Below are positions 1-64,000 of a stretch of DNA of 64,000 nt, piece after piece (the stretch's first letter is position 1; each line of letters opens with the position of its first letter). Source of the DNA: Sphingopyxis sp. 113P3 (GTDB taxonomy: Bacteria; Pseudomonadota; Alphaproteobacteria; Sphingomonadales; Sphingomonadaceae); assembly GCF_001278035.1 (NCBI RefSeq), contig NZ_CP009452.1, positions 4,063,501 to 4,127,500 of the forward strand, given 5' to 3'. Below the pieces are notes generated by a model. That model had not been told where the DNA came from, did not search any database, and saw only the letters and a program-made list of their open reading frames with translations. Made by a program: the position numbers and the translations under genes.

Positions 1-893
1 AGCGATACGCGCGACACCGAGCGGTCGATCCCGAGATCGGTCGATGCCTTCAGCATCGGCGGCAAGGAGGCGAGCGACGACTGGGTGCTGAGCGCGACCG
101 CCTGCGCGGGTGCGACCGCCTTCGCGAAGGCGAGAAGACGCACGCGGCCACCGAATACCGCGACCGGATAGGCGAGCGCCCAGGCGGCAAGCCCGGCGCT
201 CGACACGATCACGACATAATGGGCGAGCGCGCCGATCGCCGAGGTGCCGGCGCGCGCGCCAACCCCGAAGGCCAGCGCGAGCACGCCGATCGGCGCGAGC
301 GCGAGCACCCAGCCGACGATGAGCAGCACCGCGCTCGCGATCGTGTCGAAGAAGGCGGTCACCGGCTCGCGCTGCACCGCGGGCAGCCGCGCCAGCGCGA
401 CCGCAAAGACCGCGGTGAAGAGGATGAGCGGAAGAAGCGCGTCGTTCGCGGCCGCGGCAAACGGATTGGTCGGTACGATCGAGCGGAGGAAGGCGGCAAT
501 CCCGACCGTTGGCGCCTCGACATGGGCCGATGTCGTAAGGCTCCCCGTGAGCGAGCGCGCGGCGTCGGCCGGCATCGGGAAGATACCGAGCAGCGCGGGA
601 ATGAGGAGCGCCGCCATCGCGGTCGAAATCCATAGCAGCGCAACGAAGGTGACGACCGAGCGCATCGCGACGCGATCGCCGCGCGCGCTATCGACCGTCT
701 TTGCGATCCCGGTGATCAGGAGCGAGACGACGAGCGGGATGATCGTCATTCTGAGTCCGTCGAGCCAGATACCGCCGATGCTGTCCGCAATCGTTACCGC
801 ATCGATGAGACCAGCGAGCCCGAGCCGCGTCCATCCCACGCCCAGCGCCAGTCCAGCGACCAGCGCCGACAAAATAAGCCAGGTTCTCGCCAT
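1..893 (-). CDS. Dicarboxylate/amino acid:cation symporter (DAACS/SDF family), C-terminus off window
   Basis: The reading frame opens at ATG 893 behind a GGAGGTAGGAGG-type ribosome site and runs without a stop to base 1, giving about 297 residues of N-terminal and central sequence. It begins MARTWLILSALVAGLALGVG, has several hydrophobic segments, and contains the Ser-rich re-entrant loop typical of the sodium:dicarboxylate symporter family (ALSTQSSLASLPPML). The family imports C4-dicarboxylates, glutamate/aspartate or cystine across the inner membrane with Na+ or H+. The substrate cannot be assigned here. It is divergent from the sigma factor at 1208. The cystine-transporter subgroup would fit the nearby C-S lyase, but that is inference. 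Confidence 0.85.
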   Translation of the reverse strand, partial: MARTWLILSALVAGLALGVGWTRLGLAGLIDAVTIADSIGGIWLDGLRMTIIPLVVSLLITGIAKTVDSARGDRVAMRSVVTFVALLWISTAMAALLIPALLGIFPMPADAARSLTGSLTTSAHVEAPTVGIAAFLRSIVPTNPFAAAANDALLPLILFTAVFAVALARLPAVQREPVTAFFDTIASAVLLIVGWVLALAPIGVLALAFGVGARAGTSAIGALAHYVVIVSSAGLAAWALAYPVAVFGGRVRLLAFAKAVAPAQAVALSTQSSLASLPPMLKASTDLGIDRSVSRVS

Positions 894-1207
894 GCGATCA
901 CTCCTCCTACCTCCGATGCGGGAGGCCCCTTTGCTTTGACGCGCTACGAACCGAACACCCCATCGCCCAAAGCGCGATTCCGCGAGGAAGTTTTGCGGTC
1001 CCTCGCCAAATGTTGCAGTTCCGAGGCGACTCCGGGGCAGATGATTCGACCGGACCGACGTTGTTCATGTAGGATTTCGATCATTTGATCGACCGAATAC
1101 CGAACTATCAGTTCAAACATCCCAACATTCGCCAAATTCCTGCCAAAGTCGGTGATGAATTCACCCTAGCACTCATGTCATAAAATGTCGCCACAAGGGG
1201 ACGCACG
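894..1207. promoter_or_regulatory. Divergent intergenic region with two perfect short dyads
   Basis: These 314 bases separate the symporter from the sigma factor gene. I see no convincing gene; a 63-codon minus-strand frame at 944-1135 has no recognisable features. Two perfect inverted repeats are present: TCGATC-ATTT-GATCGA at 1077-1092 and GAACT-ATC-AGTTC at 1102-1114. They lie near each other in a locally AT-richer stretch, and would suit operator sites for either divergent gene. A ribosome site AAGGGGACG precedes the sigma factor ATG at 1208. Confidence 0.4.
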
Positions 1208-1897
1208 ATGACATTCAGTGCCTATGGGGCCGAGTATGAGACTGAAAACGTCACGGCCGGCGATGGCTGGCAGACGTTCGAACTTATCGCTCCACCTCCG
1301 GAAAAGCCGCCGGCCACTCCCGCTTTGCCGTCCGACAACGCCGCGCCCGATCTTGTCGAAGCTTTCTGGCCGCACCTCCCGCTACTCAGGAAATATCTCC
1401 GCCGCCGCGTCCCGGTCGCCGACCTCGACGACATTCTCCAGGACGTTCTCCTCAGCATCATTCGCCGCGCCGACGCCGCCGCGGTCGCCCATCCCAAATG
1501 TTATCTCTTCCAGGCCGCGCAGGCCGCGCTCATCGATCGCCATCGCCGCCAGACGACGCGCCGCAGCGACTGCCATTGCCAGCTCGACGAACCTGACCAT
1601 CCGGTCGACGAGATGTCGCCGCTGCGCATCCTGCTTGCCAAGGATGAGGTCCGCGCTGTCGAGACCATGCTCAGCCAGCTTCCCGAGCGGACGCAGGAAA
1701 TCCTCGTCGCGATCCGTGTCGAAGGGTCGAGCCTGAAGAGCCTCGCGAACCGCTACAACATCTCGACGAGCGCCATCGAAAAACATGTGACCAAGGCCGC
1801 CAAGGCGCTCTCGGTCGTCCGCCGCAGCGATCTCGTCGCGGCACATCGCAACGGCGTGTCGCCGCAGCGGCAGAAACTCCTCTCCAATTCCATCTGA
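1208..1897 (+). CDS. ECF-type RNA polymerase sigma factor (FecI-like)
   Basis: A 229-residue protein with the two-domain layout of an ECF sigma factor. Region 2 spans roughly residues 50-110 (DLDDILQDVLLSIIRR, the -10 recognition and core-binding helix). Region 4 spans roughly residues 145-200 (LPERTQEILVAIRVEG followed by a helix-turn-helix, LANRYNISTSAIEKHVTKA). The N-terminal extension of about 45 residues is unusual for the family, and an alternative start inside it is possible. FecI-like factors normally sit beside a FecR anti-sigma gene and direct transcription of a TonB receptor. A receptor gene lies two genes downstream, but no FecR is present in the window. It is followed 14 bases later by the PLP lyase, so the genes are probably co-transcribed. 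Confidence 0.85.
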   Translation: MTFSAYGAEYETENVTAGDGWQTFELIAPPPEKPPATPALPSDNAAPDLVEAFWPHLPLLRKYLRRRVPVADLDDILQDVLLSIIRRADAAAVAHPKCYLFQAAQAALIDRHRRQTTRRSDCHCQLDEPDHPVDEMSPLRILLAKDEVRAVETMLSQLPERTQEILVAIRVEGSSLKSLANRYNISTSAIEKHVTKAAKALSVVRRSDLVAAHRNGVSPQRQKLLSNSI

Positions 1898-1911
1898 GAA
1901 AGAAAATATAG

Positions 1912-3117
1912 ATGACGCTTTGCAGTATGGTTCACGAGCAGACGCGGCTCATCCACGGCGATACCCCGTGCGACGCGCTCCAGCGGACCCCCGGTCCGCC
2001 AATCCAGCGCGGCTCGACCGTTCTCCTGCCCAGCTGTGAGGCGCTCTACGACGGCGGCAAGGTCACCTACGGCCGCGTCGGCCTCTCGACCCAGCGCACG
2101 CTGCGCGATGCCCTGCGCGATCTCGAGAATGCCGATGAAGCCTTCATCTATCCCTCGGGCCTCACCGCGATCACCGGCACGCTGCTCGCGCTGCTCTCCG
2201 TCGGCGACGAAGTTCTCGCCTGCGACACCGTCTATAATCCGACCCGGCGTTTCCTTGCCGGCACGCTCGCGCGCTACGGCGTCACCGCGCGCTACTTCGA
2301 TCCCGCCGACGATGCCGAAGCCATCCGCGCGATGATAACGCCGAAGACCCGTGTGATCTTTCTCGAATCCCCCGGTTCGCTGAGCTTCGAAATGCAGGAC
2401 ATCCCGGCGATCGCCGCAATGGCGAAGGAAGCCGGGATCATGACCGTGATCGACAATACCTGGTCGGCCGGCGTCCTCTTCAAGCCGCTCGATCACGGCG
2501 TCGACGTGAGCATCCAGTCGCTCACCAAATATGTCTGCGGCCATTCGGACGTGTTCATGGGGCTCGCCGCGGCGAAGGGCCATGCCGCCGAACTGCTCGC
2601 GGCGTCGAGCTACGAGACCGGCTGGGCGGTATCGCCCGACGACGCCTATATGGCGATCCGCGGTCTGCGGACACTCCATACCCGTCTCGCACAACATGGC
2701 GCCGCCGCGCTTCAGGTCGCCAAATGGCTCGAGGCGCAGCCCGAAGTCCATTCGGTGATGTGCCCCGCGCTGCCGAGCGATCCGGGTCATGCGATCTGGA
2801 AGCGCGATTTCACGGGCATCTGCGGCCTGATCGGCGCGGTACTCCAGCCCGCACCCGAAACGGCTGTCGCCGCGATGGTTGAGCAGCTCAAGCTTTTCGG
2901 TCTCGGTTTCAGCTGGGGCGGCTATGAGAGCCTCGCCATTCCCGTCGACCCGCAGCTCAAGGCCCGGACCCACAAGCTCAGCTATCCCGGCCCCTTGCTA
3001 AGATTGCACATCGGGCTCGAAAGGGTGGATGACCTCATCGCGGATTTGCGGCAAGGGCTCGGCACCCTTTCGCAGGACACCGCAGCGCCACCGCGTAAGT
3101 TGAGGGCCGCAGGATAA
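1912..3117 (+). CDS. metC: Cystathionine beta-lyase-like PLP-dependent enzyme
   Basis: A 401-residue Cys/Met metabolism PLP enzyme of the usual length for MetC. Visible family residues are Y53 and R55 (VTYGRVG, phosphate-binding from the neighbouring subunit), Y109 (DTVYNPTRR), the DNTW motif at 181-184 with the PLP-ring Asp, and the Schiff-base lysine K206 in SLTKYVCGHSD. MetC splits cystathionine into homocysteine, pyruvate and ammonia, and can also desulfhydrate cystine-like thioethers. It sits between a sigma factor and a TonB receptor rather than with methionine biosynthesis genes, so a catabolic role on an imported sulfur compound is possible (inference). The start has only a weak ribosome site. 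Confidence 0.85.
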   Translation: MTLCSMVHEQTRLIHGDTPCDALQRTPGPPIQRGSTVLLPSCEALYDGGKVTYGRVGLSTQRTLRDALRDLENADEAFIYPSGLTAITGTLLALLSVGDEVLACDTVYNPTRRFLAGTLARYGVTARYFDPADDAEAIRAMITPKTRVIFLESPGSLSFEMQDIPAIAAMAKEAGIMTVIDNTWSAGVLFKPLDHGVDVSIQSLTKYVCGHSDVFMGLAAAKGHAAELLAASSYETGWAVSPDDAYMAIRGLRTLHTRLAQHGAAALQVAKWLEAQPEVHSVMCPALPSDPGHAIWKRDFTGICGLIGAVLQPAPETAVAAMVEQLKLFGLGFSWGGYESLAIPVDPQLKARTHKLSYPGPLLRLHIGLERVDDLIADLRQGLGTLSQDTAAPPRKLRAAG

Positions 3118-3190
3118 GCGCCGAACAAGCGGAAAACAAAAAATCGCAGGTTCACCGGGGGAACGATTTTCCGTATTCAGGAGCAAGACC

Positions 3191-5665
3191 ATGCAAAAAT
3201 ATACGAGACTGCTGGTGGGGGCGTCCTGCGTCGCCGCCGCCATCTCCATGCCTGCCTTCGCGCAGGATGCCCCGGCCGACAACGCCGGTGAAACGGCCTC
3301 CCAGTCCGAAATCATCGTCACCGGCACCCGTGGCCAAGCTCGTACCGTCATTTCGAGCCCGACCCCGATCGACGTGATCGGCGGCGAAGAGCTTGAAAAG
3401 CTCGGCGGCGGCATGCAGCTGCGCGACGCGCTGACGCAGCTCGTGCCGTCGTTCCAGTCGACGACCGTGGGCAGCTCGTCGTTCAACAGCCTGACGCGCC
3501 CCGCGGGACTTCGCGGCCTTTCGGGCGTCCATGTCCTCGTGCTGGTCAACGGCAAGCGCCGTCACAACAGCTCGATCATCGACTTCAACTCGGGCGCGAC
3601 GTCGCAGGGCGGCAACCCGGTCGATCTCGACCTCATCCCGTCGAGCGCAATCGAGCGCATCGAAGTCCTGCGCGATGGCGCCTCGGCGCAATATGGCTCG
3701 GATGCGATCGCGGGCGTGATCAACGTCATCCTGAAAACCAACGACTCGGGCGGCAAGGCGACGTTCGAAGCCGGCCAGCGCTATGGCCGAGACGGCAGCG
3801 GCAGCGACGGAGAGACCATCTCGGGCAGCGTCTCGCACGGCTTCGCGCTCGGCGACGGCGGTTCGTTCACACTGTCGGTCGAAGGCAAGAAGGCCAACGC
3901 CGCCGTGCGCAACACCGACGTAACCGGGGCGCTTTATTTCCCGCTCGCCGGCGGTGTACCCGATCCGCGCGAGCTCACCGCCAATCGCCGCACCTATCAA
4001 GGTGGCCTCCCCGACGTGAAGGACGTCAAGGTCGCGCAAACGCTCGTCCTGCCGCTCGGCAACGTCACCTTCTACTCGGATGGCACCTTCGGCTATCGCG
4101 ACGCGCGCGTCGGCCAGGCCGGCCGCCGCCCGAACAGCAACCAGAACATCATCCAGATCTATCCCGACGGCTTCACGCCTTACTACACGCTGCAGGAAAC
4201 CGACTTCCAATTCACCGGCGGCCTTCGCGGCGAGACTGCGGGCTGGAACATCGATCTCAGCAGCACTTATGGCCGCAACTATGCCAAGAATGGCGCCGAA
4301 AATACGCTCAACGCGTCGATCGGTCCGTCGAGCCCGACCGAGTTCAAGACCTTCAGTTCGGCGTTCGACCAGTGGACCAACAACCTCGATCTCACCCGCC
4401 GTATCGAGCTCGGCGGCGAGACGGCGCTTCAGGTCTCGATGGGTGCCGAATATCGCTACGAGAATTACGTCACCAAGCCGCTCGACGTCGACAGCTACCG
4501 TGCCGGGGGTTATTTCTACCCGACCGGCCCACTCGCCGGGCGCCCGGCACAGGTCGGGGCGCAGGGTGCGATCGTCGTTACCCCCGAAGATGCCGCGGAC
4601 GTGAACCGCAACATCTGGGCGGGCTATGTCGATCTCGCGCTCGACGTCAGCCCGCGCTTCCTCGTCACCGCGGCGGGGCGCTTCGAGCATTTCGACGACA
4701 GCTCGGGCAGCGTCTTCAGCGGCAAGGTGAGCGCACGCTATGAGCTGACCGACTGGCTCGCACTGCGAGGTGCGTTCAGCAACGGCTTCCGCGCGCCCTC
4801 GCTGGCGCAGCAGGACTTCGCGCAGACCTCGACGTCGATCAACCTTGTCGGCGGCGTCTATATCCCGGTGCTCACCAAGATCGTGAAAACGAACTCGGCG
4901 GTCGCGCAGGCGCTCGGCGCGCAGCCACTCAAGCCTGAAAAGTCGAAGAACTACAGCCTCGGCTTCACGCTGACACCGGCGGCGGGCCTCTCGCTCTCGG
5001 TCGACGCCTACCAGATCGATCTCGACGACCGCATCACCCTGACCGGCCTGTTGTCGGGCACGGGGATCCGGAACATCCTGATCGCCAACGGCTTCTCGGG
5101 TGACCAGTCGGTGCGCTTCTTCACCAATGCCGTGGACACGCGCACGCGCGGCGTCGATGTCGTGGGCACCTATGCGTTCGACGTCGGCAGTGCCGGACGC
5201 CTGCGCACGAGCGTCGGCTTCAACTATAATGACACCGACATCAGGAAGATCGCAGCCAACCCGAGCGAACTCGCGGGCCTCGGCCTGACCCTGTTCGACC
5301 GGCGCACCCAGGGCTGGTTCACCTCGACTCCCAAGACCAAGCTGATCCTCGGCGCCAACTTCGAATCCGGTCCCTTCACGATTAACGTCAAGGAAACGCG
5401 CTACGACAAATTCAAGTCGCTCGATAATCTCGTCGGCGGCCTTCCCGTCAACGACCAGAGCTTCGGCGCCAAGTGGATCACCGATCTCGAGGTCTCCTAC
5501 GGCGTGACCGAGAAGTTTCGGGTCGCCGCGGGCGCCTATAACATCTTCGATGTCTATCCCGACCGCACGACCGTCGCCAACACCATCGGGCTCGCGCCCT
5601 ATGGCGCCGGGCCGTTCGGCCAATATGGCGGCTACTATTATGGCCGGATCGCGCTCGATTTCTGA
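3191..5665 (+). CDS. TonB-dependent outer-membrane receptor
   Basis: An 824-residue receptor. It begins with a signal peptide (MQKYTRLLVGASCVAAAISM..AFAQ), followed by the EIIVTGTR stretch common near the TonB-box/plug boundary, a plug domain (about 45-170, with GLSGVHVLVLVNGKRR and IERIEVLRDGASAQYGSDAIAGVINV), and a long beta-barrel ending in the C-terminal aromatic signature YYYGRIALDF. An AGGAG site lies 7 bases before the ATG. It should import a large or scarce substrate using proton motive force relayed by TonB. The ligand is unknown; the metC-like neighbour and the ECF sigma factor upstream suggest a regulated, substrate-specific locus. Confidence 0.92.
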   Translation: MQKYTRLLVGASCVAAAISMPAFAQDAPADNAGETASQSEIIVTGTRGQARTVISSPTPIDVIGGEELEKLGGGMQLRDALTQLVPSFQSTTVGSSSFNSLTRPAGLRGLSGVHVLVLVNGKRRHNSSIIDFNSGATSQGGNPVDLDLIPSSAIERIEVLRDGASAQYGSDAIAGVINVILKTNDSGGKATFEAGQRYGRDGSGSDGETISGSVSHGFALGDGGSFTLSVEGKKANAAVRNTDVTGALYFPLAGGVPDPRELTANRRTYQGGLPDVKDVKVAQTLVLPLGNVTFYSDGTFGYRDARVGQAGRRPNSNQNIIQIYPDGFTPYYTLQETDFQFTGGLRGETAGWNIDLSSTYGRNYAKNGAENTLNASIGPSSPTEFKTFSSAFDQWTNNLDLTRRIELGGETALQVSMGAEYRYENYVTKPLDVDSYRAGGYFYPTGPLAGRPAQVGAQGAIVVTPEDAADVNRNIWAGYVDLALDVSPRFLVTAAGRFEHFDDSSGSVFSGKVSARYELTDWLALRGAFSNGFRAPSLAQQDFAQTSTSINLVGGVYIPVLTKIVKTNSAVAQALGAQPLKPEKSKNYSLGFTLTPAAGLSLSVDAYQIDLDDRITLTGLLSGTGIRNILIANGFSGDQSVRFFTNAVDTRTRGVDVVGTYAFDVGSAGRLRTSVGFNYNDTDIRKIAANPSELAGLGLTLFDRRTQGWFTSTPKTKLILGANFESGPFTINVKETRYDKFKSLDNLVGGLPVNDQSFGAKWITDLEVSYGVTEKFRVAAGAYNIFDVYPDRTTVANTIGLAPYGAGPFGQYGGYYYGRIALDF

Positions 5666-5692
5666 TCCCCACCGTCCTCAGGAGTCCGCATC

Positions 5693-7183
5693 ATGCGCGA
5701 TGAACTGATGCGGATCCTGTCCTGGGCCGCCCTTTCGACCGGCATTGCCGGCGGCGGGGCGGCCGGGACGACCGTTCCCGCCTTCGCGCCCGTCCAGACC
5801 GCCGATTTCACCATTCCCGGCTCGCTCTCCAACAGCTGGGCAGATTTCGACCGTGATGGCGATCTCGACCTCGCCGTGTCGATCAAGACCGGCGAAATTC
5901 GCCTCTACCGCAACGACCGCGGCCATTTCACCAGCATCGGTGCCGCGATGGGCCTGCCCGTCTCCGGCGCCGAGATGCGCGGGCTGTCATGGGGCGACTA
6001 TGACGGCGATGGTTGGTTCGATCTCTATGCCGGCGCCACCAAGGCGACCGAAGCCAACCTTCTGTTCCGCAATGAGAGCGGCCGCCGTTTCATCCGCCAG
6101 GACCTCACACCCGTCGTTCCCGGACGCTCGGCGCGGCAATCGAGCTGGGTCGATTACGACAATGACGGCGACCTGGACCTTTTCACTGCCGACCGCGCTG
6201 GCCCCAATGCGCTGTTTCGCCAGGATGCGGGCCGTTTCGTGCGCGTCGACGCCGAACAGGCAGGCGACGACGCGCGGCCGACCGTAGGTGCCTGCTGGTT
6301 CGATTACGACCGCGATGGCGATCTCGATCTCTTCCTCGCCAACCAGTCGGGCGCAACCGACGCACTGTGGCGCAACGACGGCGGTCGCTTCGTCGACGTA
6401 GCTCCCGCGCTCGGCATAGACCGCCCCGGCCGTCCGGCCGAAGATGGCAGCGTCGGTTGCGCGATCGGCGACTATGACAATGACGGCGAACTCGACCTGT
6501 TCGTCGCGAGCTACGGCGTCAACATCCTCTACCGCAACAAGGGCGACGGCAGCTTCGAGAATGTCGCGCCCGAGCTCGGCCTCGCGGAGGACAATCATGC
6601 CGTCGGCGCCGCTTGGGGTGATTTCGACAATGACGGCTGGCTCGACCTCTTCGTCGCCGCTTATACCGGAAAGTCGGGTGCGCAGCAGCCCGCAAACCGC
6701 CTCTATCGCAACCTCGGAGGCAAGGGCTTTGAGAACATCCTGCCCGCCGGTTCGGCGCTCAACGTCGCCGATCATGGCATCCAGTGGATCGACTATGACC
6801 GCGACGGCGCTCTCGATCTCTCGGTCACACGCGGATACACCGCGACCGGCGGCCATTTCCTCTTCCATAACGATCCGGGCAAGCAGGCGGCGCGGCGCGG
6901 CCTTTCGGTGCGCGTCCTCGACAAGGCGGGGCGTTTCACTCGCATGGGCGCCGAAGTCCGGCTCTACGACGCCGCCGGCCAGATCGTCGCGACGCGTCTG
7001 GTCTCGACCGGCGAAGGCTATAATTCGCAAGGCACCCAGCCGGTCCACTTCGGCCTCGCCTCCATGACGCCGGTGACCGTCGAAGTCACCTTCATGAACA
7101 GGGCGAGCCGCCGGACGCAGCGGATCGAGCATGTTCGCCCGGAGCGCTATGCCGGGACCGAACTCGTGATCCGTGAGCGGTAG
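5693..7183 (+). CDS. CRTAC1-like FG-GAP/VCBS repeat protein with UnbV/ASPIC C-terminal domain
   Basis: A 496-residue protein made of repeated DxDxDGxxD-type calcium-binding segments, for example DFDRDGDLDLAV, DYDGDGWFDLYA, DYDNDGDLDLFT, DYDNDGELDLFV and DFDNDGWLDLFV. These are the hallmark of FG-GAP/VCBS beta-propeller blades. The C-terminal 120 residues (GAEVRLYDAAGQIVATR..STGEGYNSQGTQPVHFGL) match the ASPIC/UnbV domain. It has a weakly signal-like hydrophobic start (ILSWAALSTGIAGGGAAG) and is probably exported. It starts 27 bases after the receptor gene with a CAGGAG site, so it is probably co-expressed. A binding or adhesion role alongside the receptor is inference. Confidence 0.85.
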   Translation: MRDELMRILSWAALSTGIAGGGAAGTTVPAFAPVQTADFTIPGSLSNSWADFDRDGDLDLAVSIKTGEIRLYRNDRGHFTSIGAAMGLPVSGAEMRGLSWGDYDGDGWFDLYAGATKATEANLLFRNESGRRFIRQDLTPVVPGRSARQSSWVDYDNDGDLDLFTADRAGPNALFRQDAGRFVRVDAEQAGDDARPTVGACWFDYDRDGDLDLFLANQSGATDALWRNDGGRFVDVAPALGIDRPGRPAEDGSVGCAIGDYDNDGELDLFVASYGVNILYRNKGDGSFENVAPELGLAEDNHAVGAAWGDFDNDGWLDLFVAAYTGKSGAQQPANRLYRNLGGKGFENILPAGSALNVADHGIQWIDYDRDGALDLSVTRGYTATGGHFLFHNDPGKQAARRGLSVRVLDKAGRFTRMGAEVRLYDAAGQIVATRLVSTGEGYNSQGTQPVHFGLASMTPVTVEVTFMNRASRRTQRIEHVRPERYAGTELVIRER

Positions 7184-7438
7184 CCCCGGCGGGCGATGCG
7201 GCTCCAATCCGGTTACCCGAATGATATCCATGAAACTGTGACCGCGTATGAACGGCCCTGCGCTGGCAAACGGCTCGAAGGTCAGCACGGCCTGCTTGTT
7301 GGCGCAGCCTTACGCCGGCCTTTGAAGCGGCTCTGCTATCGTCGCCGACGATGCCCTCCCTGGCTTTGCGCACCAAGGCAAGGTTGTTGTCGATCAGAGA
7401 GGTCGCTCTACCTGACGCGGAGACGGCATTCGCCGCGC

Positions 7439-7744
7439 CTAGCCTCGCCAGTGACGGCCCCGGTGATGATGATGCTGTCGCCTCTTCTGGTAGCGCCGTT
7501 CGTATTGATCGCGCCGCTCGAACCGATGAGCGTTGCCGCGATAATAGGGATCGTAGGAACGATAGCCCCGGTCGTGGCCATAAGTGGGGGCGCTGTGCCG
7601 AATGGGCCGGTAATCGCGGTCATGTCCGCGCGGAGCATCATGGCTGCCACTCCAGCCGCCACGATCACCATGATGTTGAGCCATTGCGGTGCCCGGGATC
7701 GCAAATGCGAGCAGCGCCGCCGCGAACTGCACAAATTTTCGCAT
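7439..7744 (-). CDS. Small exported His/Arg/Tyr-rich protein
   Basis: A 101-residue protein starting at ATG 7744, chosen over a start 30 codons upstream because it follows an AAAGGAGAGACAG ribosome site and opens directly into a signal peptide (MRKFVQFAAALLAFAIPGTAMAQ). The mature part is hydrophilic and very rich in His, Arg, Tyr, Gly and Asp, and ends in a KRRQHHHHRGRHWRG tail. Composition suggests a periplasmic metal- or polyanion-binding protein, resembling RcnB-like small proteins in style, but I do not recognise a family. It is last in the minus-strand metal-efflux series, about 160 bases after the DsbA gene. Confidence 0.6.
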   Translation of the reverse strand: MRKFVQFAAALLAFAIPGTAMAQHHGDRGGWSGSHDAPRGHDRDYRPIRHSAPTYGHDRGYRSYDPYYRGNAHRFERRDQYERRYQKRRQHHHHRGRHWRG

Positions 7745-7906
7745 GTCTGTCTCTCCTTTTACGAACCTGCAAACTCCCCCTTCGTCATTGAACGCACTGT
7801 GAATATCGCACCCGAACACGAGCCGGTGGATCACTCGGGCCAGTGCTGCGGCAGGACGAGATGCTGGAGCGGCTCGCTACCCCGTCAAGGGACACCCCGC
7901 TCCGGC

Positions 7907-8551
7907 TCATTGCCCCATCGCCGCGACCGCGGCCTGAACCTTGGCCTCGACCTGTTCGGGGCTCGGCTGGACGAGCATCTCGCCATTGACGAAGAAGGTC
8001 GGGGTGCCCTTGACGCCGACCGCACGCGCGTCGGCAATGTCCTGCTCCATCCAGGCCATTGCATCGGTGGTCGGCATCGCGCGCGCCTTCGCGACATTGA
8101 GGCCGGCCTTCTCGGCCGCGGCCCAGGCACCGTCCATCTTGCCGTCGTGCCAGTCGGGCTGCGCCTCGAGCAGCGCCGCCGTTACGGGCTGGAGCTTGCC
8201 CTGCACGCGCGCGGCTTCGAGGATCACGATCGCCTCGGCCGAGCCGGGATGGAGCGGCAGGTAGCGCATCACGAGACGCACATCCTTGGGATATTTGGCG
8301 ACGATGCCCTTCACCGTCGGATAGAAGGCGCGGCAGGCCTCGCACGAGGGGTCGAAGAATTCGACGATGGTCACCGGCGCATTCTTTGGACCGATGATTG
8401 GAGAGTGCGGACGAATGAGGCTGTCGACCGGCCCCGCCACGACCTTCTTCGTGGGTTCGCCCTCGGCGGTTCCGCTGTAGAGCATCGCGCCGCCGGTGAA
8501 GGCGAGTGCCGAGAGGACAAGCGTGGCAACGACACCGATACGTCTGTTCAT
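7907..8551 (-). CDS. DsbA-family thiol:disulfide oxidoreductase (periplasmic)
   Basis: A 214-residue thioredoxin-fold protein. The start at ATG 8551 overlaps the DsbB stop by four bases (ATGA) and opens into a membrane or signal segment (MNRRIGVVATLVLSALAFTGG). A CEAC active-site pair (EFFDPSCEACRAFYP) and the cis-Pro loop (GVKGTPTFFVNGE) are present. It is the DsbA/Com1-like type that is often anchored in the periplasm and oxidises or isomerises protein cysteines. The paired DsbB directly upstream would reoxidise it. Location in a metal-efflux operon suggests it repairs metal-damaged or Cys-rich exported proteins (inference). Confidence 0.9.
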   Translation of the reverse strand: MNRRIGVVATLVLSALAFTGGAMLYSGTAEGEPTKKVVAGPVDSLIRPHSPIIGPKNAPVTIVEFFDPSCEACRAFYPTVKGIVAKYPKDVRLVMRYLPLHPGSAEAIVILEAARVQGKLQPVTAALLEAQPDWHDGKMDGAWAAAEKAGLNVAKARAMPTTDAMAWMEQDIADARAVGVKGTPTFFVNGEMLVQPSPEQVEAKVQAAVAAMGQ

Positions 8552-8982
8552 GATTTCAGTCTCCTTTGGAAGTTGAGCAAGAGGATAAGGATGAGCGCAA
8601 ACGCGGCCAGCGACAGGAGGGGCAGCGGCACGCCTCCGATTGCCATGCTCTCTCCAGAGCATGACGGGCCGCCGGTACAGGGGACGATCTGGGCCGGAAT
8701 GACGCCGACGTAGAGCAGGCTGTGATAGAAAGCGACGAGACCGCCGCCGAAAGCCAGCGCCAGCCCATAAGGAACGACGGCGCGGTCCGACATGAACGCC
8801 GCGATGCCGAGAATGATCGCGAGCGGAAACATGAAAGCGCGCTGGAACCAGCAGAGATCGCACGGCGCCTGGCCCATGACCTCACCGACGAAGAGGACAG
8901 CTAGGCTCGACAGGAGGGCAATTGCCCAGACCGCGCCGAGCGGACGCCATTTGTGCGGCGCGAGCATCGGAAAGCTCGTCAT
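8548..8982 (-). CDS. DsbB-family quinone-linked disulfide generator
   Basis: A 144-residue inner-membrane protein with about four hydrophobic helices. The first periplasmic loop carries the DsbB redox pair CDLC (APCDLCWFQRAFMFP), and the second has CTGGPSC, corresponding to the second redox pair. The start at ATG 8982 was chosen because it overlaps the preceding SRPBCC gene's stop by four bases; an upstream extension to 9417 is non-homologous shadow sequence. DsbB passes electrons from DsbA to quinones. The pair forms a self-contained disulfide system embedded in the efflux operon. Confidence 0.9.
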   Translation of the reverse strand: MTSFPMLAPHKWRPLGAVWAIALLSSLAVLFVGEVMGQAPCDLCWFQRAFMFPLAIILGIAAFMSDRAVVPYGLALAFGGGLVAFYHSLLYVGVIPAQIVPCTGGPSCSGESMAIGGVPLPLLSLAAFALILILLLNFQRRLKS

Positions 8983-9464
8983 CGCCGACCACCTTTGAAC
9001 TTCGACTTGGGCCGCCGCGGCGGCGATTGCGGCTTGCTGTACTTGGACTTGAGGTAGCTGAGCAGGATGCCGTCGATCGATGCGAGCATCCTTTGAAAGC
9101 TCGTCTGGATGCCGGGAAGCCGGAGCCAGGCAAAAGGTCCGCGGCAGCGATAGCGATGGAGGAATTTGGTCCCTTCCGGCGTCCGGGTCAGGATATAGCT
9201 CTCCTCGAACTGGAGGATGAAGCTCGGCTTTACGTCGAGAATCAGTTCCTCGCCGGAGCGCGCGGAAAGGACCGTCGCGGAGACTTCGAGAAACTTGGGC
9301 TTGTTGGGATCCATTCGCATCGAATAGCGGATCGCGATCGGGTCCTCGGCAAGCCGCTCGATCCGGACATAGGGATTCCAGATCCGGTGGTTCTCGAAAT
9401 CGCCGAGGACCGCCCATATCTGTTCCGGACTATAGGGGAGGTCATGCTCCCGCTCGAACTCCAT
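8979..9464 (-). CDS. SRPBCC (START/polyketide-cyclase fold) protein, copy 1
   Basis: A 161-residue protein starting MEFEREHDLPYSPEQIWAVL, the typical opening of the SRPBCC superfamily (Bet v1-like helix-grip fold), with FENHRIWNPYV matching the family's 'W-P' region. The C-terminal tail is strongly basic (KSKYSKPQSPPRRPKSKFKGGRR). The superfamily binds hydrophobic ligands in a deep pocket; no enzymatic residues can be assigned. It lies 13 bases after the RND pump gene and overlaps dsbB. A second SRPBCC gene lies in the same series at 15433-15903, so the repeat use of this fold looks functional rather than accidental. Confidence 0.8.
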   Translation of the reverse strand: MEFEREHDLPYSPEQIWAVLGDFENHRIWNPYVRIERLAEDPIAIRYSMRMDPNKPKFLEVSATVLSARSGEELILDVKPSFILQFEESYILTRTPEGTKFLHRYRCRGPFAWLRLPGIQTSFQRMLASIDGILLSYLKSKYSKPQSPPRRPKSKFKGGRR

Positions 9465-9477
9465 CAACTTCACTCCT

Positions 9478-12400
9478 CTATCGATCGGCCGCCGGGCTTT
9501 GCCCCGCGCCGATGTCGGTGACGCCCGCAGGCGATGGGTCGGCGTGCGCGCCGCCGGTCGTGAACCAGCGGCGCAGGCGCGGGGCCATCCGGCGCTCGAA
9601 GCCCGCCGCAAGGCTGAAGGACGCCGGTACGATCAGCAGCGTCAGCATCGTCGAAAGGATGAGACCGCCGATCACCGTGACCGCCATCGGCGCGCGCCAT
9701 GCACCGTCGCCGGTGAGCGACAGCGCGGTCGGGATCATGCCCGCGACCATCGCGACCGTGGTCATCAGGATCGGCTGCGCGCGCTTGTGCCCCGCGTCGA
9801 CGATCGCCTCGTCGCGCGGCACGCCGGACGCCATTTCCTCGATCGCAAAATCGACGAGCAGAATGCTGTTCTTGCCGACGATACCGAGCAGCATCAGCAC
9901 CCCGATGAAGACGGGGAGCGACAGCGGATAGCCGGTCAAGAGCAACGCGATCGCACCGCCGAGCGGGGCGAGCAGCAGCGAACCCATGTTGACGAAGGGC
10001 GGGATGATCTTGCGATAGAGCAGGATCAGAACGGCGAGCACGAGGAAGATGCCCGACACCACCGCGATTGCGAAGTTACGCAGCATCTCGGCCTGCCATT
10101 TGGCGCTGCCGAGCACGAGCCGCGTGACGCCGGCGGGAAGCTGCTTGAGCGCGGGCAGCGCCTCGACTTTTTCCATCGCCTGACCCGTCACCAGACCCGG
10201 GGCGAGGTCGGCCCCGATGGTGAGCTGGCGCACCTGATTGGTGCGATTGATCTGGGTCGGGCCGGCGCCAAAGCCGATCTCAGCGACGACCGAGAGCGGC
10301 ACCGTTCCGCCGTTGCGGGTCGGGACCGGCATATTGCGGAGCGTATCGAGCCGCTCGCGCGCGGTTTCCGCGAGCGCGACGCGAACCGGGATTTGCCGAT
10401 CGGATAGCGAGAATTTCGCGCTGTTCTGGTCAATCTCACCAAGCGTCGCGACGCGGATCGACTGGCTGAGGGCCTGTGTCGTCACCCCGAGCTGCGCGGC
10501 GAGCGCAAAGCGCGGGCGAATGACGATCTCGGGGCGCTGAAGATTGCCCTCGACGCGCGGCGAGCGGATTTCCTTCACCTTGGCCATTTCGGCAAGCAGC
10601 CGGTTGCCGACATCTTCAAGCTTCTTCGGGTCGTCGCTGCCGAGTGTGATCGAGATGTCGCGGCTGCTGCCGCCACCGCCGCCATGCTGCGACTGGAAGT
10701 TGATGCGCGCATCGGGAACCGCAGCCAGCCGCGGCGCGCGGTCCTTTTCGAACTCGGTCGAGGTGAGTTCGCGGTCCTTGCGCAATTTCAGATAGACCGT
10801 CGCCGTGCCGACATCGATCCGCGACAAGGCGGATTCGACGAGCGGGTCGCGCTTCATGAGATCGGTCACCTCGTCGGCCACTGCCTCGGTTTGTTCGAGC
10901 GTTGCACCCGGAGCGAGCTGGATTGCGACGCGGCTCGTGTCGGAATCGATCGACGGCTGGAAGGTCATCGGGAGCAGCGAGAAGCTGAAGATGGTCGCGA
11001 AGAGCGCGAGTACCCCGATACCGACGACCCAGAGCCGGTGATCCTTGATGTAGGCGAGCCATTTCCAGCGATCGCCTCGGGCGCGGGCCGCATCGGCGGC
11101 CCTGGCATCGAGGCTCCAGCGCAGCACGCGCATATAGGTGTCGATCAGCGGGCCTTCGCCATGCTTCTGCGGACCCTGCGCGGAGAGAAAATAAGCGGCG
11201 AGCATCGGCGTGATCATGCGCGCGACCGCGAGGCTCATCAGCACCGCCGCGACGACGGTCAGCCCGAAATTCTTGAAATATTGTCCGGCGACCCCCGGCA
11301 TCAGCCCGACGGGCAGGAAGACCGCGACGATCGTCATGGTGGTCGCGAGCACGGCCAGGCCAATCTCGTCGGCGGCGTCGATCGAGGCCTGGTAAGCGGA
11401 TTTGCCCATCCGCATGTGGCGGACGATATTCTCGATCTCGACGATCGCGTCGTCGACGAGGACGCCGGCGACAAGGCTGAGCGCGAGCAGGGTCATCATG
11501 TTGAGCGAGAAGCCCATCAGGTCCATGAAGAGGAAGGTCGGGACCGCCGAGAGCGGGATTGCGAGCGCCGAGATAAGGGTCGCGCGCCAGTCGCGCAGGA
11601 ACAGGAAGACGACGATGACCGCGAGGATCGCGCCCTCGACCATCGCGTTGATCGCCGAATGATATTGGCCCTTGGTATATTCGATATCGCTGAACAGCTC
11701 GGTGAACTTGATCTTGGGGTTTTCCTTCTCGAGCTTGCGCAACTCCTCGACCGCCGCGTCATAGACGGTGACGTCGGAGGCGCCCTTCGCGCGCTCGAAC
11801 CCGAAGGTCAGCACCTGCCGTCCGTCCTGCTTCGAGACCGAGCGCTGCTCGGCGTAGAGGTCCTTGACCTCGGCGATGTCCGCGAGGCGCACGGTGCGGT
11901 TGGTGCCGACCGAGATCAGGGTTTCGCCGAGCGCGTTCGCGCTACTGGCATTGCCGAGGATGCGCACCGCCTGTTCCGATCCAGCGACCTCCATCCGGCC
12001 GCCCGCGGCGTTGACGTTGAGCTGGACGAGCTGGGTGTTCACCGCGGCGGCAGTCAGGCCGTAAGCGCGCATGCGTTCGGGGTTGAGGATGACGCGGATT
12101 TCGCGGCTGACGCCGCCCCGTCGATAGGCGTCGCCCATGCCGGGGACGGCAATCAGCCGCTTGGCGACGACATTATCGACATACCAGCTCAATTCCTCGA
12201 GCGTCATGTCGGTGGCCGAAGCCGACCAATAAGCCAGCGTATTGCCCGAGGTCGACAGGCGGATGACCTGCGGTTCGAGGATGCCGTTCGGCAGGTTGCT
12301 CCTTATCTGGGTGATCTTGTCGCGGATATCGGTGACCGCCCGGTCGATCGGCGTCCCGATCGCGAACTGGACGAAGGTCTGCGACTGGCCCTCGGTGACG

Positions 12401-12657
12401 GTCGAGTTGAGCTCGTCGATCCCCTCGATCGTGCGCACCGCCGCTTCGACGCGCTGGGTGACCTGCGTTTCGAGTTCGGTGGGTGCGGCGCCCGGCTGCG
12501 CGATGATGACGATCGCGCCCGGAAAATCGATGTCGGGATCGCTTTGGACCCCCATCATGAGGAAGGAGACGATCCCCGCGACCGTCAGGCCGAAGAACAT
12601 GACGAGCGGCGGGATCGGGTTCCGGATGGACCAGGCCGAGATATTCTTGAAGTTCAT
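9478..12657 (-). CDS. RND efflux permease (HAE1/AcrB-like), no adjacent adaptor
   Basis: A 1059-residue RND permease with two halves of one plus five membrane helices and two large periplasmic loops. The proton-relay Asp pair is visible in GVLVDDAIVEIENIVRHM, and the N-terminus (MNFKNISAWSIRNPIPPLVM) is typical of AcrB/MexF-like pumps with a variant start. It lacks the HME signature seen in the two CzcA genes here ([10 protein letters not shown]), so drugs, lipids or organic metal complexes are likelier substrates than free cations. It starts 44 bases after the P-type ATPase gene with a GGGGAGAG site. No membrane-fusion or outer-membrane protein adjoins it; it would have to borrow partners or act alone. 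Confidence 0.88.
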   Translation of the reverse strand: MNFKNISAWSIRNPIPPLVMFFGLTVAGIVSFLMMGVQSDPDIDFPGAIVIIAQPGAAPTELETQVTQRVEAAVRTIEGIDELNSTVTEGQSQTFVQFAIGTPIDRAVTDIRDKITQIRSNLPNGILEPQVIRLSTSGNTLAYWSASATDMTLEELSWYVDNVVAKRLIAVPGMGDAYRRGGVSREIRVILNPERMRAYGLTAAAVNTQLVQLNVNAAGGRMEVAGSEQAVRILGNASSANALGETLISVGTNRTVRLADIAEVKDLYAEQRSVSKQDGRQVLTFGFERAKGASDVTVYDAAVEELRKLEKENPKIKFTELFSDIEYTKGQYHSAINAMVEGAILAVIVVFLFLRDWRATLISALAIPLSAVPTFLFMDLMGFSLNMMTLLALSLVAGVLVDDAIVEIENIVRHMRMGKSAYQASIDAADEIGLAVLATTMTIVAVFLPVGLMPGVAGQYFKNFGLTVVAAVLMSLAVARMITPMLAAYFLSAQGPQKHGEGPLIDTYMRVLRWSLDARAADAARARGDRWKWLAYIKDHRLWVVGIGVLALFATIFSFSLLPMTFQPSIDSDTSRVAIQLAPGATLEQTEAVADEVTDLMKRDPLVESALSRIDVGTATVYLKLRKDRELTSTEFEKDRAPRLAAVPDARINFQSQHGGGGGSSRDISITLGSDDPKKLEDVGNRLLAEMAKVKEIRSPRVEGNLQRPEIVIRPRFALAAQLGVTTQALSQSIRVATLGEIDQNSAKFSLSDRQIPVRVALAETARERLDTLRNMPVPTRNGGTVPLSVVAEIGFGAGPTQINRTNQVRQLTIGADLAPGLVTGQAMEKVEALPALKQLPAGVTRLVLGSAKWQAEMLRNFAIAVVSGIFLVLAVLILLYRKIIPPFVNMGSLLLAPLGGAIALLLTGYPLSLPVFIGVLMLLGIVGKNSILLVDFAIEEMASGVPRDEAIVDAGHKRAQPILMTTVAMVAGMIPTALSLTGDGAWRAPMAVTVIGGLILSTMLTLLIVPASFSLAAGFERRMAPRLRRWFTTGGAHADPSPAGVTDIGAGQSPAADR

Positions 12658-12701
12658 CCGCTCTCCCCTTTCCGGTCTCGCCTCGCCGCCGCGTTGGCCT
12701 C

Positions 12702-15242
12702 TCAGGCCGCGCTGCGGTCGCGATAGGCGAGGAGCCGTAGCGCGTTGGCGACCACGACCAGTGTCGAGCCCTCATGCGCGGCCACCGCGGGGCCGATGCC
12801 CAGCCCGAGGATGGTTGCCGGCACGAGCACGACCACGACGCCGAGGCTCACTACGAGATTCTGGCGGATGATCCGCCGCGTCTGCCGGCTGAGCCCGATG
12901 GCGAAGGGCAGATGGGCAAGATCGTCGGCCATGAGCGCGACATCGGCGGTTTCGAGGGCGACGTCCGACCCAGCGGCGCCCATGGCGATGCCGACGGTTG
13001 CGCTCGCCATCGCGGGCGCGTCATTGACCCCGTCGCCCACCATGGCCACCGGCTGCTCGGCCTTGAGATCGCGAATGGCGTCGACCTTCTGATCGGGCAT
13101 CAGGTCGCCCCAGGCCTCGTCGATCCCGACTTCGGCGGCGATCGACTCGGCGACCTTCTGGTGATCGCCCGAGATCATGATCATACGTCTGATCCCGAGC
13201 TCGCGGAGCCTAGCGATCGCCGTGCGCGCCGCTTCGCGCGGCGTGTCCATCAGACCGATCGCGCCCAGATCGCGGTCGCCCATACGGACCACCATCGTCG
13301 TGCGGCCCTGTTCGCGAAGGCCGGCAATCGCCGTCGCCACTTCGTCGCCGATCGGCGCGATGCCGTCGGTCCCGAACATCTCCACCTTTCCGATCTGGAC
13401 AGTCTCGCCTTCGACCTTCGCGGTAACGCCGCGCCCCGTGAGGCTGTTGAGGTCGTCCGCCACCGGCACGCGCGCCGAGGTCAGCATGGCCTCGCCATCG
13501 CGCGCGATCGCGGCGGCAAGCGGATGGTCGCTGAGCCGCTCGACCGCGACGGCGATGCGAAGCAACTCTTCCTTGGGCACGCCGGTAGCGGGCACGACAT
13601 CGGTGATGCGCGGCTTGCCCTCGGTCAATGTACCCGTCTTGTCGAAGGCGAGCGCGGTCAGCGATCCCAGATTCTCGAGAGGCCCGCCGCCTTTCACGAG
13701 CACCCCGCCGCGCGCGGCGCGCGCGACGCCCGAAAGCACAGCGCTCGGCGTCGCGATCGCGAGCGCGCATGGGCTTGCCGCGACGAGGACCGCCATTGCG
13801 CGGTAGAAGCTGTCGCGGAAAGGCTCATCGACGACGACCCAGGCGAAGAGCAGGACGAACACGAGGGCGAGCACGCTCGGCACGAAAATGCGCTCGAACT
13901 TGTCGGTGAAGCGCTGGGTCGGCGACTTCTGCGTTTCCGCCTCGCTCACCATCTTGACGACCTTGGCGAGCGTGGTGTCGGCGGCAAGCCGCGTGACCGC
14001 GATCTCGATCGCGCCATAGCCGTTGATGGTGCCCGCAAAGACACGATATTTCGCATCGAGCCCATCGGGCTTGGCGGCGGCCAGCACCCGGTCCGCCACC
14101 GGTTCCTTGTCGACGGGCACGCTTTCGCCGGTGACGGGCGCCTGATTGACCGCGGTGCGGCCCACTGTCACGAATCCGTCGGCCGGGAGCCGCTCGTTGG
14201 GCTTGACGACGACGGTGTCGCCGATCTGCAGCAGTTCGACCGACACTTCGCGCGTGCTGCCGTCGGCGCTCTTTACGATCGCGGTCTGCGGCGCGAGTTC
14301 GGCGAGCGCCTCGATAGCGCGCTTGGCTCGTCCCATGGCATAATGTTCGAGGGCGTGACCAAGGCTGAAGAGGAAGAGCAGCAGCGCGCCTTCGGCCCAT
14401 GCCCCTAGCGCCGCCGCGCCCGCTGCGGCAACGAGCATGAGCGTGTCGATCTCGAAGCGCTTGAGCCTCAGATTTTCGATCGCTTCGCGGACGGTGAACC
14501 AGCAGCCGAAGCCATAGGCCGCGAGATAGAAGCCGAAGCTGACCCATTCGGGAGCGACGCCCGATTTCTCGATGGCGAAGCCGATGCCGAGGACGAGGCC
14601 GCAGAGGAGCGCAAAGATCAGCTCGGTGCGCTCACCGAATATTCCGCCATGATCATGACCATGATCATGATCATCCGATCCCTTGTGGCCATGTTTATGG
14701 TCCGGCCCATGGGCATGATCGGGGCCGTGATCATGGCCATCGTCACCATGGATGTGGCCTTCTTGGGCCGGGACAGCCGCGGCGACGGCGGCCGATTTCC
14801 GGGTAACGCCCATATCCAAAAGTATCTTTCTGATCGTCTCGATGGAGGTTTCCGAGCGCTCGAACTCGGCGCGCAACGTCCCCGCCGCGCCGACTTCGGC
14901 CTCGATCACGCCGGGAATTTCGCGAAGGCGCAGCCCGATCGTCCGCGCACGCCGGGCGTGGCCGACACCTTCGAGATCGTTCCAGAAGAGATGCTGATAT
15001 CGACCGGTGAGTACGGCGCCGGCGCTGCGCGCCAGCTGGCGCACCCGTTCGAGCGGGAGTATGTCCGGCCGATAGTGAATGCAGAGCTGCGGCGGCGAAC
15101 CGTCGCTTGAGCGAACAACATGGACCTTGTCGACGCCGTCACGTCCTTCGAGTTCGCTCGTGAGGCGCGCGACGCAGCGGTCGGCGGTATCGGCGACCTC
15201 GGGAAGGAGAAGCGGAATATCGAGCCGCAACTGGTCACTCAT
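12702..15242 (-). CDS. P1B-4-type heavy-metal translocating ATPase (Co/Zn/Cd-type)
   Basis: An 846-residue P-type ATPase. Visible motifs are TGES (371-374, actuator), SPC (490-492) in the transport helix, DKTGT (D534 phosphorylated), the MVGDGVNDAPAMA hinge, and HEGST (823-827) in the last helix. SPC plus HEGST defines subgroup P1B-4, associated with Co2+, Zn2+ or Fe2+ export, rather than the CPC-type Cd/Zn or Cu pumps. The N-terminus has two HMA-like folds without CxxC motifs, and a His/Asp-rich linker (about 163-198) that is a likely metal-binding module. It is preceded by a long hairpin (15309-15353). Confidence 0.93.
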   Translation of the reverse strand: MSDQLRLDIPLLLPEVADTADRCVARLTSELEGRDGVDKVHVVRSSDGSPPQLCIHYRPDILPLERVRQLARSAGAVLTGRYQHLFWNDLEGVGHARRARTIGLRLREIPGVIEAEVGAAGTLRAEFERSETSIETIRKILLDMGVTRKSAAVAAAVPAQEGHIHGDDGHDHGPDHAHGPDHKHGHKGSDDHDHGHDHGGIFGERTELIFALLCGLVLGIGFAIEKSGVAPEWVSFGFYLAAYGFGCWFTVREAIENLRLKRFEIDTLMLVAAAGAAALGAWAEGALLLFLFSLGHALEHYAMGRAKRAIEALAELAPQTAIVKSADGSTREVSVELLQIGDTVVVKPNERLPADGFVTVGRTAVNQAPVTGESVPVDKEPVADRVLAAAKPDGLDAKYRVFAGTINGYGAIEIAVTRLAADTTLAKVVKMVSEAETQKSPTQRFTDKFERIFVPSVLALVFVLLFAWVVVDEPFRDSFYRAMAVLVAASPCALAIATPSAVLSGVARAARGGVLVKGGGPLENLGSLTALAFDKTGTLTEGKPRITDVVPATGVPKEELLRIAVAVERLSDHPLAAAIARDGEAMLTSARVPVADDLNSLTGRGVTAKVEGETVQIGKVEMFGTDGIAPIGDEVATAIAGLREQGRTTMVVRMGDRDLGAIGLMDTPREAARTAIARLRELGIRRMIMISGDHQKVAESIAAEVGIDEAWGDLMPDQKVDAIRDLKAEQPVAMVGDGVNDAPAMASATVGIAMGAAGSDVALETADVALMADDLAHLPFAIGLSRQTRRIIRQNLVVSLGVVVVLVPATILGLGIGPAVAAHEGSTLVVVANALRLLAYRDRSAA

Positions 15243-15308
15243 GATGCCATCCTTTTCTCTTGGCGATCGGCATTGCGATCGGGGCGCATGTTAAACGCAC
15301 GGCAGGAT

Positions 15309-15353
15309 GAGGTGCGGGAGCCTCTGCGGGATGCGACCCGGCTCCCGCACCTC
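15309..15353 (-). terminator. 14-bp perfect intercistronic hairpin before the ATPase gene
   Basis: The arms GAGGTGCGGGAGCC (15309-15322) and its exact complement (15340-15353) enclose a 17-base loop. It lies between the upstream SRPBCC gene (ending 15433) and the ATPase start (15242). There is no T-run after it on the minus strand, so it may act as an RNA-stability element or partial terminator that sets different expression levels within the operon, rather than as a classical terminator. Confidence 0.6.
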
Positions 15354-15432
15354 CCTTACCGCCGGAGATCCCTGCCCGTGGTGAGGGGGGCGAATGAGAG
15401 GGGCCTCCGACGGCCAGGTTTCGAAACTAAAA

Positions 15433-15903
15433 TCATGCGCGCCGTCCGCTCGGCCGCGCGTAGCGGGACTGGACGGTGGTGCGGCGGAAATGCTTTTCGA
15501 GCGCTGCGTTCGAGCGGCGCAGGAAAACCGAGCAGGCACGGCGCAGAAAGGGATAGCCGAGCCAGGAGAAGAACCCGCGGCAGTCGAGCCGGTGGGTCAC
15601 CTCGACACCCTGACCGAGCTTTTCGAGCCGGTAGCTTTCCTCGATGACGAGCAGACCGCGCAGGCCCGTCCGCCATGAAAAACCCGAGAGCCAGTCGAGA
15701 CCGGTGATCCGGCCCTCGGCCGACAGCTCGGGGCCTCGCGGCCCGCGCGGGGAGTAGACATAGTCCAGTCGCTCTTCATCACCGGGGCGATCGGTGAAGC
15801 GGAGCGTCGGATGCCAGTCACCGTACCGCTCGATGTCGACGATCAGCCGCCATACCCGCCCGATCGGGACCGGCAGGCGGAGCGAGGAGCCTACCGAAAA
15901 CAT
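15433..15903 (-). CDS. SRPBCC family protein, copy 2
   Basis: A 156-residue SRPBCC-superfamily protein beginning MFSVGSSLRLPVPIGRVWRL, with DIERYGDWHPTL as the 'W-P' motif region and a basic tail. It resembles the SRPBCC gene at 8979 in layout (VEVTHRLDCRGFFSWLGYPFLRRA versus HRYRCRGPFAWLRLPGIQTS), which suggests an old duplication. Function is unknown beyond hydrophobic-ligand binding as a family trait. It lies between the DUF190 and P1B-4 ATPase genes. Confidence 0.75.
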   Translation of the reverse strand: MFSVGSSLRLPVPIGRVWRLIVDIERYGDWHPTLRFTDRPGDEERLDYVYSPRGPRGPELSAEGRITGLDWLSGFSWRTGLRGLLVIEESYRLEKLGQGVEVTHRLDCRGFFSWLGYPFLRRACSVFLRRSNAALEKHFRRTTVQSRYARPSGRRA

Positions 15904-15968
15904 CGGCCGCCCCCTCGCTCCGGCAAGCTGGTCCGCGACGCAGGCCGGGGACCTGCGCCGCGGTGGAA

Positions 15969-15985
15969 ACCGGCAATTTGCCGGT
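15969..15985 (-). terminator. Hairpin overlapping the DUF190 stop codon
   Basis: Perfect inverted repeat ACCGGCAA / TTGCCGGT (15969-15985) abutting the DUF190 stop. On the minus strand it is followed by TTTCC. It could be a weak intrinsic terminator or attenuator separating czcCBA-DUF190 from the SRPBCC-ATPase part. The T-run is short, so the call is tentative. Confidence 0.4.
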
Positions 15986-16329
15986 CAGCTCTGGACATCG
16001 GGAGGCTCCGCGGCGGATTTCCCGCCGAGGATGTCGACCGCTTCGAGCGTGATTAGCCCGACGTCCGGTATTTCGGTCAGCTGCGCCGCAAAGTCGCGGA
16101 GCCGCTGCTCCTCGTCGATGATCTCGATCACGACCGCCCGGTCATTCTCCAGCGCATGCTTGCGATGGAGATGCGCCGAGCGTCCGAAACCGAGGACCGC
16201 TTCGAGGACGGTCACCCCCGCCAGCTTTTGCTGGCGGGCGAGTTCGGCAATGAACTCGAAGACACGTTGATCGCCGAAGAAGGCAGACTCGTCGGTATAG
16301 ACGCGCAAGAGCTTGGACGCTTTTTGCAT
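15985..16329 (-). CDS. DUF190 domain protein (PII-like fold)
   Basis: A 114-residue protein with the DUF190 layout: KLLRVYTDESAFFGDQRVFE, GVTVLEAVLGFGRSAHLHR, ENDRAVVIEIIDEE and VGLITLEAVDIL. DUF190 proteins have a ferredoxin-like fold related to PII signalling proteins and are often encoded next to transporters. It starts 9 bases after the CzcA stop, behind a GAGAGGATC ribosome site, so it probably modulates or senses the state of that pump (inference from position). Confidence 0.85.
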   Translation of the reverse strand: MQKASKLLRVYTDESAFFGDQRVFEFIAELARQQKLAGVTVLEAVLGFGRSAHLHRKHALENDRAVVIEIIDEEQRLRDFAAQLTEIPDVGLITLEAVDILGGKSAAEPPDVQS

Positions 16330-16338
16330 GATCCTCTC

Positions 16339-19300
16339 CTATTCAGTGACCGGCGTGCCGGCCGGTTCGGATTTGCGTTTCATGAAACCGGGCTGCCAGT
16401 TCGACCCGAGTAAGACCTTGGCGATCGCGGGCAGGACGAGAAGCGTCAGGATAGTCGCCGCGATGAGGCCGCCGATGACGGTGGTCGCGAGCGGCTTCTG
16501 CACTTCGGCGCCGGTTCCGGTCGCGATCGCCATCGGCACGAAGCCGATCGCGGGCACGAAACCGGTCATGATCACCGCGCGCATCTTCTCGGTCATGCCC
16601 TCACGGATTGCCTCCGTGAGCGGGACGTCATTCTCGAGCCGTTCTCGGATCGCCGTCATCACGACGAGACCGTTGAGCACCGCAACACCTGCGAGACAGA
16701 TGAAGCCCACCGCCGCAGACACGGAGAAGTTGATCCCGGTAAGCGCCAGCGTGAATACCCCGCCCGCGAGACCCAGAGGGACCGCGAGGAACACGGCGGT
16801 TGCGCGGCCGAAGGTGCCGAGCGCCATGTAGAGCAGGATGAAAATGCCCGCGAAGCAGAGCGGCACCACGATGGAGAGCCGCTTCGATGCGGCCTGCAGG
16901 CTTTCGAACTGCCCGCCCCATTCGAGATAGTAGCCCGCCGGGAGCTTCACATTAGCGATCTTCGCCTGCGCTTCTGCCACGAAGGACCCCGCGTCGCGGC
17001 CTTCGAGGTTCACCTGCACGACGACGCGCCGCTTGCCATTCTCGCGGCTGATCTGGTTGAGCCCTTCGGTCAGCCGGATCTGCGCCACCTGCGCGAGCGG
17101 TATCTGCCCGCGATTGCCGCCTTCCGAGGGAAGGAGGACAGGAAGCGCGCGGATGTCGTCGAGATTGACGCGGGTGGCATCGGGCACGCGCACGGTGATG
17201 TCGAACCGGCGGTCGCCTTCATAAAGCAGGCCGGATTCGCGGCCGCCGAGTGCGGCCGACACCGTGTCGGCGACTTCCTGCACCGACAGGCCGTAGCGCG
17301 CGATCGCATTGCGATCGAGCTTCACGTCGAGCGTCGGAGCGCCACCGACCTGGTCGGCCTTGACGCTACCCGCACCCGGAATGCCCTGGAGCACGCGCAC
17401 CATCTCGTTCGCGGCGAGCGACATCTTGTCGAGGTCGTCCCCGTAGAGTTTGATGGCGACGTCTCCGCGCACACCCGCGATCAGTTCGTTGAAACGAAGC
17501 TGGATCGGCTGACTAACCTCGTAAAGCTGGCCGAGCTGGCCCCCGGCGGCCTTCTCGATGCGCTCAACGACATCGGCCTTCGAATTGACGTCCGCCGGCC
17601 ACTGGTCCTGCGGTTTCAGGATCACGAAGCCGTCCGAGATGTTTGGCGGCATCGGGTCGGTCGCCACCTCGGCTGTACCCGTTTTCGAGAACATCAGCTC
17701 GACTTCGGGCAGGCTTGAGATCGCCGTCTCGACGTTGCGCTGCATAGCCAATGACTGTTCGAGGCTCACTGAAGGCACGCGCGTCGAGGCGAGCGCCATA
17801 TTCTTCTCGTCGAGCTGCGGAATGAATTCCGAGCCCAGCAGTCCGAAGGCCGGGATGGCAAGGACGAAGAAGGCAAAGCCGCCGGCGATGAAAGCCCAAG
17901 GCTTTGCGAGCGCCTTATCGAGCAGCGGGAGATAGCGCTCCTTCGACTTGCGGATTGCCCAGACTTCCTTCTCGGCAACCTTGCCGCGGATCATCAGCGC
18001 GACGAGCGCCGGGACCAGCGTGATGGCAAGGATGAAGGCGGCGACGAGCGCGAGCATGATGGTGATGGCCATCGGCGAGAAGGTCTTGCCCTCGACGCCC
18101 GTGAACATCAGCAGCGGCGCGAAGGCGAGCAGGATGATCGCCTGCCCGAAGACGGTCGGCTTGATCATCTCCTGGCTGGCACGCATCGTCTCCTCGAGGC
18201 GCTCGCGAAGGTTGAGCAATCTCCCTTCATGTTCCTGCCGGTGCGCCAGTCTGGCGAGGCAGTTTTCGATGATGATCACCGCCCCGTCGACGATCAGACC
18301 GAAGTCGAGCGCGCCGAGGCTCATCAGGTTGCCCGGAACCCGGAAGGCGTTCATTCCCATCGCCATCATCAGGAAGGAGAAGGGGATAACGAGCACCGCG
18401 ATGATCGCGGCACGCCAGTTGCCGAGCAGGAAGAAGAGCGCGGCCGCCACGAGCAGCGCGCCTTCGGTCAGGTTCTTTTCAACCGTCCCGACGGTGGCGT
18501 TCACCAGCTTGGCGCGGTCGAGCACCACCTTCACTTCGACGCCGGGCGGCAGGGTTTTCGACACCTGCGCAATCTTCGCCGATACATCCTCCGCAACAGT
18601 GCGGCTGTTCTGCCCGATCAGCATGAGCACTGTGCCGATGACCGCCTCCTTGCCGTTCATGCTGCCCGCACCGGTTCTGAGGTCGCCGCCGATTTTCACA
18701 TTGGCGAGCTGTCCGACCGTGACGGGCACGCCGCCGCGCGTCGCGACGACGGCGTTGCGGATTTCGTCGACCGAGCGCACGCGCGCATCGACGCGCACGA
18801 GATAGGCTTCGCCTGCCCGATTGTAGTAGTTGGCACCGACCGCGAGGTTGGCGCGTTCCAGGGCTTCGCCAAGTTCGCTATAGGAAATACCGTAGCTGGT
18901 GAGGCGGGTCGGATCGGGCTCGACCACGAAGGTCTTGGCATAGCCGCCGATCGAATCGACGCCGGCGACGCCGCCGACAGACTTGAGCTGCGGGCTGACG
19001 ATCCAGTCCTGAACCGTGCGAAGATAGCCCGATTTGGCGATCTCGTCGGTGAGGATATCGCCCTCGGGGGTCAGGTAGCTGCCGTCCGGCTGCCAGCCGG
19101 GTTGGCCCGCGACCTTCTTGGCGCCCTTCCCGTCGGGGTTCTTGTAGCCCACGGTGTACATGACGACCTCGCCGAGACCCGTCGTCACGGGACCGATCTG
19201 CGGCTGGGCCCCATCGGGAAGATTCTCGCCCGCCTGGAGAAGCCGTTCGCCCACCTGCTGGCGCGCGAAATAGAGGTCGGTTTCATCAGTGAAGATTGCC

Positions 19301-19581
19301 GTCACCTGGCTGAATCCGTTGCGCGAGATCGAGCGTGTCGTCTCGAGCCCCGGAATGCCGGCGAGCGAGATTTCGATCGGGTAGGTTACGAGCTTCTCGA
19401 TTTCGACCGGCGAAAGACGCGGATCGATCGTGTTGATTTGCACCTGCTTGTTGGTGATGTCGGGAACCGCGTCGATCGGCAGCTTGGTCAGCTGCCATAC
19501 GCCGAGCCCGGCTATCACGAGGAAGAGAAAGAGTACCGCCCAGCGCGCGCGGACGGATAGCGCCATCAGTTTCGCGATCAC
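16339..19581 (-). CDS. czcA: CzcA/CusA-family heavy-metal RND efflux permease, system 1
   Basis: A 1080-residue HME-RND pump. The N-terminal helix is followed by [19 protein letters not shown], and the proton-relay helix reads [18 protein letters not shown], both diagnostic of the CzcA/CusA group. The frame starts at GTG 19581, three bases after the CzcB stop, with GGAGG inside the CzcB 3' end; ATG 19566 is an alternative without a well-spaced site. It drives metal export (Co/Zn/Cd or Ni type) through the CzcCBA tripartite complex from periplasm to outside. A loop insertion (KNPDGKGAKKVAGQPGWQPDG) near residue 165 distinguishes it from system 2. Confidence 0.95.
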   Translation of the reverse strand: MIAKLMALSVRARWAVLFLFLVIAGLGVWQLTKLPIDAVPDITNKQVQINTIDPRLSPVEIEKLVTYPIEISLAGIPGLETTRSISRNGFSQVTAIFTDETDLYFARQQVGERLLQAGENLPDGAQPQIGPVTTGLGEVVMYTVGYKNPDGKGAKKVAGQPGWQPDGSYLTPEGDILTDEIAKSGYLRTVQDWIVSPQLKSVGGVAGVDSIGGYAKTFVVEPDPTRLTSYGISYSELGEALERANLAVGANYYNRAGEAYLVRVDARVRSVDEIRNAVVATRGGVPVTVGQLANVKIGGDLRTGAGSMNGKEAVIGTVLMLIGQNSRTVAEDVSAKIAQVSKTLPPGVEVKVVLDRAKLVNATVGTVEKNLTEGALLVAAALFFLLGNWRAAIIAVLVIPFSFLMMAMGMNAFRVPGNLMSLGALDFGLIVDGAVIIIENCLARLAHRQEHEGRLLNLRERLEETMRASQEMIKPTVFGQAIILLAFAPLLMFTGVEGKTFSPMAITIMLALVAAFILAITLVPALVALMIRGKVAEKEVWAIRKSKERYLPLLDKALAKPWAFIAGGFAFFVLAIPAFGLLGSEFIPQLDEKNMALASTRVPSVSLEQSLAMQRNVETAISSLPEVELMFSKTGTAEVATDPMPPNISDGFVILKPQDQWPADVNSKADVVERIEKAAGGQLGQLYEVSQPIQLRFNELIAGVRGDVAIKLYGDDLDKMSLAANEMVRVLQGIPGAGSVKADQVGGAPTLDVKLDRNAIARYGLSVQEVADTVSAALGGRESGLLYEGDRRFDITVRVPDATRVNLDDIRALPVLLPSEGGNRGQIPLAQVAQIRLTEGLNQISRENGKRRVVVQVNLEGRDAGSFVAEAQAKIANVKLPAGYYLEWGGQFESLQAASKRLSIVVPLCFAGIFILLYMALGTFGRATAVFLAVPLGLAGGVFTLALTGINFSVSAAVGFICLAGVAVLNGLVVMTAIRERLENDVPLTEAIREGMTEKMRAVIMTGFVPAIGFVPMAIATGTGAEVQKPLATTVIGGLIAATILTLLVLPAIAKVLLGSNWQPGFMKRKSEPAGTPVTE

Positions 19582-19584
19582 GGT

Positions 19585-20754
19585 TTATTCCTCCTCGCCC
19601 GCGCCCTTGCCGAGTTCGGCCTTGAGCAGGAATGCGTTCTTGGTCGCGACGATCTGGCCCGGCTTCAGCCCGGAGAGGATTTCGACACGGCCCGCGCTGC
19701 GCTGGCCGACGGTGACCTGCTGCGCGCGGAAGCCGTCCTTCGTGCGGACGAACACAACGTCGCGCCCTTCGAGCGTCTGGAGCGCTTCGTCGGCGATCAC
19801 GATCCGTGCCGGCCCACCGGTTTCGGCGCCGCGGCCCGGAAGCAGACGCACCCGGACTGCAAGGCCCGGCTGCAGCGCTCCGGGCACATCGAGCACGGCA
19901 GTCGCCGATCGCGTGTCGCCGGAAAGTCCGGGGGTAACAGCCCGCACACGGGCATCGATCGTCCGCCCGTCGGGAAGTTCGATGATCGCGCGGTCTCCGG
20001 GCGAGAGCCGCTGTGCATCGGCCGGACCGACTGCGGCCTCGATCTGCACCTTGCTGGGATCGGCAACGCGGAACAATTCGGTTTCGGGCTGGACGAAGGC
20101 GCCCAGACTGGCGTTCTCCGCCGTAATCCGCCCTGATATCGGGCTGGCCACGATTACGCTGCTGCCATCGCGCGTAACCTGCGCGGCGCTCGCTGCGGCA
20201 CGCGCGCGTTGCGCCTCCGCTGCGGCGGCCGCCGCTTCGGCTTGCGCCTGCTCGTAATCGACCCGCGCCGACACCTTTTGATCGAACAGCGTCTTCTCGC
20301 GATGGAGATTCTTCTGCGCAAGGGTCGAGCGCGCATCGGCGGCAATCCGTTCGGCCGCGATCTGGGCCGCGTCGCGGCTCTGCACGATCGCGATCGTCTC
20401 GCCGGCGCTGACCGGATCGCCTAACCGCTTGAAGAGGCGTGTGACCGCACCGCCCGCGCGGGCGGTGACGATCGCCTCGCCGCTCGGTGCGGCGGTAACG
20501 GTCGCTTGCGAGATGATTTCCGAACCGAGTCCGCCGGCGCCGATCGTCTCGACGCCGATCTCGGCGGCCTTGATCGCATCGGGCGCGATGGCGAGGCTGC
20601 TCGGAAGGGCTTCGCTCGCCGCTTCCTTTTCGCCTTCGGCCGCCGGTGCGGCGGCCGGGTCGGCGGTGCAACGTGCAACGCCGAAGCCCGTGACGGCGGC
20701 GAGTATCATGGCGCCCGCGACAGTGCCGAGGAGACGCTTGTCCTTGGTGATCAT
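19585..20754 (-). CDS. czcB: CzcB-like periplasmic adaptor, system 1
   Basis: A 389-residue membrane-fusion protein with an N-terminal hydrophobic anchor (LGTVAGAMILAAVTGFGVA), a barrel-sandwich lipoyl half (GGAVTRLFKRLGDPVSAGETIAIV), a helical hairpin rich in Ala and Gln (about 110-190), and a beta-barrel ending in SGLKPGQIVATKNAFLLKAELGKG. It links the inner-membrane CzcA to the outer-membrane CzcC. It lies 3 bases before czcA and about 110 bases after czcC. Confidence 0.93.
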   Translation of the reverse strand: MITKDKRLLGTVAGAMILAAVTGFGVARCTADPAAAPAAEGEKEAASEALPSSLAIAPDAIKAAEIGVETIGAGGLGSEIISQATVTAAPSGEAIVTARAGGAVTRLFKRLGDPVSAGETIAIVQSRDAAQIAAERIAADARSTLAQKNLHREKTLFDQKVSARVDYEQAQAEAAAAAAEAQRARAAASAAQVTRDGSSVIVASPISGRITAENASLGAFVQPETELFRVADPSKVQIEAAVGPADAQRLSPGDRAIIELPDGRTIDARVRAVTPGLSGDTRSATAVLDVPGALQPGLAVRVRLLPGRGAETGGPARIVIADEALQTLEGRDVVFVRTKDGFRAQQVTVGQRSAGRVEILSGLKPGQIVATKNAFLLKAELGKGAGEEE

Positions 20755-20863
20755 ATTCTATCTCCGCTGTTGATGCGGTTCGCGCGCCGACCGGCGGCGC
20801 ACCCCTGTTGACTTGGAAGAACGGCAGCGAATGCGCCCCCGTCCACTGGAAGGCTCGGCGCGC

Positions 20864-22171
20864 TCATGGCTGATGATCCGCATCGCCGTCGGCGGCGGCC
20901 TGGCGCGAGAGGATGGCGCGGGCTTCGGCCCGGGCCTGGCGCGCCGCGATCAGCTCGGCCTGCGTTGCCGCATAAGCCTGCTGCGCGTCGATATATTCGA
21001 CGAGCGATGACTTGCCGGCGCGGTAGCTGAGTTCGGCGAGCCGGACACTTTCGCGCGCCTGCTCGATGCCGCTGCCCTCAAGCGCCGCGAGGCGAGCTTG
21101 GGCGGCGTCGAGTTCGGCCTGGGCGTTGGCGATTTTCGCCTCGGCGTTGACGACCGCATTCTCCCGCCGCGCGATGGCGGCAGCAACGTCGGACTTGGCG
21201 GCCGAGATGTTGCCGCGGTTGCGATCGAAGATCGGGAGCGGCACCGAGACATTCGCAATGAGCGCGCGATCACCTGTATCGCGAAGCTGCCGCACCCCGA
21301 AGCCAACCGATGGGTCGAGGCGACCGTCGGCGTGCTGCCCCTGGAGGCGAGCTTCGGCGATGAGGCGGTCGGTCTCGGCAAGCCGCACGTCGAGCGTGGC
21401 CAGCGAGTCAACCGAGGCAGGCATCACCCACAGGTCGCCTTCGACCAGTTCGGCCGGAGCAACCGAGCTGCCGAGAAGCGCTGCCAGCGAACGGCGCGCC
21501 GTCCGTTCCTCGGCCTCGGCGGTGCGCAGTTCGGCGGTTGCCTGGACCAGCGCCGCGTTGGCACGGAAGGCCCGCAGCGGCGGCTCGTTCCCGGTGTCGA
21601 CCATTGCCTGCGCCACGCGGACGAGTTCGCGAGCGCGCGCTTCATTCTCGCGCGCGAGCGCCAGACTGTCGCGGGCCGCGAGCGCGGTCGCGAACTGGTT
21701 ACGAACCTCGAGCGCGAGATCTGCGCGGGCAATCTCAAGCCGATATTGCGCGGCCAGAAACTCGGCGTCGGCGAGCGTCATGCGCGCGCGGCGGCGCCCG
21801 CCGATATCGAGACGCTGATTGACCGAGACCGTCGTTTCGAGACCATTCAGACCCGAGTAGGGGCCAGTGCCTGCAAAATTCTCGACATCGACGTTAAGGA
21901 TGGGGTTGAAGCGATAGCCCGCCTGACGCTGGCGACCGCGCGCGGCCTCCACTTCGGCTTCGGCGGCAACCACGCGCGGCGAGCGCGCGTCGGCCTCCTC
22001 CATCGCCTGGGCGAGGGACAATCGAGCGGGAAGCGGGCCGGTACGCACGGCCTCGCCTGCGGAAGAAGGCGGTCCCACCAGCTCCGTCGCTGCCGACTGG
22101 GCAGCGGCGGGCGCGGAATTTGCGCCTGCAACGAGCGCCACGATACTCGAGGCGACAACTATGGATTTCAT
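20864..22171 (-). CDS. czcC: CzcC-like TolC-family outer-membrane channel, system 1
   Basis: A 435-residue outer-membrane efflux protein. A signal peptide (MKSIVVASSIVALVAGANSAPAAAQ) precedes two repeats of long amphipathic helices with LSLAQAMEEADARSPRVVAAEAEVEAARG and VSVPLPIFDRNRGNISAAKSD, the standard OEP-family landmarks. It ends with a His-containing tail (AADGDADHQP). It is first of the czcCBA trio in transcription order. Confidence 0.92.
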   Translation of the reverse strand: MKSIVVASSIVALVAGANSAPAAAQSAATELVGPPSSAGEAVRTGPLPARLSLAQAMEEADARSPRVVAAEAEVEAARGRQRQAGYRFNPILNVDVENFAGTGPYSGLNGLETTVSVNQRLDIGGRRRARMTLADAEFLAAQYRLEIARADLALEVRNQFATALAARDSLALARENEARARELVRVAQAMVDTGNEPPLRAFRANAALVQATAELRTAEAEERTARRSLAALLGSSVAPAELVEGDLWVMPASVDSLATLDVRLAETDRLIAEARLQGQHADGRLDPSVGFGVRQLRDTGDRALIANVSVPLPIFDRNRGNISAAKSDVAAAIARRENAVVNAEAKIANAQAELDAAQARLAALEGSGIEQARESVRLAELSYRAGKSSLVEYIDAQQAYAATQAELIAARQARAEARAILSRQAAADGDADHQP

Positions 22172-22236
22172 GAAAAGGAGACTCCTGACGTTTCCAGGGA
22201 GAAGCGCACGCGAAGGGCGCGCGCAGACCTAGAGCG

Positions 22237-22599
22237 TCAGGCGATTGGAGGGCGGAACGTCCCGATGTAGGCGACGGGCGGCAAGGCGGCCGTCAGGATG
22301 CGCGTATGCGCTTCAGGGGCAGGCGTTTCGGTCGCTGCCGAAAGCGTTTCCGCCGGGACGCCCGAATGGTGGCCATGGCAACCATGAGCGGCGGCAGGCA
22401 CCTGCTGCTTTTCGCCGGGCGACGATTTTTTCTTGTCGGGCTCGGCGCTTTCGGTAGCCGGCGCACTCACGCAGCCCGCTTCGATCGCCGCGACAAAAAG
22501 GCTCGCCTCGGCCCGATCCTCGGTCGCATGCGCGAGCGATCCTGCAACCGTTCCGGATGCAAGGAGAAAGGTCAGCAAGAGGAGGATTACCCGTCGCAT
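22237..22599 (-). CDS. Small exported protein with His/Cys cluster upstream of czcC
   Basis: A 120-residue protein with a signal peptide (MRRVILLLLTFLLASGTVAGSLAHA) and a central HGCHGHH metal-ligand cluster in a Pro/Ala/Glu-rich background, ending RPPIA. I do not recognise a Pfam family. A similarly built protein (23469-23807) precedes the divergent TolC gene, so each czc operon opens with a small exported His-rich protein. A periplasmic metal-capturing role is inference from composition and position. Confidence 0.7.
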   Translation of the reverse strand: MRRVILLLLTFLLASGTVAGSLAHATEDRAEASLFVAAIEAGCVSAPATESAEPDKKKSSPGEKQQVPAAAHGCHGHHSGVPAETLSAATETPAPEAHTRILTAALPPVAYIGTFRPPIA

Positions 22600-22954
22600 T
22601 GGAACCGGCCCCTAGCATCGAAATAGCGCGATGAAAAGTAGAAGATTTTCAATCAACTTCGGCGGCACTATTCGAACCCCCGAAAGGATGCTGTAATGTT
22701 ATCTCATGATTGCAACCAAGGCGTGTATCCGTCTTAGAAATACTTATTACACCGCCTAGAGGAACAGGATATCCGTCGAACAACCGGGCGTTAAGCACAA
22801 TAGTGCTACGATTGTCTTTCAATCTTAGTTCCGGCCTTACGCTATTGCTTCTATCCTTTTTTGTACTGGCCCGCGCACGGGCGGCGGGATTCGTGCCGGA
22901 CAGGTCGGTAAATCGGAAATCTCGCATTGAGGCGGCGAACGGCAACATGAGGGC
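22600..22954. promoter_or_regulatory. AT-richer divergent intergenic region between the two czc operons
   Basis: These 355 bases are lower in GC than their surroundings and carry no gene I can support (a 99-codon minus frame and an 82-codon plus frame overlap here and neither looks like protein). On the minus strand TTGATT (22656-22651) is followed by a TGAAAA-N8-TTTTCA dyad (22632-22651), which could be the promoter/operator of the minus-strand operon, but the -10 is poor. Confidence 0.35.
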
Positions 22955-22985
22955 TTGACCCTGTATCTACTACAGGGTGCAAAAG
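22955..22985 (+). promoter_or_regulatory. MerR-family promoter/operator (ZntR/CadR/PbrR style)
   Basis: TTGACC at 22955-22960 is followed by a perfect dyad ACCCTGTA-N5-TACAGGGT (22958-22978), placed as in MerR-family metal promoters, where the -35 to -10 spacer is stretched to 19-20 bases. The -10 (about 22980-22985, CAAAAG) is weak, as expected for an activator-dependent promoter. It faces the DUF3703-His protein-TolC-adaptor-CzcA series. The MerR gene at 30321 is the obvious local candidate regulator, although its own operator (30765-30785) has different arms. Confidence 0.8.
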
Positions 22986-23014
22986 CCTTCCCTGGACAAA
23001 AATGGGGACCCTGC

Positions 23015-23419
23015 ATGATGACATCGACTGAAAAACCGCTGACCCGGGCCATCGTCGCGCCGCTCCTGCGCGACCAATGTCGCCTGTTCCGCGAATCAAG
23101 ACGATTCGGCGATGAAGCCGCCGCGTGGCGGGCGCTGGAATGGGAGCATATCTTGAGCCAGCCCTATATGGGCCCGCATCTGGCCTCGCACTGGCACATG
23201 TTCCGCTATGCGATCGAACTCGGCGATAGCCGCGAAGCCGCCGGTCAGGCGATGCGGTTCCTGCTCGTCCCGCTCGGCTCGCTGACCGGCCGGCTCCCGG
23301 CCGGGAACAATGGACGCGCGCACGTGAGCGCCTTCGATCCGATGCCGCTGCCGGAGGGCCTGGCGGTACTGATCGAGGCGGCCCGGTCGGCGACCGAACG
23401 CGACGCCCGAAAGGGCTGA
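23015..23419 (+). CDS. DUF3703 family protein
   Basis: A 134-residue protein. Starts at ATG 23015 or 23018 are used rather than the upstream frame opening at 22955, because that lies inside the MerR operator; GGGGA precedes the chosen ATG. The sequence has the DUF3703 features AAWRALEWEHILSQPYMGPH and SHWHMFRYAIELGDSREAAGQ. The conserved His and Glu residues are possible metal ligands. DUF3703 genes are commonly found with metal-resistance operons; function is unknown. It is the first gene behind the MerR-type promoter. Confidence 0.85.
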   Translation: MMTSTEKPLTRAIVAPLLRDQCRLFRESRRFGDEAAAWRALEWEHILSQPYMGPHLASHWHMFRYAIELGDSREAAGQAMRFLLVPLGSLTGRLPAGNNGRAHVSAFDPMPLPEGLAVLIEAARSATERDARKG

Positions 23420-23468
23420 TCCGGTTTTGGACTTCCGGAACAAGCCATTCGCTGTTAGGGGCGCGCGC

Positions 23469-23807
23469 ATGTCCGGCGCTCCCCTTCGGCTGTTCCTTGT
23501 GTTAATCCTGCTTCTCAGCGGGCTCCACAATGCTGCACCGGCGATGGCGGGCATGACGCACCATGCGACGGATTCGCATCTGTCCCACCATGCGGAACCG
23601 GGCCATGCGTCGGGCAAGGACACGCAAAAAGGTCAGCAGGATGCCGACCTCCACGGCAGCCACCATAATTGCCCGGTCGCATCCGACCAGGCCCTTGCGG
23701 GCCATGACGATCTATCCTGCTTTTCCGGCGGCCTGCACTTCGCGCTGCCCGCCACGCGCCTCGCTTCGCGCGCCCTCGCGCCTCCCCTGAACCCGCCCCT
23801 CGCCTGA
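23469..23807 (+). CDS. Small exported His-rich protein
   Basis: A 112-residue protein starting at ATG 23469, where a signal peptide begins (MSGAPLRLFLVLILLLSGLH). The mature part is rich in His, Asp and Gln (THHATDSHLSHHAEPGHASG, LHGSHHNCPVA) and has two cysteines. It ends in a proline-rich PPLNPPLA. It matches the small protein at 22237 in style and may buffer metal in the periplasm for the pump that follows. No family recognised. Confidence 0.7.
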   Translation: MSGAPLRLFLVLILLLSGLHNAAPAMAGMTHHATDSHLSHHAEPGHASGKDTQKGQQDADLHGSHHNCPVASDQALAGHDDLSCFSGGLHFALPATRLASRALAPPLNPPLA

Positions 23808-23871
23808 ACGACGCCTGCCGCGCAGCCCTTCCCGGCCTGCGCTCAGCCGAACCGTTCAGGAGTGATCATTC

Positions 23872-25103
23872 ATGCATATTCATATGCGCGCCGCCCTGTT
23901 GGCCGGGGCTGCGCTGCTGGCGGGGTCCGTATGGGCTCAGCCGCTAACGCTCGACCAGGCGGTCGAGCGGGCCATCGCTGCATCGCCAGAGCTCAGAGCG
24001 GGTGAAGCGGGGGTCGACGCCGCGCGTGCCGACCAGCTGCAAGCCCGCGTTCGTCCCAATCCGACCGTCTCGGTCGATATGGACAATGGCGTCGGCACGG
24101 GCAGCTATGGCCTGTTCCGACAGTCAGAACTGACCGTCACCTATTCGCAGCCGCTCGAGCGCGGCGGAAAGCGGGAGGCGCGGATGGCGCTTGCCGAGCG
24201 CGGGGTCGTTCTGGCCGAGGCGCAGTGGCGGCTCGTCCGGCTCGACATCGCCCAGGACGTGCAGCGCGCCTATATCGACGTCCAGATCGCCGAGCAGATG
24301 GTCTGGATCGCCGAGGATCGCGTCAAGCTCGAGAAGGAAATACGCAGCGAGGCGATCCGCCGCGTGCGGGGTTACAAGGATCCGCTGTTCGTCGAGACGC
24401 GCGCCGATGCTCGTATCCTCGAAGCGGAACTGGCGCTCAAGGAGGCCCAGGCGAAGCGTCAGTCGGCGCGCGCGCTGCTGGCCTCCTTCTGGGGCGGCAC
24501 GCCCGATAGCCTCGTCATTGCCGAGGGGATCGAGAAGCCCGATCCGCGCGATCCACCGCTCGCCGAGGCCGATGCGGCCGTCTTCGACGCGGCCGTCGAC
24601 CGCGCCCGGGCACAGGTTGTCGTCGAGCAAAGCCGCACGCACCAGGACTATACGGTGTCGGGCGGCACTCGCTTCCTTCGCGAGACCAATGATGTCGCCG
24701 TTCTCGGCGGAATCTCGATCCCGCTCGGACGCTTCGATCGCAACCAGGGCAATATCGCCCGGGCCCAGGCCGAACGGCGGCAGCTCGAATTCCAGTCCGA
24801 AGCGAGCCGCCTCGAACGGCTGCGGCGCCTCGCGTCGCTGCGCGCCGATGCCGACGCCGCACGGGTGCGGGCCGAGGGCATCATGAACGACGTCTATCCC
24901 AAGGCGGTGAAGACGCTCGGTCAGGTGCGCGAAGGCTATGCCCGCGGCGGCTTCCTGTTCGCCGATGTGCAGGATGCCGCCGACGTCATCATCCAGATTC
25001 AGGGTCAGTGGGCCGAGGCCATGACGCGCTACCGCGATTTGCTCGCGGAAATCGATCGCCTGACCGGCCGCTTCGATGCGGCTCCCCTTGCGGAGAATAT
25101 TCC

Positions 25104-25107
<4 letters not shown>
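23872..25107 (+). CDS. czcC: TolC-family outer-membrane efflux protein, system 2
   Basis: A 411-residue OEP-family protein. The start at ATG 23872 follows a GGAG site; M5 is an alternative. A signal peptide (AALLAGAALLAGSVWAQ) precedes the paired helical repeats with LTLDQAVERAIAASPELRAG and ISIPLGRFDRNQGNIARAQAE. It is diverged from the system 1 channel at 20864. Its last codons overlap the adaptor gene by four bases (ATGA), so the two are translationally coupled. Confidence 0.92.
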
Positions 25108-29545
<4,438 letters not shown>

Positions 29546-29602
29546 AGCCAGGCCTTGGCGGTTTGCTGCATCGCATGGGCGGCAAGCGGCCAGTCGCGAA
29601 CA

Positions 29603-29635
29603 GAGGCGGAACCCTAAAGGGTTCCGCCTCCTTTT
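29603..29635 (+). terminator. Intrinsic terminator after czcA system 2
   Basis: A perfect 12-bp stem GAGGCGGAACCC / GGGTTCCGCCTC with a TAAA loop (29603-29630), followed by CTTTTGG. It is the clearest rho-independent terminator in the window. It separates the MerR-controlled czc operon from the CDF gene at 29663. Confidence 0.85.
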
Positions 29636-29662
29636 GGGGATGGTGGGTATGAGGAGCGTTAA

Positions 29663-30268
29663 ATGATAGACAAGTCAGCGGGCACCGACCGCGAAAAGCG
29701 GACCCTCCAAATTGTTCTTTTCCTGAACGCGGCGATCGCCATCGCCTTTCTCATAACCGGCGCGCTGGGAGATTCGAGCGCCCTCATCGCCAATGGTCTC
29801 GACAATTTGTCGGACGCAGCGGTCTATGCCCTGAGCCTTGTCGCGCTAAGCCATGGCATCAAATGGAAGACCCGCGCGGCTACAGCGTCGGGCGTCATGC
29901 TATTGATCTTCGCGGCCGGCGTCCTGTTCGATGTCGGGCGGCGCTACTTTCAGGGTAGCGAACCGATCGGCGCGACGATGATGATTATGTCGGCGGTCGC
30001 TGCCGTGGTGAACTATGCCTGTCTGAAGCTGCTTCAGCGCATTCACAATCCCGATGTCAACCTTCGCGCGGCAACGACCTTCAGCTTCAATGACTTCGTT
30101 TCGAACGGCGGCATCCTGATCGCCGGCGTCCTCGTCTGGTGGCTCGGCACGAACTGGCCCGACTTGCTCGTCGGGTTCGCCACTGCGCTGATTGCCATTA
30201 AGGGCGGCATCGAAATTCTGCGCGATGCCCGGAAGGAGACTCGCGGCGCGGCGGGCGACGACCCCTGA
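29663..30268 (+). CDS. Short CDF-type cation transporter (membrane domain only), copy 1
   Basis: A 201-residue protein with about six hydrophobic segments and the paired Asn/Asp motifs of cation diffusion facilitators (LIANGLDNLSDAAVYALS and TFSFNDFVSNGGILIAG). It lacks the C-terminal cytoplasmic metal-sensing domain of full CDF proteins (about 290-330 residues). An AGGAG site precedes the ATG. It is preceded by a terminator, so it probably has its own promoter. It should export divalent cations by proton antiport, if functional without the cytoplasmic domain. Confidence 0.8.
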   Translation: MIDKSAGTDREKRTLQIVLFLNAAIAIAFLITGALGDSSALIANGLDNLSDAAVYALSLVALSHGIKWKTRAATASGVMLLIFAAGVLFDVGRRYFQGSEPIGATMMIMSAVAAVVNYACLKLLQRIHNPDVNLRAATTFSFNDFVSNGGILIAGVLVWWLGTNWPDLLVGFATALIAIKGGIEILRDARKETRGAAGDDP

Positions 30269-30320
30269 ATTTGAAAGATAACAAGATGAAGACCGAATGA
30301 TGGAGTCCACGGGACTACCG

Positions 30321-30749
30321 CTAGACCGCGGACGGCAGCGTCGCCTCGATCGCCTCAATCACTCGGCAATCGGCTATGCGGCCGCCCTCACAGAGCTGAA
30401 CGATCCGGGCGAGTTCTGCGCGAAGGCGCGCCATGCGTTCCAGACGCTCGTCGACGTCGAGCAAATGCCGCGCCGCCAGAGCCCGAACCTCGGCGCAGTC
30501 CTGCTCGGGCCCTGCCGCAAGTGCGGTAAGTGAACGAATTTCGTCGATCGAAAATCCCAGCCCCCTCGCGCTCCGGATAAACGCGAGGCGCCGGACATCC
30601 TCGGGACCATAGCTGCGACGGCCGGAAGCAGTGCGCGCGGCATGAGGCAAGAGGCCGATGTCCTCGTAATAGCGGATCGTATTGACCTTCGTGCCCGTCC
30701 GGCTCGCCAGCGCTCCGATGGGAAGTCCTACGTCGCGGCCCATATGCAC
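30321..30749 (-). CDS. MerR-family metal-responsive activator (ZntR/CadR/PbrR type)
   Basis: A 142-residue protein with an N-terminal winged HTH (residues 8-75: IGALASRTGTKVNTIRYYED, RRLAFIRSARGLGFSIDEIR) and a dimerisation helix followed by a metal loop. Cys85 at the start of the helix and Cys120/Cys128 in the terminal loop match the positions used by ZntR/CadR-type sensors. It is divergent from the CDF gene at 30799, with the operator 30765-30785 in between. Start M1 (30749) or M3 (30743) are both possible. Confidence 0.88.
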   Translation of the reverse strand: MHMGRDVGLPIGALASRTGTKVNTIRYYEDIGLLPHAARTASGRRSYGPEDVRRLAFIRSARGLGFSIDEIRSLTALAAGPEQDCAEVRALAARHLLDVDERLERMARLRAELARIVQLCEGGRIADCRVIEAIEATLPSAV

Positions 30750-30761
30750 CTCAGAAATGTC

Positions 30762-30792
30762 TTGATTCTACAGTTACTGGAGAATGTAGGAC
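30762..30792 (+). promoter_or_regulatory. MerR-type operator/promoter for the short CDF and FTR1 genes
   Basis: TTGATT (-35, 30762-30767), a 19-base spacer containing a 21-base near-perfect dyad with outer arms ATTCT/AGAAT and inner CAG/CTG (30765-30785), then TAGGAC (-10, 30787-30792). The expected transcription start is at about 30799, exactly the ATG of the CDF gene, so the mRNA would be leaderless. The layout matches MerR-family promoters in which the sensor straightens an over-long spacer. Confidence 0.78.
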
Positions 30793-30798
30793 AACGCG

Positions 30799-31434
30799 AT
30801 GAGCGAAAGCAACGACAGTAACTGCGGCTGCACCGGTGACACCGTGCGTGCCGAGCGTGATCCCGCCTATCGACGGGCGCTCTGGATCGTGGTCATACTC
30901 AACCTCGGTTTCGGCGTATGCGAAATCATCGGCGGCTTCATCGCCAACAGTCAGGCCCTCAAAGCGGATTCGCTCGACTTTATTGGCGACGGTTCGATCA
31001 CTTTGGTGGGACTACTGGCGCTCGGCTGGTCTGCTGCAAGCCGGGCACGGATCGCGCTGACCCAGGGACTGTTCCTCGGTGCGCTCGGGCTGGGGGTGAT
31101 CGCCTTTGCCGTGGCACGGGCCTTAAATGCCGAGCCACCCGAAGCCGAACTCATGGGCGGCATCGGCGTGGTCGCCTTGGCCGTGAACGTGACCGCGGCG
31201 CTGGTTCTCTCGCGATTTCGGGACGGCGATGCCAATGTGCGGGCCATCTGGCTGTTCAGCCGAAACGATGCGATCGCGAATATCGCGGTCATCGTCGCGG
31301 CCATATTGGTCGGCTGGACGGGCAGCGCCTGGCCCGATCTTCTGGTGGCGGGCGTCATCGCCCTTCTCTTCCTGCATTCGGCAACGGAGATCGTACGCAA
31401 CGCACGCGCCGAACTGCGCCCGTCGCGGGCATAG
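30799..31434 (+). CDS. Short CDF-type cation transporter (membrane domain only), copy 2
   Basis: A 211-residue protein with about six membrane segments and CDF-like metal sites (LKADSLDFIGDGSITLVG, LFSRNDAIANIAVIVAA). The N-terminus has a CGCTGD cysteine pair that could bind metal in the cytoplasm. As with copy 1, the C-terminal cytoplasmic domain is missing. The ATG lies 7 bases after the predicted -10, and no ribosome site is visible. It is followed 4 bases later by the FTR1 gene. Confidence 0.8.
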   Translation: MSESNDSNCGCTGDTVRAERDPAYRRALWIVVILNLGFGVCEIIGGFIANSQALKADSLDFIGDGSITLVGLLALGWSAASRARIALTQGLFLGALGLGVIAFAVARALNAEPPEAELMGGIGVVALAVNVTAALVLSRFRDGDANVRAIWLFSRNDAIANIAVIVAAILVGWTGSAWPDLLVAGVIALLFLHSATEIVRNARAELRPSRA

Positions 31435-31438
31435 CAAG

Positions 31439-33391
31439 ATGAGCGCATACTCCACGCTTCGGCGCGCCACGGCCATGTTGCTCGCCATGCTGTTGCTGCT
31501 TCCGGCTATCGCACGCGCCGACACGGCCTCGGTGCAGACGATCTGGCGCCTGCTCGATTATGTCGCCGTGGACTATTCCGGCGCGGTGCGTGACGGCCGT
31601 GTCGTCAGCCAGGCCGAATATACCGAAATGCTGGAGTTCACCGATTCGGCCGCCGCGAAGATTGCGGCGCTTCCACCCAAAGGCGCGCGCGCGCGGTTGC
31701 TGGCTGGTGCGAAGCGGTTGAAAGCCGCCGTTGTCGCCAAGGAAAGCCCGCAGGAGGTTGCGCGGCAGGCCCGATCGGTCGCGGCGGCGTTGCTCAACGC
31801 CTATCCGGTGCCGCTTGCGCCGGCGCAAAGTCCCGATCTTGCAAGGGGCGCCGCTCTCTATGCGCAGAATTGCGCATCATGCCACGGCATGTCGGGCGAT
31901 GGCCGCGGCCCCGACGCAGCCAGGCTCGATCCACCGCCGATCGCCTTTTCCGATGCGGTACGCGCCCGCGAACGAAGCCTTTTTGGACTCTACCAGGTGA
32001 TCGAGCAAGGTCTGGACGGAACGGGGATGCAGAGCTTCGCCGACCTTCCTGCCGCCGATCGCTGGGCCCTCGCCTTCTACAGCGGCCGCTTCGCTTTCCG
32101 TGATACGACGCAGGGCGAGCGGATCTGGCAATCCGACGCGTCCGTCCGCCGCCTGGTGCCTGACATGCCTACCCTGACGGCAATGACGCCGGCGGCGCTC
32201 GGTGCGAAGATCGGACAACCGGAGGCCGACGCCGTGATGGCCTATCTCAGGGCCAATCCTCAGGCCGTCGCGGGGCCGGGAACTGGATCGCTGGCGCTGG
32301 CGCGGGAGCGGCTCGAACAGAGCTTCACCGCATATGCTGCCGGGAAGAGGCAGCAAGCCGGGGAACTTGCGCTGTCCGCCTATCTTGACGGGTTCGAACC
32401 CCTCGAGCCGCTCCTCGCCTCGCGCGACGGCGCCCTCATGGCCCGGATCGAGACGGCAATGGGCGCGGTGCGCGCGGCTATCCAGAAGGGCGCACCCGTC
32501 GCGGAAGTCCGCCGCGAGATTTCAGGGCTCGATACGCTCTTCACCGAGGCCGAGCAGGTGCTTGCCCCCGAACAGGCGAGCAGCGCATCGGCCTTTGCCG
32601 GGGCCCTGACGATCCTGCTGCGCGAGGGCCTGGAAGCAATTCTTGTCGTCGTCGCGATCATCGCTTTCCTGCGAAAGGCCGAGCGCCCGGAAGCCCTGCG
32701 CTATGTGCATGCTGGCTGGGTTGCCGCCCTTGCCGCGGGTGGCCTCACTTGGGCGCTCGCGACCTATGCCATCGGCGTCAGCGGGGCGAGTCGCGAATTG
32801 ACCGAGGGCTTCGGATCCTTGCTCGCGGCCGTCATTCTGCTGTCGGTCGGTATCTGGATGCACGGAAAATCCCAAGCCGATCAATGGCAGCGCTATATTC
32901 ACGCAAAGCTGAGCGCGGCGCTCTCGAAACGCTCGTCCTGGTTCCTGTTCGGGCTCGCCTTCCTCGCCGTCTATCGCGAGGTGTTCGAGACCATCCTGTT
33001 TTATGCCGCGCTGACGTCGCAAGGCAGCGGCGGAGCTGTTTTCGGCGGCTTTTTGACCGGGATCATCCTGTTGACCGCCATAGCCTGGGCGATGCTCCGT
33101 TACAGCCAGCGGCTGCCGATCGGCAAATTCTTCACGTACAGCTCGGCGCTCATGGCGGTGCTTGCCACCGTATTGGCGGGCAAGGGCACGGCGGCGCTGC
33201 AGGAGGCGGGTATGCTCTCGATAATGCCCGTGGTCGGCTGGCCGCGGATCACGATCCTGGGTATCTATCCGACGCTGCAAGTCATCCTGATGCAAGCCGC
33301 CGCGCTGCTCATCATAATCCTCGGCTTCTGGTATAATCGACGGGCCATCGGAGCCGGGCGGCCTGACAGAGCTGGCAATCAGTCTGTGTAG
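31439..33391 (+). CDS. Cytochrome c - FTR1 iron/lead permease fusion (PbrT-like)
   Basis: A 650-residue protein from ATG 31439, 4 bases after the CDF stop. It has a signal peptide (residues 1-27), a cytochrome c heme site CASCHG (Cys145, Cys148, His149), a helical linker (about 285-380), and an FTR1 permease domain with the two REXXE metal motifs, REGLE (395-399) and REVFE (513-517), in seven hydrophobic segments. The FTR1 family imports ferric iron after oxidation. The fused form with cytochrome is known as PbrT in lead-resistance operons. Import next to exporters is paradoxical and may serve iron balance or sensing. Confidence 0.88.
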   Translation: MSAYSTLRRATAMLLAMLLLLPAIARADTASVQTIWRLLDYVAVDYSGAVRDGRVVSQAEYTEMLEFTDSAAAKIAALPPKGARARLLAGAKRLKAAVVAKESPQEVARQARSVAAALLNAYPVPLAPAQSPDLARGAALYAQNCASCHGMSGDGRGPDAARLDPPPIAFSDAVRARERSLFGLYQVIEQGLDGTGMQSFADLPAADRWALAFYSGRFAFRDTTQGERIWQSDASVRRLVPDMPTLTAMTPAALGAKIGQPEADAVMAYLRANPQAVAGPGTGSLALARERLEQSFTAYAAGKRQQAGELALSAYLDGFEPLEPLLASRDGALMARIETAMGAVRAAIQKGAPVAEVRREISGLDTLFTEAEQVLAPEQASSASAFAGALTILLREGLEAILVVVAIIAFLRKAERPEALRYVHAGWVAALAAGGLTWALATYAIGVSGASRELTEGFGSLLAAVILLSVGIWMHGKSQADQWQRYIHAKLSAALSKRSSWFLFGLAFLAVYREVFETILFYAALTSQGSGGAVFGGFLTGIILLTAIAWAMLRYSQRLPIGKFFTYSSALMAVLATVLAGKGTAALQEAGMLSIMPVVGWPRITILGIYPTLQVILMQAAALLIIILGFWYNRRAIGAGRPDRAGNQSV

Positions 33392-33489
33392 GGGGACGAC
33401 CCCCAATCGGTTGCCATCCCGCCGGCATCCGCGCCGTAAGCCCATTGCGCGCGTCGACGAACTGATCCATCGTGTATTTCCGATATGAA

Positions 33490-33533
33490 TTGACAGGTCT
33501 GCATACATCGGATAATCCCGATGTATGCAGACC
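33490..33533 (+). promoter_or_regulatory. ars promoter with 38-bp perfect palindromic operator
   Basis: TTGACA (33490-33495) is followed by a palindrome with 16-base arms (33496-33511 and 33518-33533, arm starting GGTCTGCATACATCGG) around a 6-base centre ATAATC. A GATAAT -10 (33511-33516) sits at the centre. The right arm covers the arsR start codon (33525), so the repressor would block polymerase and the message would be leaderless or nearly so. This is a typical position for ArsR autorepression, but unusually long and symmetrical. Confidence 0.82.
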
Positions 33534-33854
33534 GATGCTGCCTTGTCCATCCTTGCCGCTCTGGCGCACCCTACGCGCCTCGATGCATTTCGCTTGATCG
33601 TTCAGCATGAGCCCGCAGGGCTATCGACGGGACAGCTCGTCGAAGCGTCGGGGCTCAGCCAGAGTAGCTTTTCGACGCATCTCGCGGTTCTGGTGAAGGC
33701 AGGCTTGGTAATACCGGAAAGGCGCGGCCGGCAAATCATCCAACGAGCGGACATCGACGCACTTCGCGGTCTGATGCTCTTCCTCGCAAAGGACTGTTGT
33801 CAGGGACGCGCTGAACTGTGCGAACCGCTGCTCGCCGACCTTGCCTGCTGCTGA
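33525..33854 (+). CDS. arsR: ArsR-family arsenic-responsive repressor
   Basis: A 109-residue winged-helix protein: ALSILAALAHPTRLDAFRLI (helix 1), LVEASGLSQSSFSTHLAVLV (recognition HTH), and a basic wing (ERRGRQIIQRAD). The As(III)-binding cysteines are C-terminal: Cys91-Cys92 and Cys99, with a further Cys108-Cys109 pair at the end. This resembles the C-terminal-cysteine ArsR class (as in Acidithiobacillus ferrooxidans) rather than the ELCVCDL class. ATG 33525 lies within the palindromic operator. Confidence 0.92.
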   Translation: MQTDAALSILAALAHPTRLDAFRLIVQHEPAGLSTGQLVEASGLSQSSFSTHLAVLVKAGLVIPERRGRQIIQRADIDALRGLMLFLAKDCCQGRAELCEPLLADLACC

Positions 33855-33885
33855 TCGGCATATGCAGCCCCTGAGAGAGAAGTCG

Positions 33886-34407
33886 ATGACCGACAATATC
33901 TATAATGTGTTGTTCCTTTGTACCGGCAACAGCGCCCGCTCGATTCTAGCCGAAGCTCTGCTCAACCGCATGGGCGAGGGGCGGTTCCGTGCCTATAGCG
34001 CCGGGAGCTTTCCCAAAGGCACGGTCCATGCACAGGCGCTCGCGCTTCTCGATGAGCTCGGGTTCGAGACCGACGGTCTGCGCTCGAAAAGCTGGGACGA
34101 ATTCTCGGGACCAAACGCTACCAGCTTCGATTTCATCTTTACCGTCTGCGACAATGCTGCCGGGGAGACATGCCCGATCTGGCCCGGGCGGCCGATGAGC
34201 GCTCATTGGGGGATTGAAGATCCGGCCGCGATCGAAGGCCCCGGTCAGCGCGAGGCGTTCGAGCGCGCGCTCCATTATCTGTCGAACCGAATCTCGCTGT
34301 TCCTCGCGCTGCCGCACGATAGCATCGACGAAATGGCAATGGAACGGAAGCTCAAGGAAATCGGCCGCGCCGAAGGTGCGACCGGCCAAGCGGAGTCGGC
34401 CCAATGA
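33886..34407 (+). CDS. arsC: Arsenate reductase, low-molecular-weight phosphatase type
   Basis: A 173-residue protein from ATG 33886 (after GAGAGA). It has the phosphatase-like P-loop CTGNSARS (12-19, nucleophile Cys12), and the resolving pair Cys88/Cys96 in TVCDNAAGETC. This thioredoxin-coupled type reduces As(V) to As(III) for export by Acr3. It overlaps the next arsC gene by four bases. Confidence 0.92.
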   Translation: MTDNIYNVLFLCTGNSARSILAEALLNRMGEGRFRAYSAGSFPKGTVHAQALALLDELGFETDGLRSKSWDEFSGPNATSFDFIFTVCDNAAGETCPIWPGRPMSAHWGIEDPAAIEGPGQREAFERALHYLSNRISLFLALPHDSIDEMAMERKLKEIGRAEGATGQAESAQ

Positions 34408-34835
34408 CCACCGATATCGTCATCTACCATAATCCCGAATGCGGAACCTCGCGCAACGCTCTCGCGATGATCCGCAATGCCGGGATCGAGCCGCATGTCG
34501 TCGAATATCTGAAGACACCGCCGTCGCGTGCGCTGCTCGAACAGTTGATCGCGCGGGCCGGCGTTACCCCGCGGGAATTGCTTCGCGAGAAGGGCACACC
34601 CTTCGCCGAACTCGGGCTCGGCGACGAGAGCCTCGAAGACAGCGCGCTCATCGATGCGATGATGGCGCATCCTGTCCTCATCAACCGGCCGCTCGTCGTG
34701 TCGCCGCTCGGCGTGAAGCTCTGCCGCCCGTCCGAGGCAGTCCTCGACATTCTTCCGGCCGGTCAGTTCGGCGCCTTCGCCAAGGAAGATGGTGAGCAGG
34801 TGGTCGATGCCGACGGTCATCGCGTCCGCACCTGA
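34404..34835 (+). CDS. arsC: Arsenate reductase, glutaredoxin type
   Basis: A 143-residue protein with the ArsC signature [12 protein letters not shown] (Cys13 nucleophile), the substrate Arg in PRELLREKG, and [18 protein letters not shown], as in the E. coli-type enzyme, which uses glutathione and glutaredoxin. Two unrelated arsenate reductases in one operon draw electrons from different thiol systems. It starts inside the last codons of the previous arsC. Confidence 0.92.
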
Positions 34836-34842
34836 GCCAGCC

Positions 34843-35910
34843 ATGACCGCATCCGCCGAACGCGAACGCCTGACGTTCCTCGATCGCTACCTGACGCTGT
34901 GGATCTTCCTTGCGATGATGGTCGGCGTATTGCTCGGATCAGCTTTCGAGGGGTTGCCCGCCGCCATCGATGCCATGTCGGTCGGCACGACGAACATCCC
35001 GATCGCGATCGGCCTCATCCTGATGATGTATCCGCCGCTCGCGCGCGTGCGCTACGACGAACTGCCACGCGTTTTCGAAGACAAGCGCGTCCTGGCCATC
35101 TCGCTGATCCAGAACTGGATCATCGGCCCGGTTCTGATGTTCGCGCTCGCGGTCATCTTCCTCTCGGACCGGCCCGAATATATGACCGGGCTGATCCTCA
35201 TCGGCCTCGCACGCTGCATCGCGATGGTGATCGTCTGGAACCAGCTTGCGAAAGGCGACAATCAATATGTCGCGGCACTCGTCGCCTTCAACTCGATCTT
35301 CCAGATCCTCTTCTTCAGCGTCTACGCCTGGTTCTTCCTGACGGTCCTGCCGCCGCTCTTCGGACTCGAAGGCAGCGTCATCGACGTCAGCTTCCGGACG
35401 ATCGCCGAGGCGGTCCTCATCTATCTCGGCATCCCCTTCCTAGCAGGCTATCTGACGCGCCGCGTCCTCGCCCGCGCCAAGGGAGAAGAATGGTACGAAA
35501 CGCGATTCCTGCCGAAAATCGGCCCGGTCACGCTGGTCGCGCTCCTCTTCACCATTGTCGCGATGTTCAGCCTCAAGGGCAGCGAGATACTCACCATCCC
35601 CGGCGACGTCATCCGGATCGCGATCCCGCTCACCATCTATTTCGTGGTGCAATTCCTCATCAGCTTCTGGATGGGTAAGCTGATCGAAGCGGACTATCCG
35701 CGCACGACCGCGGTCGCCTTCACCGCCGCGGGCAATAATTTCGAGCTGGCGATCGCTGTCGCAATCGCCGCCTTCGGCCTCGCCTCGCCCATCGCTTTCG
35801 CAGCGGTCATCGGCCCGCTTGTCGAGGTGCCCGTCCTCATCCTCCTCGTCAGCGTTGCGTTCCGCCTCGGACGTCGCTGGTTCCCGGCGAGCGTTCCTTC
35901 ACAAGCCTGA
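34843..35910 (+). CDS. acr3: ACR3-family arsenite efflux transporter
   Basis: A 355-residue inner-membrane protein from ATG 34843 (7 bases after the arsC stop) with ten hydrophobic segments. The conserved functional Cys is in [18 protein letters not shown], and the family's [16 protein letters not shown] motif is present. It exports arsenite using the proton gradient. An upstream frame extension to 34789 overlaps arsC and is not expected to be used. Confidence 0.94.
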
Positions 35911-35915
35911 GTATC

Positions 35916-36671
35916 ATGACAGAACAGACCCACAGCCGCCTGCGTGCGCTCTCCGACGCAGACCATTTTCCCGCATTGAGCCCCGAATATCTCCACGCAC
36001 AGCCGGCGTTTGGTCTGGGGCCGCTCGATCCCGCGCCGCGCATCCTTCTTCTGTACGGATCGCTGCGCGAGCGTTCCTACTCGCGCCTCGTCGTCGAGGA
36101 AACGGCGCGTCTGCTCCAGCTTTTCGGCTGCGAGACCCGCATCTTCGACCCTTCCGACCTGCCGATGCCCGACCTCATCGCCGACGACGATCATCCGGCG
36201 GTCGAGGAACTGCGGCAGCATTCCATCTGGTCCGACGGCCAGGTCTGGTGCAGCCCCGAACGCCATGGCCAGATTACCGGCATCATGAAGGCGCAGGTCG
36301 ATCACCTTCCCCTCGCCTACAAAGGGCTCCGTCCGACACAGGGCCGCACGCTCGCCGTGATGCAGGTCTCGGCGGGATCGCAGTCGTTCAACAGCGTCAA
36401 CACGCTGCGCATCCTCGGCCGCTGGATGCGGATGATCACCATCCCCAACCAGTCGAGCGTCGCGAAGGCCTATCAGGAGTTCGACGAGGCAGGACGCATG
36501 CTGCCGTCGAGCTATTATGACCGCATCGTCGATGTCGCCGAAGAGCTGGTGCGCTTTACCGTGCTCACGCGCGGCCACGCCGAACAGCTCGTCGACCGCT
36601 ATTCGGAGCGCAAGGATCGCAACGCCCCTATCCCGACACCCGCACAGCTGGCCAAGTTGCCGGGGGCGTGA
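35916..36671 (+). CDS. arsH: ArsH organoarsenical oxidase / NADPH:FMN oxidoreductase
   Basis: A 251-residue flavodoxin-fold protein. The phosphate-binding loop is [11 protein letters not shown], and [14 protein letters not shown] and [20 protein letters not shown] are ArsH landmarks. ArsH oxidises trivalent methylarsenicals and other aromatic arsenicals to less toxic pentavalent forms using NADPH. It starts 5 bases after acr3, ends the ars operon, and converges with the trb operon 27 bases away. Confidence 0.93.
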
Positions 36672-36698
36672 TGTCTTGTGGCCGCGAACTGGTGCCGA

Positions 36699-36920
36699 TC
36701 AGGATCGACGCCGCAGCTTGCCGAACTCGCGGTCACCGCTCATGAAGCGCTCGATCATCGGAGCAATCAGCCGCTCCACCGGCAAAGGCTCGGTGAGCCC
36801 GTTGGCCCTGGCATGAACGCGGGCATAGTCAGCAAGATCGCGCATAACGCCGCCCGACAGTTCAACCGTGACCTTGACCGGCCGATCCTCGGCGATGGGT
36901 CCGAGCCGCAGCTTGCTCAT
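36699..36920 (-). CDS. DUF2274 protein of the trb cluster
   Basis: A 73-residue protein (MSKLRLGPIAEDRPVKVTVE..) typical of the small gene that follows trbI in alphaproteobacterial Trb operons. Its ATG overlaps the trbI stop (ATGA). The first half resembles a ribbon-helix-helix strand/helix pattern (KVTVELSGGVMRDLADYARV), so DNA binding is possible. Last gene of the transfer operon. Confidence 0.8.
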   Translation of the reverse strand: MSKLRLGPIAEDRPVKVTVELSGGVMRDLADYARVHARANGLTEPLPVERLIAPMIERFMSGDREFGKLRRRS

Positions 36921-38146
36921 CGGGATTCACCGCTGAAAAGCGGCTCCAGCACCAGGTCACGAGTGACGATAACCCGAAACGCGAAACCGGGACGGATGGT
37001 AATAGTGGGCGGTATGGCGAGTTGCCGTTCGACGATTTGCCGCCCGGTCTGGCCGATCGAATCCTGCGATCCCGACCGGATCGCACGAACGAGCCGGTCG
37101 TCGTCGTTCGCTCCGAGTTCGGCGCCGACGCCGAGCAGGGCCGATACGAGCGCCGCCTTGAACATATGGCCCCAATGATAGTCGGTGCGATCCGCCAGCC
37201 CCGCCATTCCGGCGGCGTCGGCCCCGGGAAGCCGGCCAAGTGCGATCGAGCGGCCGCCGGGAAGGGTCAATCGATCCCAAGCCAGTAACACGCGATTTTG
37301 CCCTGCCACGATCTCGCTGTCATATTCTCCGATCAGGCGCGAGCCCTGGGGGATCAGGAGAATGCGTCCCGTCGGACTGTCATAGATATTCTGTGTTACC
37401 TGCGCTGTGATCTGGCCCGGAAGATCGGAACGGATGCCGGTGATCAGCGCCGCCGGAATGATATTCCCGGCCTGCACGACATAGGGCGAAGCGAGCGGGA
37501 CGATGCGTTCGCCGCTGCCTGTCCGGCGCGGACCATCTCCCCTCAGAAAGGGACGAGCCGGGGCTTCTGCGCCCGGCGGGATGATCGCCTGCGCCGCGGG
37601 CGGCGCAGGTTGTTCCGCGGCATTGGCCGAGGCGCTGCTTCCCCCGCTTGCCAGGAAAAGATTGCTTGAACGCGCCGCGTCGCTTTCCTGGATCCGCCGC
37701 TCGCGCGCCTGATCTGCCGCCCGCTGTCGTGGATCGGTCGGCGGTGGAACAGGCGCCATGGGCGGCGGCGTTATCATCTCACCCTCCCTCTGCGCCGAGA
37801 CGATCGGCCGGCCGAGGTCACCGGGAAGCGGCGGCCCGAGTTTCGGAACCGCGCCATAATCCGCGGGCGCGCCCGTAATGACCTCCGAGCGGTTGGGGCG
37901 ATCGGTTTCATAGAGATTCTTGCCGGCCTGGGGCGCAGGCGATCGCAGCGCCCAGAGCAGAGCACCTGCGATCGCCAAGCCTGCCGCGCCGCCGATGACC
38001 GCGAGCGCCCGGCGCGAGAGGCGCATTACAGGCGGCATCTCGCCCTCAAGCCGAAACCCGATGGGGCTGGACGGCGCGACGGGGCATTCCGCCGCTAGGG
38101 CTTCGGGAGGCGGTTCTGCCTTCCCTTCCCGTTCCGGCACGCTCAT
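36917..38146 (-). CDS. trbI: TrbI/VirB10-like channel protein
   Basis: A 409-residue protein with an N-terminal cytoplasmic segment, one membrane helix (about residues 47-67), a long Pro-rich periplasmic linker, and a C-terminal TrbI/VirB10 domain (PYVVQAGNIIPAALITGIRS, LLIPQGSRLIGEYDSEI, YHWGHMFKAALVSALLGVGA). It spans both membranes and links the inner-membrane ATPases to the outer core. Overlaps trbG and DUF2274 by four bases each. Confidence 0.93.
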   Translation of the reverse strand: MSVPEREGKAEPPPEALAAECPVAPSSPIGFRLEGEMPPVMRLSRRALAVIGGAAGLAIAGALLWALRSPAPQAGKNLYETDRPNRSEVITGAPADYGAVPKLGPPLPGDLGRPIVSAQREGEMITPPPMAPVPPPTDPRQRAADQARERRIQESDAARSSNLFLASGGSSASANAAEQPAPPAAQAIIPPGAEAPARPFLRGDGPRRTGSGERIVPLASPYVVQAGNIIPAALITGIRSDLPGQITAQVTQNIYDSPTGRILLIPQGSRLIGEYDSEIVAGQNRVLLAWDRLTLPGGRSIALGRLPGADAAGMAGLADRTDYHWGHMFKAALVSALLGVGAELGANDDDRLVRAIRSGSQDSIGQTGRQIVERQLAIPPTITIRPGFAFRVIVTRDLVLEPLFSGESR

Positions 38147-38979
38147 GACCGCCCCCGACGGCGCTTGTCGTCGCGCTCGATCCGTATCTTTTTCGCGCCA
38201 CGCCCGCTGCCGAGCCGCAGTTCGGCGCGTTCGAACAGGCGGTCGACGATCAGGAACCGGCCTCGCACGCGGTAATTGACGAGCTCCGCACCATCCTTGT
38301 CGCCGAGCACGAAGAGCGGGGGCATATCGCCCTCGGCAATGCCGTCGCCAAACTCGACGAACAATTGGCGGCCGTCGTCGAAGACGCGCTGCGGGCGCCA
38401 GGGCACCTTGTCGCCGCTGATCCGATAACCAAAATTGAGCGCCGCAAAGTCGATGCCGCCCGCAACGGGTGCAGTGCGCTCCCGCTCGGTTTCGGCCGCT
38501 CGCAATGCGATTAGCTCATCGGCCGGGTAGGACCAGCTGACTGCCGCCATATAGGTCGAAGGCGTTGCGCGCAGTTCGAGATGATAGGTGCGGCGGTTGG
38601 TGTTGATGACGAGGTTCGTCATGATGTCGGGGCGGGTCGGCTTGACGAGAATATGAACGCGCCGCGACACACCGGCGCCGCTCAGCGTGTCGCCGATGAT
38701 CCAGCGGACCGTATCGCCGGCGGCGACCGGTCCGGGTCCGACGAGCTCTTCACCTTCCTGCAGCGCGATGTCGGTGACCTGCCCCGGGGCTGTATAGATC
38801 TGGAACAGCGCGCCATCGGCCCAGGCATATTTCTGGATCGCGTTAAGAAAAGTAGCGCGGTCCGGCTGAACGCGCGCCGCGTCATTGGCCCGGCCGACTT
38901 GCATCTTGACGTCGGAGGGGGCCGCGAGGGCAGGAAACGCGAACGCGGCTGCGGTCACGAAAGCGAGAAAACGCGTCAC
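38143..38979 (-). CDS. trbG: TrbG/VirB9-like outer-core protein
   Basis: A 278-residue protein. GTG 38979 is chosen because it overlaps the trbF stop (GTGA), as in the rest of this operon, and opens a signal peptide (VTRFLAFVTAAAFAFPALAA). The CagX/VirB9 fold is seen in TVRWIIGDTLSGAG, VHILVKPTRPDIMTNLVI, and the C-terminal VFDDGRQLFVEF. It forms the outer-membrane core with TrbI. Confidence 0.92.
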   Translation of the reverse strand: MTRFLAFVTAAAFAFPALAAPSDVKMQVGRANDAARVQPDRATFLNAIQKYAWADGALFQIYTAPGQVTDIALQEGEELVGPGPVAAGDTVRWIIGDTLSGAGVSRRVHILVKPTRPDIMTNLVINTNRRTYHLELRATPSTYMAAVSWSYPADELIALRAAETERERTAPVAGGIDFAALNFGYRISGDKVPWRPQRVFDDGRQLFVEFGDGIAEGDMPPLFVLGDKDGAELVNYRVRGRFLIVDRLFERAELRLGSGRGAKKIRIERDDKRRRGRS

Positions 38980-39662
38980 TGGCTGAGCTCCTTCGACCAA
39001 TTTATGGCGGTGACAAAAATGCCGAGCGGGTTGCGCCGCAAAGCATCGGGGGTACGGGGCGGCTGAACCGTCACGGTGACGATCGCCGACCAGCGCGACG
39101 TCTCCAGAAGGCTGCCGTCCTGATAGCGGCGCTCGGTCCAGGCGATACGAAAGCTGTCCTTGGAGGCGCGGATCACGCTCGACACATCGACCGCGACCTG
39201 TCGTTTGCCGATCTCCGCGAAGGGATCGTTCAGCCTCGCATATTCATTTAGCGCCTGCGCGCCGCTCGCCGTGGTGAAATCATAGGCGCTGAGCCAGTCC
39301 TTGCGCAGCACGATCGGGTCGGCCGGAATCGACCGGACATGCTCGATGAAGCGTGCGAGATGGAAGGCGATTTGCGGATCGGTCGGCGACCAGTCGGCGT
39401 CTGCGGGCGCGACGGCCCTTGCCTCGCCGAGCTTGTCGACCTCGACCACCCAGGGCGTGATCGTGCCGCGCAGCGACTGCCAGACCAGAGCCGAGGCGAG
39501 GCCGCCTGACAGAAGCAGGGTGCCGAAAAAGGCGAGCCGCCAATTCTTCGCCTGGACGCGCGACGAGCCGATGCGATCGTCCCAGATCTGCCCCGCGCGC
39601 TGATGCGGCGTGACCGGGACGGGCGAGATCCCATAATGATTGGAGGGCCTGCGGAAAATCAT
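38976..39662 (-). CDS. trbF: TrbF/VirB8-like protein
   Basis: A 228-residue protein with one membrane helix (about 43-63, LAFFGTLLLSGGLASALVWQ) and a VirB8-type periplasmic domain ending in TVTVQPPRTPDALRRNPLGI, with the conserved NPLGIFV. It helps nucleate assembly of the inner-membrane complex. It lies one base after trbL. Confidence 0.92.
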   Translation of the reverse strand: MIFRRPSNHYGISPVPVTPHQRAGQIWDDRIGSSRVQAKNWRLAFFGTLLLSGGLASALVWQSLRGTITPWVVEVDKLGEARAVAPADADWSPTDPQIAFHLARFIEHVRSIPADPIVLRKDWLSAYDFTTASGAQALNEYARLNDPFAEIGKRQVAVDVSSVIRASKDSFRIAWTERRYQDGSLLETSRWSAIVTVTVQPPRTPDALRRNPLGIFVTAINWSKELSQ

Positions 39663-39663
39663 A

Positions 39664-40944
39664 TCAATCCCTTTCGCTGATGTCAGGTGCGGAGCCAGCG
39701 CCGTGGCTATCGCCGCCCTTCAGGGTCTGCGCGCCGACCATCGCGCCCTGCGCGACCGCCTGCCGCTGCCGCATCGCGGTCGCCCACGCGGGCGGCGTGC
39801 CGGCAGCAGGTGCCGACCCGGCCTTCGCCGCCTGACCCGCGCGGCCGGCCGCAAATTGCTCGCGGGTCCGCTCGGCGGCACGCCGAAGCGGGGACGCCGC
39901 AGCGCTCGCCGCCGAGCGCGCGACACTGGCGAGACCCGCACCGACCGCCTGCGCCCCGCTCTTCCCGGCCGCGCCTGCGGCGTAGGAGCCCGATGCGCTG
40001 CCCGCAGTGCGGGTAGCGCCAGCCGCAGCGCCGCGCGCAAAGGTGGCGGCGGCACCGGTGGCCAGCGTCGCACCCGCCGCGCCTGCGGCGAGCGTGGCGC
40101 CGGCGGCGACGGCCGTGCCGGCCGCAGCGCCTGCGCCGAGCTGGGGACCGCCCGCGACGATGCCATTGGCGATCGAAGGACCGAAGATACCGAGACCCAG
40201 CAATGTGAGCGCGCCAAGCGCGATCGCCATCACCTGCTCGATGTCGGACTCGGCGCCAATCTGGGCACCCATGAAGCGATCGAAGAGGGTCGTGCCGATC
40301 CCGGTGATGACGGCGAGCACCAGCACCTTGATGCCCGAGGAAACGATATGGCCAAGGACGCGCTCCGCCATGAAGGCGGTGCGGCCGAAAAAGGCGAAGG
40401 GGATCAGAACGAAGCCCGCGAGCGTGACGAGCTTGAACTCGAGAATCGTCACGAAGACCTGCACCGCGAGGATGAAGAAAGCGAGGACGACGATCACCCA
40501 GGCGATCAGCAGGATCAATATCTGCACGAAGTTGGTGAAGAGCCCGATAGGCCCCAATAGGTCCTTGCTCGCATCAAGAAGCGGCTCCGCGGCATCGAGG
40601 CCCGTCGCCGCAATGACGCCCGGGCGCATGAAGTCGCCGATCGCCATGGTGCCGCCGCTCGCCTTCAGCCCAAGGCCAGCAAAGCTTTCGAGCATGATCG
40701 TCGCCAGGCTCTGGAAATTACCGATGATGAACGCGAAGACGCCAATATAGAGCGTCTTCTTGACGAGCCGCTGCATGACATCCTCGTCGGCGCCCCACGC
40801 CCAGAACAGCGCCGCGATCGTCACGTCGATGACGATGAGCGTCGTCGACAGGAAGCCGACTTCGCCGCCGAGCAGTCCGAAGCCGCTGTCGATATAGGTC
40901 GAAAAGACCGACAGAAATTGGTCGATCACGCCCGTGTCGTTCAT
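39664..40944 (-). CDS. trbL: TrbL/VirB6-like polytopic membrane protein
   Basis: A 426-residue protein with at least six membrane helices in the first 260 residues (LLGGEVGFLSTTLIVIDVTI, FVQILILLIAWVIVVLAFFI, LVTLAGFVLIPFAFFG). A long Ala/Gly-rich low-complexity C-terminal tail follows, as is usual in TrbL. It forms part of the inner-membrane DNA channel. It overlaps trbK-alt by four bases. Confidence 0.92.
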   Translation of the reverse strand: MNDTGVIDQFLSVFSTYIDSGFGLLGGEVGFLSTTLIVIDVTIAALFWAWGADEDVMQRLVKKTLYIGVFAFIIGNFQSLATIMLESFAGLGLKASGGTMAIGDFMRPGVIAATGLDAAEPLLDASKDLLGPIGLFTNFVQILILLIAWVIVVLAFFILAVQVFVTILEFKLVTLAGFVLIPFAFFGRTAFMAERVLGHIVSSGIKVLVLAVITGIGTTLFDRFMGAQIGAESDIEQVMAIALGALTLLGLGIFGPSIANGIVAGGPQLGAGAAAGTAVAAGATLAAGAAGATLATGAAATFARGAAAGATRTAGSASGSYAAGAAGKSGAQAVGAGLASVARSAASAAASPLRRAAERTREQFAAGRAGQAAKAGSAPAAGTPPAWATAMRQRQAVAQGAMVGAQTLKGGDSHGAGSAPDISERD

Positions 40945-41192
40945 CGCTCGTTCCTCCGCTCACCGAAAAACCGGCGACGCTTCGCTTCCCATACCGCTTC
41001 GCAATCGGGGTCGGCCGTCGTGATGGTCCGGCAGCGGCGAAGCCCATCGTCCGGCGCCGGGTGTGCGTCCGCCCCGGAGACCTGGGGGGCGGACGCACGA
41101 GGCGCGGGCGGCAGGGTCACGGCGACGAGCGCGAGCGTCATGGCGATTCCGCCCAGCACTGCCGCGCCGGCGATCCTGGCCGCCCGGCCCAT
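40941..41192 (-). CDS. TrbK-alt, putative entry-exclusion protein
   Basis: An 83-residue protein from ATG 41192, one base after the trbJ stop. One membrane helix (AARIAGAAVLGGIAMTLALVAV) is followed by a short periplasmic tail with the characteristic DPDCEAVWEAKRRRFFG ending. Proteins of this type, between trbJ and trbL, are annotated as alternative TrbK and are thought to block redundant entry of a like element. The role is assigned by position and tail motif. Confidence 0.8.
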   Translation of the reverse strand: MGRAARIAGAAVLGGIAMTLALVAVTLPPAPRASAPQVSGADAHPAPDDGLRRCRTITTADPDCEAVWEAKRRRFFGERRNER

Positions 41193-41193
41193 C

Positions 41194-41916
41194 TCAATTG
41201 CCTTTGCGGAAGCGGCGGAAGCGCTCGCGTCCTTCGGCTTCGGCAGCCGCCGCGCGGGCGGCATCGAGCATCTGCGCCCGCCCCTGCGCGGCGATCGCAG
41301 CGGCAAGATCGCCGAGTTGCTGCGACTGGAGCGCGAGCAGCTGATTGCCCGCCTGTGCCGCCTGGAGGGCGCCGGTCGCGGACTGGCTCGCGGTCACCAG
41401 CGTCGTAATCGAGCGGCGCGCATCGCCCATATTGCCGACGACGCCCGCCTGGACCTTCATCGCATCCTGGAAAGCACCGACGCTGTCGTTCCAGCGCGCT
41501 TCGGCATTGGCGACCATTTCCGCCTGCGTGCCCGTCAGCGCGCCGCCCTTGTAGCGCGCGTCGAACGCCTTCTGGATGTCGCCGACATCGAAAGCGACCC
41601 GCTGCGCTTCGCCGAGCAGGGCGCGGGTCCGGTCGACCTGACCTTGCAGCTCCTCGAGCGTCGAAACGGGCAGGCCCGACAGGTTGCGTGCCTCGTTCGC
41701 CAGCGACGTCGCCTGATTCTGCAGCTGCTTGATCTGATTGTTGATCTGTTCGAGCGTGCGCGCGGCGGTCAGGATGTTCTGGGCGTAGTTGCGGGGATCG
41801 TGGACGATCCCGCCCACCTGGGCCGCGGCCGGGGCGGACACGGCCGCAGCCGTGATGCCGAACCCGGTGACGAGCAGCGCGGCGGCACAATGGAAAATCG
41901 GCGTCTTCATGGTCAT
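41194..41916 (-). CDS. trbJ: TrbJ/VirB5-like protein
   Basis: A 240-residue exported protein: signal peptide (to APAAAQ, about residue 33), then an all-helical domain with YAQNILTAARTLEQINNQIK and a long coiled-coil tail rich in Ala/Gln. TrbJ is a minor pilus or surface component needed for transfer. The ATG directly follows the trbE TGA. Confidence 0.9.
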   Translation of the reverse strand: MTMKTPIFHCAAALLVTGFGITAAAVSAPAAAQVGGIVHDPRNYAQNILTAARTLEQINNQIKQLQNQATSLANEARNLSGLPVSTLEELQGQVDRTRALLGEAQRVAFDVGDIQKAFDARYKGGALTGTQAEMVANAEARWNDSVGAFQDAMKVQAGVVGNMGDARRSITTLVTASQSATGALQAAQAGNQLLALQSQQLGDLAAAIAAQGRAQMLDAARAAAAEAEGRERFRRFRKGN

Positions 41917-44352
41917 TCACTCCTTCAGGGTGGAAGATTCGAGATTGGCGAGGAGATCGGCCGCCCAGTCGAGGCGGCGCTCACGCAGCCAGGCGGCGGC
42001 AAAGCCATCACCGCCATGTTCGGCGACGAGTTCGCCGATGCGGATCTGGTCGGTCTTGGAAGACGCGGCGGTGAAGGCGAGCGCGACCTCGCCGAGGCCC
42101 AGTTCGAACAGCCGGTTCCCGCGCCGCGACTGGCAATAATAGTCGCGCTTCGGGGTCGCGCGGCTCAATATCTCGATCTGCCGGTCGTTGAGGCCGAAGC
42201 GCTCATAGACCCGCGCGATCTGCGGCTCGGCGGCGCGTTCATTGGGGAGGAAGATGCGCGTCGGACAGCTCTCGATGATCGCGGGCGCGATGCTCGAGCT
42301 CTCGATATCGGCGAGGCTCTGCGTCGCGAAGATGACGCTCGCATTCTTCTTGCGCAGCGTTTTCAGCCATTCGCGCAGCTGCGCGGCGAAGGCCGGGCTG
42401 TCGAGGATAAGCCAGCCCTCGTCGATGATGATCAGGGTCGGCGAGCCATCGAGCCGCTGCCCGATGCGGTGAAAGAGATAGGCGAGCACCGCGGGAGCGG
42501 AAGCGGCGCCGACGAGCCCCTCGGTCTCGAGCGCCTGCACACGCGCGTCGCCGAGGCGTTCGACCTCCGCATCGAGGAGCCGTCCCCAGGGTCCGCCGAC
42601 CAGATAGGGCGCCAGTGCCTGCTTCAATTCCTGCGACTGGAGGAGGACCGCAAGCCCGGTCAGCGTCCGCTCCACGACCGGCGCGGTGGCCAGCGACGTC
42701 AGCGCCGACCAGAGATGCTCCTTCGCGGCCGGATCGACCGCCACGCCTTCGCCCGCGAGGAGCGCAGCCAGCCATTCAGCGGCCCACGCGCGTTCGCCCG
42801 CCTCATCGATGCGCGCGAGCGGCTGCAGCGCGACGCCGCCGCCGTCATCCTGCAAGGCACCGCCCAGATCCTGCCAGTCGCCGCCCATGGCGAGCGTCGC
42901 GGCGCGGATCGAGCCGCCGAAATCGAAGGCGAAGATCTGGCCATGCTCATAGCGCCGGAACTGCAACGCCATCAGCGCGAGGAGCACCGACTTGCCGGCG
43001 CCTGTCGGGCCGACGACGAGGCCGTGGCCGACGTCGCCGACATGAAGAGTGAGGCGGAACGGAGTCGAGCCTTCGGTCTTGCCATAGAGCAAGGGGGCAT
43101 CACCGAAATGCTCGTCCCGTTCCGCCCCCGCCCACACCGCTGACAAGGGTATGAGGTGGGCGAGATTGAGCGTTGAAATGGGTGGCTGGCGGACATTGGC
43201 ATAAACATGCCCGGGCAGGCTCCCGAGCCAGGCGTCGACCCCGTTCATGCCCTCGACGGTACAGGTGAAATCGCGGCCCTGGATGACCTTCTCGGCGAGC
43301 CGCAGCTTTTCGGCCGCGATGGCGGGATCCTTGTCCCACACCGTCAGCGTCGCGGTCACATAGGCGATGCCCGCATGATCGGCGCCGAGTTCCTGCAAAG
43401 CCATGTCGGCGTCGGCCGCCTTGTTCGAGGCGTCCGAGTCCATGAGCACCGAGGCCTCGTTGGTCATCACTTCCTTGAGGATCGCGGCGACCGATTTGCG
43501 CTTGGCGAACCATTGCCGCCGGATTTTGGTCAGCAGCTTCGTCGCGTCGGTCTTGTCGAGCATGATCGCGCGCGTCGACCAGCGATAGGCGAAAGCGAGC
43601 CGGTTGAGCTCGTCGAGCAGGCCCGGCCAGGTCGCGGTCGGAAAGCCGGTGATCGTCAGCGTGCGGAGATGATGCTCGCCGAGCCGCGGCGCGAGCCCGC
43701 CGACGAGCGGCTGGTCGGTCAGCAGCGCGTCGAGGTAGACGGGTGTTTCGGGGACGCGGACGCGCTGCCGATTGGTCGAGACGCAGCTGTGGAGATAGGT
43801 GAGTGTCTCGCCGTCGCCCAGCCATTCGGCCTCGGGAACGAAGCCTTCGATCAGATGGAGGAGCCGCCCGCTGCGGTCGACAAAGCCTTTCAGCAGTTCT
43901 TTGGGATCGACTCCCGCCTCCGAGCGCCCCTCATAAAGCCAGGCTTCCGCACGCGCGACCTCTTCCGCGGGCGGCATCCAGAGCAGGGTCAGATAATAGA
44001 AGCTTTCGAAATGCGTGCCTTCCTCGCGGAACTGCTCGCGGCGCTCGACATCGACCAGCGCCGAGACGGCGTCGGGGAAATCGGAGACCGGATAGGATAT
44101 CGCGGGAACACGCTGCGCCTCAACGAAGACCGCCCACCCCGAGCCCAGCCGCCGCAGCGCATTGTTGAGCCGCGCGGTCACCGAGACGAGTTCGGCCGGG
44201 GTCGCGCTGTCGAGGTCGGGACCGCGAAAGCGCGCAGTGCGCTGGAAGGAGCCATCCTTGTTGAGGACGACGCCCTCGGCGACGAGTGCCACCCAGGGAA
44301 GATAGTCGGCGAGGGAAGCGGATTTGGTGCGATATTCGGCGAGGTTCATCAT
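41917..44352 (-). CDS. trbE: TrbE/VirB4-like transfer ATPase
   Basis: An 811-residue ATPase from ATG 44352, which overlaps the trbD stop. It has an N-terminal CagE/TrbE domain (TATWPGLLDELNRLAFAYRW), Walker A GPTGAGKS (448-455) and Walker B LIIIDEGW, followed by IFATQSLADIESSSIAPAII. It powers pilus assembly and DNA transport. The upstream frame extension into trbD is not used. Confidence 0.95.
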   Translation of the reverse strand: MMNLAEYRTKSASLADYLPWVALVAEGVVLNKDGSFQRTARFRGPDLDSATPAELVSVTARLNNALRRLGSGWAVFVEAQRVPAISYPVSDFPDAVSALVDVERREQFREEGTHFESFYYLTLLWMPPAEEVARAEAWLYEGRSEAGVDPKELLKGFVDRSGRLLHLIEGFVPEAEWLGDGETLTYLHSCVSTNRQRVRVPETPVYLDALLTDQPLVGGLAPRLGEHHLRTLTITGFPTATWPGLLDELNRLAFAYRWSTRAIMLDKTDATKLLTKIRRQWFAKRKSVAAILKEVMTNEASVLMDSDASNKAADADMALQELGADHAGIAYVTATLTVWDKDPAIAAEKLRLAEKVIQGRDFTCTVEGMNGVDAWLGSLPGHVYANVRQPPISTLNLAHLIPLSAVWAGAERDEHFGDAPLLYGKTEGSTPFRLTLHVGDVGHGLVVGPTGAGKSVLLALMALQFRRYEHGQIFAFDFGGSIRAATLAMGGDWQDLGGALQDDGGGVALQPLARIDEAGERAWAAEWLAALLAGEGVAVDPAAKEHLWSALTSLATAPVVERTLTGLAVLLQSQELKQALAPYLVGGPWGRLLDAEVERLGDARVQALETEGLVGAASAPAVLAYLFHRIGQRLDGSPTLIIIDEGWLILDSPAFAAQLREWLKTLRKKNASVIFATQSLADIESSSIAPAIIESCPTRIFLPNERAAEPQIARVYERFGLNDRQIEILSRATPKRDYYCQSRRGNRLFELGLGEVALAFTAASSKTDQIRIGELVAEHGGDGFAAAWLRERRLDWAADLLANLESSTLKE

Positions 44353-44618
44353 GGGCGCATCCAGACAGGAAATTTGAGGTGGCGGCGGGCGACGTCGACG
44401 AACTGCGGGTCGTGCCGCGCCGCCCAAACCGAAAGGGCATGGCCGATCGCCCAGAGGGCAAGGCCGGCGATCCAGAGCCGAAGGCCAAGCCCGATCGCGC
44501 CGGCGAGGGTGCCGTTGACGATCGCAAGGCTGCGCGGCGCGCCGCCGAGCAGGATCGGCTCGGCGAGCGCGCGGTGGACCGGCGCGAAGAAACCCGGAAT
44601 GTCGGCCTCCTGTGCCAT
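44349..44618 (-). CDS. trbD: TrbD/VirB3-like membrane protein
   Basis: An 89-residue protein (MAQEADIPGFFAPVHRALAE) with two membrane helices and the VirB3 opening 'PxxxPVHRxL..P.L..G', ending RRHLKFPVWMRP. The start overlaps the trbC stop by one base (TGATG) and the stop overlaps trbE by four. It is a small inner-membrane partner of TrbE. Confidence 0.9.
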   Translation of the reverse strand: MAQEADIPGFFAPVHRALAEPILLGGAPRSLAIVNGTLAGAIGLGLRLWIAGLALWAIGHALSVWAARHDPQFVDVARRHLKFPVWMRP

Positions 44619-44950
44619 CAGACGAGCGCCCCGCCGCCGAAGGAGAAGAAGGAGAGGAAAAAGCTCGACGCCGCGAAGGCGATCGACAGGCCGAAGACGA
44701 TCTGGACCAGCCGGCGGAATCCGCCCGAGGTATCGCCGAAGGCAAGGCTCAGGCCGGTGACGATGATGATGATCACCGCGACGATCTTGGCGACCGGACC
44801 CTCGATGCTCTCGAGGATCGACTGGAGCGGCGCTTCCCAGGGCATTGACGAGCCGCCCGCATGGGCCGGAACAGCGGCGATCATCGCGACGACGATCGCG
44901 GTCGAAGTGAGCATGGCGCGTCGGGCGCCATGCCGGGCGGCACGGATCAT
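44618..44950 (-). CDS. trbC: TrbC/VirB2-like pilin
   Basis: A 110-residue prepilin. A long signal region (MIRAARHGARRAMLTSTAIV to VPAHA) precedes a mature part with two membrane helices (IVAVIIIIVTGLSLAFG and VQIVFGLSIAFAASSFFLSF) separated by a short polar loop with GDTSGGFRR. It is the transfer pilus subunit. The ATG overlaps the trbB stop (ATGA). Confidence 0.92.
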   Translation of the reverse strand: MIRAARHGARRAMLTSTAIVVAMIAAVPAHAGGSSMPWEAPLQSILESIEGPVAKIVAVIIIIVTGLSLAFGDTSGGFRRLVQIVFGLSIAFAASSFFLSFFSFGGGALV

Positions 44951-45927
44951 GAGCTTTCTCCTTCTTGTTGGTGCGGGACAAGGCGATATGCGCCGGTGGC
45001 GGGATCGAGCCCTTCGACCCGCGCCAGTTCGGACAGGCGCCGGCCGGTCCCGTCGCGGACGAGGACGGCAACAAGGTCGATGGTTTCGGCAAGCAGCGCG
45101 CGCGGCGCGGTGACGACCGCCTCCTGGATGAGTTGCTCCATGCGGCGGAGCGCCCCGAGCGCGCTTCCGGCGTGGATCGTACCGATCCCGCCCGGATGCC
45201 CCGTCCCCCAGGCCTTCAGCAGATCGAGCGCTTCGGGGCCGCGCACCTCGCCGATCGGAATGCGATCGGGCCGGAGGCGGAGTGACGAGCGCACGAGGTC
45301 GGTGAGCGATGCAATCCCGTCCTTGGTGCGCATGGCGACGACATTGCGCGCGGCGCACTGCAACTCGCGAATATCCTCGATGAGGATGATCCGGTCATCG
45401 GTGCCGGCGATCTCGGCGAGCAGCGCGTTGGCGAGCGTCGTCTTGCCGGTTCCGGTGCCGCCGGCGACGAGAATGTTCATCCGCCCGGCGACCGCATGCC
45501 GCAGCGCGGCGGCGGCAGCTGGCGCCATGATGCGCGCGCCCACATAGTCGTCGAGCGTGAAAACGGCTGCCGCCGGCTTGCGGATCGCGAAGGCCGGAGC
45601 GATCACGACGGGCGGCAGCAATCCTTCGAACCGTTCGCCGCCGCCAGGCAGTTCGGCCGATACGCGGGGACTCCTGCCATGAACTTCGGCGCCGACATGA
45701 TGCGCGACGAGACGGATGATGCGTTCGCCATCCGCCGCGCTCAGACATGTACCGCTGTCCGCGATGCCCTCGCCGAGCCGGTCGACCCAGAGGCGGCCGT
45801 CCGGATTGAGCATGATCTCGACGACTTGCGGGTCGGCAAGCCAACCGGCGATCGCCGCTCCGAATGCGGTCTGCAACATGCGCGCGCTGCGATTTCGCGC
45901 TTCGAGCCGGATCGGTTCTGCTGCCAT
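44947..45927 (-). CDS. trbB: TrbB/VirB11-like secretion ATPase
   Basis: A 326-residue ATPase from ATG 45927 (a TTG-initiated extension to 46005 is possible but not supported by homology-like sequence). It has the N-terminal WLADPQVVEIMLNPDGRLWV block, Walker A GGTGTGKT (156-163), the Asp box ILIEDIRELQC, Walker B-type IPIGEVRGPEAL, and the His box GTGHPGGIGTIHAGSA. It is a hexameric traffic ATPase of the transfer system and the first gene of the trb operon. Confidence 0.94.
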   Translation of the reverse strand: MAAEPIRLEARNRSARMLQTAFGAAIAGWLADPQVVEIMLNPDGRLWVDRLGEGIADSGTCLSAADGERIIRLVAHHVGAEVHGRSPRVSAELPGGGERFEGLLPPVVIAPAFAIRKPAAAVFTLDDYVGARIMAPAAAAALRHAVAGRMNILVAGGTGTGKTTLANALLAEIAGTDDRIILIEDIRELQCAARNVVAMRTKDGIASLTDLVRSSLRLRPDRIPIGEVRGPEALDLLKAWGTGHPGGIGTIHAGSALGALRRMEQLIQEAVVTAPRALLAETIDLVAVLVRDGTGRRLSELARVEGLDPATGAYRLVPHQQEGESS

Positions 45928-46147
45928 GGGAGGACCCCGTTTCGCGGCGCCGGACCGGAGTGTCCGTGCGACGGGGCCGAGTAAGAGACGCAGGGATTGC
46001 CCCAATTCAACAAGCTTTTGAGCGCGTCGCAGCGTGGCGTTGAAAGACAGGCTATGGCGTAGGCGCCGTCATCGCGAACGAGCGGCCGCGCCCCCGCGAA
46101 TCACCCCCGGGGCTTGTGCCGGAGGCAATTTTGACAAGAGTGTGAAC
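45928..46147. promoter_or_regulatory. Divergent intergenic region between trbB and the HTH gene
   Basis: This 220-base region must hold the trb promoter on the minus strand and the promoter of the HTH-membrane gene on the plus strand. TTGACA (46131-46136) lies only about 12 bases before the ATG 46148, too close for its own promoter. No strong dyad was found. The position suggests the HTH protein controls trb, which is inference. Confidence 0.3.
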
Positions 46148-46666
46148 ATGAGTGATTCGAGGTCGCACACATTTGAGGACGCCGAACGCTGGGCGCGCCT
46201 CACCGACAAGCAGCGGGCCTGTCTCGATCTCCTGATCGAGCGACAGACCTCGAAGCAGATCGCGCGGCAGCTCGGAATCGCCAAGCCCACGGTCGATCTC
46301 CGGCTGACCAAGGCGCGCGACATATTGGGGACGGCGAACCGCGACGAGACCGCGATCGTCTATGCCCGTCTCAAACAGACCTATGACCGGATCACATGCG
46401 ATCCGATCGACCTTCCGCCGCCACCCACGCTCGTGCCATCCCACTTCCCGGACGGAGGCCCGGCCGACGCGATGGCGCTGAACGACAGTGTCCTGGCGGC
46501 GGACGGGCCGATGGAGGCCAGCCCGCCGTTCAGGGATTTCTGGAGGCATGACCATGCCCGGACAAGGCGAGCGCTGATCATGGCGGCCATGCTGGTCGCA
46601 CTGGTCCTGCTCATCTTATCGGGGCTCGCCATCGCCCAGGCGCTGACGACGCTGATCTCCGGCTGA
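46148..46666 (+). CDS. Membrane-anchored LuxR-type HTH protein
   Basis: A 172-residue protein from ATG 46148. It has a LuxR/sigma-4-like HTH near residues 16-60 (LTDKQRACLDLLIERQTSKQ, LGIAKPTVDLRLTKARDIL), a Pro-rich linker, and a single C-terminal membrane helix (MAAMLVALVLLILSGLAIAQ). The HTH opens with the 'LTDKQ..CL.L' pattern of the GerE family. It is an unusual membrane-tethered regulator set between the trb and traG blocks, probably controlling transfer genes (inference). Confidence 0.75.
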   Translation: MSDSRSHTFEDAERWARLTDKQRACLDLLIERQTSKQIARQLGIAKPTVDLRLTKARDILGTANRDETAIVYARLKQTYDRITCDPIDLPPPPTLVPSHFPDGGPADAMALNDSVLAADGPMEASPPFRDFWRHDHARTRRALIMAAMLVALVLLILSGLAIAQALTTLISG

Positions 46667-46727
46667 TCCCTTTCACTTGTGCCCAAGCAATCGCCGGATC
46701 GCCCCGCTTTCCGGAAAAGGAGAAGTC

Positions 46728-47060
46728 ATGTCCAAGGAAATCAGTTTTGCAGCAGCTCGTCTCGAGCGCGACGTCGCGGCTGCGGAAGGCAGGGTCGACG
46801 ATGCCCTCATCGCGGTATCCTCGCTGACGACAAGTGTCGTGACCGCACGCCGCGATATCATCGGCGTGCCGGCCACCAGCGGCCATGCGACGATCCGGCG
46901 GCTCGCTAAGGCGCAGATGGCGCTGGTCGATGTGAGCGGCGACATTCTTCGCGTCCATGGCGATCTCGTGCAAATCGGACGCGAGACGGCGGGCTATGAC
47001 CTCCATGAATGCCCGGCGATCGCCGGTGCGGTTTCCGAGCATCTTCCGGCGGCCGCCTGA
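46728..47060 (+). CDS. Small conserved-looking helical protein, function unknown
   Basis: A 110-residue protein from ATG 46728, behind AAAGGAGAAG. It is predicted to be all-helical and soluble (AAARLERDVAAAEGRVDDAL, TIRRLAKAQMALVDVSGDIL). I recognise no family. It lies in the plus-strand insert between two blocks of transfer genes and is probably part of the element's accessory core. Confidence 0.6.
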   Translation: MSKEISFAAARLERDVAAAEGRVDDALIAVSSLTTSVVTARRDIIGVPATSGHATIRRLAKAQMALVDVSGDILRVHGDLVQIGRETAGYDLHECPAIAGAVSEHLPAAA

Positions 47061-47101
47061 CTCCGATTGACCGGGAGCAGCCAGCATGAAAGGTTCGGGC
47101 G

Positions 47102-47575
47102 ATGCGCATGGCATTTTTCCTCGCTTTCTTGCTGGTTGCTCTTGGCTATGCCGCCTGGCGCGGGGGCGGACCCGAACGCGCGATGGCCGCGATCGCGCTG
47201 ACCATGGTGGGAGCGGACAAGATGCTCCACGCTTTCGTACCGGTCGAATTCGCATCGCTGGACACGGGGCATCTTGCGATCGACCTGTTCGGCGCGACCG
47301 CGACCACCCTGCTCGCGCTTTTTGCGCATCGCTTCTGGCCCATGTGCGTCGCGGTGCTCCATATACTCCCGCTCCTCGCGCACACGAGCCGGTTCCTCGA
47401 TGTGGAGATTCATCCCGCAGCCTATCTGACGATGCAGGTCGCGAGTTCCTGGCTGGTTCCGCCGATCCTCATCCTCGCAACCTGGCGGCACCAGCGACGT
47501 CTGGCGCGCGGCGACAGCGAGCCGTCCTGGTACATCTCGTCGCGTCGGTCGATCCCGAGAACAGCCAATCGATAG
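47102..47575 (+). CDS. Small polytopic membrane protein, function unknown
   Basis: A 157-residue protein with four or so hydrophobic segments (MRMAFFLAFLLVALGYAAW, IDLFGATATTLLALFAHRFW, YLTMQVASSWLVPPILILAT). AAAGG lies 8 bases before the ATG. Its 3' end overlaps the RadC-like frame, which has no convincing start of its own. The hydrophobic pattern supports this frame as coding up to about 47520; the last 18 residues (YISSRRSIPRTANR) look like read-through into the next gene. Confidence 0.55.
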   Translation: MRMAFFLAFLLVALGYAAWRGGGPERAMAAIALTMVGADKMLHAFVPVEFASLDTGHLAIDLFGATATTLLALFAHRFWPMCVAVLHILPLLAHTSRFLDVEIHPAAYLTMQVASSWLVPPILILATWRHQRRLARGDSEPSWYISSRRSIPRTANR

Positions 47576-48513
47576 CCGAAACGCTACTTGCCGAGTTTCA
47601 TAGTCTCGATCGCATCTGGTCGCGGTCACCCGAGGCGCTCGCGCGGGTACTCGGCGAAAAGAGTCCGGTCATAGGCCTTTTGCTTGCCGCGCGCGAGGCC
47701 GGCCTCGAAGCCATGCGCGCCGAATTGCTCGGTCGCGTGATTGAACCCTCCAGCCCGAAATTGATCGAATATCTCAAGGCCTCGATGGGGGCGCTGCCCG
47801 AGGAAATTCTTCGCGTGCTGTTTCTGGACGCGTCGCGCCGGCTCGTCGCCGACGAGCAAATGCAGCATGGCTCGGTTCGGCAGCTGGCATTCTATCCGCG
47901 CACCATTTTCCGGCGCGCGTTCGAACTGGACGCGGCGGCTATCCTGCTGGTTCACAATCATCCAAGCGGTGATCCGACTCCGAGCGACAGCGATATTCGC
48001 GTGACCGAACAGCTGCGCGACATCGGCCGGGCGCTCGACATCGAACTCATCGACCATATTATCGTCACCCGGCGCGAGCACCGGAAGCTGCCTGCCGGCA
48101 AAGCCCGTCCGAAGGGGAGCCCGGGACCGCCATTGACCCTCGGGGACAGCCATCGCGACGAGACGAAGAAAGAGGTTGCCAGCCTCGCACTCGCCAATGC
48201 GCGGCGGACCTTGCGCCGGCGGTTGCTGCGCAAGCAGCTTCTGGGCAATGACGAGTTGTTCGGCGAGCCGGCGTGGGACATGCTCATCGACCTCTTCATT
48301 CATGAAGGCGAGGCGAAACCGGTGTCGACGAGTAGCCTCGGCATCGCTTCGGGGCTTGGGATGAGCAGCGCGCTGAGATTGGTCCAGCGGCTCTGCGAGG
48401 CCGAGCTTCTGGTCCGCACGTCCGATCCCGCCGACGGACGGCGAAATTTCATCCGTCTGGCGCCCGAAGTCGCGCACCGGCTCACCGCCTATTTCGCGGC
48501 CGGCGAGGAATGA
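47521..48513 (+). CDS. RadC/JAB-domain protein fused to a MarR-like winged helix; 5' end unresolved
   Basis: Recognisable sequence begins near 47521 (HLVASVDPENSQSIAETLLA) and runs to 48513, about 330 residues. It has an N-terminal helical UPF0758-like part, a JAMM metalloprotease-like motif HNHPSGDPTPSDSD (with an upstream ARTIFRRAFE-type block), a basic linker, and a C-terminal MarR-like winged helix (LGIASGLGMSSALRLVQRLC, SDPADGRRNFIRLAPE). The open frame extends back to ATG 47086 with a GGGAG site, but that portion is out of frame over the membrane-protein gene. JAB/RadC proteins are common on conjugative elements; fusion to a winged helix suggests a regulator. Overlaps the RHH gene by 25 bases, convergently. 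Confidence 0.7.
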   Translation, partial: AVLVHLVASVDPENSQSIAETLLAEFHSLDRIWSRSPEALARVLGEKSPVIGLLLAAREAGLEAMRAELLGRVIEPSSPKLIEYLKASMGALPEEILRVLFLDASRRLVADEQMQHGSVRQLAFYPRTIFRRAFELDAAAILLVHNHPSGDPTPSDSDIRVTEQLRDIGRALDIELIDHIIVTRREHRKLPAGKARPKGSPGPPLTLGDSHRDETKKEVASLALANARRTLRRRLLRKQLLGNDELFGEPAWDMLIDLFIHEGEAKPVSTSSLGIASGLGMSSALRLVQRLCEAELLVRTSDPADGRRNFIRLAPEVAHRLTAYFAAGEE

Positions 48514-48929
48514 GTGCCGGACGGCCTGCCCGGCGACACTTCCTCCTGAAATTTCGGCCCGAGTTCCATCCGGCGCGCAAGCGTGTCGACGAAAGCCTCC
48601 CACCGCTTCTTGCCGGTGGCCTGGGCCGCCTGCAGCGCCGCATCGGGGAGCGGCGGATTGTTCGTCAGCCAGGATCTGATGAACAGCGCGGCGGTCTCGT
48701 TCGACAGCTCGATATGCCATTCGAGCCGCTCGATCTGCCGCGACAGGCGGTCGAGGCGCCGGGCGAGCACCGCCTCGAGCCGCTCCTCCTGATCGGGTGT
48801 GAGCAAGGATGCGAGCGCGGCTTCGACGATATCGGTTCGCGTCATGCGCCGGCTGCGCGCCCGTTCGTCGAGCTCGCGGCAAAGCGCGGCATCGAGGCGG
48901 AAGGTCCGTTTGACCGCGGGCCTTTTCAC
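48489..48929 (-). CDS. Ribbon-helix-helix (CopG-like) regulator preceding traG end
   Basis: A 146-residue protein starting at GTG 48929, whose GTGA overlaps the traG stop. N-terminal RHH fold: KRTFRLDAALCRELDERARS and RRMTRTDIVEAALASLL. The C-terminal half is helical (RLDRLSRQIERLEWHIELSN). Such CopG-family genes commonly follow traG in this element class and probably act in relaxosome control. It is in the same operon direction as traG. Confidence 0.82.
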   Translation of the reverse strand: MKRPAVKRTFRLDAALCRELDERARSRRMTRTDIVEAALASLLTPDQEERLEAVLARRLDRLSRQIERLEWHIELSNETAALFIRSWLTNNPPLPDAALQAAQATGKKRWEAFVDTLARRMELGPKFQEEVSPGRPSGTHSSPAAK

Positions 48930-50974
48930 AGGTCGATTCCATCGCCCGGATCGAGCGATGCGATACGGGCATTGCGCTGCATCGCCCGGTCCATGGCGCG
49001 CCGGTCGCGCGCCGCGTTGCTCCCTTTGCCGCCGCGGTCGAAATCGAACTCGTTGACCTCGGGCACGGGTTCGGATGCCACATTCTCATGGTCGGCGAGG
49101 CCCGGCTCCCGCCGGATCTCCGAATTGGCCCCCTCTTCCGCGGTTGCGCCCGCCTCGGCTGGCGCCCCCGTCTTCGCGTCGCCGTCCTCGGCTGGCGGTG
49201 CCCGGCGTCCGTCAGGCCCGGGTCCGGGAAGCAGAAGGACGGGCGCCGGTTCCCCGGACCGCGGCGTCCAGTCGTCGTCAGCCCGTTTCGGCGTCCGGGC
49301 AGGCGGTGGCGGCGCGAGAATGCGGCTCATGAACCGGGGGTCGACATAATAGCGTGCCTTCGAAGCACGGATCGGCAGCACCCCGGCGGCCATGACGATC
49401 TGTTCGCCGGGCGGCAGCTGCATCACTTCGCCCGGCGTCAGCAGCGCGCGGGCGGTTTCGGTGCGCGAGACCATGAGATGACCGAGCCAGGGCGAAAGGC
49501 GGTGACCGGCATAATTTTTCATCGCTCGCATTTCGGTCGCGGTCCCGAGCGCATCGGAAATGCGCTTGGCGGTGCGCTCGTCGTTGGTCGCGAAGCTCAC
49601 CCGGACATGGCAATTGTCGAGGATCGCATTATTCTGCCCATAGGCCTTTTCGATCTGGTTGAGCGACTGGGCGATCAGGAAGGCCTTGATCCCGTATCCC
49701 GCCATGAAGGCGAGCGCGCTTTCGAAGAAATCGAGGCGGCCCAGCGCCGGAAATTCATCGAGCATCAGGAGCAGGCGCCGCGGCCGCGCGCCGGGATTGA
49801 GTTCCTCGGTGAGCCGCCGCCCGATCTGGTTGAGGATGAGGCGGATCAGCGGCTTGGTGCGGCTGATGTCGCCGGGCGGCACGACGAGATAGAGCGAGGT
49901 CGGACGATCCCCCGCCATCAGATCGGCAATCCGCCATTCGGAGCGGCCCGTCACCGCCGCGATGACGGGATCGCGATAGAGGCCGAGGAAGGACATGGCG
50001 GTCGAAAGCACGCCCGAGCGTTCATTGTCCGATTTGTTGAGCAGCTCCTGCGCGGCCGCGGCGACGACGGGATGCACGCCCTTGTCCCCCAGATGCCGGG
50101 TCGTCTGCATGCGGCGCAGCGTCGAGACGATCGGTCGCCGCGGATCGGAGAGAAAGGCTGCCACGCCGGCGAGCGACTTGTCTTCCTCGGCGTATAGCAC
50201 ATGCAGGATAGCGCCGACGAGCAGGGCATGGCTCGTCTTCTCCCAATGGTTGCGCTTCTCGAGGCTCCCCTCGGGGTCGACGAGCACGTCGGCGACATTC
50301 TGGACATCGCGCACTTCCCATTCGCCGCGGCGCACTTCGAGCAGGGGGTTATAGGCTGAAGATCTGGCGTTGGTCGGATCGAACAGCAGCACGCGGCCGT
50401 GCAGCGCGCGAAAGCCCGCGGTGAGCTGCCAATTCTCGCCCTTGATGTCATGGACGATGCAACTTCCCGGCCAGGTGAGCAAAGTGGGCACGACGAGCCC
50501 CACGCCCTTGCCCGACCGTGTCGGTGCGAAACAGAGAATATGTTCGGCGCCGTCATGCCTCAGATAGTCGCTTCCGAACCGGCCCAGCACGACCCCTTCG
50601 CCCCCGAGCATCCCGGCAGCACGAATCTCGCGCCGGCCCGCCCATCGCGCCGAACCATAGGTCTCGGCCTTCTGCCGTTCGCGGGCGCGCCATACCGACA
50701 TGGCAATCGCGACGATGATGGCGGCGAACCCGCCCGACGCTGCAATCAGCGCCCCCTTGTAGAAGATCGGCGGCGCATAGGCGTCGAAGGCGAACCACCA
50801 CCAGAAGAAGGCCGGCGGCGGATAGACGGGATAATCGCCAAGGCGGAACCAGGGTTTGCCGAGTTCGGGCTGGAAGGCGAGCGCCGCCGCCGTCCATTGC
50901 GTCGCGCCCCAGACCGCCAGGAGGACGATCAGAAACACGGCCGCAATCTGGCCCCAGAGAATCCTGTCGTTCAC
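48926..50974 (-). CDS. traG: TraG/VirD4 coupling ATPase
   Basis: A 682-residue coupling protein from GTG 50974. Two N-terminal membrane helices (about 10-30 and 75-95), a TraG landmark YGSARWAGRREI, Walker A PTRSGKGV (151-158), Walker B LLLMLDEFPALG, and NQIEKAYGQNNAILDNCHVR. The C-terminal 130 residues are acidic/Pro-rich and probably bind the relaxosome. It delivers relaxase-bound DNA to the Trb channel. Confidence 0.95.
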   Translation of the reverse strand: MNDRILWGQIAAVFLIVLLAVWGATQWTAAALAFQPELGKPWFRLGDYPVYPPPAFFWWWFAFDAYAPPIFYKGALIAASGGFAAIIVAIAMSVWRARERQKAETYGSARWAGRREIRAAGMLGGEGVVLGRFGSDYLRHDGAEHILCFAPTRSGKGVGLVVPTLLTWPGSCIVHDIKGENWQLTAGFRALHGRVLLFDPTNARSSAYNPLLEVRRGEWEVRDVQNVADVLVDPEGSLEKRNHWEKTSHALLVGAILHVLYAEEDKSLAGVAAFLSDPRRPIVSTLRRMQTTRHLGDKGVHPVVAAAAQELLNKSDNERSGVLSTAMSFLGLYRDPVIAAVTGRSEWRIADLMAGDRPTSLYLVVPPGDISRTKPLIRLILNQIGRRLTEELNPGARPRRLLLMLDEFPALGRLDFFESALAFMAGYGIKAFLIAQSLNQIEKAYGQNNAILDNCHVRVSFATNDERTAKRISDALGTATEMRAMKNYAGHRLSPWLGHLMVSRTETARALLTPGEVMQLPPGEQIVMAAGVLPIRASKARYYVDPRFMSRILAPPPPARTPKRADDDWTPRSGEPAPVLLLPGPGPDGRRAPPAEDGDAKTGAPAEAGATAEEGANSEIRREPGLADHENVASEPVPEVNEFDFDRGGKGSNAARDRRAMDRAMQRNARIASLDPGDGIDL

Positions 50975-51002
50975 GCTCGCCTCCCATGATGGATGTCCGG
51001 CC

Positions 51003-52748
51003 TCACAGCCCGATGCCCCTGCCGCGCCCGAGCGCCCAGTCGACCGTTCCGCCCGGCGTCATCGTCCCGGTGACATGCTGGCCAAGATGCTTGTCGAGCG
51101 CCGGGCGCCAGGGAACGAGCTGGAAACCGAGCCCGTCGTCGATCATCGCGAAGCGGCCCGAAGACAAAGTGACGCGTTCGCGGTAGATGCCGCTTACATG
51201 GTCATCCGCTCCCGAGGGCCTGTGCGCGAGGCCGGTGCGCTCGGCGATCGCGCGGGACGCCGCGTCGAGATCGCTGGAGTTCAAGGTATCGATGAGACCC
51301 TGCGCGAGAATGACGCGCTGCCCCTGGCGGCTCGCCAGTCCCTGCTCGGCGAGGTGGCGCGACCGCGCATCCATCGCATCGCGGATTTCGCGCCCGAAGC
51401 CTTGATGGCTCGCCGCCGGCTCGCGGGCGACGAGTTGACGGTCAAGCCAGGTCGCGCCGGGCGCCGTCACCTGTGCATCGAGCGGCAGGTCCGATCGCGT
51501 CACGAGCGACTGCCGCATCTGCCCCTTCGCGTCGGCCCAGGATCGAAGCTCGACGATGGCCCCGGGCCGCGCGTCGCCGGTCATCTCGATGTCGCTGAAC
51601 CGCAGATGATGCGTGCGCCCGTCGGCGCCGTCGACAATCGCATAGGCGCTGCCGGCGAGTTCATCGTGAAGCCCGCGATCGACGAGGCGGCCGATGACCT
51701 GATCGGTGGGCACATCGCCGTGGAGAGCGAGCACCGACGGGTCGAAGCGGCCGCCATCGCGGGTCAATGCCTGGTGCATGGTCTTGATGATGTCGCCGCG
51801 AACCGAGAGGTCGCGCAGCACGGCTTCGGTATCGCCGCGCATGACCCAGATGCCGGACTCGATCTGCTCGGCAAGACCGAGCGCCTCGAGCTTCGCCGCC
51901 CGGCCAAGCAACTGCCGATGATGATGCCCATCGGCCCGCCCATCCGGCCGAAGATTGATCTCGCCTGCCCCCTCGGCGGCCATCCGCTCGAGCGTCCGGT
52001 CGAGGCTCGTCCAGCGCTCGGCCTCGACCTCGCGCGCGAGCGCATCGGCGATGTCGCGCGCGCTGCGCGGTCCGAGTTCGAGCGTGGCGAGATCCTCGGC
52101 GCGCCAGCGCAGTCCTTCGCTCATATAGCCGCGGTCGACGACGAGATCCTGGCCGTCGTCCGCGACGCCGCGCACGAGGATATGGATGTGCGGATTGTCG
52201 GTGTTCCAGTGATCGACGGCGATCCAGTCGAGCCCTGTCTCGAGATCCTTTGCCATGTCGGCCATGAGGTCGCGGGTGAAGCGCCTGAGGTCGCCGATCT
52301 CCCCGGCATCTTCCGGACTGACGATGAAACGGAAATGATGACGATCATCCTCGCAGCGCGATGCAAAGTCGGCGCGGTCGGCGCGGTCCTCCTCCGCGTC
52401 GAACATGGAGGCGTCGCGCCCGTCGCGGGTGACGCCGTCGCGTTCGAGATATTGGATATGGCGCGCGAGCGGCGCCGAGCGGAAGCGCTGGCCCTTGTGG
52501 CGCACGATCCGCGCCTTGATGACGACGCGGCGGCCGTCGGCACGAAAGCGTGCCCGCGCGAGCGCGCGGCGGCCGCGGCCATGATGCCCGGTGCTACCGC
52601 CGGGCCCCGGCGGACGGCGCGCGAAACCCTTGCGCGCCATGGAGCGACGCACCTGCCCGGCAAGGCTCCGCCCCCGGCGCGATGCCCCGGCCCCGCGGTC
52701 CCGCCCCCTTCCCGGCCGGATTTTGAACTCACCGTCGTCACCGCTCAC
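51003..52748 (-). CDS. Relaxase (VirD2/TraI-like, DUF3363 type)
   Basis: A 581-residue relaxase from GTG 52748. The catalytic domain includes HIQYLERDG with candidate tyrosine Tyr100, and the metal-binding HIH triad portion DNPHIHILVRG (His187, His189). The C-terminal DUF3363-type half (RSDLPLDAQVTAPGATWLDR) follows. The very basic N-terminus (RRGRSLAGQVRRSMARKGFARR) should bind DNA. It nicks the element's oriT, likely in the adjacent AT-rich gap, and carries the strand into the recipient. Confidence 0.9.
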   Translation of the reverse strand: MSGDDGEFKIRPGRGRDRGAGASRRGRSLAGQVRRSMARKGFARRPPGPGGSTGHHGRGRRALARARFRADGRRVVIKARIVRHKGQRFRSAPLARHIQYLERDGVTRDGRDASMFDAEEDRADRADFASRCEDDRHHFRFIVSPEDAGEIGDLRRFTRDLMADMAKDLETGLDWIAVDHWNTDNPHIHILVRGVADDGQDLVVDRGYMSEGLRWRAEDLATLELGPRSARDIADALAREVEAERWTSLDRTLERMAAEGAGEINLRPDGRADGHHHRQLLGRAAKLEALGLAEQIESGIWVMRGDTEAVLRDLSVRGDIIKTMHQALTRDGGRFDPSVLALHGDVPTDQVIGRLVDRGLHDELAGSAYAIVDGADGRTHHLRFSDIEMTGDARPGAIVELRSWADAKGQMRQSLVTRSDLPLDAQVTAPGATWLDRQLVAREPAASHQGFGREIRDAMDARSRHLAEQGLASRQGQRVILAQGLIDTLNSSDLDAASRAIAERTGLAHRPSGADDHVSGIYRERVTLSSGRFAMIDDGLGFQLVPWRPALDKHLGQHVTGTMTPGGTVDWALGRGRGIGL

Positions 52749-52979
52749 GGCGGGCCTGCCATATCATAAAGCACTGAATTTTCTTCGGAATGTCCGACAT
52801 CATATGGCCAGGCAATTGCGAGCCATATGAATTTTCCGCTGATTTGCGCCCCTCTTCGACCAAGTGGCTGGCAGCCCTTTTATCTCGCCATACTTCCTTT
52901 CCATCCCAGCCAATCCCGCCCTTCCTTGTCGGAACAACCCTAAAAGGCGCAGACGAACGCGGCGGAGCGAGCGAGGCCA
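52749..52979. other. Candidate origin of transfer between relaxase and transglycosylase genes
   Basis: 231 bases, clearly AT-richer than flanking genes, immediately upstream of the relaxase gene. It contains a 9-bp perfect inverted repeat TCATATGGC / GCCATATGA (52800-52830) with a 13-base loop, and a smaller CGGA-ATG-TCCG dyad just before it (about 52786-52796). Position and dyads are typical of oriT, but no established nic consensus can be pointed to. Confidence 0.45.
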
Positions 52980-53729
52980 TCATCGACGGTCCTGACCGGA
53001 AAGCGGGACGAAGAGCGGGTGCCGCCCGGCGCCGGTGGCTGGCGCGGCGGTCGTCGGACTATCGGGCAGACTGTTCGAGTCCGGGACGGCCGGCGCGCGA
53101 TCTTCGACGACAGAGGCGTTATCGCCCCGCGCGGCAAAGAGCGTCGATCGCTGCCAGCCCGGCGCGGCCGAAGGCGGCGCGGCGGCGCGCGAAGCAATGC
53201 CGGATGCGCCAAGCTCGGGCGCGATCCGCGCGACATAGGCGCGCGTTTCGGCAGGCAGTCCGCGCCGTCCGGACGCAAAAGCGTCGGCGCGGCCCGGCCC
53301 CGCATTATAGGCGGCGAGCATCAGCGGCACATCGCGGTAGCGATCCCACATCGCGCGCAGATAGGCCGCGCCCGCAAGGATGTTCGAACGCACATCGAAC
53401 GGGTCGGCGCCCAGTCCGTGGCGCGCCGACAACATCGCCCAGGTTGCGGGCATGATCTGCATGAGCCCCATCGCGCCGGCGTGCGAGACGGCGCGCGCGT
53501 TGCCCCGGCTTTCGGCATGCATGACGCGCCAGATCCAGCGTTCGGGGATGCCGAAACGCTGCGACGCCTCGGCGACCGATGCCGCATAAGGATGGACATC
53601 GGCGCGGGCCGGCGGCGCGGCGACGGCAACGGATGCGCCGCCGAGCGACGCCCCGAGTGCGCAGCCGATTGCCGCGCAGCGCAGCGCGAGCGCAATGGCG
53701 GTGCAGGACGATCGCGGCCGGTACGCCAT
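52980..53729 (-). CDS. Lytic transglycosylase (VirB1-like)
   Basis: A 249-residue exported SLT-family enzyme: a signal region to about AVAAPPARA, then IPERWIWRVMHAESRGNARA with the catalytic Glu, AGAMGLMQIMPATWAML, and AAYNAGPGRADAF. The Ser/Pro/Ala-rich tail is variable. It opens peptidoglycan for the transfer channel. It is followed by the relaxase gene across the 231-base gap and preceded 3 bases by DUF736. Confidence 0.92.
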   Translation of the reverse strand: MAYRPRSSCTAIALALRCAAIGCALGASLGGASVAVAAPPARADVHPYAASVAEASQRFGIPERWIWRVMHAESRGNARAVSHAGAMGLMQIMPATWAMLSARHGLGADPFDVRSNILAGAAYLRAMWDRYRDVPLMLAAYNAGPGRADAFASGRRGLPAETRAYVARIAPELGASGIASRAAAPPSAAPGWQRSTLFAARGDNASVVEDRAPAVPDSNSLPDSPTTAAPATGAGRHPLFVPLSGQDRR

Positions 53730-53732
53730 GGC

Positions 53733-54065
53733 CTAGCTCCGCTCGCGCGCCGACGGGCGCGACCAGAGCAGATGATGTTCCCTATCCTTTTGCGACGCGC
53801 GGAGCAGGTTCGCGCGCAGCGGAACCGCGAAGGCGGGGTCGTCGATCTGCACGGCGATGAACGCTCCGGCGCGCTCGCCGGTGCGGTTCCAGCCCGCACC
53901 GATTTCGATTCCGCTTGCAGCGTCGCCGAGGAGCAGCCGCCATTCGGGGGCATTTTCAGCCGCCGACGGCTGCGCCCGAACGATGGTGATCACGGCATCG
54001 CAGGTGAGGGTGCGCAGACGGCCGGCATAGCCGTCGCCGCACATTTCGAAAGTTCCGATGAGCAT
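53733..54065 (-). CDS. DUF736 protein, copy 1
   Basis: A 110-residue protein. ATG 54065 with GGAG 8 bases upstream is preferred over GTG 54074, which overlaps the traF stop. DUF736 features: LIGTFEMCGDGYAGRLRTLT at the start and AFIAVQIDDPAFAVPLRANL near the end. DUF736 proteins recur in alphaproteobacterial conjugative elements; function unknown. Two further copies lie at 56416 and 59811. Confidence 0.85.
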   Translation of the reverse strand: MLIGTFEMCGDGYAGRLRTLTCDAVITIVRAQPSAAENAPEWRLLLGDAASGIEIGAGWNRTGERAGAFIAVQIDDPAFAVPLRANLLRASQKDREHHLLWSRPSARERS

Positions 54066-54070
54066 CGATA

Positions 54071-54640
54071 TCACTCCATTTCGCTACGGGGAAAAGCAAG
54101 ATCGCGGCCCGAAGGGCGCCAGCGCAGCGGCGCGCCCGAGGCGTCGCGGGTCAGGATCGGGTGCGCCGGTCCGAGCAGGCCGGTGGTCGGAAGCGGCCCG
54201 AAGTACCGCCCGTCGAGACTGTCCGGCGCCGCATTGATCAGGAAGATTTCGCGGGGCCGGACGATGCGGCAGCCGAGCCAGACCGGCAGCGGCCGGCCGG
54301 CCCGGTCGCGCGCCAGCGCGTGGGCGACGGCCCGGCCATCGACGGTCACGAAGACGCCCGAGCGACAGACGCGCGCGCCGGGGAGCGCGGCAACGCGCTT
54401 GAGAAGCGGCACGCCGCGAGGCAGGTATTTGCGCCGCGCCATATAGACGGCGAGATCAGCTGGCGGTTCGATCGCGACCCAATCGCCGACCACGGGCGCG
54501 GCGCCGGGATCGATGCGATACAGACCGACCGGCGCGCTTTGGCTCGCATTCCATAGCAGGCGCGGCGCTGGCACGAACCAGGCCGAAAGACCGAGCAATG
54601 TCACGGCCGCAGCGGCAATATGAAGGTAGCGGCGGTTCAT
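54071..54640 (-). CDS. traF: TraF conjugative signal-peptidase-like protease (S26)
   Basis: A 189-residue protein from ATG 54640, overlapping the DUF2840 stop. One N-terminal membrane helix, the S26 catalytic Ser in NASQSAPVGLYR, and the catalytic Lys in PLLKRVAALPG. It ends with TGLLGPAHPILTRDASGAPL. In RP4-type systems TraF cyclises the pilin by peptidase action, so it probably matures TrbC. Confidence 0.92.
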   Translation of the reverse strand: MNRRYLHIAAAAVTLLGLSAWFVPAPRLLWNASQSAPVGLYRIDPGAAPVVGDWVAIEPPADLAVYMARRKYLPRGVPLLKRVAALPGARVCRSGVFVTVDGRAVAHALARDRAGRPLPVWLGCRIVRPREIFLINAAPDSLDGRYFGPLPTTGLLGPAHPILTRDASGAPLRWRPSGRDLAFPRSEME

Positions 54641-55143
54641 AATTCGATGGCCCGGCGGCGCAGCCATGCCGCATGGCGCTCGGCGCTATAGGGACGAAAA
54701 GGCATCCCGGCTGCGAGACGGTCGGCGACATGACGCCAATGATCGGGCGATGCATCGCACGGATCGACCCCGGCGGCCTCGACCGCATCGACCGCTTCGA
54801 GCACCCGCGACACCTTCGGCCAGCTCTCGATATGGAGCAGAATTTCGCCGCCCGGCCGGATGAACGGCAGCGCCGTATAGGGTTCGCCGACAGCGACCGC
54901 GGTGACGATCTGGATGCTCGAGTGGATGGTCCCGAAGTCGTTCGAGGACCAGCGCAAATAGGCGAAGGTCGCTCCCGGACGAAACATGACGATGCGCTTG
55001 CGGCGACTGACGATCCGCTCGGCGGCGACGCGGCCAAAGCGGATCCATTGTTCGGCGCGGCCTTCGATCCAGGTCAGTTCGACCTCGGTCAGCGGCGAGT
55101 GCGTGTGGGCCGTGCTCGCCGCCGCGATGCCATCGCGCGGCAT
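54637..55143 (-). CDS. DUF2840 protein
   Basis: A 168-residue protein with the DUF2840 landmarks LTWIEGRAEQWIRFGRVAAE, RIVMFRPGATFAYLRWSSND and LPFIRPGGEILLHIESWPKV. The family is found almost only beside traF in proteobacterial conjugative elements; role unknown. The ATG is offset by one base from the HTH gene stop. Confidence 0.88.
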   Translation of the reverse strand: MPRDGIAAASTAHTHSPLTEVELTWIEGRAEQWIRFGRVAAERIVSRRKRIVMFRPGATFAYLRWSSNDFGTIHSSIQIVTAVAVGEPYTALPFIRPGGEILLHIESWPKVSRVLEAVDAVEAAGVDPCDASPDHWRHVADRLAAGMPFRPYSAERHAAWLRRRAIEL

Positions 55144-55394
55144 CAGCGGCGCACCGGCCGCGCCGGATGGACGGTTCCCTTGCCCGGATCGGAGGTCGAC
55201 GAGCGGCGACCGATCTCGGCCCAGGCGTCGAGATCCTCGATCCCATAGACGACCCGTCCGCCAAGCTTGCGATAGGCCGGCCCGGTCCCATAGCAGCGAT
55301 GCTTCTCGAGCGTCCGGGCCGACAGCCCGAGATGCAGGGCGGCATCGGGCGTTCGGAGATAGCGCGGGCCAAGGGCGGGCAAAGGGGGATTCAT
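55143..55394 (-). CDS. Small HTH (AlpA/MerR-like excisionase fold) protein
   Basis: An 83-residue protein with a helix-turn-helix typical of AlpA/excisionase-like DNA-binding proteins: RYLRTPDAALHLGLSARTLEK and YRKLGGRVVYGIEDLDAWAE. It is the standard small regulator upstream of DUF2840-traF in these elements. The stop and the DUF2840 start share one base. Confidence 0.85.
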   Translation of the reverse strand: MNPPLPALGPRYLRTPDAALHLGLSARTLEKHRCYGTGPAYRKLGGRVVYGIEDLDAWAEIGRRSSTSDPGKGTVHPARPVRR

Positions 55395-55491
55395 TCGCGT
55401 GCTCCTTCCAGCCGCCGGGCCGAAAAAGCCGGTGCGGCGGGTCGTGGAGCGTGGTGGCGCGAAGAGGCGCGGAGGCCGGAGCGGCTAAAAT

Positions 55492-56290
55492 TCAGGGCAA
55501 TTTTTGTCGCCCCACAGGGCCGGCGAGCAGCGCCCGATAGCCGCCCTGCATCAAGGCGCGTGCTTCCTCGATCAGCCGCTGCGTCCGCCTTCGTTCGGAC
55601 GAGGATTTCCATTCCGCGCCGCGGCCGACCGACAGGCGGGGATAGATGATGAAGCGCGCGACATCATGAGAGGTGACGCCGGGGGCGCCCGGTCCCTGCA
55701 GGAGATCGAGAATGGAAAGCATCATGCCAAGGCGGCGCGCCTGATAGGCGGTCGGCAAGAAACCGGGCGGCGCCGGACCGGGCGCATCGCCGAGCCATCG
55801 ATCGAACCGCGCAGCCGCCTCGTGGCGCAGGCCGACCAGCGAATCGCGCAGGATCAGGTTCGCAAGCGGGACGCCGGGCTCGTCGGTGCGGAGCCACAGG
55901 CGGTGCCAGGCCCGGTCGTCGGCGAAGACGAAGTGCCGGCCATCTTCCAGGCGGCGATCGACGACGACAAGATGGGACGGCGGAATCGCAAAGGCTTCGG
56001 CCGCCGGGCATCCCGGCGGCGCCACGTCGAGGATGTTGGTGTAACCGCAGATCGCCGCCGACCAGAGCACAGGGCTTTCGCGCGCAGAGCGGTTCGGCGG
56101 GCATGGGAAAGCAAAGACCCCAGCGCCGGGCCATCGCCTCCCGCGCGGCGACATCGCCGCGGCGCCCGCCGGTCATAACGCAGTCATAGTCGCGGACATA
56201 AGCAGGATTGCGGCGCAGAAATTCTTGCGCGAAGCCCGGAAAATCGAGCGGCGCCTGCGGCGTCACCTGTAATTGGGCCGTGTCTGCCAC
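55492..56290 (-). pseudogene. DUF6499-DUF2285 gene split by a frameshift
   Basis: One frame starts at GTG 56290 behind AAGGAGGTGAC and encodes the N-terminal DUF6499-like part (DFPGFAQEFLRRNPAYVRDY, AMARRWGLCFP). The matching C-terminal DUF2285 part (SPVLWSAAICGYTNILDVAP, FRIIYPRL-like end, LIEEARALMQGGYRALLAG) lies in the next frame. The switch (a +1 shift) falls at about 56065-56095. Related elements carry this as one uninterrupted gene of about 260 codons. Either a real mutation, a sequencing error, or programmed frameshifting; the intact C-terminal sequence argues for a recent event. Confidence 0.75.
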
Positions 56291-56379
56291 CGTCACCTCC
56301 TTCCGGATGACGGCAGCATCGCGATCGGATGATATCGGCCTATTCCAACATCGCGGGAGACCGATCCCCAGAAATGGGT

Positions 56380-56407
56380 ATCCCGCCCGGCTGCTGCCGG
56401 GCGGGAT
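56380..56407 (-). terminator. Strong hairpin after DUF736 copy 2
   Basis: A perfect 12-bp stem ATCCCGCCCGGC / GCCGGGCGGGAT with a 4-base loop (56380-56407), located just past the DUF736 stop (56416) on the minus strand. It is followed by ACCCATTTC, so the U-run is short. It separates DUF736 from the DUF2285 gene. Confidence 0.65.
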
Positions 56408-56415
56408 GCGGGGGC

Positions 56416-56733
56416 TCAATCGCCGCCGCGGCGGGCCTGGCGGCTCCACACCAGGTCATGTTCCTCGCCTTCGCCGGCGAAGAGCTGGGCGAAGATGGGG
56501 GCGGCAAACGTCGGATCGTCGAGCTTGACCGACAGATAGGGCCGCTTGTCCTGCATCTTCTTTTCCCAGGCGGCGCCGACTTCGGCCTCGCCGATGAAGA
56601 CGCGGTGGCTGGGGGCGTTGCCGCTCGGATTGTCTTCGGGAACGATGCGAACCGATTTCGCCTGCACCGAGAGAGTGACGATCTGTCCCCGATACTCGCC
56701 GGAAACCTTCTTGAACGTGCCGATCCTGGCCAT
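56416..56733 (-). CDS. DUF736 protein, copy 2
   Basis: A 105-residue protein from ATG 56733 (MARIGTFKKVSGEYRGQIVT). It has the classical DUF736 ending PYLSVKLDDPTFAAPIFAQL and LVWSR. It is the most canonical of the three copies in the window. It is followed by the hairpin at 56380. Confidence 0.9.
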   Translation of the reverse strand: MARIGTFKKVSGEYRGQIVTLSVQAKSVRIVPEDNPSGNAPSHRVFIGEAEVGAAWEKKMQDKRPYLSVKLDDPTFAAPIFAQLFAGEGEEHDLVWSRQARRGGD

Positions 56734-57054
56734 GATGCTTGTCCTTTCCTTGGCTCGGGCCGCACCAGCGCGGCCTCGATGCGCATCGGTGGTCAGCAAG
56801 GGGCCGGTGCCGCAGCCGTCAGGCCCGCAGCGCAGCGGAGGGCGGCCGTGGTCCGTCTTTCTTGTCTCGCGAGGAACGGCGGCACGCCGGGGGAAGAAAG
56901 TCGGTCAGGGCCGTTGCGGCGTTCCGGACCAGCGCAGCGGCTTGCTGACAGATGGCGCATTCCGAGAGGCCGTGCTGGTGCGGCCAGCAACCGGGAAGCG
57001 CAGAATGGCCAGGCCCTCCGCGACGAAGAAACACCGGCGGGTCCGGATATTGCG
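56734..57054. other. Intergenic region without supported gene
   Basis: 321 GC-rich bases between a DUF736 gene and a membrane-protein gene. Long frames cross it on both strands but look like compositional artefacts (Arg/Ala/Pro rich, no hydrophobic or motif pattern). It probably holds the promoter of DUF736 near 56733-56800; no clear -35/-10 pair or dyad was identified. Confidence 0.4.
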
Positions 57055-57495
57055 CTATCGAACGGTCGGCTCATCTCGCATCGCGCCCATCGACGACCGG
57101 TCCGCCGCCAGCGACCGCCAACTCGCGCAGGCCGCCGCAACCCCGACAAGAATCGCGAGACAAGTTCGCCAACCGCCGTCGATACCGAGAAGGTCCGCCA
57201 GCGCCGTTCCCGCTCCCAAGCCCGCAGCACCCGCCGGGCCCATGAAAAGCAATCCGATCAGGAGCCGGATACTTGCCGAGGTGGTTCGAGCGAACAGCCA
57301 CCGCCCCGCCAGATGGAACCCGATGCCGGTAAGCAGTCCCATCGCAAGTGCTGCGGCCCATCCATTGCCTTGATCGCGAAGGAGGAGGAAGGCGCAAAGG
57401 CCGAGGCAGACGGGCAAGGCCAAGGACGCCAGCCGGAACAGCAGCCCGGTCAGATAGAGTGCGGCGATACCGCCGAGGATGATCATCAGCGTCAT
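57055..57495 (-). CDS. Small polytopic membrane protein, function unknown
   Basis: A 146-residue protein with four hydrophobic segments (MIILGGIAALYLTGLLFRLA, LALPVCLGLCAFLLL, LAMGLLTGIGFHLAGRWLFA, LLIGLLFMGPAGAAGLGAG, LAILVGVAAACASW). It has no recognisable domain. It lies upstream of DUF736 copy 2 in the same direction, and 123 bases after the small acidic protein gene. Confidence 0.65.
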   Translation of the reverse strand: MTLMIILGGIAALYLTGLLFRLASLALPVCLGLCAFLLLRDQGNGWAAALAMGLLTGIGFHLAGRWLFARTTSASIRLLIGLLFMGPAGAAGLGAGTALADLLGIDGGWRTCLAILVGVAAACASWRSLAADRSSMGAMRDEPTVR

Positions 57496-57618
57496 GGGCG
57501 TCGCCCCGCCGGGCGCGCCGACCGCGACGTCGACGGCGTGATATGCCCGCCTGTCCCCACAGCAATCGAGCCAGGACAGAGCCGCGAGCGGCGCTGCCCC
57601 GGACCGGGATGGATGCGA

Positions 57619-57783
57619 TCAGCGGCCGAAGGGGTCATATTCGCACACGATCATGTCGGGATCGCCGTCGAACTCGTCGAGCGGCATCACCGAATAGCCT
57701 TTGACGGTTTCGATGAGGACGATGATGGTCATCATCGTGCGGGCAAGGTTCCAGCCGAGCGATTGGGCAGTGGAAAGCGGCAT
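57619..57783 (-). CDS. 54-residue acidic small protein
   Basis: A short frame from ATG 57783 to TGA 57619, below usual ORF cut-offs. It has an AGGAGC ribosome site and reads MPLSTAQSLGWNLARTMMTI, then an acidic C-terminal half with VMPLDEFDGDPDMIVCEYDP ending FGR. One hydrophobic stretch (ARTMMTIIVLIE) is followed by an acidic patch. Good ribosome site, sensible composition and syntenic position at the head of the transfer-accessory operon support it; function unknown. Confidence 0.6.
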   Translation of the reverse strand: MPLSTAQSLGWNLARTMMTIIVLIETVKGYSVMPLDEFDGDPDMIVCEYDPFGR

Positions 57784-57960
57784 GGGTCAAGCTCCTGTCG
57801 TTGGGAGCGGGCCATTCCCGCTCGACAGTCGCCCCGCCGGTCGGGGACAGGCCGCAATCACCGCGAGCGAAGCTGCGGCCGCACGCGGAGCGTAGCGGAC
57901 CCTTTACGGGTTGATTGAAGGAGGCCTGGCTTCGCACCCAGGGATCAGCGGCATTCGAGC

Positions 57961-57992
57961 GGGATGGCCCGCACCCGCGGCGGGGCCATCCC
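57961..57992. repeat. Perfect 10-bp inverted repeat upstream of hipBA
   Basis: GGGATGGCCC (57961-57970) and GGGCCATCCC (57983-57992) with a 12-base GC-rich loop. It lies in the 339-base gap between the small acidic gene (start 57783) and hipB (58123). The gap holds no gene otherwise: the left part is GC-rich and unfeatured, the right part is the AT-rich hip promoter. It may be a terminator or an insulating structure. Confidence 0.45.
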
Positions 57993-58016
57993 ACACCTGC
58001 GAACCCATGCTGGAAA

Positions 58017-58069
58017 TTGACAAATGACTTACAAGAAAGTCATAATATGGATTATGGCTTATGTATAAG
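58017..58069 (+). promoter_or_regulatory. hipBA promoter with three stacked dyad operators
   Basis: TTGACA (58017-58022) and CATAAT (58041-58046) are separated by 18 bases. Three perfect dyads follow each other: ATGACTT-N6-AAGTCAT (58024-58043), CATAAT-N4-ATTATG (58041-58056, covering the -10) and CTTAT-N2-ATAAG (58058-58069). This suits cooperative autorepression by HipB dimers. Strongly AT-rich compared with the surroundings. Confidence 0.75.
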
Positions 58070-58122
58070 GCAAAACTTGACTTTCGCGACGATTACGACT
58101 AAGGAAAACGAAAGGATGGTCG

Positions 58123-58473
58123 ATGGCCGACGAGACGACAAAAAAGATCCCACGCAGCTATTCGCGCTACACCCGCGAGGCTGTGCGCCTGCTGGGCGGG
58201 CTCATTCGCGCCCGGCGGATCGAACGGCGGCTGAGCGTCGAAGACCTCGCGACGCGCAGCGGCGTGTCGCGCGACATGATGCGCCGTATCGAGCAGGGCG
58301 ACCCGCGCTGCGCCATCGGCCTCGTCTTCGAGGCGGCCGCGATCGTCGGGGTCGCGCTGTTCGACAGCGACCGGGACCGTCTCGCTGGACATCTCGTCGA
58401 GCAGGAAACGAAGCTGCGCCTGCTTCCCAAGGCCGTTCACAAGCCGCGATCCGAGGTGAAGGATGACTTCTGA
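58123..58473 (+). CDS. hipB: HipB-like antitoxin (XRE family)
   Basis: A 116-residue protein with a Cro/CI-type HTH (residues 23-80: GGLIRARRIERRLSVEDLAT, RSGVSRDMMRRIEQGDPRC) and a basic C-terminal tail that would contact HipA. It overlaps hipA by 11 bases. It should repress the promoter at 58017 and neutralise HipA. Confidence 0.88.
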   Translation: MADETTKKIPRSYSRYTREAVRLLGGLIRARRIERRLSVEDLATRSGVSRDMMRRIEQGDPRCAIGLVFEAAAIVGVALFDSDRDRLAGHLVEQETKLRLLPKAVHKPRSEVKDDF

Positions 58474-59737
58474 CGTCGCGCCTGCCGGCGAAGCCTTCGT
58501 CTGGATATGGCTGCCCGGGGCAACCGAGCCGGTCGTCGCGGGCAGGCTCGCGCGCGCGAGCGATAGCCGGCTCACCTTCAACTATGGCCAAAGCTATCTG
58601 GCCCGCGCGGATGCCATCGCGATCTACGAACCCGAATTGCCGCTGCGCGCCGGCCTGATCGAGCCGGCCAGCAAGATGCAGCTGCCAAGCGCGATACGCG
58701 ATGGCTCGCCCGACGCGTGGGGCCGCCGCGTCATCATCAACCGGATCGGCGGGCGCGACGAGGGTGACCTGGCTCCAGCCGAGCTTGACGAGCTGACCTA
58801 TCTTCTCGAATCCGGCTCCGACCGGATCGGCATGCTCGATTTCCAGGCGTCGGCCACCGAATATGTACCGCGCCAGCGGCAGAATGCGACGCTCGCCGAA
58901 TTGATGGAGTCGGCCGAGCGCGTCGAGCGGGGCGTGCCGCTCACACCCGAGCTCGACCAGGCGCTACAACATGGCACATCGCTTGGCGGCGCGCGTCCCA
59001 AGGCGCTGATCGACGATGGCGCGCGAAAATATATCGCCAAATTTTCGGCGGCAGCCGACATCTATAATGTCGTGAAAGCCGAATATGTCGCGATGCGCCT
59101 CGCCGCGCACGCGGGCCTCAATGTCGCGCCGGTCAAGCTTGCGCGCGCGCTCGGCAAGGATGTGTTGCTCGTCGAGCGCTTCGACCGCGCACCCAAGGAG
59201 GACGATTGGACCCGGCGCGGCGTGGTGTCGGCGCTCACCCTCCTTGCCCTCGACGAGACCGAGGCGCGCTATGCGAGCTATGAGGATCTCGCGACCGTGA
59301 TACGTCACCGGTTCGTCGATCCCGCAGCGACGCTCGCCGAACTTTACGCGCGCATCATATTCAACATTCTGTCCGGAAACACCGACGATCATGCGCGCAA
59401 CCATGCCGCCTTCTGGGACGGCGGGACGCTGGAGCTTACGCCCGCCTATGACATCTGCCCGCAAGGCCGCACCGGCGGCGAGGCGACGCAGGCGATGCTC
59501 ATCCTCGGCAACCGGCGGTTCAGCCAATTGTCGCTGTGTCTCGAGGCCGCGCCCGTCTTTCACCTCGACGATGCGCGCGCGCGCGCCATCATCACGGGCC
59601 AGCAGGCCGCGATCGAGGCCCATTGGGACGCCGTGTGCGACGAAGCGGCGCTCGGCGGCGCCGAGCGCGCGTTCCTTTGGCGGCGGCAGTTCCTCAACCC
59701 GTTCGCCTTCGAGGGTTTTGCAGCCGTCCCGAACTGA
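58463..59737 (+). CDS. hipA: HipA-like serine/threonine kinase toxin
   Basis: A 424-residue HipA-family kinase. The N-terminal HipA_N-like subdomain is followed by the glycine loop GTSLGGARPKA (171-181), the ATP-region lysine in YIAKFSA, the catalytic NILSGNTDDHARNHA (301-315, with Asp309) and the metal-binding LTPAYD (325-330). HipA toxins phosphorylate glutamyl-tRNA synthetase and induce dormancy. Here the pair probably stabilises the mobile element. Confidence 0.9.
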   Translation: MTSDVAPAGEAFVWIWLPGATEPVVAGRLARASDSRLTFNYGQSYLARADAIAIYEPELPLRAGLIEPASKMQLPSAIRDGSPDAWGRRVIINRIGGRDEGDLAPAELDELTYLLESGSDRIGMLDFQASATEYVPRQRQNATLAELMESAERVERGVPLTPELDQALQHGTSLGGARPKALIDDGARKYIAKFSAAADIYNVVKAEYVAMRLAAHAGLNVAPVKLARALGKDVLLVERFDRAPKEDDWTRRGVVSALTLLALDETEARYASYEDLATVIRHRFVDPAATLAELYARIIFNILSGNTDDHARNHAAFWDGGTLELTPAYDICPQGRTGGEATQAMLILGNRRFSQLSLCLEAAPVFHLDDARARAIITGQQAAIEAHWDAVCDEAALGGAERAFLWRRQFLNPFAFEGFAAVPN

Positions 59738-59775
59738 CCGAGATCCCTGCGCACAAGAGCATTGGCGCAAGCCGA

Positions 59776-59801
59776 CCGGCCCCGCTCGAAAGCGGGACCG
59801 G
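59776..59801. terminator. Bidirectional hairpin between hipA and DUF736 copy 3
   Basis: CCGGCCCCGCT and AGCGGGACCGG (59776-59801) form an 11-bp stem with one wobble or mismatch and a CGAA loop. It lies in the 73-base gap between the convergent hipA (ends 59737) and DUF736 copy 3 (ends 59811). No T-run on either side, so termination is plausible but unproven. Confidence 0.5.
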
Positions 59802-59810
59802 CACGGGCTG

Positions 59811-60131
59811 TCACGACGGCGGGTTCCAGATGATGACCTTCTTCATCGGATCGTCGCCCGGCGCATTAGCGATATTGCCGTAGATGGTGCCGAACTCGGG
59901 TGCCGAAAGCGATACCGACACATATTCGGCGCCGGTGTTCTGCGAGAAGCGTTTCCAGCCGGCACCGAGCTCGAAGCCGTTCTTGCGGCTGACGATGCGG
60001 TAATCGGGCTCGCTGTCCTTGGCTTTGCGACCATTCGGGACGATCGCGATCGGCGCGGTGACGTTGAGGGTGGCGAGCGTGCCTTCGAAGCTGCCGTCCG
60101 CCTTGACGGTGAGATTTGCGATGGTGGCCAT
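59811..60131 (-). CDS. DUF736 protein, copy 3
   Basis: A 106-residue protein from ATG 60131, with AGGAG upstream on the minus strand. It is divergent from the other two copies but keeps the same plan: MATIANLTVKADGSFEGTLA at the start, RKNGFELGAGWKRFSQNTGA, and YVSVSLSAPEFGTIYGNIAN. Isolated from the transfer operon by hipBA. Confidence 0.8.
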   Translation of the reverse strand: MATIANLTVKADGSFEGTLATLNVTAPIAIVPNGRKAKDSEPDYRIVSRKNGFELGAGWKRFSQNTGAEYVSVSLSAPEFGTIYGNIANAPGDDPMKKVIIWNPPS

Positions 60132-60477
60132 GATAAAGTCTCCTGGATTGATCGGGACCATCCCGATGGCGCTTGCACGAGGGGCCGGGAGCCGCCGTCA
60201 CCGGAACATCGTGACGGGGAACCCCGAACGGGGTTGACGGCCGGAGGCGATCCGAGGCCCATAGAAAAGCGCCCTAGAGGGGTGGACGATCGACCGGGAG
60301 GCTTGCTGCCGCCGTCATTCATCGGCTATTGGACAAGGGCACTTGTGGCATCGTGCGCCACCTGTCTTTCCGCCACGACGATCCGCTGCAAGGTCGGTAG
60401 CGCCTTGAAAGCGGCAGGCGCGTTTAAGGGGTCAGAGCTTGTCCTGACTCATTGTTGCCGGGATTGGGGATGCCGCC
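60132..60477. other. Intergenic region with two small dyads
   Basis: 346 bases between divergent DUF736 copy 3 and the DUF7662 gene. It contains a short hairpin AACCCC-GAAC-GGGGTT (60220-60235) and a GTCAG-N8-CTGAC dyad (60431-60448) close to the DUF7662 start. Frames crossing it do not look like protein. Confidence 0.4.
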
Positions 60478-60729
60478 ATGGGCAAATATGATGCGCTTGG
60501 GACCTTTTTGCGAAGGTGGAAAGTCCGCAACGACGCCCCTGGTGTCCAACTGAGCTTTGCCCAGATCGAGAGCATCGTCCGCGGCTTGTTGCCGCGCGCT
60601 GCGGCCGACCCGCAATGGTGGTGCATGAACGAGCAGGCCGAGCCTCCCCACCGACGGGCTTGGCGCGAAGCGGGCTTCGATGCGATCGCCGACATGGCGG
60701 CCGAGCGTGTCTATTTCCAGCGGCGATAA
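60478..60729 (+). CDS. DUF7662 family protein
   Basis: An 83-residue protein (MGKYDALGTFLRRWKVRNDA, then LSFAQIESIVRGLLPRAAAD, WREAGFDAIADMAAERVYFQ). The pattern 'M.KYDAL..FL' plus 'F..IE.I....LP..A' plus 'W...GF' is that of a widespread small cytoplasmic domain of unknown function. It sits alone before dmeR, in the same direction. Confidence 0.75.
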   Translation: MGKYDALGTFLRRWKVRNDAPGVQLSFAQIESIVRGLLPRAAADPQWWCMNEQAEPPHRRAWREAGFDAIADMAAERVYFQRR

Positions 60730-60803
60730 GGCCCAGTCCGGAGCCTGACCTCGAACGATACCACATCCGGCTAGGCTCTGGCCTTCGCCTAAGCCCGTCG
60801 AAG

Positions 60804-60848
60804 CTGACATCTTGCCCTCGGTGCAATTATACCCTACCCCGCTATGCT
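60804..60848 (+). promoter_or_regulatory. Candidate DmeR promoter/operator
   Basis: CTGACA (60804-60809) and TATACC (60828-60833) make a plausible -35/-10 with 18 bases between. The C-tracts TACCCTACCCCGCTAT (60830-60845) flanked by ATA/TAT resemble the G/C-tract operators of RcnR/CsoR-family repressors. It abuts the dmeR ATG (60849), and the mRNA would have a leader of only a few bases. Confidence 0.5.
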
Positions 60849-61121
60849 ATGGGCCATCTGAAAGATAATAGCGAGCTTATCGCGAGGGTCAGGCGCATTG
60901 CCGGACAAGTGACCTCTGTCGAGAAGGCGCTGGTATCCGACGCGCCATGCGCGACGGTTCTCCATCGCGTCGCCGCTGTTCGCGGCGCGGTGAATGGGCT
61001 GCTGGACGAAATCATCGCCCAGCACCTGACCGCGCACGTCGCGGCCCAAGGGCTTTCCGATGACGAGCGCGCGGCGGGCGCTGACGACCTGCTTGCCGTC
61101 ATCCGTCGATATTCCAAATAG
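60849..61121 (+). CDS. dmeR: DmeR: RcnR/CsoR-family nickel/cobalt-responsive repressor
   Basis: A 90-residue four-helix protein from ATG 60849; the longer upstream frame is ignored. Metal-site residues match RcnR: His3, Cys34, His59 and His63 (MGHLKDN, SDAPCATVLH, AQHLTAH). The His near the end of the set separates it from formaldehyde-sensing FrmR, which lacks it. It is followed 10 bases later by dmeF, matching the dmeRF operons described in rhizobia. Confidence 0.88.
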   Translation: MGHLKDNSELIARVRRIAGQVTSVEKALVSDAPCATVLHRVAAVRGAVNGLLDEIIAQHLTAHVAAQGLSDDERAAGADDLLAVIRRYSK

Positions 61122-61131
61122 GCGAGACCGC

Positions 61132-62109
61132 ATGACCGCTTCGACAAACGCCGAATATCCGGCACATGATCACGTCTTCTTGGGCGCAGCCCATGATCGA
61201 AACGCCCAGCGAACGCTCTGGGTAGTCGGTCTTACGGCCGTGATGATGGTCGCCGAAATCATTGCCGGTTACGTCACCGGCTCGATGGCCCTTCTCGCCG
61301 ATGGCTTCCACATGGCGACCCATGCCGGTGCTCTCGGCCTTGCGGCGGCCGCCTATAGCTATGCCAAAAAACACCGCAATAATCCCAAATTCAGTTTCGG
61401 CACCGGCAAGGTTGGCGACCTGACCGGCTTCGCATCGGCGCTGATCCTCGGCATTTTCGCGCTCGGTATCGCGAGCGAATCCGTCACCCGATTGATCGAC
61501 CCGGTGCGCGTCGATTTCGGCAATGCCGCGCTGGTTGCGGTACTGGGCCTCCTGGTCAACATCGTGAGCGCGCTGCTGCTGATGGGAGGTTCCGATCATC
61601 ATCATCATCATCACCACCACCACCATCATCACGAACATGCGCACGCTGAGGGCGATCATCATCCCGATCATCACCACAGTCACGGCCACGATAATAATCT
61701 CCGCTCGGCCTATATGCATGTCCTTGCCGACGCACTGACGTCGGTTCTCGCGATCGCGGCCCTTCTCGCAGGGCGCTATCTTGGTCTCCATTGGATGGAC
61801 CCTGCGATGGGGATCGTCGGCGCTGTCGTGATCGCTCGCTGGTCCTGGTCCTTGATGCGCGACACGGCCGCCGTTCTGCTCGATCGAACCAATGAGCGAA
61901 TGGATAAGGCGATCCGCTACCGGGTGGGAAAATTCGGAGATGTTTGTCTGACGGACCTTCATGTATGGCGTGTGGGGCCGGAGGCCTATGCGTCGATCGT
62001 TGAAGTCGAGGGCGCGATCGATTCAGCCGCTCTGCGGCGCGAACTGATCCATATCCGCGGGATCGCCCATCTCACGATCGGGGTGCATGAACCCCGGCAA
62101 AGCGCATGA
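61132..62109 (+). CDS. dmeF: DmeF: CDF-family nickel/cobalt exporter with polyhistidine loop
   Basis: A 325-residue full-length CDF protein from ATG 61132. Six membrane helices, metal-site residues in ADGFHMATHAG (Asp57, His60 region) and MHVLADALTSV (His196, Asp200), and a cytoplasmic C-terminal domain (CLTDLHVWRVGPEAYASIVE). Between helices 4 and 5 it has 12 consecutive histidines (156-167) followed by more His/Asp. It exports Co2+/Ni2+ and perhaps Fe2+. Confidence 0.93.
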   Translation: MTASTNAEYPAHDHVFLGAAHDRNAQRTLWVVGLTAVMMVAEIIAGYVTGSMALLADGFHMATHAGALGLAAAAYSYAKKHRNNPKFSFGTGKVGDLTGFASALILGIFALGIASESVTRLIDPVRVDFGNAALVAVLGLLVNIVSALLLMGGSDHHHHHHHHHHHHEHAHAEGDHHPDHHHSHGHDNNLRSAYMHVLADALTSVLAIAALLAGRYLGLHWMDPAMGIVGAVVIARWSWSLMRDTAAVLLDRTNERMDKAIRYRVGKFGDVCLTDLHVWRVGPEAYASIVEVEGAIDSAALRRELIHIRGIAHLTIGVHEPRQSA

Positions 62110-62192
62110 GGTCGTCGGCAGGACAGTCGAAGGAAGCGCGATCCCTGGCGCTTCGCTTGTCAACTCTGGGGCGCGCAGTTACACGCGGACGC

Positions 62193-62520
62193 ATGCCGAA
62201 GCCGCGTTCCTCTCTGCCGGACCGTTTTATCCTGTCACTCTGCGCTTTGCTCATGGCGCTCTATGCGGCCACGATTCCTGCCAAGGCAGCGAATTAACTT
62301 CAGCATGCGCCGTCCTTCATGATGGCGCACGATGATAAGGACGCCGCCGACGTCTCCGTCGATGTCATTCATGACAGTGTCGATCATCATGCCGTTCATC
62401 ATGACGATGCGCCCGATGGCGACGAGGAACCGGGCGACCCCGCCTCGGGCGGCCACCATCATCATGGCGACAACGGCCCCAATCTGCTCGTTCCCCATGC
62501 GGCAATGGCGCCGACGAATA
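62193..62520 (+). pseudogene. Probable interrupted His-rich exported protein after dmeF
   Basis: A signal-peptide-like frame (ATG 62193, ILSLCALLMALYAATIPAKA) ends at a TAA at 62295. The same frame resumes at once with QHAPSFMMAHDDKDAADV, then a His/Asp-rich segment (VIHDSVDHHAVHHDDAPDGD, GGHHHHGDNGPNLLVPHAAM). Removing that stop gives one exported His-rich protein, as accompanies other pumps here. Downstream of about 62520 the frame loses protein character, so the 3' end is uncertain. It may be a true pseudogene or two small proteins. Confidence 0.4.
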
Positions 62521-62744
62521 GGTCGCCGCCGGAATCGCAGCGGCTCTCGCTGTTCTCTCCTTGTTCTCCCTCGCCGCTTTCCCGAGTTACCTTTCCGACG
62601 CATGGCCGAACGCGAGCTATAGCCCGGCTGGAAAGCGTCGCCTGCATTAAGCTCATCGAAGACTACCTCATCCGGACGCCCCCTAAAGGTAGCGTTGGCC
62701 GAACTGAGACGGCCCGGTTTGAGTCTCGGACCGCGAAAAGCGGA

Positions 62745-63398
62745 CTAGCGAGCGAAGGCCTCCGCCACGAAATCGCGGCCGAGGCGAAGTCCGACTGGAT
62801 CGACGGTATGCGCCACGCCGTAGGAGACGTGCGTCGTGACGTCGACGCCGAGACGCTTGAGCTCGCTCTCCGACATGTGCAGCGCGGCGATCGGAACCAC
62901 GGGATCGGCTGTGCCATGCACCAATAGAACGGGCGGCTTTGGGAGTTCTCCGTGGCTCAACCCGAGCGTCCCTGCCAACATGCCGGAATAGCCCACGACG
63001 GCAGCCACCGCCCGCGGTCGCCGCAGCGCGACATGCAGTGCCATCATCGTCCCTTGGCTGAAGCCGACGATGGCGAGGTCGGCCTCGCTCAGGCCATATT
63101 GCGCGAGCTTGCGGTCGATGAAGGCGTCGATCGCCGGTGCGGCCGAGGCGGCGCCCGCAGCGAGGACGGACGGCGCGAAGCCGGAAAGCCCCCACCATTG
63201 ATAGCCCGCCCCCATCGTGCCGCAGCGCTGCGGCGCGTGCGGGGCAAGAAACAAGGTGTCGGGCAGAGCCTCTTGCCACTGCGGCGCCAGCGAGATCATG
63301 TCCGTCCCGCTCGACCCGAAGCCGTGCAGCAGCAGGACGAGCTTCTTCGGGGCGCCCCCCGACCGGGGCTGCAAACTTGCTCCATTCACGATCTTCAA
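62745..63398 (-). CDS. Alpha/beta hydrolase (carboxylesterase/phospholipase-like)
   Basis: A 217-residue serine hydrolase from TTG 63398, where the family-like sequence starts (LKIVNGASLQPRSGGAPKKL); the frame could extend upstream but with no homology-like content. It has the oxyanion region LLLHGFGSSG, the nucleophile elbow GFSQG, the acid in GTADPVVP and the base in GVAHTVD. This is the esterase/lysophospholipase family that acts on small esters. It is divergent from the gene at 63499. Confidence 0.85.
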   Translation of the reverse strand: MKIVNGASLQPRSGGAPKKLVLLLHGFGSSGTDMISLAPQWQEALPDTLFLAPHAPQRCGTMGAGYQWWGLSGFAPSVLAAGAASAAPAIDAFIDRKLAQYGLSEADLAIVGFSQGTMMALHVALRRPRAVAAVVGYSGMLAGTLGLSHGELPKPPVLLVHGTADPVVPIAALHMSESELKRLGVDVTTHVSYGVAHTVDPVGLRLGRDFVAEAFAR

Positions 63399-63498
63399 AG
63401 CTCTGCCTCTTTCATGTCTGCCCAAAGCTATTTGGGCATGGGCAGCCAACCCGGCAACCACGCCACCCGAAAGCGAGCTTTTATGATATTGTCCCGGA

Positions 63499-63828
63499 AT
63501 GAAGACTGGCCTGGAACGAGTCGCCCGTGCGCTTTGCGAGCTGGATGCCAACCCACCCGACGCGACGATGGACGGCAAGCCGCTTTGGCAGGATTATCTA
63601 CCCGAGGCTTGGGCTGCAATCATGGCGGTGCGCGAACCAGACCCCGCTATGATCGGCGCTGGCACCCGTAGAGCGGCCGAGGGCATGGGCGATGACATCG
63701 GCGGGATTTATCGCGCCATGATCGATGCCGCGATGGAGGGACAACCCAACGCGCCGCCGAGCGGAGCGGAGCGTAGCGGCGCCGTCACTTGCGGCCGGTG
63801 CACGAACCGCTCCGCGGATTGGCGTTAG
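63499..63828 (+). CDS. Small conserved-looking protein, function unknown
   Basis: A 109-residue protein starting MKTGLERVARALCELDANPP and PLWQDYLPEAWAAIMAVREP, an arrangement shared by many short alphaproteobacterial hypotheticals. The C-terminal 30 residues (PSGAERSGAVTCGRCTNRSA) look unlike the rest and may be extension past a lost stop. There is only a weak ribosome site. Confidence 0.55.
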   Translation: MKTGLERVARALCELDANPPDATMDGKPLWQDYLPEAWAAIMAVREPDPAMIGAGTRRAAEGMGDDIGGIYRAMIDAAMEGQPNAPPSGAERSGAVTCGRCTNRSADWR

Positions 63829-63923
63829 CCTCGATGTAAAGCGCCCCAGCGAGCGTCACGCCTGATTGAACGCGGGCTGCCGCAGGCAGACCCTTTCGGC
63901 TCCTTCAACAGAGGAGTCGAACG

Positions 63924-64000
63924 ATGAACGAGCTTATCCAGATTGGCCCGATCAGCCCGCTGCGCCAGCGGCTGATCGACGATATGACCATGCGCCGCTT
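63924..64000 (+). CDS. Site-specific integrase (tyrosine recombinase), truncated by window end
   Basis: ATG 63924 with AGGAG 7 bases upstream; 25 residues are visible (MNELIQIGPISPLRQRLIDD then MTMRR). This N-terminus, with 'SPLRQRxIDDMxxRRF', is the usual start of the phage-type integrase that accompanies IS91-like elements. Only the first part of the SAM-like DNA-binding domain is in the window. Confidence 0.7.
   Translation, partial: MNELIQIGPISPLRQRLIDDMTMRR

Follow-up and report, generated by a model that had tools for sequence, protein, structure and literature searches.

Among described systems, the nearest comparison for the locus reported here is czcCBA together with CzcP of Cupriavidus metallidurans; common to both are a tripartite RND pump of the HME type and a P1B-4 ATPase. 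The solved P1B-4 ATPase 7qbz represents the type named CoaT. Dsb enzymes act on thiols, and ScsC of the Scs (suppressor of copper sensitivity) system shares with our locus the trait of a metal-linked DsbA-like thioredoxin. The Burkholderia cepacia DsbA-DsbB pair has been reported to matter for Cd/Zn tolerance (Hayashi 2000, cited in PMC11253441), and a passage of PMC10304878 suggests DsbA/DsbB as possible re-oxidizers of periplasmic Cu(I). Excerpts from an account of Blastomonas czcCBA (PMC9505733) mention no Dsb, P-type, or polyketide component. Our searches of open-licence papers found none tying SRPBCC proteins to czc; a paper on Staphylococcus epidermidis matched both terms.

Gene content and layout of the locus

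Within the window, a 64,000-nucleotide stretch of the Sphingopyxis sp. 113P3 genome, one minus-strand run reads czcC-czcB-czcA-DUF190-SRPBCC1-(190-nt structured gap)-CzcP-like P1B-4 ATPase-HAE1-like RND-SRPBCC2-dsbB-dsbA (Table 1). Unlike in C. metallidurans, the pump and ATPase genes here lie in a single co-directional run with DUF190, two SRPBCC genes, Dsb genes, and a second RND gene, and czcN, czcD, and czcRS were not recognized within it. An earlier note on this DNA had described a co-directional metal efflux operon; every gene that it named was indeed found on the minus strand inside 7439 to 15903, and the presence of czcCBA and a P1B-4 ATPase gene in one run supports, at the level of sequence, the metal efflux reading, but the note covered the downstream half only, as same-strand genes (DUF190, czcA, czcB, czcC) follow upstream of 15903 as far as 22171. 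The several 4-base overlaps that it mentioned come to two ATGA overlaps (SRPBCC2/dsbB and dsbB/dsbA), whereas the remaining spacings are 13 bp (RND-SRPBCC2), 44 bp (ATPase-RND), 81 bp (DUF190-SRPBCC1), and 190 bp (SRPBCC1-ATPase). A large part of the gene order is kept in other genera; the arrangement therefore exceeds chance. The cluster is a variant of the known CzcCBA-plus-CzcP kind of metal efflux system whose modules differ in history, and the SRPBCC proteins are its new part. We consider it likely that this is a layered metal-resistance operon, in which CzcCBA and a CzcP-like ATPase are joined by the SRPBCC pair, DsbB-DsbA, and an RND cassette.

Table 1 Features of the same-strand cluster (Pfam scoring of SRPBCC2, DsbB, and DsbA used starts at least a few codons upstream of the coordinates given)
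Feature	Coordinates	Strand	Evidence and remarks
czcC, outer-membrane factor	20864..22171	-	PF02321 (OEP) 149 bits
czcB, periplasmic adaptor	19585..20754	-	PF16576 and RND_mfp above cut-off
czcA, heavy-metal RND pump	16339..19581	-	TIGR00914 (curated CusA/CzcA) 1426 bits, cut-off 701
DUF190 protein	15985..16329	-	PF02641
SRPBCC1	15433..15903	-	PF10604 34.4 bits, cut-off 27.4; tree
Intergenic element	15243..15432	-	Predicted to form two strong hairpins, among them AGGTGCGGG...CCCGCACCT
CzcP/CoaT-like P1B-4 ATPase, His-rich N-terminal region	12702..15242	-	7qbz, 4u9r, SPC, HEGS
HAE1-like RND permease, optional cassette	9478..12657	-	PF00873 692 bits; drug-type score above metal-type score
SRPBCC2, basic tail	8979..9464	-	PF10604 36.5 bits, cut-off 27.4; AlphaFold2 model; tree
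dsbB (BdbC-like), CxxC (CDLC) at 41-44	8548..8982	-	PF02600 40.3 bits, cut-off 22.1; ATGA overlap with SRPBCC2
dsbA-like thioredoxin with CEAC, ScsC/BdbD-like	7907..8551	-	PF13462, PF01323; ATGA overlap with dsbB
Small secreted-looking His/Arg-rich ORF	7439..7744	-	Downstream of dsbA, at a distance of 162 bp; uncertain whether part of the cluster

The metal-export core

CzcA exceeds the curated CusA/CzcA cut-off, and CzcB scores 137 bits with RND_mfp (cut-off 95) and falls under the cut-off of the narrower CzcB/NccB model (208.6 versus 319.3 bits). The best solved relative of the ATPase is 7qbz (E 3.5e-248 across residues 186 to 843), and residues 2 to 199 match 4u9r, the N-terminal domain of CzcP; unlike the CoaT-type 7qbz, the protein has a long N-terminal region that contains this CzcP-like domain and also a segment rich in His, with 13 His among 55 residues. 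Its sequence has SPC at 490 and HEGS at 823; P1B-4 ATPases are marked by an SPC within the helix of the metal path and by HEG(S/G) toward the end of the protein. These motifs and the two structural matches bear out the P1B-4 identity proposed earlier. In the known route of such systems, the ATPase delivers cytoplasmic metal into the periplasm, from which CzcCBA takes it out of the cell; to judge from the families, the substrates would be Zn/Cd/Co.

A START-like subfamily found beside metal-export genes

Across 397 Sphingomonadaceae genomes, 64 proteins of the SRPBCC subfamily score high (44 genomes from 22 genera), and all 64 are encoded no more than 10 kb from metal-export genes, a count which used the best 77 rows of the profile search (rows below 43 bits left out) and in which many rows of about 124 bits are near-copies and hence not independent; since the profile was built from metal-linked members, the association holds for the subfamily and not for SRPBCC proteins at large. 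Among the 13 rows below 100 bits, 11 are not within 10 kb of a P1B-4 gene and 2 are; one of these 13 (G320:C1:876558) lies 11 kb from a P1B-4 gene on the other strand. Five of the 13 were opened widely (L141 to L145) and G081 with 1.5 kb on each side only (L035); G288, G284, G189:C1:1304731, G320:C1:876558, and G320:C3 were left unopened. No czc/P1B-4 match was seen within 1.5 kb at L029, L030, or L035. Czc operons are textbook metal resistance, yet a START-like protein of this kind lies within 10 kb of 44 of 92 Sphingomonadaceae P1B-4 genes; the other 48 sites have none, so a pump of this kind can do without SRPBCC. A search of 385 genomes of the class (Alphaproteobacteria), few of them from the same family, gave no SRPBCC match of at least 100 bits outside the own genome (best, 82), and among 28 fetched class matches (up to 1.5 kb each side) an RND gene adjoins one (L177) and no czcA or P1B-4 gene was seen. 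Plasmids matched by SRPBCC1 or SRPBCC2 came to 23 records, and 10 of the 12 opened have the SRPBCC gene inside a czcA and/or P1B-4 run. On the L082 plasmid, 58 residues matching the P1B-4 ATPase of the window at 90% identity are encoded just upstream of the SRPBCC gene; on the L081 plasmid (Acinetobacter), no metal gene is annotated within 7 kb and a MerR-type regulator is present. A lack of co-occurrence elsewhere, which the earlier note had named as evidence against its idea, was thus not what we obtained, SRPBCC genes being near CzcA/P1B-4 genes in 22 genera. Parts of the combination described in the note recur, but most SRPBCC loci opened in other genera have neither dsb nor RND. The SRPBCC finding offers a concrete, testable gene set with a putative role in metal export.

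The two SRPBCC proteins

A helix-grip fold was seen in the SRPBCC2 model only (AlphaFold2, pLDDT 80.4); structural use of SRPBCC1 was dropped, its model being too poor (pLDDT 57.9). Fold searches returned broad superfamily matches and no specific ligand, and identity to the START/Bet v1-like proteins 5z8o (MSMEG_0129) and the TcmN aromatase/cyclases is only 10 to 14%; unlike those proteins, ours have a basic tail, which is common to subfamily members, and sit in a metal operon. A 35-row alignment has an invariant His and a near-invariant Glu on neighboring strands, which, from strand alternation, would face the pocket. A rival reading would make the SRPBCC proteins metallochaperones that bind Zn/Cd in the pocket and hand the metal to CzcA or the P1B-4 ATPase. 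This would fit their tracking of those exporters and the His-Glu pair, but we regard it as unlikely, as a metal site would be expected to have more than two ligands, the 35 rows show no further invariant or near-invariant Cys, His, Asp, or Glu, Cys 107 of SRPBCC2 is a different residue in many members, and P1B-4 loci without SRPBCC exist. With one His and one Glu as the only such conserved residues, a shared metal-binding site in the pocket is not favored.

In the SRPBCC tree (35 rows, 3 of them without a place label; L082 was labeled by its P1B-4 remnant; alignment A1 omitted L081, L029, L030, and L035), position before or after the ATPase gene clusters: the SRPBCC1 branch holds members located after czcA/DUF190 and before the P1B-4 gene, and the SRPBCC2 branch holds members located after it. 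Three members (L050, L055, and L083) follow the ATPase gene yet fall outside the SRPBCC2 branch. SRPBCC1 and SRPBCC2 are old paralogs, and a recent tandem duplication is ruled out by the tree.

The SRPBCC fold can bind hydrophobic ligands, and some superfamily members, such as Coq10, bind quinone. Our best guess is that the SRPBCC proteins are putative hydrophobic-ligand binders at the inner-membrane surface that support the exporters: they would be cytoplasmic, the basic tail may attach them to the membrane's acidic inner surface, the pocket with its Glu and His would hold the ligand, and the proteins may thereby support or gate export. A bolder version has a low but appreciable chance of being right, namely, that they are a new class of metal-exporter accessory subunit, inner-face START proteins that, loaded with lipid or quinone, would associate with CzcA and the CzcP-type ATPase and switch them. 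One paralog would act on the CzcA side and the other on the ATPase side, coupling export to the lipid/redox state of the membrane, with dsb-linked SRPBCC2 also coupling it to periplasmic disulfide formation.

A metal-linked dsbB-dsbA pair

The best solved relatives of DsbA include ScsC chains (4gxz, E 7.4e-10), and 3gyk and 7rgv score higher. Unlike in Scs, DsbA is here paired with a DsbB-type oxidase, and no scsABCD neighbor was recognized within the run. As in B. cepacia, it is a DsbA-DsbB pair, but here an additional one inside a metal operon; a separate DsbB is encoded elsewhere in the genome. Among DsbA plasmid matches, 8 were picked by hand and 9 drawn evenly, and metal genes lie within 4 kb in 8/8 of the hand-picked ones. 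The 16 plasmid stretches opened (about 6 to 9 kb) have metal genes close to dsbB-dsbA (once to a lone dsbA) and no SRPBCC annotation; on two of these plasmids an SRPBCC operon lies further off, at about 17 and 40 kb. The hosts are other Alphaproteobacteria and a Pseudomonas. The dsbB-dsbA pair is metal-linked and is shared with plasmids of other groups, where an SRPBCC gene mostly does not adjoin it; the old link between disulfide formation and tolerance of Cd/Zn can thus be tested in a natural context. By analogy with other species, the pair may sustain periplasmic disulfide formation while thiophilic metals occupy cysteines.

The ATGA overlap suggests translational coupling, and SRPBCC2 might accordingly be thought to serve DsbB, for example, in ubiquinone handling, as quinone binding by superfamily members such as Coq10 would allow; of the 11 genomes that have this DsbA clade, 9 show an SRPBCC gene immediately preceding dsbB, as does one plasmid. 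Close SRPBCC2 relatives nevertheless lack adjoining dsb genes (L043, L044, L047, and L092, the last on a plasmid with a dsb pair about 17 kb away), and the 16 plasmid stretches have no SRPBCC annotated beside dsb, which makes this reading distinctly unlikely. Very unlikely is the idea of the earlier note that the genes form one set handling metal-damaged lipids or thiols of the envelope. The hydrophobic-ligand fold, the thiol chemistry of Dsb enzymes, and the common gene direction speak for it, but there is no constant set: SRPBCC occurs without dsb or RND, dsb occurs without SRPBCC, and 2 of the 24 genome_contigs loci (L063 and L064) lack the RND gene. No lipid or thiol repair enzyme was recognized among the cluster genes.

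The RND cassette and the assembly of the locus

The second RND protein had been called a HAE1-type pump lacking any adaptor or outer-membrane partner. Its drug-type score does exceed its metal-type score (610 bits with RND_permease_2 versus 303 with CusA/CzcA), but it reaches no curated NCBIfam drug-type cut-off (NF033617, 610/1250; TIGR00915, 408/940), only that of ACR_tran, and is therefore called HAE1-like and not classed as a HAE1 member. No adaptor adjoins it, but both partner types (czcB and the OEP protein czcC) are in the same cluster, beside the metal-type pump, as the upstream continuation of the run makes plain. The protein is a paralog of the RND component of a core adaptor-RND pair, which does have an adaptor (gene at L161:5345-6565). 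It was found only in Sphingopyxis-type loci (21 relatives, plasmids, and opened loci searched), and 656 plasmid records gave no match of at least 60% identity (best listed, 44%). In all nine genes compared, identity is higher for the proteins than for four-fold sites, with dsbB the least clear case, and the RND copies listed among relatives have no internal stop; a decaying remnant is thus disfavored, and the gene appears conserved as under purifying selection. Given this conservation and the core paralogy, the permease probably borrows the adaptor of the core pair, and it may work with that adaptor and a TolC-type channel to export an organic substrate.

Chance assembly, in which unrelated genes gathered in a metal-resistance island and SRPBCC, Dsb, and RND would be passengers there, would agree with the independent assortment of the modules, with a recombination joint between SRPBCC1 and the ATPase gene at L058, and with type IV secretion genes close to the cluster. 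We nevertheless find it quite unlikely in view of the clustering of SRPBCC positions on the tree, the excess of protein over four-fold-site identity, and the consistent metal association of the SRPBCC subfamily.

Two smaller features lie in or beside the run. Pfam and NCBIfam profiles gave no match to the small ORF downstream of dsbA, whose homologs are 72 to 77% identical in most Sphingopyxis-type loci and 74% in L041. The gap between SRPBCC1 and the ATPase gene has a predicted folding z of -3.66, and a search of Rfam over 7300 to 23900 (E up to 1) gave zero matches and hence no known RNA family for it; its exact inverted repeat occurs once in the own genome and is present in the same gap at L044 to L046.

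Gene run and its Czc/CzcP core

The earlier note had described a metal efflux operon at 7439-15903 with a Dsb pair, two SRPBCC proteins, and an orphan RND pump. All of its genes are present, but its upstream limit did not stand, as the run reaches 22171 and includes CzcCBA, a half that was missed because the described span begins at SRPBCC1. Similarly, the reported 4-base overlaps exist as ATGA at the SRPBCC2-dsbB and dsbB-dsbA junctions, but the junctions from czcA to SRPBCC2 are gaps of 9, 81, 190, 44, and 13 bp, in order. CzcA scored 1426 bits against the CusA/CzcA model (cut-off, 701), and the ATPase contains SPC and HEGS motifs; the best solved relative of its body is the P1B-4 ATPase 7qbz, and that of its first 199 residues is the CzcP N-terminal domain 4u9r. 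CzcCBA is therefore combined here with a CzcP-like pump, as in Cupriavidus metallidurans, and the core of the cluster is a known kind of system. Judged from its sequence, the cluster as a whole reads as a variant of Czc/CzcP efflux to which three things are added: START-like proteins of an accessory family, a Dsb pair linked to metals, and a further pump. The position of the small ORF upstream of czcC resembles that of czcI.

Features of the metal gene run and flanking regions in the window
Feature	Coordinates	Strand	Remarks
Type IV secretion region	36917-52640	minus	TrbI, VirB8, TrbL/VirB6, VirB4-like, T2SSE, coupling protein; DUF3363 relaxase
Divergent second RND set and further genes	23015-36671		OEP, adaptor, ACR_tran pump; DUF3703, two CDF-like genes, cytochrome c-FTR1 fusion; ORFs resembling arsenic cluster (naming partly by eye from sequence)
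Small secreted-looking ORF	22237-22599		His/Cys; no Pfam match
Gene run	22171-7907	minus	czcC, czcB, czcA, DUF190, SRPBCC1, P1B-4 ATPase, RND permease, SRPBCC2, dsbB, dsbA
SRPBCC1	15433-15903	minus	START-like
Conserved structured intergenic element	15243-15432		between SRPBCC1 and ATPase gene; no Rfam match
P1B-4 ATPase	12702-15242	minus	CzcP/CoaT-like
RND permease	9478-12657	minus	HAE1-like
SRPBCC2	8979-9464	minus	START-like
Small His/Arg-rich ORF			after dsbA; no family match

Association of the SRPBCC subfamily with metal export

A profile built from 35 metal-linked SRPBCC members was run against 397 Sphingomonadaceae genomes, and its scores split cleanly: 64 places (44 genomes, 22 genera) scored 115-197 bits, and the next scored ≤90 bits. 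Using a reference set of 92 P1B-4 places (E up to 1e-200), we found 52 of the 64 high-scoring genes on the same strand and within 10 kb of a P1B-4 place. When the remaining 12 loci were opened, 11 had czcA and/or a P1B-type ATPase nearby, some being truncated by contig ends; the last (G376) has a clade member in one locus with a CPC-type P1B copper ATPase and with ORFs that, from their sequence, resemble CopC/CopD and MerR, and the family is therefore not tied to Czc alone. Among 13 lower-scoring rows, 11 had no P1B-4 within 10 kb, five of which, opened over 17-19 kb, gave no czc or P1B-4 match, and the other two were second copies inside the same operons. SRPBCC accompanied 44 of the 92 P1B-4 places and was missing from 48; searching five of the latter again with the profile at full sensitivity gave a best match of only E 0.46. 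The association of this subfamily with metal-export genes is firm, and its putative role is that of a lineage-specific accessory family added to Czc/CzcP efflux.

The host genome (4.66 Mb) holds two further czcCBA-SRPBCC-P1B-4 operons, at about 4.18 Mb (L133, G000:C1:4172000-4190000) and on a second contig (L140, G000:C2:198000-217000), also with mini-CDF, zf-TFIIB, or ZIP-like genes. Recurring small partners in loci L044, L051, and L084-L092 are zf-TFIIB (PF13453), a small lipoprotein-like protein without a Pfam match, mini-CDF, and DUF305.

Distribution of the extra RND permease

The RND gene lies beside SRPBCC2 in 22 of 24 genome-contig loci (partial at a contig end in some; missing from L063 and L064), and no match to it was found between ATPase and SRPBCC2 in the other genera opened; the extra pump is seen only in Sphingopyxis-type loci. 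A paralog (about 65/58% identity) occurs in all 13 same-genus genomes searched, own included, 4 of which have the operon copy, and 8 genomes of other families gave no match at E up to 1e-150. In the host the paralog begins 36 bp after an adaptor gene, and we infer that the operon pump uses the adaptor of this core paralog. Protein identity in the RND comparison was about 98% versus about 75% at four-fold sites, as expected under purifying selection. In a class-level relative (L177), the gene directly 5' of an RND gene 32% identical to that of the window encodes a weaker SRPBCC match, at about 62 bits.

A metal-linked dsbB-dsbA module

The host encodes a separate DsbB (104 bits) besides that of the operon (41 bits). 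The operon-type DsbA clade (E up to 1e-20) occurs in 11 of the 397 genomes. Nine of these have a metal operon with SRPBCC immediately 5' of dsbB; in the other two, a CDF-type gene lies nearby (G246) or the metal query set matched nothing (G255). From 252 plasmid records matching DsbA, 9 were drawn evenly and 8 picked by hand. Of the 9, 8 had genes annotated as metal-related (CDF, P-type ATPase, SCO, PCuAC, ars, cadmium transporter) ≤4 kb from dsb, and the ninth had such genes ≤6 kb away. The 4-base dsbB/dsbA overlap recurred in 8 of the 9, and one record had no annotated dsbB; all 8 hand-picked matches were near metal genes. Taken together, these contexts indicate that dsbB-dsbA is a separate metal-linked module, joined here to SRPBCC2. 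Loss of DsbA-DsbB is reported to have lowered Cd and Zn tolerance in Burkholderia cepacia (Hayashi 2000, as cited in PMC11253441), and periplasmic Cu(I) re-oxidation has been proposed as a possible DsbA/DsbB activity (PMC10304878), which could be an alternative role for the operon pair. Genes for envelope enzymes are also frequent in the plasmid dsbB-dsbA islands (L224, L225, L227-L233): SCO, PCuAC, L,D-transpeptidase or transglutaminase-like cysteine peptidase, M23 peptidase, or lspA. These may serve as spare copies that tolerate metals.

Intergenic element and flanking region

Across 11 Sphingopyxis-type sequences, the 190-nt gap had a mean column identity of 90%, which compares only roughly, the measures being different, with the mostly 59-74% identity to the window at four-fold sites of the flanking genes. 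The gap of the window folds with a z of -3.66, and the host genome has a single copy of its inverted repeat, AGGTGCGGG...CCCGCACCT. Loci L044-L046 carry this repeat in the same gap, with a different loop length and one pair changed inside the stem; their whole gap folds more weakly (z only -2.04). A regulatory or processing role for the element is our guess. In locus L058, czcA-SRPBCC1 has diverged from the window and the sequence is nearly 100% identical from the ATPase gene onward, with the joint at 3574-4226; the operon halves therefore recombine near the element. Upstream, the type IV secretion genes and relaxase suggest that the metal region may be carried on an integrative conjugative element.
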